A DNA stretch of 16,516 bases from the NCBI GenBank assembly GCA_025449435.1, contig JANWJO010000038.1, forward strand, positions 1 to 16,516, written 5' to 3'. The notes under the pieces are model-generated. The model was not told where the DNA came from and made no database searches. It worked only from the letters and a program-made list of their open reading frames with translations. This document shows, piece by piece, positions 1 to 16,516 of the stretch. The translations under genes were made by a program, and so were the position numbers. Source of the stretch: Chloroflexota bacterium. Lineage in GTDB: Bacteria; Chloroflexota; UBA4733. Numbering within the stretch: the first letter of the stretch is position 1; each line of letters starts with the position of its first letter.

Positions 1-1914
1 CAGCTGGCCACCGAATTGTACTGCTTCGATCAGCACACTGAAGTGGGATATCGGGGCGACTGCCGTCTTGCTTTGCGCCTGGAGTCCGTTCCACTCGAAG
101 GGCGCGAGCTTGCGTTGACCCCTGACCCATCGTGGGTGATGCTCATCACAGGTGGTGCCCGGGGTATTACAGCGCAAATCGCGATTGATCTCGCACGCAG
201 GTATCGGCCGACCTTGCTTATCGTGGGACGGTCACCATTCCCACACGAGCCGGAAGATCCGGAGACGGCAGGGGCACAAACCGAGCATGAGATCAAGGCT
301 GCCATCATCGCTCGCATCCGGAGAACCGGAGAGGTGCCACACCCAGCGGCAATAGAGAACGAAGTGACCCGTCTGCTGCAGCAGCGCGAGATGCGCTCGA
401 CACTACACGCCATTGAGTCGGAAGGCGCGATTGGTCGCTACTTCCAGGTCGAGATGCGCGATGAGCATGCCGTTGCTGCATTCTTCTCCATGCTGTACGA
501 GCACTATCACCGGCTCGATGGTGTGATACACGGCGCGGGTGTCATCGAAGACAAACTCATCGTACAGAAAGAACCTGCAGCGTTCGAGCGTGTGTTCGAA
601 ACCAAAGCGGACAGTGCCTTCTTGCTGGCAAAGCATCTCAACTTTGAGCAACTGCGGTTTCTTGCAATGTTTTCATCGGTGAGCGGGCGATTTGGCAATC
701 GTGGCCAGGCCGACTATGCCGCCGGCAATGAGGTGCTTAATAAGCTCGCGGATGACCTCGATCGTCGGGTATCCGCGCGAGTGTTCGCCATCAACTGGGG
801 TCCGTGGGCCAGTGGCGGCATGGCATCGACCGAGTTGCAGCGGCGGTTCATCGAGCGCGGCGTGGTGTTAATTTCGCCCGAAGCTGGTCCCACCCTCTTT
901 GACAGCGAGATGCGCTGGGGCCGTAAAGGCGAATCGGAAGTCGTGCTCGCTGGTGGTACCTGGCTCCCCCAACTGGAATCCAGCAGTCCGGCGACGGCGT
1001 TGATAACGCGCGGGCCACTCCTCGGCGCGGCTCGCGGCGTTGATCGCATCCCGGTAGCAGCACAATGGCTGCCAGATGGCAGCTTGGTAGCCGACATACA
1101 GCTCGATGTTTCGGTTGATCGGTATCTCCAGGACCATGTGATTGACGGCAAGCCCGTGCTCCCCACGGCGATGGCGCAGGAACTCCTCCTGGAGCTGGTG
1201 AGGCTCGGGTGGCCACAGTTCCCATTTGTGCGCGCACGCGAGCTGCAGGTGCTCAAAGGAGTGGTCATCACTGCGCCAGCGCACACAGTGAGGCTGATTG
1301 CCCGCCCGTTGGAATCGACAGGTGCCCGCAGCGTCGTGCGAGCCTCCATGGTGAGCTGCACCACGCCGGCCAACACCCACTTCAGAATCGATGTTGACCT
1401 TGGCATCGCTCGACCGACACTGGAGAAAGGTGAAACGGCCATCACGTCGCCGCAGCCGTTTCCCTTGTCCGTGAGCGAGGCGTACTATCGGTGGCTCTTC
1501 CATGGCCCGATGCTGGCGCACATCGAGGCGATTCCCAGCATTGGAGAGAACGGCCTCGAAGCGTGGATCACGCCCTCCCAGCCTGATGCGCTGCTCGCTG
1601 GCGCAGGGCCGGGATCCTGGATCGTCGACCCGGTCGTTTTCGACTGCGCTCTGCAGCTGTCGTTGCTGTGGCAACGCTATCGCTGGGATACCACGGGCTT
1701 GCCGGCGCGCTATGGGGAGCTTGTGCGCTATCAATCATTTTCGAACGAGCCGGTGCATTGCAAGGTGCTGGTTGCCCCCGAAGCCAATGCCACCCTGTTT
1801 CGTGCCGATTTTGTCTTTAGCGACAAGAACGGCATGATTATCTGTACCGTCCACGATATGCAGTGCGCCAGCTCCAAGGCACTCAACCGCATTACCGGGC
1901 AGGCTGTCCGCTGA
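1..1914 (+). CDS. Iterative type I PKS/FAS-like protein, 3' part: ketoreductase and dehydratase domains (5'-truncated)
   Basis: The frame is open from base 1 (637 visible residues; numbering here starts at base 1), so the protein almost certainly begins upstream, where KS, AT or ACP domains could lie. A TTG at 16 is not a credible start. Residues about 44-325 form an SDR-type ketoreductase: the nucleotide-binding motif TGGARGI is at 50-56, catalytic Ser at 225/226 (FSSVSGRFGN), Tyr239 and Asn243 (DYAAGN), followed by NWGPWASGGMA. A long helical insertion at about 75-150 is typical of the KR in PUFA, enediyne and related iterative synthases. Residues about 360-620 are a hotdog-fold dehydratase with catalytic His379 (LQDHVIDGKPVLP) and Asp548 (VDPVVFDCALQ), plus the FHGP motif. 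It should reduce and dehydrate beta-ketoacyl-ACP intermediates in the cytoplasm. The next PKS gene starts 43 bases downstream. Domain calls are secure; the full architecture is unknown. Confidence 0.9.
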   Translation, partial: QLATELYCFDQHTEVGYRGDCRLALRLESVPLEGRELALTPDPSWVMLITGGARGITAQIAIDLARRYRPTLLIVGRSPFPHEPEDPETAGAQTEHEIKAAIIARIRRTGEVPHPAAIENEVTRLLQQREMRSTLHAIESEGAIGRYFQVEMRDEHAVAAFFSMLYEHYHRLDGVIHGAGVIEDKLIVQKEPAAFERVFETKADSAFLLAKHLNFEQLRFLAMFSSVSGRFGNRGQADYAAGNEVLNKLADDLDRRVSARVFAINWGPWASGGMASTELQRRFIERGVVLISPEAGPTLFDSEMRWGRKGESEVVLAGGTWLPQLESSSPATALITRGPLLGAARGVDRIPVAAQWLPDGSLVADIQLDVSVDRYLQDHVIDGKPVLPTAMAQELLLELVRLGWPQFPFVRARELQVLKGVVITAPAHTVRLIARPLESTGARSVVRASMVSCTTPANTHFRIDVDLGIARPTLEKGETAITSPQPFPLSVSEAYYRWLFHGPMLAHIEAIPSIGENGLEAWITPSQPDALLAGAGPGSWIVDPVVFDCALQLSLLWQRYRWDTTGLPARYGELVRYQSFSNEPVHCKVLVAPEANATLFRADFVFSDKNGMIICTVHDMQCASSKALNRITGQAVR

Positions 1915-1947
1915 GACGCCTGGGGATGCACGGCAAAGTCCTTGTCA

Positions 1948-1952
1948 GGGGG
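1948..1952 (+). promoter_or_regulatory. Ribosome binding site for the KS-AT-DH-PPTase gene
   Basis: A GGGGG run sits 5 bases upstream of a GTG codon at 1958. It supports GTG 1958 as the start, because no in-frame ATG precedes the conserved KS N-terminus (VAVVGIACVYPQ, beginning about 16 residues in). Confidence 0.5.
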
Positions 1953-1957
1953 CATCG

Positions 1958-4900
1958 GTGACGCGCTTACGGTCAAGGTCGGTTGCTCCCTTACGCGGCG
2001 ACGTCGCGGTGGTAGGAATTGCCTGCGTGTATCCGCAAGCAGCCGACGCTACGGAGTTCTGGCGGAACATCGTGTCCGGCGCGGATGCTATCACAGAATT
2101 TCCGGCAGACCGGATACCGGCCCGCTTTTACGACCCGCAGTCTACTGACCTCTCCACCACCTATGCCAACCGGGGCGGGTTCTTAGGCAAACCGGTGGCG
2201 TTTGATCCGCGTGACTACGGCATGATGCCGGTGATCGTAGAGGCCGGTGAACCCGAGCAGTTTCTGGCGCTCAAGGCAGCGCACCAGGCGCTGCTCGATG
2301 CTGGCTATGACCTTGACCAGATGGATGGTCTGCAAACGGAGGTGGTCGTCGGCAAGGGCAACTACCCGAATCGTGGCATAGCGATCGCCAACCAGCACAT
2401 CAACGAGGTCCCCGACATTGTTGATGTCTGGACATCGTTGCGCCCCGGCAGCGCGGTGGAAGACGTGCGGCGTGCGATCAAGCAGCAACTCACCAAGTTT
2501 GGCCAGGATAATGCCGCGTCACTGGTACCCAACTTCACCTCGGCACGCGTTGCCAATCGTTTCAATCTCATGGGGATGAATTTCACCGTGGATGCGGCAT
2601 GTGCCTCATCACTGGTGGCTTTGGAGATTGGCACACGCGACTTACTCACCGGCAAATGTGACGTGGCGATGGTTGGCGGCGTCTTTTTATTGTCCGACTT
2701 GGTGCCCATCGTCCTCTTCAGCCAGTTGCGCGCCCTGTCGCGCCAGGGGCAGATCCGTCCGTTTGATGCAGCTGCGGACGGCACGCTCATGGGCGAAGGC
2801 GTGGGCATGCTCGTCATCAAGCGTTTGGACGATGCGCAAGCGGATAACGATCGCATCTATGCGGTGGTCAAAGGGGTCGGCTCGGCCAGCGATGGTCGCG
2901 CACTGGCCTTGCTGGCGCCGCGCGTCGAAGGTCAGGTGCTGGCTCTGCAGCGCGCCTTTGAGATGGCCAACGTGTCACCGGACACGCTCGGACTCATCGA
3001 AGCGCACGGCACCGCTACGCTGGCTGGTGACGACGCTGAGATGCAAACGTTGCGTCGCGTGTTTGGTGAGCGATCACTTGACCGCATGCCCCACATTGCG
3101 TTGGGCACGGTGAAGTCTATGATCGGACACGCCATGCCGGCGGCCGGAGCGGCTGGCCTCATTAAGGCCGTGCTATCGCTATACCACAAGGTGTTGCCGC
3201 CGACACTACACGCTGATCACCCCAATCCGAAGCTCAAGTTCGACGACTCGCCGTTCTACCTCAACAGCCGTGCGCGACCCTGGATTCATGGCGGCGGGCG
3301 CCACCCTCGGCGCGCTGGCGTTAACGCATTCGGGTTTGGTGGCGCCAACGCGCACGCCGTGCTTGAGGAATATCGCGATCCTCTGGAGGACGAACGACCG
3401 ACGTTACTGACTGAGTTTCCCACAGAGTTGTGCATAGTGGATGCGCCCGACCGCGAGGGGTTAGTGGTCCGGTTGCATCAGCTTGGCGCATGGCTGGATG
3501 CCAACCAAACGGTCAATCTCCGCGACGTTGCGTACACGTTGCACGGGGAAGCGAAGCTCGGCGGTGCTCGCATCGCCTTCGTCGCTGAGTCACTAGCGGA
3601 CCTTACGCGAAAGGTCCAGCGAGCAGAGCAACGCCTAGGCGACCCCACATGCCTACAGATCAAAGATGCTCGTGGCACCTTCTATTTCTCGGCACCCCTG
3701 GCGACGCAGGGCAAGCTGGCGTTTGTGTTCCCTGGTGAAGGAGCGCAATACGCTGGAATGCTCGCGGACCTGTGTATGCATTTTCCGGTGGTGCGGCGCG
3801 CGTTCGATCACGCTGACGATTCGGGATCCCTCGACTACGTCTATCCTCCACCCTGGCCGGAATGGGAGCAGCGCGCGCAACAGCGGTTGTGGACCAGCAT
3901 CGGCGGAGCGGTGAAGGCTGTGCTCACGGCTGATTTAGCGATGTTGGCCTTGACGCAACAGATCGGGCTCACCCCGGAGGCCGTTCTGGGGCACAGCAGT
4001 GGTGATTTTATAGCGATGCTGGCTGGTGGCATGGCAACGTACGACAACAATACCGCTGCTGGCATGTTTGACTTGTGGGAACAGTACGATAGCCCACAGG
4101 AGAGTCAGGATCGGGTAGGGCTGCTCGCGGTGGGCGGCGACGCGTCCAACATACTGCAGCGGCTGGGTGACCTCGCTGCCAGCGTCACCGTGGCGATGGA
4201 CAACTGCCCACACCAGGCCGTCATTGCCGGACCCGCGGAAACAATCGAGCGTGCACAAACCCTTCTCGTCGCTGGGGGCATCATCTGCGAACGACTGCCG
4301 TTTGACCGGCCCTATCACACCGCGGGATTTGCTGGGCAAAGCGGGCCACTCCGCACCTTCCTCGAGCACGCGCAACTGGAGCCTGCTCGCACCCCCGTGT
4401 ACTCGTGTACCTCTGCGGCTATGTATCCAACGGATGTGGCCGAGGCGCGGCAGCTCGCCATCGAGCACTGGCATACACCGGTTCAGTTCCAGCAGACGAT
4501 ACGCCGCATGTACGCCGACGGCATCCGGTTGTTTGTCGAGGTGGGGCCCCGGCTGAATCTGACATCGTTCATCGATGACATTTTGCGCGGCCAGCAATAC
4601 CTCGCCGTGTCTATGGATAGCCCGCGCAAACACGGTGTGACGCATCTGCAATTTGCGCTCGGCTTGTTGGCGGCGCACGGCGTGAACCTGCGCCTCGATC
4701 CGCTCTTCACCCGCCGCATGCCACAGCTCGTGTCCTTTGTCACCCCAGCTGGCCGTCCTGCCGATCCAGTTCCCACAGTGCCTTTGGCGGTGGCGCAATT
4801 GCACCCACTGGTGATCACACTTCCTGTTGAGGGCACGCCAGGCGTCTCGCCTGAACCGGAACCAAAGGCTTCCGATCCCGTTGGCGTTGAGGTGACTGTG

Positions 4901-7048
4901 CAGCCGCATGAGCACGCCGGCAGCGACGGGGCGGAGCGTTCGACATACGATGACCGAGCCCCACTCGCGGATGACGCAAACGTTGTTAGTGCCTCGGTCA
5001 CGCCCGCGCCAGCGTTAGGCAACGCTGAAGCACGTTTGACGCCACCGCTTCTTGTGCCTAGTGCGCTGGCGTCATTGCCGGACGCGCAATCCGAAGCCGC
5101 GATGACGGGCTACCTGCAAGTTATGGAAGAGTTCCTGGCCGTCCAGCAGGCCGTCATGGAGTCGTTCTTTGCGCCGCAAAGTGCTGCGATGCCATCGAGT
5201 CCGCCAGAGGTCGATGTAAGTCCACCCGACAGTGAGCCGGCGTCGCCGCTTGGCCCGGAGGTCCCTCTTGCCGGCGTCTCACCGGTAGCGGCTCAGCCGC
5301 AGGATTACGCCGCCGGAGAGCACGCTGAGTATCCACTGTTAGGCAGCATACGGTCGTACCTGGCTGGCAAGGCACTGCGGGCCGAACGGACGCTCAGCGT
5401 GGACGCCGATGCATTTCTCAAGGACCACACCCTGGGCAGGACGGTATCGGCTGATCCACGCCTGTTGCCCCTGGCCGTTGTGCCCATGACCGTGAGTCTG
5501 GAAATTATGGCCGAAGCGGCCCAGGCATTGTTTCCGCGACTGTGCGTCACCGGAATGGAACACGTGCGCTCAATGCGCTGGATCGTCGTACGTGAGCTGC
5601 CAACCACGATACATATTGTGGCAGAGCAGGTCCGCCAGGTGGAGAACCAGCAATGGGTCCGGGTGTCACTGTGGGATGGCGACCCTGGTCGTGAACCAAA
5701 CGCTACTCCCGCCGCCCAAGGTATGGTGCGGCTCGAGCCGGCGTATCCAACGCCACCAACACTTGAACCACTGGAGCTAGCTGGTGCCCGGCCGTACGGG
5801 TCGACCGTGGCGGACATCTATCGCTACCTGTTTCACGGGCCGCGTTTTCGCGCGATCTCGGCGCTGCACACGATCGGTGATGATGGTCTCATCGGTGAGC
5901 TGAAAGCGCTCGACCTCAGTGGCCTGCGTGGAATCGGTACCCAGCAGCCATTTGTGCTTGATCCTGTGCTGTTCGATGCGGCTGGCCAGCTCCTCGGGGC
6001 GTGGGCGTATGAGCAGATTGCCAAGACGGCCGTAATCTTCCCCATTGGCATCGATATGGTCACGCTGTTTGGTCCCCGCCTCGATCTACCGGCGACGCTT
6101 CTCGCGCAGGTGCGCATGCTGGAGTTTGGTCACCGGCAGGTGCGTGCCACCGTGGAACTCGCGGATGCAAGCTCTCGTGTCTTTGCGCGACTGGAAGGGT
6201 GGCGCGACTTCCGCTTCCACGTTCCCGAGCACCGGTTTCGCATGTTTCACGCTCCCCAAGATGAACTGAGCGGGGAACTCTGGCCGGTGGCCACTGCCGG
6301 TTTGCCAGCCAGGGGAGGGTACGTCGCGGTGCTGGTGGAGGGGGTGGCTGAGAAGGACAATGACACGCTGAGCGATGTGGTGGGAAACCTGGTGCTGAGT
6401 CAGGCGGAACGCTCGTACTGGCAAGGCATGCCTGGAGCTGCGATGCGGAAAGCAGAATGGCTCATTGGGCGCATCGCTATCAAGGATGCCGCGCGAACGT
6501 TTGTATTTGAGCGATCTGGCAGCCGTGCATATCCGGCCGACGTTGAAGTGGTGCCTGATGCCAACGGGCGCCCAACGGTCGGTGGGCTTGCCCTTGCCGG
6601 CATGGTTGCTCCCGTCGTGACTCTTTCGCACAAGGGGCTTGTCGCGGTAGCCGTAGCTGGGGATGCTGAGCAGAGCCCATATCTTGGCATTGACATTGAA
6701 CCGGTACGATCCAGGCCGGAAGGGTTCACCTCCCTGGCGTTTTCGGTGGGAGAGCATGCGTTGCTGGACACGATTGACGTGAGCGACCGTGATGAATGGA
6801 TGACGCGCTTGTGGTGCGCTAAAGAGGCAGTTGCCAAGGCAACTGGGTTGAGCCATCGCGCCGGACCAGCGGATGTCGAGATTCGGTTCATCGATCAAGC
6901 GATGGGGACCGTGCACGCCGTGCTCGCCGGTGAGCTGGCTCATCAGGTACCTGGCTTGGGTACCGCACCACTGATCGTGCACACGGCGCGAGCACACGGC
7001 TTCATCGTGGCTACAACCGCGGCGGAGAGAGTAGGGGAACACGCATGA
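1958..7048 (+). CDS. Iterative PKS/FAS-like megasynthase: ketosynthase, acyltransferase, dehydratase and fused phosphopantetheinyl transferase
   Basis: This 1696-residue protein has four domains. The KS (about 15-475) has the catalytic triad Cys215 (DAACASSL), His350 (EAHGTAT) and His391 (KSMIGHAMPAAG); the KSMIGH form is typical of PUFA-synthase and heterocyst-glycolipid KS domains. The AT (about 588-880) has nucleophile Ser680 in GHSSGD and His787 in RPYHTAGF. A Pro/Glu/Ala-rich linker (about 925-1110) contains an amphipathic helix at 1049-1071. The hotdog DH (about 1115-1435) has His1157 (LKDHTLG) and Asp1340 (DPVLFDAAGQ). The C-terminal Sfp-type PPTase (about 1500-1690) has GIDIE at 1577-1581 and WCAKEA at 1619-1624. 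I see no ACP or ER in it. It would load an extender unit, perform decarboxylative condensation and dehydration on the separate ACP encoded next, and activate that ACP itself. GTG start with a strong ribosome binding site; the stop overlaps the ACP start (ATGA). Product chain length and extender are unknown. Confidence 0.93.
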   Translation: MTRLRSRSVAPLRGDVAVVGIACVYPQAADATEFWRNIVSGADAITEFPADRIPARFYDPQSTDLSTTYANRGGFLGKPVAFDPRDYGMMPVIVEAGEPEQFLALKAAHQALLDAGYDLDQMDGLQTEVVVGKGNYPNRGIAIANQHINEVPDIVDVWTSLRPGSAVEDVRRAIKQQLTKFGQDNAASLVPNFTSARVANRFNLMGMNFTVDAACASSLVALEIGTRDLLTGKCDVAMVGGVFLLSDLVPIVLFSQLRALSRQGQIRPFDAAADGTLMGEGVGMLVIKRLDDAQADNDRIYAVVKGVGSASDGRALALLAPRVEGQVLALQRAFEMANVSPDTLGLIEAHGTATLAGDDAEMQTLRRVFGERSLDRMPHIALGTVKSMIGHAMPAAGAAGLIKAVLSLYHKVLPPTLHADHPNPKLKFDDSPFYLNSRARPWIHGGGRHPRRAGVNAFGFGGANAHAVLEEYRDPLEDERPTLLTEFPTELCIVDAPDREGLVVRLHQLGAWLDANQTVNLRDVAYTLHGEAKLGGARIAFVAESLADLTRKVQRAEQRLGDPTCLQIKDARGTFYFSAPLATQGKLAFVFPGEGAQYAGMLADLCMHFPVVRRAFDHADDSGSLDYVYPPPWPEWEQRAQQRLWTSIGGAVKAVLTADLAMLALTQQIGLTPEAVLGHSSGDFIAMLAGGMATYDNNTAAGMFDLWEQYDSPQESQDRVGLLAVGGDASNILQRLGDLAASVTVAMDNCPHQAVIAGPAETIERAQTLLVAGGIICERLPFDRPYHTAGFAGQSGPLRTFLEHAQLEPARTPVYSCTSAAMYPTDVAEARQLAIEHWHTPVQFQQTIRRMYADGIRLFVEVGPRLNLTSFIDDILRGQQYLAVSMDSPRKHGVTHLQFALGLLAAHGVNLRLDPLFTRRMPQLVSFVTPAGRPADPVPTVPLAVAQLHPLVITLPVEGTPGVSPEPEPKASDPVGVEVTVQPHEHAGSDGAERSTYDDRAPLADDANVVSASVTPAPALGNAEARLTPPLLVPSALASLPDAQSEAAMTGYLQVMEEFLAVQQAVMESFFAPQSAAMPSSPPEVDVSPPDSEPASPLGPEVPLAGVSPVAAQPQDYAAGEHAEYPLLGSIRSYLAGKALRAERTLSVDADAFLKDHTLGRTVSADPRLLPLAVVPMTVSLEIMAEAAQALFPRLCVTGMEHVRSMRWIVVRELPTTIHIVAEQVRQVENQQWVRVSLWDGDPGREPNATPAAQGMVRLEPAYPTPPTLEPLELAGARPYGSTVADIYRYLFHGPRFRAISALHTIGDDGLIGELKALDLSGLRGIGTQQPFVLDPVLFDAAGQLLGAWAYEQIAKTAVIFPIGIDMVTLFGPRLDLPATLLAQVRMLEFGHRQVRATVELADASSRVFARLEGWRDFRFHVPEHRFRMFHAPQDELSGELWPVATAGLPARGGYVAVLVEGVAEKDNDTLSDVVGNLVLSQAERSYWQGMPGAAMRKAEWLIGRIAIKDAARTFVFERSGSRAYPADVEVVPDANGRPTVGGLALAGMVAPVVTLSHKGLVAVAVAGDAEQSPYLGIDIEPVRSRPEGFTSLAFSVGEHALLDTIDVSDRDEWMTRLWCAKEAVAKATGLSHRAGPADVEIRFIDQAMGTVHAVLAGELAHQVPGLGTAPLIVHTARAHGFIVATTAAERVGEHA

Positions 7049-7341
7049 TTACTCGGGTCACTATCAAAGAGGACGTGCTGGCATTGTTCAAAGAGTTGCG
7101 CGGCGATTGGGAGTCCAGCGATGAGGACATCCGCGAAGACTCGTACGTGCTTGAGGACCTGGGCTTTGAAAGTATTGATGCCGTTGCACTTGGTACCAGC
7201 ATCGAGGAGAAGTACCAACGCCCGCTGCCGTTCGCGCAGTTTCTGCTCGACTTGCAAGAACAAGAGAAGCGCGACTTCACCGTGGGCCAGCTCATTGATT
7301 TCGTTGCACGGGAGTTAAACACGGCGGAGGTGCCTCGGTGA
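7045..7341 (+). CDS. Discrete acyl carrier protein
   Basis: A 98-residue acidic protein of the length and helical pattern of an ACP. The phosphopantetheine attachment site is the Ser in DLGFESIDAV (about residues 42-51), with an acidic residue following two positions later as in most ACPs. It would carry the growing chain as a thioester for the KS/AT/DH and KR/DH proteins encoded just upstream, and the PPTase fused to the upstream KS protein is the obvious activator. Its ATG overlaps the upstream stop by 4 bases, and its own stop overlaps the GTG of the next gene by 4 bases. All three should therefore be translationally coupled. The stretch after the Ser is longer and more charged than in classical FAS ACPs (EKYQRPLPFAQFLLDLQEQE), as in stand-alone PKS carriers. 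The family call is firm; the partnership is inferred from position. Confidence 0.9.
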   Translation: MITRVTIKEDVLALFKELRGDWESSDEDIREDSYVLEDLGFESIDAVALGTSIEEKYQRPLPFAQFLLDLQEQEKRDFTVGQLIDFVARELNTAEVPR

Positions 7342-8963
7342 CCACGGCCACAACGACGCTGTTCATCGGCTTGGACGGTGCGACCTTTACCATTCTGGAT
7401 CCGCTGATGGCTGCTGGGCAGATGCCGCGATTGGCCGCGCTCGTGCGCACCGGCGTCCGCGCTGTGCTCAATTCCACCGTTCATCCCTTAACACCGCCGG
7501 CGTGGACGTCGGTGATGACAGGTCGTTCGCCCGGAAACCACGGCATCCTTGATTTCTACCGGCCAGAGTCTGCCGATGCTCGCGTGCTGACCATTGCGAC
7601 GGCGCGGGACGTGCGGTGTGAGACGGTCTGGCAGATCGCCAACCGCTACGAACAGCGTGTGATCACCTTGAACTTCCCCATGATGTCGCCGCCGCGTCCC
7701 ATCGATGGCGTCGTGATTCCCGGGTGGGTGCCGTGGCGCCACCTGCGGATGTCTAGCCGCCCAGCGGGGTTGTTTGACCAGTTCAAGTCAATTGCGGGTT
7801 TCGATCCGCGCAGCCTGACCGTGGACCTGGTGGAGGAGGGGCGCGCCCTGGAAGGTATGGGCACCGATGATGCGATTACCTGGGTACGCGAGCACGTGCA
7901 CCGCGAATCCCTCTGGCACGCGATTACCAAGACGCTCATGCGTGACGCCCCAGCGCCACTGACCGCCGTGCTGTTCGACGGTACGGACAAGATTCAGCAC
8001 CTGTGTTACCGGCTGCTCGACCCCGCGCTCCAACAGGGCGACTATTCACCGCAGGAGCAAGAGGTTCGTGAGGAAGCCACCGGTTATTATCGGGAACTCG
8101 ATCGCTTCATCGGCGACCTGGTGGATCAGGCTGGGCCACAGGCGCGCGTCGTAATTGCTTCGGACCACGGCTTCGGTCCCTGGCGCAAGGTGTTTCATCT
8201 CAACGCCTGGCTCCATCAACACGGCTACTTACACTGGACGGAACAATCGGTGGGCGGAGGCAACCGTGGCCAGGAAATACCTGGCGAGCTGGGCCTAGAC
8301 GCACCTCGCAAGCAGGCCTACCTCATCGATTGGGACCGCACGATTGCCTATGGCATCAGTGTGAGTGGCAACGGGATACGCATCCGCCGAGCTGGCGACC
8401 AAGGTATGGGCGTTGCACCGGAAGACTACGAGCAGGTCCGCCGCGCGATCGCCGACGGTCTCCGCGCGGTGCGCGACCCCGAAACCGGTGAGCTAGTGGT
8501 GCGCCAGGTGTTGACGAACGAAGAGGCGTTTCCTGGCGCCGCGTCGCCTCAAGCCCCCGACCTGACGGTACTCATGCAGGACTACGGCCTGGTGTCACTG
8601 CTTAACAGGCCCAACGTAGTTCGCCGGCGTTCGGCTGTGTTTGGGACGCATTATCCGGCGGGGATCTTTATTGCTGCTGGACCGGGCATTCGTTCCGGTG
8701 CCGTCTTGCCGGACATGGCGATTGTGGATGTGGCTCCTACCCTCCTGTATAGCTTGGGTATACCGGTGCCTGCGAACTTCGAGGGCGCGATCCCACAAGA
8801 TGCGTTCGTACCGGAGTTCCTCGCACAGTATCCGCCACGGCCCGGGCCACCTACGCTGCCGCAAGCGTCGTTCATGAGCCAAGCTGACAAGGCGCCCATG
8901 TCGGAGAGTGACGAAGCCGAGATGATGCGCCGCCTTGGTGCGTTAGGGTACGTTGAGTCGTAA
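7338..8963 (+). CDS. Alkaline-phosphatase-superfamily phosphodiesterase/phosphohydrolase (type I phosphodiesterase/nucleotide pyrophosphatase-like)
   Basis: This 541-residue protein has the full metal-site signature of the superfamily. Asp13 is in FIGLDGATF and the putative nucleophile Thr52 is in LTPPAWTS. Asp217 and His221 lie in a DxxxH motif (DGTDKIQH), Asp276-His277 in ASDHGFG, and His438 in FGTHYPAG. Two zinc-like ions are expected. There is no signal peptide or membrane helix, so it is probably cytoplasmic. Family members hydrolyse or transfer phosphate or phosphodiester groups; the substrate here cannot be read from sequence. The GTG start overlaps the ACP stop by 4 bases (GTGA), an arrangement that favours a role tied to the carrier protein or its product. 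Candidate roles are cleavage of a phosphodiester in a product precursor or processing of a phospho-lipid headgroup. A housekeeping role unrelated to the synthase is possible but less likely given the coupling. Confidence 0.85.
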   Translation: MTTATTTLFIGLDGATFTILDPLMAAGQMPRLAALVRTGVRAVLNSTVHPLTPPAWTSVMTGRSPGNHGILDFYRPESADARVLTIATARDVRCETVWQIANRYEQRVITLNFPMMSPPRPIDGVVIPGWVPWRHLRMSSRPAGLFDQFKSIAGFDPRSLTVDLVEEGRALEGMGTDDAITWVREHVHRESLWHAITKTLMRDAPAPLTAVLFDGTDKIQHLCYRLLDPALQQGDYSPQEQEVREEATGYYRELDRFIGDLVDQAGPQARVVIASDHGFGPWRKVFHLNAWLHQHGYLHWTEQSVGGGNRGQEIPGELGLDAPRKQAYLIDWDRTIAYGISVSGNGIRIRRAGDQGMGVAPEDYEQVRRAIADGLRAVRDPETGELVVRQVLTNEEAFPGAASPQAPDLTVLMQDYGLVSLLNRPNVVRRRSAVFGTHYPAGIFIAAGPGIRSGAVLPDMAIVDVAPTLLYSLGIPVPANFEGAIPQDAFVPEFLAQYPPRPGPPTLPQASFMSQADKAPMSESDEAEMMRRLGALGYVES

Positions 8964-8981
8964 CGGCATGCTCCACCGAAA

Positions 8982-8991
8982 TTGGCGCCAA
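8982..8991. repeat. Perfect 10-bp palindrome TTGGCGCCAA
   Basis: The 52-base gap between the phosphodiesterase and hydrolase genes contains the self-complementary TTGGCGCCAA. It could be an operator half-site pair or a short mRNA hairpin. At this length chance occurrence is plausible, and I see no -35/-10 pair around it. Confidence 0.3.
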
Positions 8992-9015
8992 CTACCACGA
9001 TAACGAGGAACCAAG

Positions 9016-9855
9016 ATGCGTAAAGTCCTGGCAAACGGCGTCAGCCTTCATGTCCAACAGCATGGCGAGGGGAGCGACGTCATTTTGGTTCACGGGCTCA
9101 CCAGTAATCTGGCGTTTTGGACCTTGACTGTGCTGCCAGCCTTTGCCAAGCATCACCGCGTCACGATCTACGATTTGCGCGGGCATGGGTTCAGCGACGT
9201 GCCGGCCAGCGGGTATACCACACTGGACATGGCGGCCGATCTGCATGGCTTAATGGATGGGCTCGGCATCGAGCACGCGCATGTCATCGGCCACAGTTTC
9301 GGCGGCACGATCGCGATGCACCACGCGCTGCTGTATCCGCACCGCGTCGACTCGTTGGTGGCGACGGATCCCGCCATTCCGGCCCTGCGCAAATACCAAT
9401 CGTTCCAGGAATGGCCGATGTATGCCGAAGTCGTGCGGCAGTTTGATACCTACGGCGTCAAGCTGCCGCCGAATGGCGACCTGTGGGATCTGGCTGCCTT
9501 GCTACCCGAACTGAAAAACCTGCCCATGCAGCACGGCCTCCGCCAAGGCAAGACGAGACGCTTGACCCGCATGAATCGCCTCATGCACGAGACGACCGTC
9601 ATGGTCGATTTTCATGAAGAAGCGGGCCTCACGGAGGAACGCATCAAGAGCCTATCTACGCCCTTGCTGGCGATTTACGGCGAGTTAAGCCCATTTCTGG
9701 GCAGCTGCCGGTTTCTCGAACAGCACGTGGCCTCCTGCCGAACACTGATTGTGCCGGGTAGCGGCCATCTGGTGCCAGCGCTGGCGCCCGATGCGTTTGT
9801 CCAGCCCGTGCTCGCTCACATCGATGCTGTAGAAAAGGCGCATCAGGCGGCCTGA
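9016..9855 (+). CDS. Alpha/beta-fold hydrolase
   Basis: A 279-residue single-domain alpha/beta hydrolase. The oxyanion-hole motif VHGLTSN follows the first strand (about 24-31) and the nucleophile elbow GHSFGG carries Ser94. The catalytic His is His251 in GSGHLVPAL. The acidic member is uncertain: Glu223 (AIYGELS) is one candidate. The DLRGHGFSD strand-turn motif is typical of the MhpC-like/esterase branch. It has no signal peptide. The ATG at 9016 is preceded by GAGGAA at 9005-9010, 5 bases away. Since neither visible synthase protein has a thioesterase domain, this enzyme is the best local candidate for hydrolytic release of the chain from the ACP, or for hydrolysing an ester or lactone of the product. 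That role is inferred only from context; C-C bond hydrolysis or a general esterase role is equally compatible with the fold. Confidence 0.85.
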   Translation: MRKVLANGVSLHVQQHGEGSDVILVHGLTSNLAFWTLTVLPAFAKHHRVTIYDLRGHGFSDVPASGYTTLDMAADLHGLMDGLGIEHAHVIGHSFGGTIAMHHALLYPHRVDSLVATDPAIPALRKYQSFQEWPMYAEVVRQFDTYGVKLPPNGDLWDLAALLPELKNLPMQHGLRQGKTRRLTRMNRLMHETTVMVDFHEEAGLTEERIKSLSTPLLAIYGELSPFLGSCRFLEQHVASCRTLIVPGSGHLVPALAPDAFVQPVLAHIDAVEKAHQAA

Positions 9856-9910
9856 CGGTGGAAACGGTCAGCGATGCTCATGATGTTGCTGGAAGGGTTA
9901 ACGGCCGGCC

Positions 9911-10369
9911 ATGACGATTTATGTGGAGGAAGTCGCTATCGATGCGCCGATAGAGCAGGTGTTTCAGATGATCGCCGACCCATCTCATTTTCCGGAGTAC
10001 GTCACGGCGTGTACCGCCGTGCGGTGGCCGGGTGGTGTGGTGCCGGTGGGCGGACAGTACACCATCATTGGCGGCGGAGCTGCGCGCACTGGAGAAGTTC
10101 GATACACCGTTACGGTTTGTGAGCCGCCATTCAAGGTGAGCGCTACGTTTCGCGGGCCAGTGGGAGGCGGCAGCGTGAGTACGACGCTGGAAACAACCCC
10201 AACGGGTACGGCGCTTAAACAGACCATGCAGCACGCCACGCGCGTCGGATTGGCGAGCTTGGTACCCGCAGGCGTCGTCACTGACACGATGCGTCGAGCT
10301 CAGCGCCGCACGCTCGACACGCTCAAGCGTGTTGTCGAGGATCACGCCGCACGCGGCGCCACCGCGTAA
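9911..10369 (+). CDS. SRPBCC (START-like) polyketide cyclase/dehydrase-family protein
   Basis: A 152-residue protein with the SRPBCC N-terminal signature: a first strand VEEVAIDAP, the helix motif EQVFQMIADPSHFPEY (about 16-31), alternating beta strands and a long amphipathic C-terminal helix (about 123-145). The fold makes a deep hydrophobic cavity that binds lipids or polyketides; members include aromatase/cyclases, lipid carriers and proteins of unknown role. It lies 55 bases after the hydrolase and 65 bases before the P450, inside the tailoring part of the cluster. It may therefore bind, cyclise or shield the acyl product before oxidation. No catalytic residues can be assigned. The ATG at 9911 has only a distant GGAAGGG (9890-9896 region) upstream, so initiation may be weak or coupled to upstream translation. 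Confidence 0.8.
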   Translation: MTIYVEEVAIDAPIEQVFQMIADPSHFPEYVTACTAVRWPGGVVPVGGQYTIIGGGAARTGEVRYTVTVCEPPFKVSATFRGPVGGGSVSTTLETTPTGTALKQTMQHATRVGLASLVPAGVVTDTMRRAQRRTLDTLKRVVEDHAARGATA

Positions 10370-10423
10370 ATGAGCGACCGTCCGCAACGTGATGGGTTGG
10401 TTGGCAAGACGCCTTATGCAGAT

Positions 10424-10427
10424 GGAG
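10424..10427 (+). promoter_or_regulatory. Ribosome binding site for the cytochrome P450 gene
   Basis: GGAG lies 7 bases upstream of a GTG at 10435. It fixes that GTG as the start, giving a short N-terminus before the proline-rich PPGPPGYPIVGS motif. Confidence 0.5.
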
Positions 10428-10434
10428 CAGTGAC

Positions 10435-11850
10435 GTGGTTGTAACTGCCGGTAAAACCGGCTTGCGAACGCCGCCCGGGCCACCTGGTTACCCCATCGTG
10501 GGCAGTTTGCTCACTTGGGGCCGTGATCCTCTGCAATTCTTCGTGCGTATCCGGCAATCGTTTGGTGACGTGGTTGGCTTCCGCATGCTCAACCGACAGT
10601 TCATCTTGCTGTCTAATCCTGAGCACATCAAGTATGTGCTGCAGGACAACAACCAGAACTACGAGAAGAACACGCCGAATTTCTTCCTCCGGCGTCTGGA
10701 GCCTTTGCTCGGTCGCGGTTTGGCTACGACCAACGGCGACTACTGGCTCAAACAACGCCGGTTGGTGCAGCCCGCCTTCCACAGGCAGCGCGTGGCTGAC
10801 TGGACAGGCATTATGGCTACCTCCACGCAGGCCATGCTCGGGCAATGGGATGAACGAGCGGCCTCGGGCCGGCCGATTGATCTTGATAGTGCGCTCCGGC
10901 AATTGACGCTGGACATCTTGGTGCACACGCTCACACCGCTTGGTAGCGAAGTGACGCAGGACGCTGAGGCGGTGCGTGCCATCCTCCAAGATTGGATGGC
11001 GCGAACGCGCCGCCTGCCAAGTCTTATTCTGCTGCTCCTGGACCTGCCAACGCGACAGAACCGCCGTTTTCATGAAGCGATCACCACGCTGGATCGGGTG
11101 ATTTACCGCCTGATCGACGAACGGCGCAAGGCGGGTGCCGAGGGTTCCGACCTGCTATCGGTGTTGTTGCAGGCGAGGGACGCTGACTCTGGCGCAAGCC
11201 TATCGGACAAAGAAATTCGGGATCAGGTCGCCACCATCTTTGCTGGTGGTTTTGAGACCACCGCCACTGCCCTGTCGTTTACGTTTGCGCTCCTGGCACA
11301 GCATCCAGAGGTGGTGCGGCAACTGGAGCAAGAGGTCGACACGGTACTCGGAGATCGCACGCCGACCTTTGCGGACGTTCCCAATCTGCCCTACACGAGT
11401 ATGGTGTTTGAAGAAGCACTGCGGCTCTACCCGCCGAACTGGGCGTTGCGGCGCATCCCCATCGCCGATGATGCTGTTGGCAACTATCGTATACCGGCTG
11501 GCACCACGGTGGTCCTCAGCACCTACGTACTCCACCACGATGCGCAGTATTGGCACGAGCCCGAGCGGTTTGATCCATCGCGGTTTGCGGCTGGAGAAGG
11601 TGCTGGACGTCCGCGTTTTGCCTACTTCCCGTTCGGCGGTGGTCCGAGGCAGTGTATTGGCAACTATTTCGCCACGATCGAGGCTCAAATTATCATCGCT
11701 ATGGTGGTCCAACGGTTCCGTACCCACCTGGTCAGTGGTCACCAGGTACGCATCCAGCCTTCCATTCCGCTGCGCCCCAAGGGAGGGTTGCCCGTGACCC
11801 TCGAGCGACGGGTGAAGCGCGGAGCGCACGTGGCGCCGGAAGTGAGTTAG
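10435..11850 (+). CDS. Cytochrome P450 monooxygenase
   Basis: A 471-residue P450 of normal length. It has the proline-rich hinge PPGPPGYPIVGS near the N-terminus, the C-helix motif WLKQRR, the oxygen-activating I-helix AGGFETT (270-276), the K-helix ExxR with Glu327 and Arg330 (EEALRLYP), and the haem loop FGGGPRQCIGN with ligand Cys407. There is no N-terminal membrane anchor, so it should be soluble and need separate ferredoxin or flavoprotein partners; none is encoded in the window. The motif style resembles bacterial relatives of CYP4/CYP102/CYP110, which often hydroxylate fatty acids or terpenoids; this placement is from memory. In the cluster it most likely hydroxylates the released or ACP-bound acyl chain, creating the hydroxyl on which the two downstream glycosyltransferases could act. 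The downstream membrane-protein gene starts 5 bases after its stop. Confidence 0.93.
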   Translation: MVVTAGKTGLRTPPGPPGYPIVGSLLTWGRDPLQFFVRIRQSFGDVVGFRMLNRQFILLSNPEHIKYVLQDNNQNYEKNTPNFFLRRLEPLLGRGLATTNGDYWLKQRRLVQPAFHRQRVADWTGIMATSTQAMLGQWDERAASGRPIDLDSALRQLTLDILVHTLTPLGSEVTQDAEAVRAILQDWMARTRRLPSLILLLLDLPTRQNRRFHEAITTLDRVIYRLIDERRKAGAEGSDLLSVLLQARDADSGASLSDKEIRDQVATIFAGGFETTATALSFTFALLAQHPEVVRQLEQEVDTVLGDRTPTFADVPNLPYTSMVFEEALRLYPPNWALRRIPIADDAVGNYRIPAGTTVVLSTYVLHHDAQYWHEPERFDPSRFAAGEGAGRPRFAYFPFGGGPRQCIGNYFATIEAQIIIAMVVQRFRTHLVSGHQVRIQPSIPLRPKGGLPVTLERRVKRGAHVAPEVS

Positions 11851-11855
11851 CAACG

Positions 11856-12398
11856 ATGGCTGGGACACAGCACCGCTGGGCTCGCCACGGTGGCCTGGTG
11901 TATTTTCTTATTGCGTTGCATTTGGTGACGCGCGGAACCCTCGTGTCGCTGCTGGTGTTGCTCCTGCTTGCTACCCAACAACACTGGTTGGCCCTGGGAG
12001 GCATACAGGCGATGTTCGCCGGAAATCATATTCTTGATGGCTATCCAATCTTGGCAACGCTCGTGAACGCCGGCCTTGCGTTGTTCACGGCGCACCCGCA
12101 AGCTGTCCTCGTGAGCCTCGTGGCGTATGGGACCGTCGAGTTAGCGCAAGGGATTGGGCTGTTACGTCAAGAACGCTGGGGTGAATACCTTACAGTCCTG
12201 TTTAGCGTGAGCTTTGTGCCGTTTGAACTGCGGGGACTGGTGCAACAGGGCGAACTACGCACCGCCATCCTGTTGCTCATTAATCTCGCCGTGATCGCCT
12301 ACCTCGTTCGTACGCGTCGCCTCTGGCCTGTGAGCATCCTTATCCGGCCTGAGAACACACCAGTTAGAGCCACCCCGTCGACCAGCCAGGGCACCTAA
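11856..12398 (+). CDS. DUF2127-like small integral membrane protein
   Basis: The ATG at 11856 gives 180 residues and is preferred over upstream in-frame codons because those lie deep inside the P450 coding sequence. About four hydrophobic helices are visible at 13-39, 81-104, 108-125 and 136-152. The pattern HGGLVYFLIALH near the start, YGTVELAQGIGLLRQERWGEYLTV in the middle (split here over about 91-114) and INLAVIAYLVRTRR at the end matches my recollection of DUF2127. That family has no established function. The last 30 residues are polar and probably cytoplasmic. The gene is packed between the P450 (5-base gap) and the first glycosyltransferase (11-base gap), so it is likely co-expressed. 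It might assist membrane localisation or export of the glycosylated product, but nothing in the sequence shows this directly. Confidence 0.75.
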   Translation: MAGTQHRWARHGGLVYFLIALHLVTRGTLVSLLVLLLLATQQHWLALGGIQAMFAGNHILDGYPILATLVNAGLALFTAHPQAVLVSLVAYGTVELAQGIGLLRQERWGEYLTVLFSVSFVPFELRGLVQQGELRTAILLLINLAVIAYLVRTRRLWPVSILIRPENTPVRATPSTSQGT

Positions 12399-12405
12399 GG
12401 GAGGG
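12399..12405 (+). promoter_or_regulatory. Ribosome binding site for the first glycosyltransferase
   Basis: GGGAGGG, nearly anti-Shine-Dalgarno consensus, sits 4 bases before GTG 12410 and immediately after the membrane-protein stop. It supports GTG as the start, giving the expected N-terminus MRLTLIALGTRGDVQP. Confidence 0.55.
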
Positions 12406-12409
12406 TTCC

Positions 12410-13699
12410 GTGCGGCTCACCCTGATCGCACTCGGTACCCGTGGTGATGTGCAGCCCCTATTCGCTTTGGGCGGTGGCCTGCGGCAGGCTGGCTACCAAG
12501 TGACGGTCGCGACACACGAACAGTACATGCCTGATGTGCTCGCCCACGGGCTTGAGTTCGCGCTGGTATCTGGAGACCCAACGACCACGTTCGCCCGCGA
12601 GCGGCGAGCCCTCACGTCGGGACGCCGCTCACTGGTGACGACGCTCGCTGGCTTGCGCTATCTGAGCCAGAACTACCAGAACCGTGCGGCGTTGCTGCAG
12701 CAAGTGATCGCAGAGTGCCTCAACGCCAGCAAGGATGCGCAGGCCATTATTGCCATGATGCCGGTGACGTTCTTCGCACCGATGATTGCGGAGCGGCTGG
12801 GCGTGCCGTGCCTGTTCACGGCCTTCGCGCCACTGGCGCGCACAGCTGAATTCCCGATGCTGAGCTTTCCCACAGCGCCCAGCCGGTTGCCCAGCTATAA
12901 CCAGTTGACCTATGAAGTGACGCAGCGGATCGTGGTGCGCCTGGCTACACCTCTCTTGAGCACCAGCCGGCGTTCACTCGGTTTGCCCCACCGCTCTGGA
13001 TATACCCTGCGTGAGCAATTGCAAAGCTCAGCGCACCCGTGGCTGTACTGTTTCAGCCAGTGCGTTGTACCCAGGCCCAGCGACTGGGACACTCACCTGC
13101 ACGTCACAGGATATTGGTTTGCGGACCGTACTTCGAACTGGCAGCCGCCGGACGAGGTAGCCCGGTTTCTGGCCGCCGGACCGCCGCCAGTGTACGTTGG
13201 CTTTGGCAGTATGCCAACCGATGATCCGGTGAGCATGACAAAGGTGCTCCTGGCAGCTCTGGAGCAGGTGGGGTGCCGGGGCATCATTGCCACCGGCGCT
13301 GGCGGCCTGTCCGGTGCCAGTGTCCCGGAGCGCATCATGACGGTTGCCGGGCTACCTCACGATTGGCTGCTCCCTCAAGTGGCGGCGGTTGTCCATCATG
13401 GAGGAGCGGGTACCACCGGTGCAGCGCTGCGCGCTGGCAAGCCCTCTGTGGTGATTCCATTTTACAGTGACCAACCGTTTTGGGGGCAGCGCGTCCACGC
13501 GCTCGGTGCCGGACCCAAGCCCATCCCGGCTCGCCGTCTTTCACGGCAACGCCTCGCCGCGGCCATGAACCAAGCTCTGTCCGAGCCTGCCATGCAGCAA
13601 CACGCCGCTGCTTTAGGTGTGTGCATCCGCTCGGAGGACGGCATCGGCCGGGCGGTAGCGGTGGTCGATGCCGCCCTACGAAGCGGTGGAAAAGCCTGA
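12410..13699 (+). CDS. GT1-family glycosyltransferase, sterol/lipid glucosyltransferase-like (first of tandem pair)
   Basis: A 429-residue GT-B-fold enzyme. The N-terminal domain begins with ALGTRGDVQPLFALG, the hallmark of the sterol 3-beta-glucosyltransferase/MGT-like branch, and continues with VTVATH and a GLEF motif. The C-terminal nucleotide-sugar domain has HHGGAGTT with His329-His330 (329-336) and the sugar-contacting Asp354-Gln355 in YSDQPFWGQR. No signal peptide or membrane helix is present, so it should act at the cytoplasmic face using a UDP- or dTDP-sugar. Its closest local relative is the gene that follows, which it overlaps by one base. Given the upstream P450, a hydroxylated lipid or polyketide is the expected acceptor. 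The sugar donor cannot be read from sequence. Confidence 0.9.
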   Translation: MRLTLIALGTRGDVQPLFALGGGLRQAGYQVTVATHEQYMPDVLAHGLEFALVSGDPTTTFARERRALTSGRRSLVTTLAGLRYLSQNYQNRAALLQQVIAECLNASKDAQAIIAMMPVTFFAPMIAERLGVPCLFTAFAPLARTAEFPMLSFPTAPSRLPSYNQLTYEVTQRIVVRLATPLLSTSRRSLGLPHRSGYTLREQLQSSAHPWLYCFSQCVVPRPSDWDTHLHVTGYWFADRTSNWQPPDEVARFLAAGPPPVYVGFGSMPTDDPVSMTKVLLAALEQVGCRGIIATGAGGLSGASVPERIMTVAGLPHDWLLPQVAAVVHHGGAGTTGAALRAGKPSVVIPFYSDQPFWGQRVHALGAGPKPIPARRLSRQRLAAAMNQALSEPAMQQHAAALGVCIRSEDGIGRAVAVVDAALRSGGKA

Positions 13700-14979
13700 T
13701 GCGGGTCACCATACTGGCACCGGGAACGCGTGGTGACGCACAGCCCCATGTGGCGCTTGCGCTTGGGCTGAAAAGCGCTGGCCACAGCGTTTGCCTTGCG
13801 ACCAACGCGGCCTACGCCTCCATGGTGCGGGAGCGCGGCATCGAGTATGCACCCTTTGACTTCAACCCCAATGCCGATTTTCCAACCGTGAAGACAACTC
13901 TGCGCGATGCGCGGTTCAATATCGTGCAACTCGCACGTGCGCGCAGCGTCGTTGCCCAAGCGGTGCAGCCGCTGGCGAACAGGCTGTTTGACGAAGCATG
14001 GGCTGCTTGCAAGGCATCGGACGCCATTATCTGCACGCACCTGGGTACCGTTGGACATGTCATCGCCGAAAGGCTGGGCGTACCGTCACTGTATTCCGGC
14101 CTCACACCACTCAGCCCCACAGGAGAATTCCCGCCGTATACCTTCCCCAACTTCCCTACTGGAAGTCGTCGTGCCAATCAAGCCGCTTATGCGCTGAGCC
14201 GGCGAGTGATCTGGCTCGCAGGGCGGCCGATACTGAACCAGTGGCGTCAACGCGCCCAGCTCCAGCCACTGGCTCTGAGCAGGCCGCGCGAGCGGCTACT
14301 GGGCAGCCGTCACCCGTGGCTGTACGGGTTCAGTTCGGCGGTGGTGCCCAAGCCTGCCGATTGGGGCGACTGGCGCCATGTGACAGGGTATTGGTTTCTC
14401 GATGATGACGGTTCCTGGAAGCCGCCGGCACCTCTTCTTCAGTTCCTGAAGGGAGGTCCGCCGCCCGTCGTTATCAGCTTTGGCAGCACACGCACGCACG
14501 ATCCAGAAGCGCTGGCCGGCACCGCCATCGCTGCGCTGACCAGCAGTGGGAGGCGGGGCATCCTTGTCACTGGCGGTGGCGGGATTCAGGCGGAAACGCT
14601 GCCTCCTACTGTGGCACAGGTTCCGGCTGTACCGTTCGACTGGCTCTTCCCACGCTCGGCTGCCGCTGTCCATCACGGCGGCGCGGGGACAACCGCAGCG
14701 GGCCTGCGCGCTGGCGTTCCAACGGTCGTGACACCGTTTTTCAACGAGCAGCGGTTTTGGGCACGCCGCGTTCACACCCTTGGTGCCGGGCCGGCCCCCT
14801 TGCGCTGGCGAGGGCTCACACCGGCCAAGCTCAACGATGCGATAGAGGAAGCTATTACTAGCCAATCGATACGAGATCGTGCGGCTGGCGTGGGTGCGCT
14901 GATCCGTGGTGAAAACGGTCCGCAACGCGCGGTTGAAGTGTTTGAGCACTACGTGCAGACATGGGCACCTGCCCGCTGA
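13699..14979 (+). CDS. GT1-family glycosyltransferase, sterol/lipid glucosyltransferase-like (second of tandem pair)
   Basis: The ATG at 13699 overlaps the previous stop by one base (TGATG) and gives 426 residues; longer in-frame starts lie inside the preceding gene and are rejected. It is a clear paralogue of that gene: APGTRGDAQPHVALALGL at the N-terminus, a shared central HPWLYGFSSAVVPKPADW segment, and HHGGAGTT at 325-332. It differs at the donor-binding site, where Asn349-Glu350-Gln351 (FFNEQRFW) replaces the DQ motif of its partner. This suggests a changed sugar preference. It probably adds a second sugar or glycosylates another position of the same product. It appears to be the last gene of the biosynthetic operon, since 164 bases without a gene follow. 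Confidence 0.9.
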   Translation: MRVTILAPGTRGDAQPHVALALGLKSAGHSVCLATNAAYASMVRERGIEYAPFDFNPNADFPTVKTTLRDARFNIVQLARARSVVAQAVQPLANRLFDEAWAACKASDAIICTHLGTVGHVIAERLGVPSLYSGLTPLSPTGEFPPYTFPNFPTGSRRANQAAYALSRRVIWLAGRPILNQWRQRAQLQPLALSRPRERLLGSRHPWLYGFSSAVVPKPADWGDWRHVTGYWFLDDDGSWKPPAPLLQFLKGGPPPVVISFGSTRTHDPEALAGTAIAALTSSGRRGILVTGGGGIQAETLPPTVAQVPAVPFDWLFPRSAAAVHHGGAGTTAAGLRAGVPTVVTPFFNEQRFWARRVHTLGAGPAPLRWRGLTPAKLNDAIEEAITSQSIRDRAAGVGALIRGENGPQRAVEVFEHYVQTWAPAR

Positions 14980-15019
14980 CACGAAGTTGGGATCACCCAC
15001 TGTCCAGTCCACGCTTCAT

Positions 15020-15041
15020 GCCAAGTGTTGGGACTTGTGGC
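15020..15041 (+). terminator. Weak hairpin after the biosynthetic operon
   Basis: GCCAAGT and ACTTGTGGC can pair as a 7-bp stem with a 2-base bulge around a GTTGGG loop. It lies 40 bases after the last glycosyltransferase stop. There is no T-tract, so it is at best a partial or factor-dependent termination site. Confidence 0.22.
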
Positions 15042-15051
15042 AGGATACACA

Positions 15052-15080
15052 TTCGGATGTGCACCGCAACGTGCTATAGT
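15052..15080 (+). promoter_or_regulatory. Candidate sigma-70-type promoter for the downstream membrane-protein gene
   Basis: TATAGT at 15075-15080 is a good -10 box and is preceded by TG one base upstream (an extended -10). A poor -35 match, TTCGGA, lies at 15052-15057 with a 17-base spacer. The expected start of transcription is near 15087, leaving about a 57-base leader before ATG 15144. It is the only promoter-like stretch noticed between the operon and this gene. An imperfect inverted repeat (CACAT, 4 bases, ATGTG; 15048-15061) covers the -35 element and might be an operator. Confidence 0.35.
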
Positions 15081-15128
15081 CCCCTACCGCGCCCACCCAT
15101 CCAGACTCGTCTTCTTCAGGCAGCTTCT

Positions 15129-15133
15129 GGAGG
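15129..15133 (+). promoter_or_regulatory. Ribosome binding site for the membrane-protein gene
   Basis: GGAGG lies 10 bases upstream of ATG 15144. It supports this start, which places the first membrane helix close to the N-terminus. Confidence 0.45.
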
Positions 15134-15143
15134 ATCGAACGGT

Positions 15144-16516
15144 ATGTTCGAGTGGTACTCACTGCCGAACTTCATCGCGATGGTGATCTTGTGGATCCTC
15201 GCTGCCTACTTGCTCAGTTGGGACCGCGGGAAGCCCGCCATGTGGTGGACGGTTGCGATCCTCGCAGCCACGGCGCTGGCGTTTTTCGCCGAAGGGATGC
15301 GCGCCAACGCGGCTACGCAGCAGGAGTGGCTGCCCTGGGCACACTACCTGCGCTGGACCATCATTGTCGTACCCATCCTGTGGTCCTGGATCAGTGTGCA
15401 GTTTGTGCGCGACCAAGGCGACGCACGCCTGCGCTGGCTTGGGCGCCGTTTGGGACAGCCTGTGCTTGGCTTGCTGGCGCTGCTCAGTGTGGCTGGCATC
15501 GTCGGGTTATACGTCCGGCCGCAATTGTTTCTGCAAGAACCCGCTCTCGTGAGCCAGGCAGGGCCGTACCGGTTTTACCTGCAGCCAGGGCCACTCCTGA
15601 TCGTATCGGTTGTGGTGGCGGTGAGTGCGGTGGTGTTGGGCACGATGCTTGCCGGCACTGCTGCTGCCCTTACCACAGGACGCGCACGCTGGCGTTTCGC
15701 ACGGCTCCTGGTCGCCTCCCTATGTACTCTAGCCGGTGGGGTCGGATATGCCGCGTCTATCTACACCATCCGGCCGTTATGGTCCTTGTGGACTACCCCG
15801 CTGCTTTTGGGTATTGGGCTCGTCCTCCTAGCCTTTGAGGTAGCCACCGACGCGCTCGCCGCCGAAGGCGACCTGTTGCTGCGTGACTTCGCCCAGTTCC
15901 TGACCACCAACGTCATCATCTGCACCCTGTTTACCGTGCTCTTTGTCCTGGCCGCGCGCAGCTTTAGCTTCATCAGCCTCTCCCTCCTCGCCTGGAGCCT
16001 CACCGCCATCTGTGTGGCGCGTCCCATCGTGCGCACCGTCCGCCGCCTGGTCGACCAGGTTGCCTTCCCCCCAGCCATCGCCGCCTTGCGCGATCTAGCC
16101 TTGCGGTCCGGGCAGGAAGTGTCCCTCACCCGCGACCTGGCGGTGGCTCGACTTGAGGTGCAAGACCCGCCAGAGTTCACCACCGCGCCCACGCCGATCC
16201 CGACAAGCGTAACGACGACCGTCCTGACTGAGCGTCCGGAGGTCGACATCGTCCTGGCCACCGAGCAGGCGCTACGTGAGCTCTATCACATCGCGGAGCT
16301 GGCGGCTTCGCCGCTGGTGTCCATCTTGCCACACTCCCTAGCTGTGGCCCTACAGGAGCAACAGCGCCTCGTGCCAGAGCGGGCCACCCAGCTGGAACGA
16401 GCCCAGGCCCTGCGCTTGGTGGTGCTGGAGGGGATCGATCGCTTCAAGCCGGTGGATCGGGAGCCGGGGAAGCAGCACGTGCACTACCACATCCTGCATA
16501 TGGAGTATGTGCGGGG
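15144..16516 (+). CDS. Polytopic membrane protein with cytoplasmic regulatory-type tail (3'-truncated by window end)
   Basis: At least 457 residues are encoded with no stop before the window end. Starting MFEWYSLPNFIAMVILW, the N-terminal half has about seven to nine hydrophobic helices, near residues 9-25, 31-50, 67-85, 104-120, 145-170, 185-205, 207-225 and 245-285. Several short connecting segments are Arg-rich. After about residue 290 it becomes soluble, with a Thr/Pro-rich linker (about 330-355) and a helical domain holding ALRELYHIAELAASPLV and later YHILHMEYVRG. That tail resembles a region I recall from Chloroflexota regulators, where it precedes a helix-turn-helix-like segment; the expected continuation lies outside the window. 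A membrane-bound sensor or transcriptional regulator is the best guess. It is separated from the glycosyltransferases by 164 bases with its own candidate promoter, so it may not belong to the biosynthetic operon. The family name and ligand are unknown. Confidence 0.75.
   Translation, partial: MFEWYSLPNFIAMVILWILAAYLLSWDRGKPAMWWTVAILAATALAFFAEGMRANAATQQEWLPWAHYLRWTIIVVPILWSWISVQFVRDQGDARLRWLGRRLGQPVLGLLALLSVAGIVGLYVRPQLFLQEPALVSQAGPYRFYLQPGPLLIVSVVVAVSAVVLGTMLAGTAAALTTGRARWRFARLLVASLCTLAGGVGYAASIYTIRPLWSLWTTPLLLGIGLVLLAFEVATDALAAEGDLLLRDFAQFLTTNVIICTLFTVLFVLAARSFSFISLSLLAWSLTAICVARPIVRTVRRLVDQVAFPPAIAALRDLALRSGQEVSLTRDLAVARLEVQDPPEFTTAPTPIPTSVTTTVLTERPEVDIVLATEQALRELYHIAELAASPLVSILPHSLAVALQEQQRLVPERATQLERAQALRLVVLEGIDRFKPVDREPGKQHVHYHILHMEYVR

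What the first reader, a model, noticed from the sequence alone, without database searches (positions are those of the whole stretch)
1..7341. Split iterative PKS/FAS with KR-DH and KS-AT-DH-PPTase on separate proteins and an ACP in trans
The enediyne PKS arrangement as known (KS-AT-ACP-KR-DH-PPTase on one chain) appears here redistributed over at least three proteins, with a discrete single ACP and a DH on each large protein. Canonical PUFA synthases carry tandem ACPs and an ER; neither is visible here. The layout, coupled to a P450 and two glycosyltransferases, does not match a described pathway that I recognise and may make an uncharacterised glycolipid or glycosylated polyene.
Basis: partly seen in the sequence, partly recalled or inferred. 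Interest (0 to 1): 0.75.

Follow-up and report, generated by a model that had tools for sequence, protein, structure and literature searches.

The report
Two-megaenzyme bacterial secondary-lipid synthase operon
An unidentified bacterium carries an edge-truncated copy of an uncharacterised but recurring gene set that should build a long lipid chain and then decorate it, probably with sugars; it is related to the machinery that makes omega-3 fatty acids, cyst phenolic lipids and heterocyst glycolipids, and its product is unknown.

Summary
The reading needs correcting. The 'missing' ER, KS and further ACPs are most likely just upstream of base 1: in relatives KR(-DH) is the end of an ER(PfaD-like)-KS-AT-ACP(n)-KR(-DH) gene 1, whole or split before KR. 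The KS is not enediyne-type: it sits in a strongly supported clade of gene-2 KSs, apart from the PfaA and ArsA-type KSs. The nearest systems are secondary-lipid (Pfa/Ars/Hgl-like) synthases. Of 24 KS-AT-DH-PPTase loci with room downstream, 17 have both a phosphodiesterase-like gene and an alpha/beta hydrolase; of 19 ars-like loci, none has either. GT1 glycosyltransferases lie nearby in 7 of 21. I infer an iterative long-chain lipid that is released, oxidised by the P450 and glycosylated. I found no described pathway with this operon in an open-access library, but the figure-level layouts of Shulse & Allen 2011 could not be seen. A new variant of a known kind; moderate interest.

The parts
1..1914 (+). 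C-terminal part of gene 1: KR + PKS-type DH (637 aa visible; 5' end cut by the window)
   Evidence: Pfam PF08659, PF21089, PF14765; KR Ser 676-678, Tyr 715-717, Asn 727-729; DH His 1135-1137, Asp 1642-1644
1958..7048 (+). Gene 2: KS-AT-linker-DH-PPTase, 1696 aa, GTG start
   Evidence: Pfam PF00109/PF02801, PF00698, PF14765, PF01648; P0006-P0010 are 49-51% identical over the whole length
1991..3382 (+). KS domain of gene 2 (KS2 clade), Cys 2600-2602, His 3005-3007, His 3128-3130
   Evidence: boundaries approximate
3707..4612 (+). AT domain, Ser 3995-3997, His 4316-4318
   Evidence: boundaries approximate
5330..6247 (+). DH domain of gene 2 (PKS-type), His 5426-5428, Asp 5975-5977
   Evidence: boundaries approximate
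6392..7027 (+). Integrated PPTase domain (LGIDIE 6683-6700, WCAKEA 6812-6829)
   Evidence: boundaries approximate
7045..7341 (+). Discrete ACP, Ppant Ser 7171-7173; overlaps the gene 2 stop
   Evidence: Pfam PF00550; a homologous small ACP lies in the same place in many relatives
7338..8963 (+). PDE: alkaline-phosphatase-superfamily phosphodiesterase/nucleotide-pyrophosphatase-like protein, 541 aa
   Evidence: PF01663; 42-50% identical to 15 genes in the same place in relatives; AF2 model matches NPP and phosphonoacetate hydrolase folds
9016..9855 (+). ABH: alpha/beta hydrolase, candidate release enzyme
   Evidence: PF00561; syntenic in relatives
9911..10369 (+). SRPBCC 'polyketide cyclase/lipid transport' family protein
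   Evidence: PF10604; no tblastn match at E<=1e-6 in the 80 loci
10435..11850 (+). Cytochrome P450
   Evidence: PF00067; no tblastn match at E<=1e-6 in the 80 loci
11856..12398 (+). DUF2127 membrane protein
   Evidence: PF09900; no match in the 80 loci
12410..13699 (+). GT1-type (EryCIII/MGT-like) glycosyltransferase a
   Evidence: PF06722, PF03033
13699..14979 (+). GT1-type glycosyltransferase b, 41% identical to a
   Evidence: PF06722, PF03033

Best explanation
The window holds most of an operon for a secondary-lipid synthase: an iterative type I FAS/PKS of the Pfa/Ars/Hgl broad class. Gene 1 (mostly upstream, unseen) is expected to be ER-KS-AT-ACP(n)-KR-DH, whole or split before KR. Gene 2 is KS-AT-DH-PPTase. 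Shown: domain content, intact catalytic residues, gene order conserved in relatives. Inferred: the PPTase activates the ACPs; malonyl units are loaded by the ATs; KS1 and KS2 elongate or act as a pair; KR, the two DHs and the upstream ER process each round, so that a long, partly or fully reduced chain results; the chain passes to the discrete ACP and is released by the alpha/beta hydrolase, with the phosphodiesterase-like protein acting on a release or head-group step; then P450 oxidation and one or two glycosylations give a long-chain (hydroxy)lipid glycoside.
For: Domains and residues. The best NCBIfam match of both large ORFs is the PfaA model, in the expected parts: gene 1 piece at 1999-2579, gene 2 KS-AT at 9-924 of 2582. 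Gene 1 of relatives starts with PF03060 in 7 of 7 N-termini scanned, and one gene 1 read whole is NMO-KS-AT-ACP-KR-DH, 2811 aa. Of 80 loci, 34 have KS-AT-(ACP)-DH-PPTase; all 29 of these with over 2 kb upstream have a KR-bearing gene just before. PDE follows in 20 of 28 with >=2.2 kb; of 24 with >=3.5 kb, PDE in 18, ABH in 18, both in 17; GT1 in 7 of 21 with >=7 kb. Control: PDE 0 and ABH 0 of 19 ars-like loci. GT1 pairs in L005, L006, L145, L148. KS in a 100/99-supported clade of gene-2 KSs. A published parallel for the sugar step: HglT glycosylates the PKS-made aglycone of heterocyst glycolipids (PMC11804610, section 6 and passages).
Against: No sequence upstream of base 1 and no genome is held, so ER, KS1 and further ACPs are inferred. 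The window's GTs are only 23-32% identical to the relatives' GTs compared, which are 40-62% identical among themselves, so they may be a separate recruitment; one of the 7 GT1-bearing loci, L065, lacks PDE and ABH, and GT1 also occurs in 2 of 19 ars-like loci. SRPBCC, P450 and DUF2127 had no match in the 80 loci: their link is by position only. 8 of 28 gene-2 loci lack PDE. In some relatives gene 1 ends after KR without a DH (L084 by Pfam). I know of no product for any member found.
Confidence: 0.7

Rival explanations
1. A minimal three-protein synthase: KR-DH is a protein of its own, nothing else of the synthase lies upstream, and one KS with one trans ACP does all the work without an ER.
For: P0124, P0125, P0129, P0130 and P0137 appear to be discrete ~825-aa KR-DH proteins and form one clade. 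Gene 2 itself has KS-AT-DH-PPTase and an ACP lies beside it.
Against: Of the 29 complete gene-2 loci with over 2 kb upstream, all have a KR-bearing gene 1 next to gene 2, 18 with KS-AT-ACP in the same ORF; six more (L007, L026, L037, L044, L061, L065) have KR on a separate ORF preceded by a KS-AT-ACP ORF; the other five are cut by the contig end. Whether the discrete P0124-type genes have a KS-AT-ACP gene upstream could not be seen.
Confidence: 0.1
2. The synthase is real but the P450, SRPBCC, DUF2127 and glycosyltransferases belong to another pathway, and the product is a free long-chain lipid or fatty acid.
For: SRPBCC, P450 and DUF2127 have no match in the 80 loci; only 7 of 21 loci have a GT1 nearby, and the window's GTs are distant from those.
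Against: Gaps of 5-65 nt and one overlap tie ABH through GT1b into one run; tandem GT1 pairs recur downstream of the hydrolase in four other loci, and a Streptomyces plasmid copy has ACP-hydrolase-glycosyltransferase-methyltransferase.
Confidence: 0.25
3. A true omega-3 type PUFA synthase.
For: The PfaA model is the best NCBIfam match of both large ORFs; relatives carry a PfaD-like ER, and whole gene 1 passes the PfaA cut-off in 2 of 6 relatives' genomes, one of them the ars-like Beijerinckia.
Against: The window's matches are below the cut-off, 251 and 572 against 1010 bits (gene 1 is a fragment). Pfam shows PKS-type DHs only, no FabA-type DH in the window. The gene-2 KS keeps its Cys, whereas the second KS (CLF) of two PfaC-like genes, L130 and L131, has lost it. 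The window KS is outside the PfaA clade.
Confidence: 0.04
4. A rearranged enediyne PKS.
For: The same domain types are present.
Against: The KS groups with gene-2 KSs at 100/99 support and SgcE does not join them (one PKSE reference only). The neighbours of the C-1027 PKSE (DUF1702, CRTAC1, RnfD-like) are not in the window.
Confidence: 0.01
5. An ars-type phenolic-lipid synthase.
For: Gene 2's DH-PPTase is homologous to the DH-PPTase protein that follows the chalcone-synthase-like (type III PKS) genes in Beijerinckia indica, and gene 1 there has the same NMO-KS-AT-ACP-KR layout.
Against: No type III PKS in the window. The second protein of the ars-like loci has no KS-AT, and none of 19 ars-like loci has PDE or ABH downstream.
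Confidence: 0.03

Closest known systems
Secondary lipid synthases of Shulse & Allen 2011 (PMC3098273; opening part and sections 6-8 read, figures not held)
   Same: PfaA-like iterative FAS/PKS split over few proteins, clustered PPTase, many phyla; PPTase has the x(G/D)xP motif.
   Different: No text description in the parts read of KS-AT-DH-PPTase followed by ACP-PDE-hydrolase; Type O or others could match in their Figure 1, which I could not see.
Azotobacter/Beijerinckia Ars (Type P) phenolic-lipid system
   Same: Gene 1 ER-KS-AT-ACP-KR; second protein with DH and PPTase homologous to the C-terminal half of gene 2.
   Different: Ars has type III PKS genes between them, no KS-AT in the second protein and no ACP-PDE-hydrolase.
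Heterocyst glycolipid (Hgl) system
   Same: PfaA-like PKS plus a glycosyltransferase that makes a lipid glycoside.
   Different: From the text: Hgl has hglC (KS-CLF-AT), and the legend lists a thioester reductase and ABC transporter; here the PPTase is fused, the gene 2 KS keeps its Cys, and release appears hydrolytic.
PUFA synthases (PfaA-D)
   Same: KS-AT-ACP-KR-DH and PfaD-type ER modules (the ER and gene-1 KS seen in relatives only).
   Different: No KS-CLF and no FabA-type DH seen; PPTase fused to a KS-AT-DH protein.
Enediyne PKSE (SgcE)
   Same: Domain set overlaps.
   Different: One chain; different KS lineage; no enediyne cassette in the window.

Membership tests
Omega-3 PUFA synthase (Pfa) | PfaA model TIGR02813 over its cut-off | tested here: not met
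   251.4 and 571.7 bits against 1010.1. Weak test: gene 1 is a fragment, and relatives' whole gene 1 passes in 2 of 6 genomes
Omega-3 PUFA synthase (Pfa) | KS-CLF pair with Cys-less CLF | tested here: not met
   Single KS in gene 2 with Cys-His-His; upstream unseen
Omega-3 PUFA synthase (Pfa) | FabA-type DH/isomerase pair in PfaC (FabA type recalled) | tested here: not met
   Only PKS-type DH families found in the two large ORFs; upstream unseen
Omega-3 PUFA synthase (Pfa) | Tandem ACPs | tested here: inconclusive
   None visible; the stretch lies upstream; relatives have 1-4
Secondary lipid synthase (Shulse & Allen) | PfaA-homologous proximal KS | not testable with these tools
   Gene 1 KS, if present, lies upstream of base 1; the gene 2 KS is in the KS2 clade
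Secondary lipid synthase (Shulse & Allen) | PPTase P1a motif x(G/D)xP | tested here: met
   NGRP in gene 2; motif
Secondary lipid synthase (Shulse & Allen) | PPTase P1b' motif hShxH (types M-T) | tested here: inconclusive
   Window has VTLSH, Thr for Ser; relative P0006 has VSLAH
Ars phenolic-lipid system | Type III PKS gene(s) beside the FAS genes | tested here: not met
   None in the window; upstream unseen. Present in the Beijerinckia indica and Methylosinus loci
Ars phenolic-lipid system | Second protein DH-PPTase without KS-AT | tested here: not met
   Gene 2 has KS-AT
Heterocyst glycolipid (Hgl) system | Glycosyltransferase beside the synthase | tested here: met
   Two GT1-type genes; homology to HglT not tested
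Heterocyst glycolipid (Hgl) system | Thioester reductase and KS-CLF protein | tested here: not met
   None in the window; upstream unseen
Enediyne PKS | KS-AT-ACP-KR-DH-PPTase on one chain | tested here: not met
Enediyne PKS | KS of the PKSE lineage | tested here: not met
   one PKSE reference only (SgcE), on a long branch
Two-megaenzyme operon described here | KS-AT-(ACP)-DH-PPTase followed by ACP, PDE, hydrolase | tested here: met

The most novel reading that the evidence does not exclude
A large uncharacterised family of lipid synthases, in at least seven phyla, in which the chain-length-factor position is held by a second, catalytically complete KS (KS2), and in which release uses a dedicated discrete ACP with an NPP-like phosphodiesterase and a hydrolase rather than a known thioesterase or reductase. 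In Lentisphaerae, Verrucomicrobia and Kiritimatiellae records (L041, L062, L063, L074) a stand-alone KS before AT-DH-PPTase has lost the nucleophile Cys, as in a true CLF; three of these nest in the KS2 clade of the careful tree, which fits a partner role for KS2. The window's version would make an oxidised, glycosylated member.
Probability: 0.25. Interest if true: 0.7.

Novelty: new variant of a known kind. Interest (0 to 1): 0.45.

Why it matters
Gene sets with gene 2, PDE and hydrolase recur in records named as Chloroflexota, Acidobacteriota, Myxococcota, Pseudomonadota, Cyanobacteriota, Actinomycetota and Thermodesulfobacteriota, so their unseen lipid could be a recurring membrane or surface component. 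The ACP-PDE-hydrolase trio gives a clean test of how such chains are released, and the KS1/KS2 pairing bears on how chain-length factors arose.

Tried and rejected
Own genome of the window: none held. Searches for a closer complete locus: with A2 at E<=1e-60, 1 of 400 genomes of the phylum of G003, the centre itself; with A1 at E<=1e-150, 24 of 396 genomes of the phylum of G409 (Bryobacterales), of which 5 gave matches over 1080 bits that are gene 2, while the other loci taken (L120-L129) read KS-AT, KS-AT-ACP(n), KS-AT-ACP-KR or NMO-KS-AT-ACP; with A1 at E<=1e-250, 2 of 249 and 3 of 158. Only the top 2-3 candidates per genome were scored, so these are lower bounds. By KS distance none of the loci is nearer than P0006-P0010, whose contigs could not be reached; the loci came after that tree and were not put in it.

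KR-DH tree, to decide whether the window's KR-DH is split or fused: unresolved (the window row went in twice by mistake). KS2 grouping with the PfaC CLF: support 0.93 in FastTree, not recovered in the careful tree, where the CLF branch is 3.9 changes long, so not claimed. In that same FastTree a fork of six rows joins the two CLFs with four rows of the unlabelled class, not listed by name; in the careful tree the Cys-less L041, L062 and L063 are in the KS2 clade and the CLFs are not. Enediyne, PUFA and ars membership rejected as given. MSAS-type and HglE KS references were not obtained, so that part of the suggested tree was not done. Rfam: no match. Promoter/terminator scan at 14900-15300: none.

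Own domain HMMs are made from the session's proteins, not curated, and the counts depend on them and on thresholds I chose; checked with Pfam on 7 gene-1 N-termini and on some whole genes. Of the 30 loci scored DH-PPTase only, 11 are not preceded by a detected NMO-KS-AT-ACP gene, several being cut by a contig end or frame-shifted; they were left out of the 19 ars-like controls. Chalcone-synthase-like genes were checked in two of these systems only (L082, L088).

Papers: PMC3098273 opening part and sections 6, 7, 8 read, plus passages; PMC13291983 outline, section 5 and part 1 of section 7; PMC11804610 section 6 and passages; PMC4824345, PMC11520301, PMC10308959 passages only. PMC2242712 not held. 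That I found no described operon of this layout rests on searches of an open-access library.
Full report
Observation. The window is 16,516 bases at about 61% G+C; the genes described lie on the + strand. Pfam finds KR, PKS_DH_N and PS-DH in ORF 1-1914; KS, AT, PS-DH and ACPS (PPTase) in ORF 1958-7048; PP-binding in ORF 7045-7341. The run continues with an alkaline-phosphatase-superfamily phosphodiesterase (PDE), an alpha/beta hydrolase (ABH), an SRPBCC protein, a P450, DUF2127, and two GT1-type glycosyltransferases 41% identical to each other. Gaps between neighbours are 43, -4, -4, 52, 55, 65, 5, 11 and -1 nt, then 164 nt before a 7TM histidine-kinase-like ORF, so the run looks like one operon ending near 14979; no terminator-like site was found there. 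Catalytic residues of each domain are present in the window. In the aligned session rows they are strongly conserved: KS Cys 121 of 125, AT Ser 128 of 128, AT His 123 of 128, gene-2 DH His 77 of 83 and Asp 83 of 83, PPTase Asp 79 of 79 and Glu 76 of 79, KR Tyr 64 of 64, gene-1 DH His 23 of 23 and Asp 24 of 24, ACP Ser 133 of 133.

What lies upstream. The window starts inside gene 1. I aligned the C-terminal DH-PPTase part of gene 2 with six homologues and searched one genome per species: 282 stretches matched a pattern, 228 encoded a relative, the best 80 were kept. With session-made domain HMMs, the gene before gene 2 reads KS-AT-ACP(n)-KR(-DH) in 18 of the 29 complete gene-2 loci with over 2 kb upstream; in six (L007, L026, L037, L044, L061, L065) KR is on a separate ORF preceded by KS-AT-ACP; five are cut by the contig end. 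Extending loci upstream showed that gene 1 begins with a PfaD/nitronate-monooxygenase-type domain (PF03060) in 7 of 7 N-termini scanned; one of the seven, L101, is the ars-like Beijerinckia mobilis locus. Gene 1 ORFs run from about 2,300 to 2,900 aa; in some, such as the Streptomyces plasmid copy, Pfam shows no DH after KR. So 'no ER, one ACP' is most likely an effect of the window edge. Whether the window's KR-DH is split or fused cannot be told: the tree did not resolve it.

How common and how conserved. Of the 80 loci, 34 have gene 2 as KS-AT-(ACP)-DH-PPTase; the others score as DH-PPTase (30), AT-(ACP)-DH-PPTase (14), one giant fusion and one without a detected PPTase. Counting only loci with enough sequence downstream: PDE in 20 of 28 (>=2.2 kb) and a detected small ACP in 13 of 28; of 24 with >=3.5 kb, PDE in 18, ABH in 18, both in 17; GT1 in 7 of 21 and a beta-propeller-like protein in 14 of 21 (>=7 kb). 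The eight of 28 without PDE are L010, L035, L037, L044, L061, L065, L070 and L076; of these L065 is one of the seven with GT1. As a control, 19 ars-like loci (DH-PPTase preceded by NMO-KS-AT-ACP-KR) have PDE in 0, ABH in 0 and GT1 in 2. Among the 14 AT-(ACP)-DH-PPTase loci PDE is in 2 and ABH in 5. So PDE and ABH go mainly with the KS-AT-DH-PPTase form. In the genome samples searched, gene 2 is rare.

The GT link. L005 and L006 carry GT1 pairs, L001 and L002 a single GT1, after ABH; two further loci have pairs (L145, L148); a Streptomyces plasmid has gene 1, gene 2, ACP, hydrolase, glycosyltransferase and methyltransferase in a row, without PDE. The window's two GTs are only distantly related to these (23-32% identity, against 40-62% among the others), so the association recurs but the enzymes may be separately recruited.

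Phylogeny. In a careful IQ-TREE of 51 KS domains the window KS groups with P0008 (98/89) and then P0006 (100/100) inside a 23-row clade of gene-2 KSs (100/99). PfaA KSs with a Persicobacter KS form a clade (100/99), gene-1 KSs with the ars KSs another (88/97); SgcE sits on a long branch in an unresolved fork and modular KSs lie outside. All 48 rows labelled KS2 and 58 labelled KS1 have Cys-His-His. Four KSs that stand alone before AT-DH-PPTase genes, in Lentisphaerae, Verrucomicrobia and Kiritimatiellae records (L041, L062, L063, L074), have lost the Cys; the three of them in the careful tree nest in the KS2 clade. In FastTree four unlabelled-class rows instead join the PfaC CLFs. This fits, but does not prove, a partner (CLF-like) role for KS2.

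Mechanism. Established: the domain inventory, residue conservation and gene order above. Inferred: activation of ACPs by the fused PPTase; iterative elongation with KR/DH/ER processing; passage to the discrete ACP; hydrolytic release by ABH; an NPP-like phosphoryl-transfer or hydrolysis step by PDE. In 16 aligned PDEs, Asp13, Asp214, Asp217, His221, Asp276, His277 and His438 are invariant and position 58 is Ser or Thr, as expected of a metal-dependent hydrolase of this superfamily (residue roles recalled, not tested). The PDE model (mean pLDDT 86.3) best matches bacterial and mammalian NPPs and phosphonoacetate hydrolase, which gives a chemistry, not a substrate. P450 and GT action on the product is inferred from position.

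Against what is known. Both large ORFs match the PfaA model best but below its cut-off; relatives' whole gene 1 passes it in 2 of 6 genomes, so this alone does not separate them from PfaA. Shulse & Allen 2011 (PMC3098273) describe 20 types of secondary lipid synthase, fourteen with uncharacterised products; the parts I read name no ACP-PDE-hydrolase operon, but their Figure 1 is not held and Type O (Dinoroseobacter, Parvularcula, Gloeobacter) or another type may have a similar domain layout. The ars system is the nearest with a known product (Beijerinckia indica locus; Ars roles from passages of PMC4824345). The hgl system is the nearest functional parallel for a glycosylated product (PMC11804610). 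Verdict: a new variant of a known kind, product unknown.

Noticed in passing
L002:17216-19444, L001:16791-18794, L045:14638-16092, L005:20001-21701 and others: A conserved protein family without a Pfam match in those scanned and, for L002's copy, without a PDB sequence match sits downstream in 14 of 21 KS-AT-DH-PPTase loci; a model (mean pLDDT 77.6) resembles Kelch-type beta-propellers at low TM-score. Not seen in the window.
   Followed up: partly
L041, L062, L063, L074: Stand-alone KS genes before AT-DH-PPTase genes have lost the nucleophile Cys though three of them nest in the KS2 clade: apparent conversion of an active KS to a CLF-like protein.
   Followed up: partly
window 9911-12398: SRPBCC, P450 and DUF2127 genes are inserted between the conserved hydrolase and the GT pair; no match to any of the three in the 80 loci.
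   Followed up: partly
window 15144-16514: ORF with a HisKA_7TM N-terminal region, cut by the window end, 164 nt after the operon.
   Followed up: no
window 5111-5158 (gene 2 linker): A conserved amphipathic-looking stretch (YLQVMEEFLAVQQAVM) in the Pro/Ala-rich linker, where some relatives carry an ACP; possible docking element or remnant.
   Followed up: no
L051: One Actinobacteria record has both genes in a single 3365-aa ORF, NMO-KS-AT-ACP-KR-AT-DH-PPTase.
   Followed up: no
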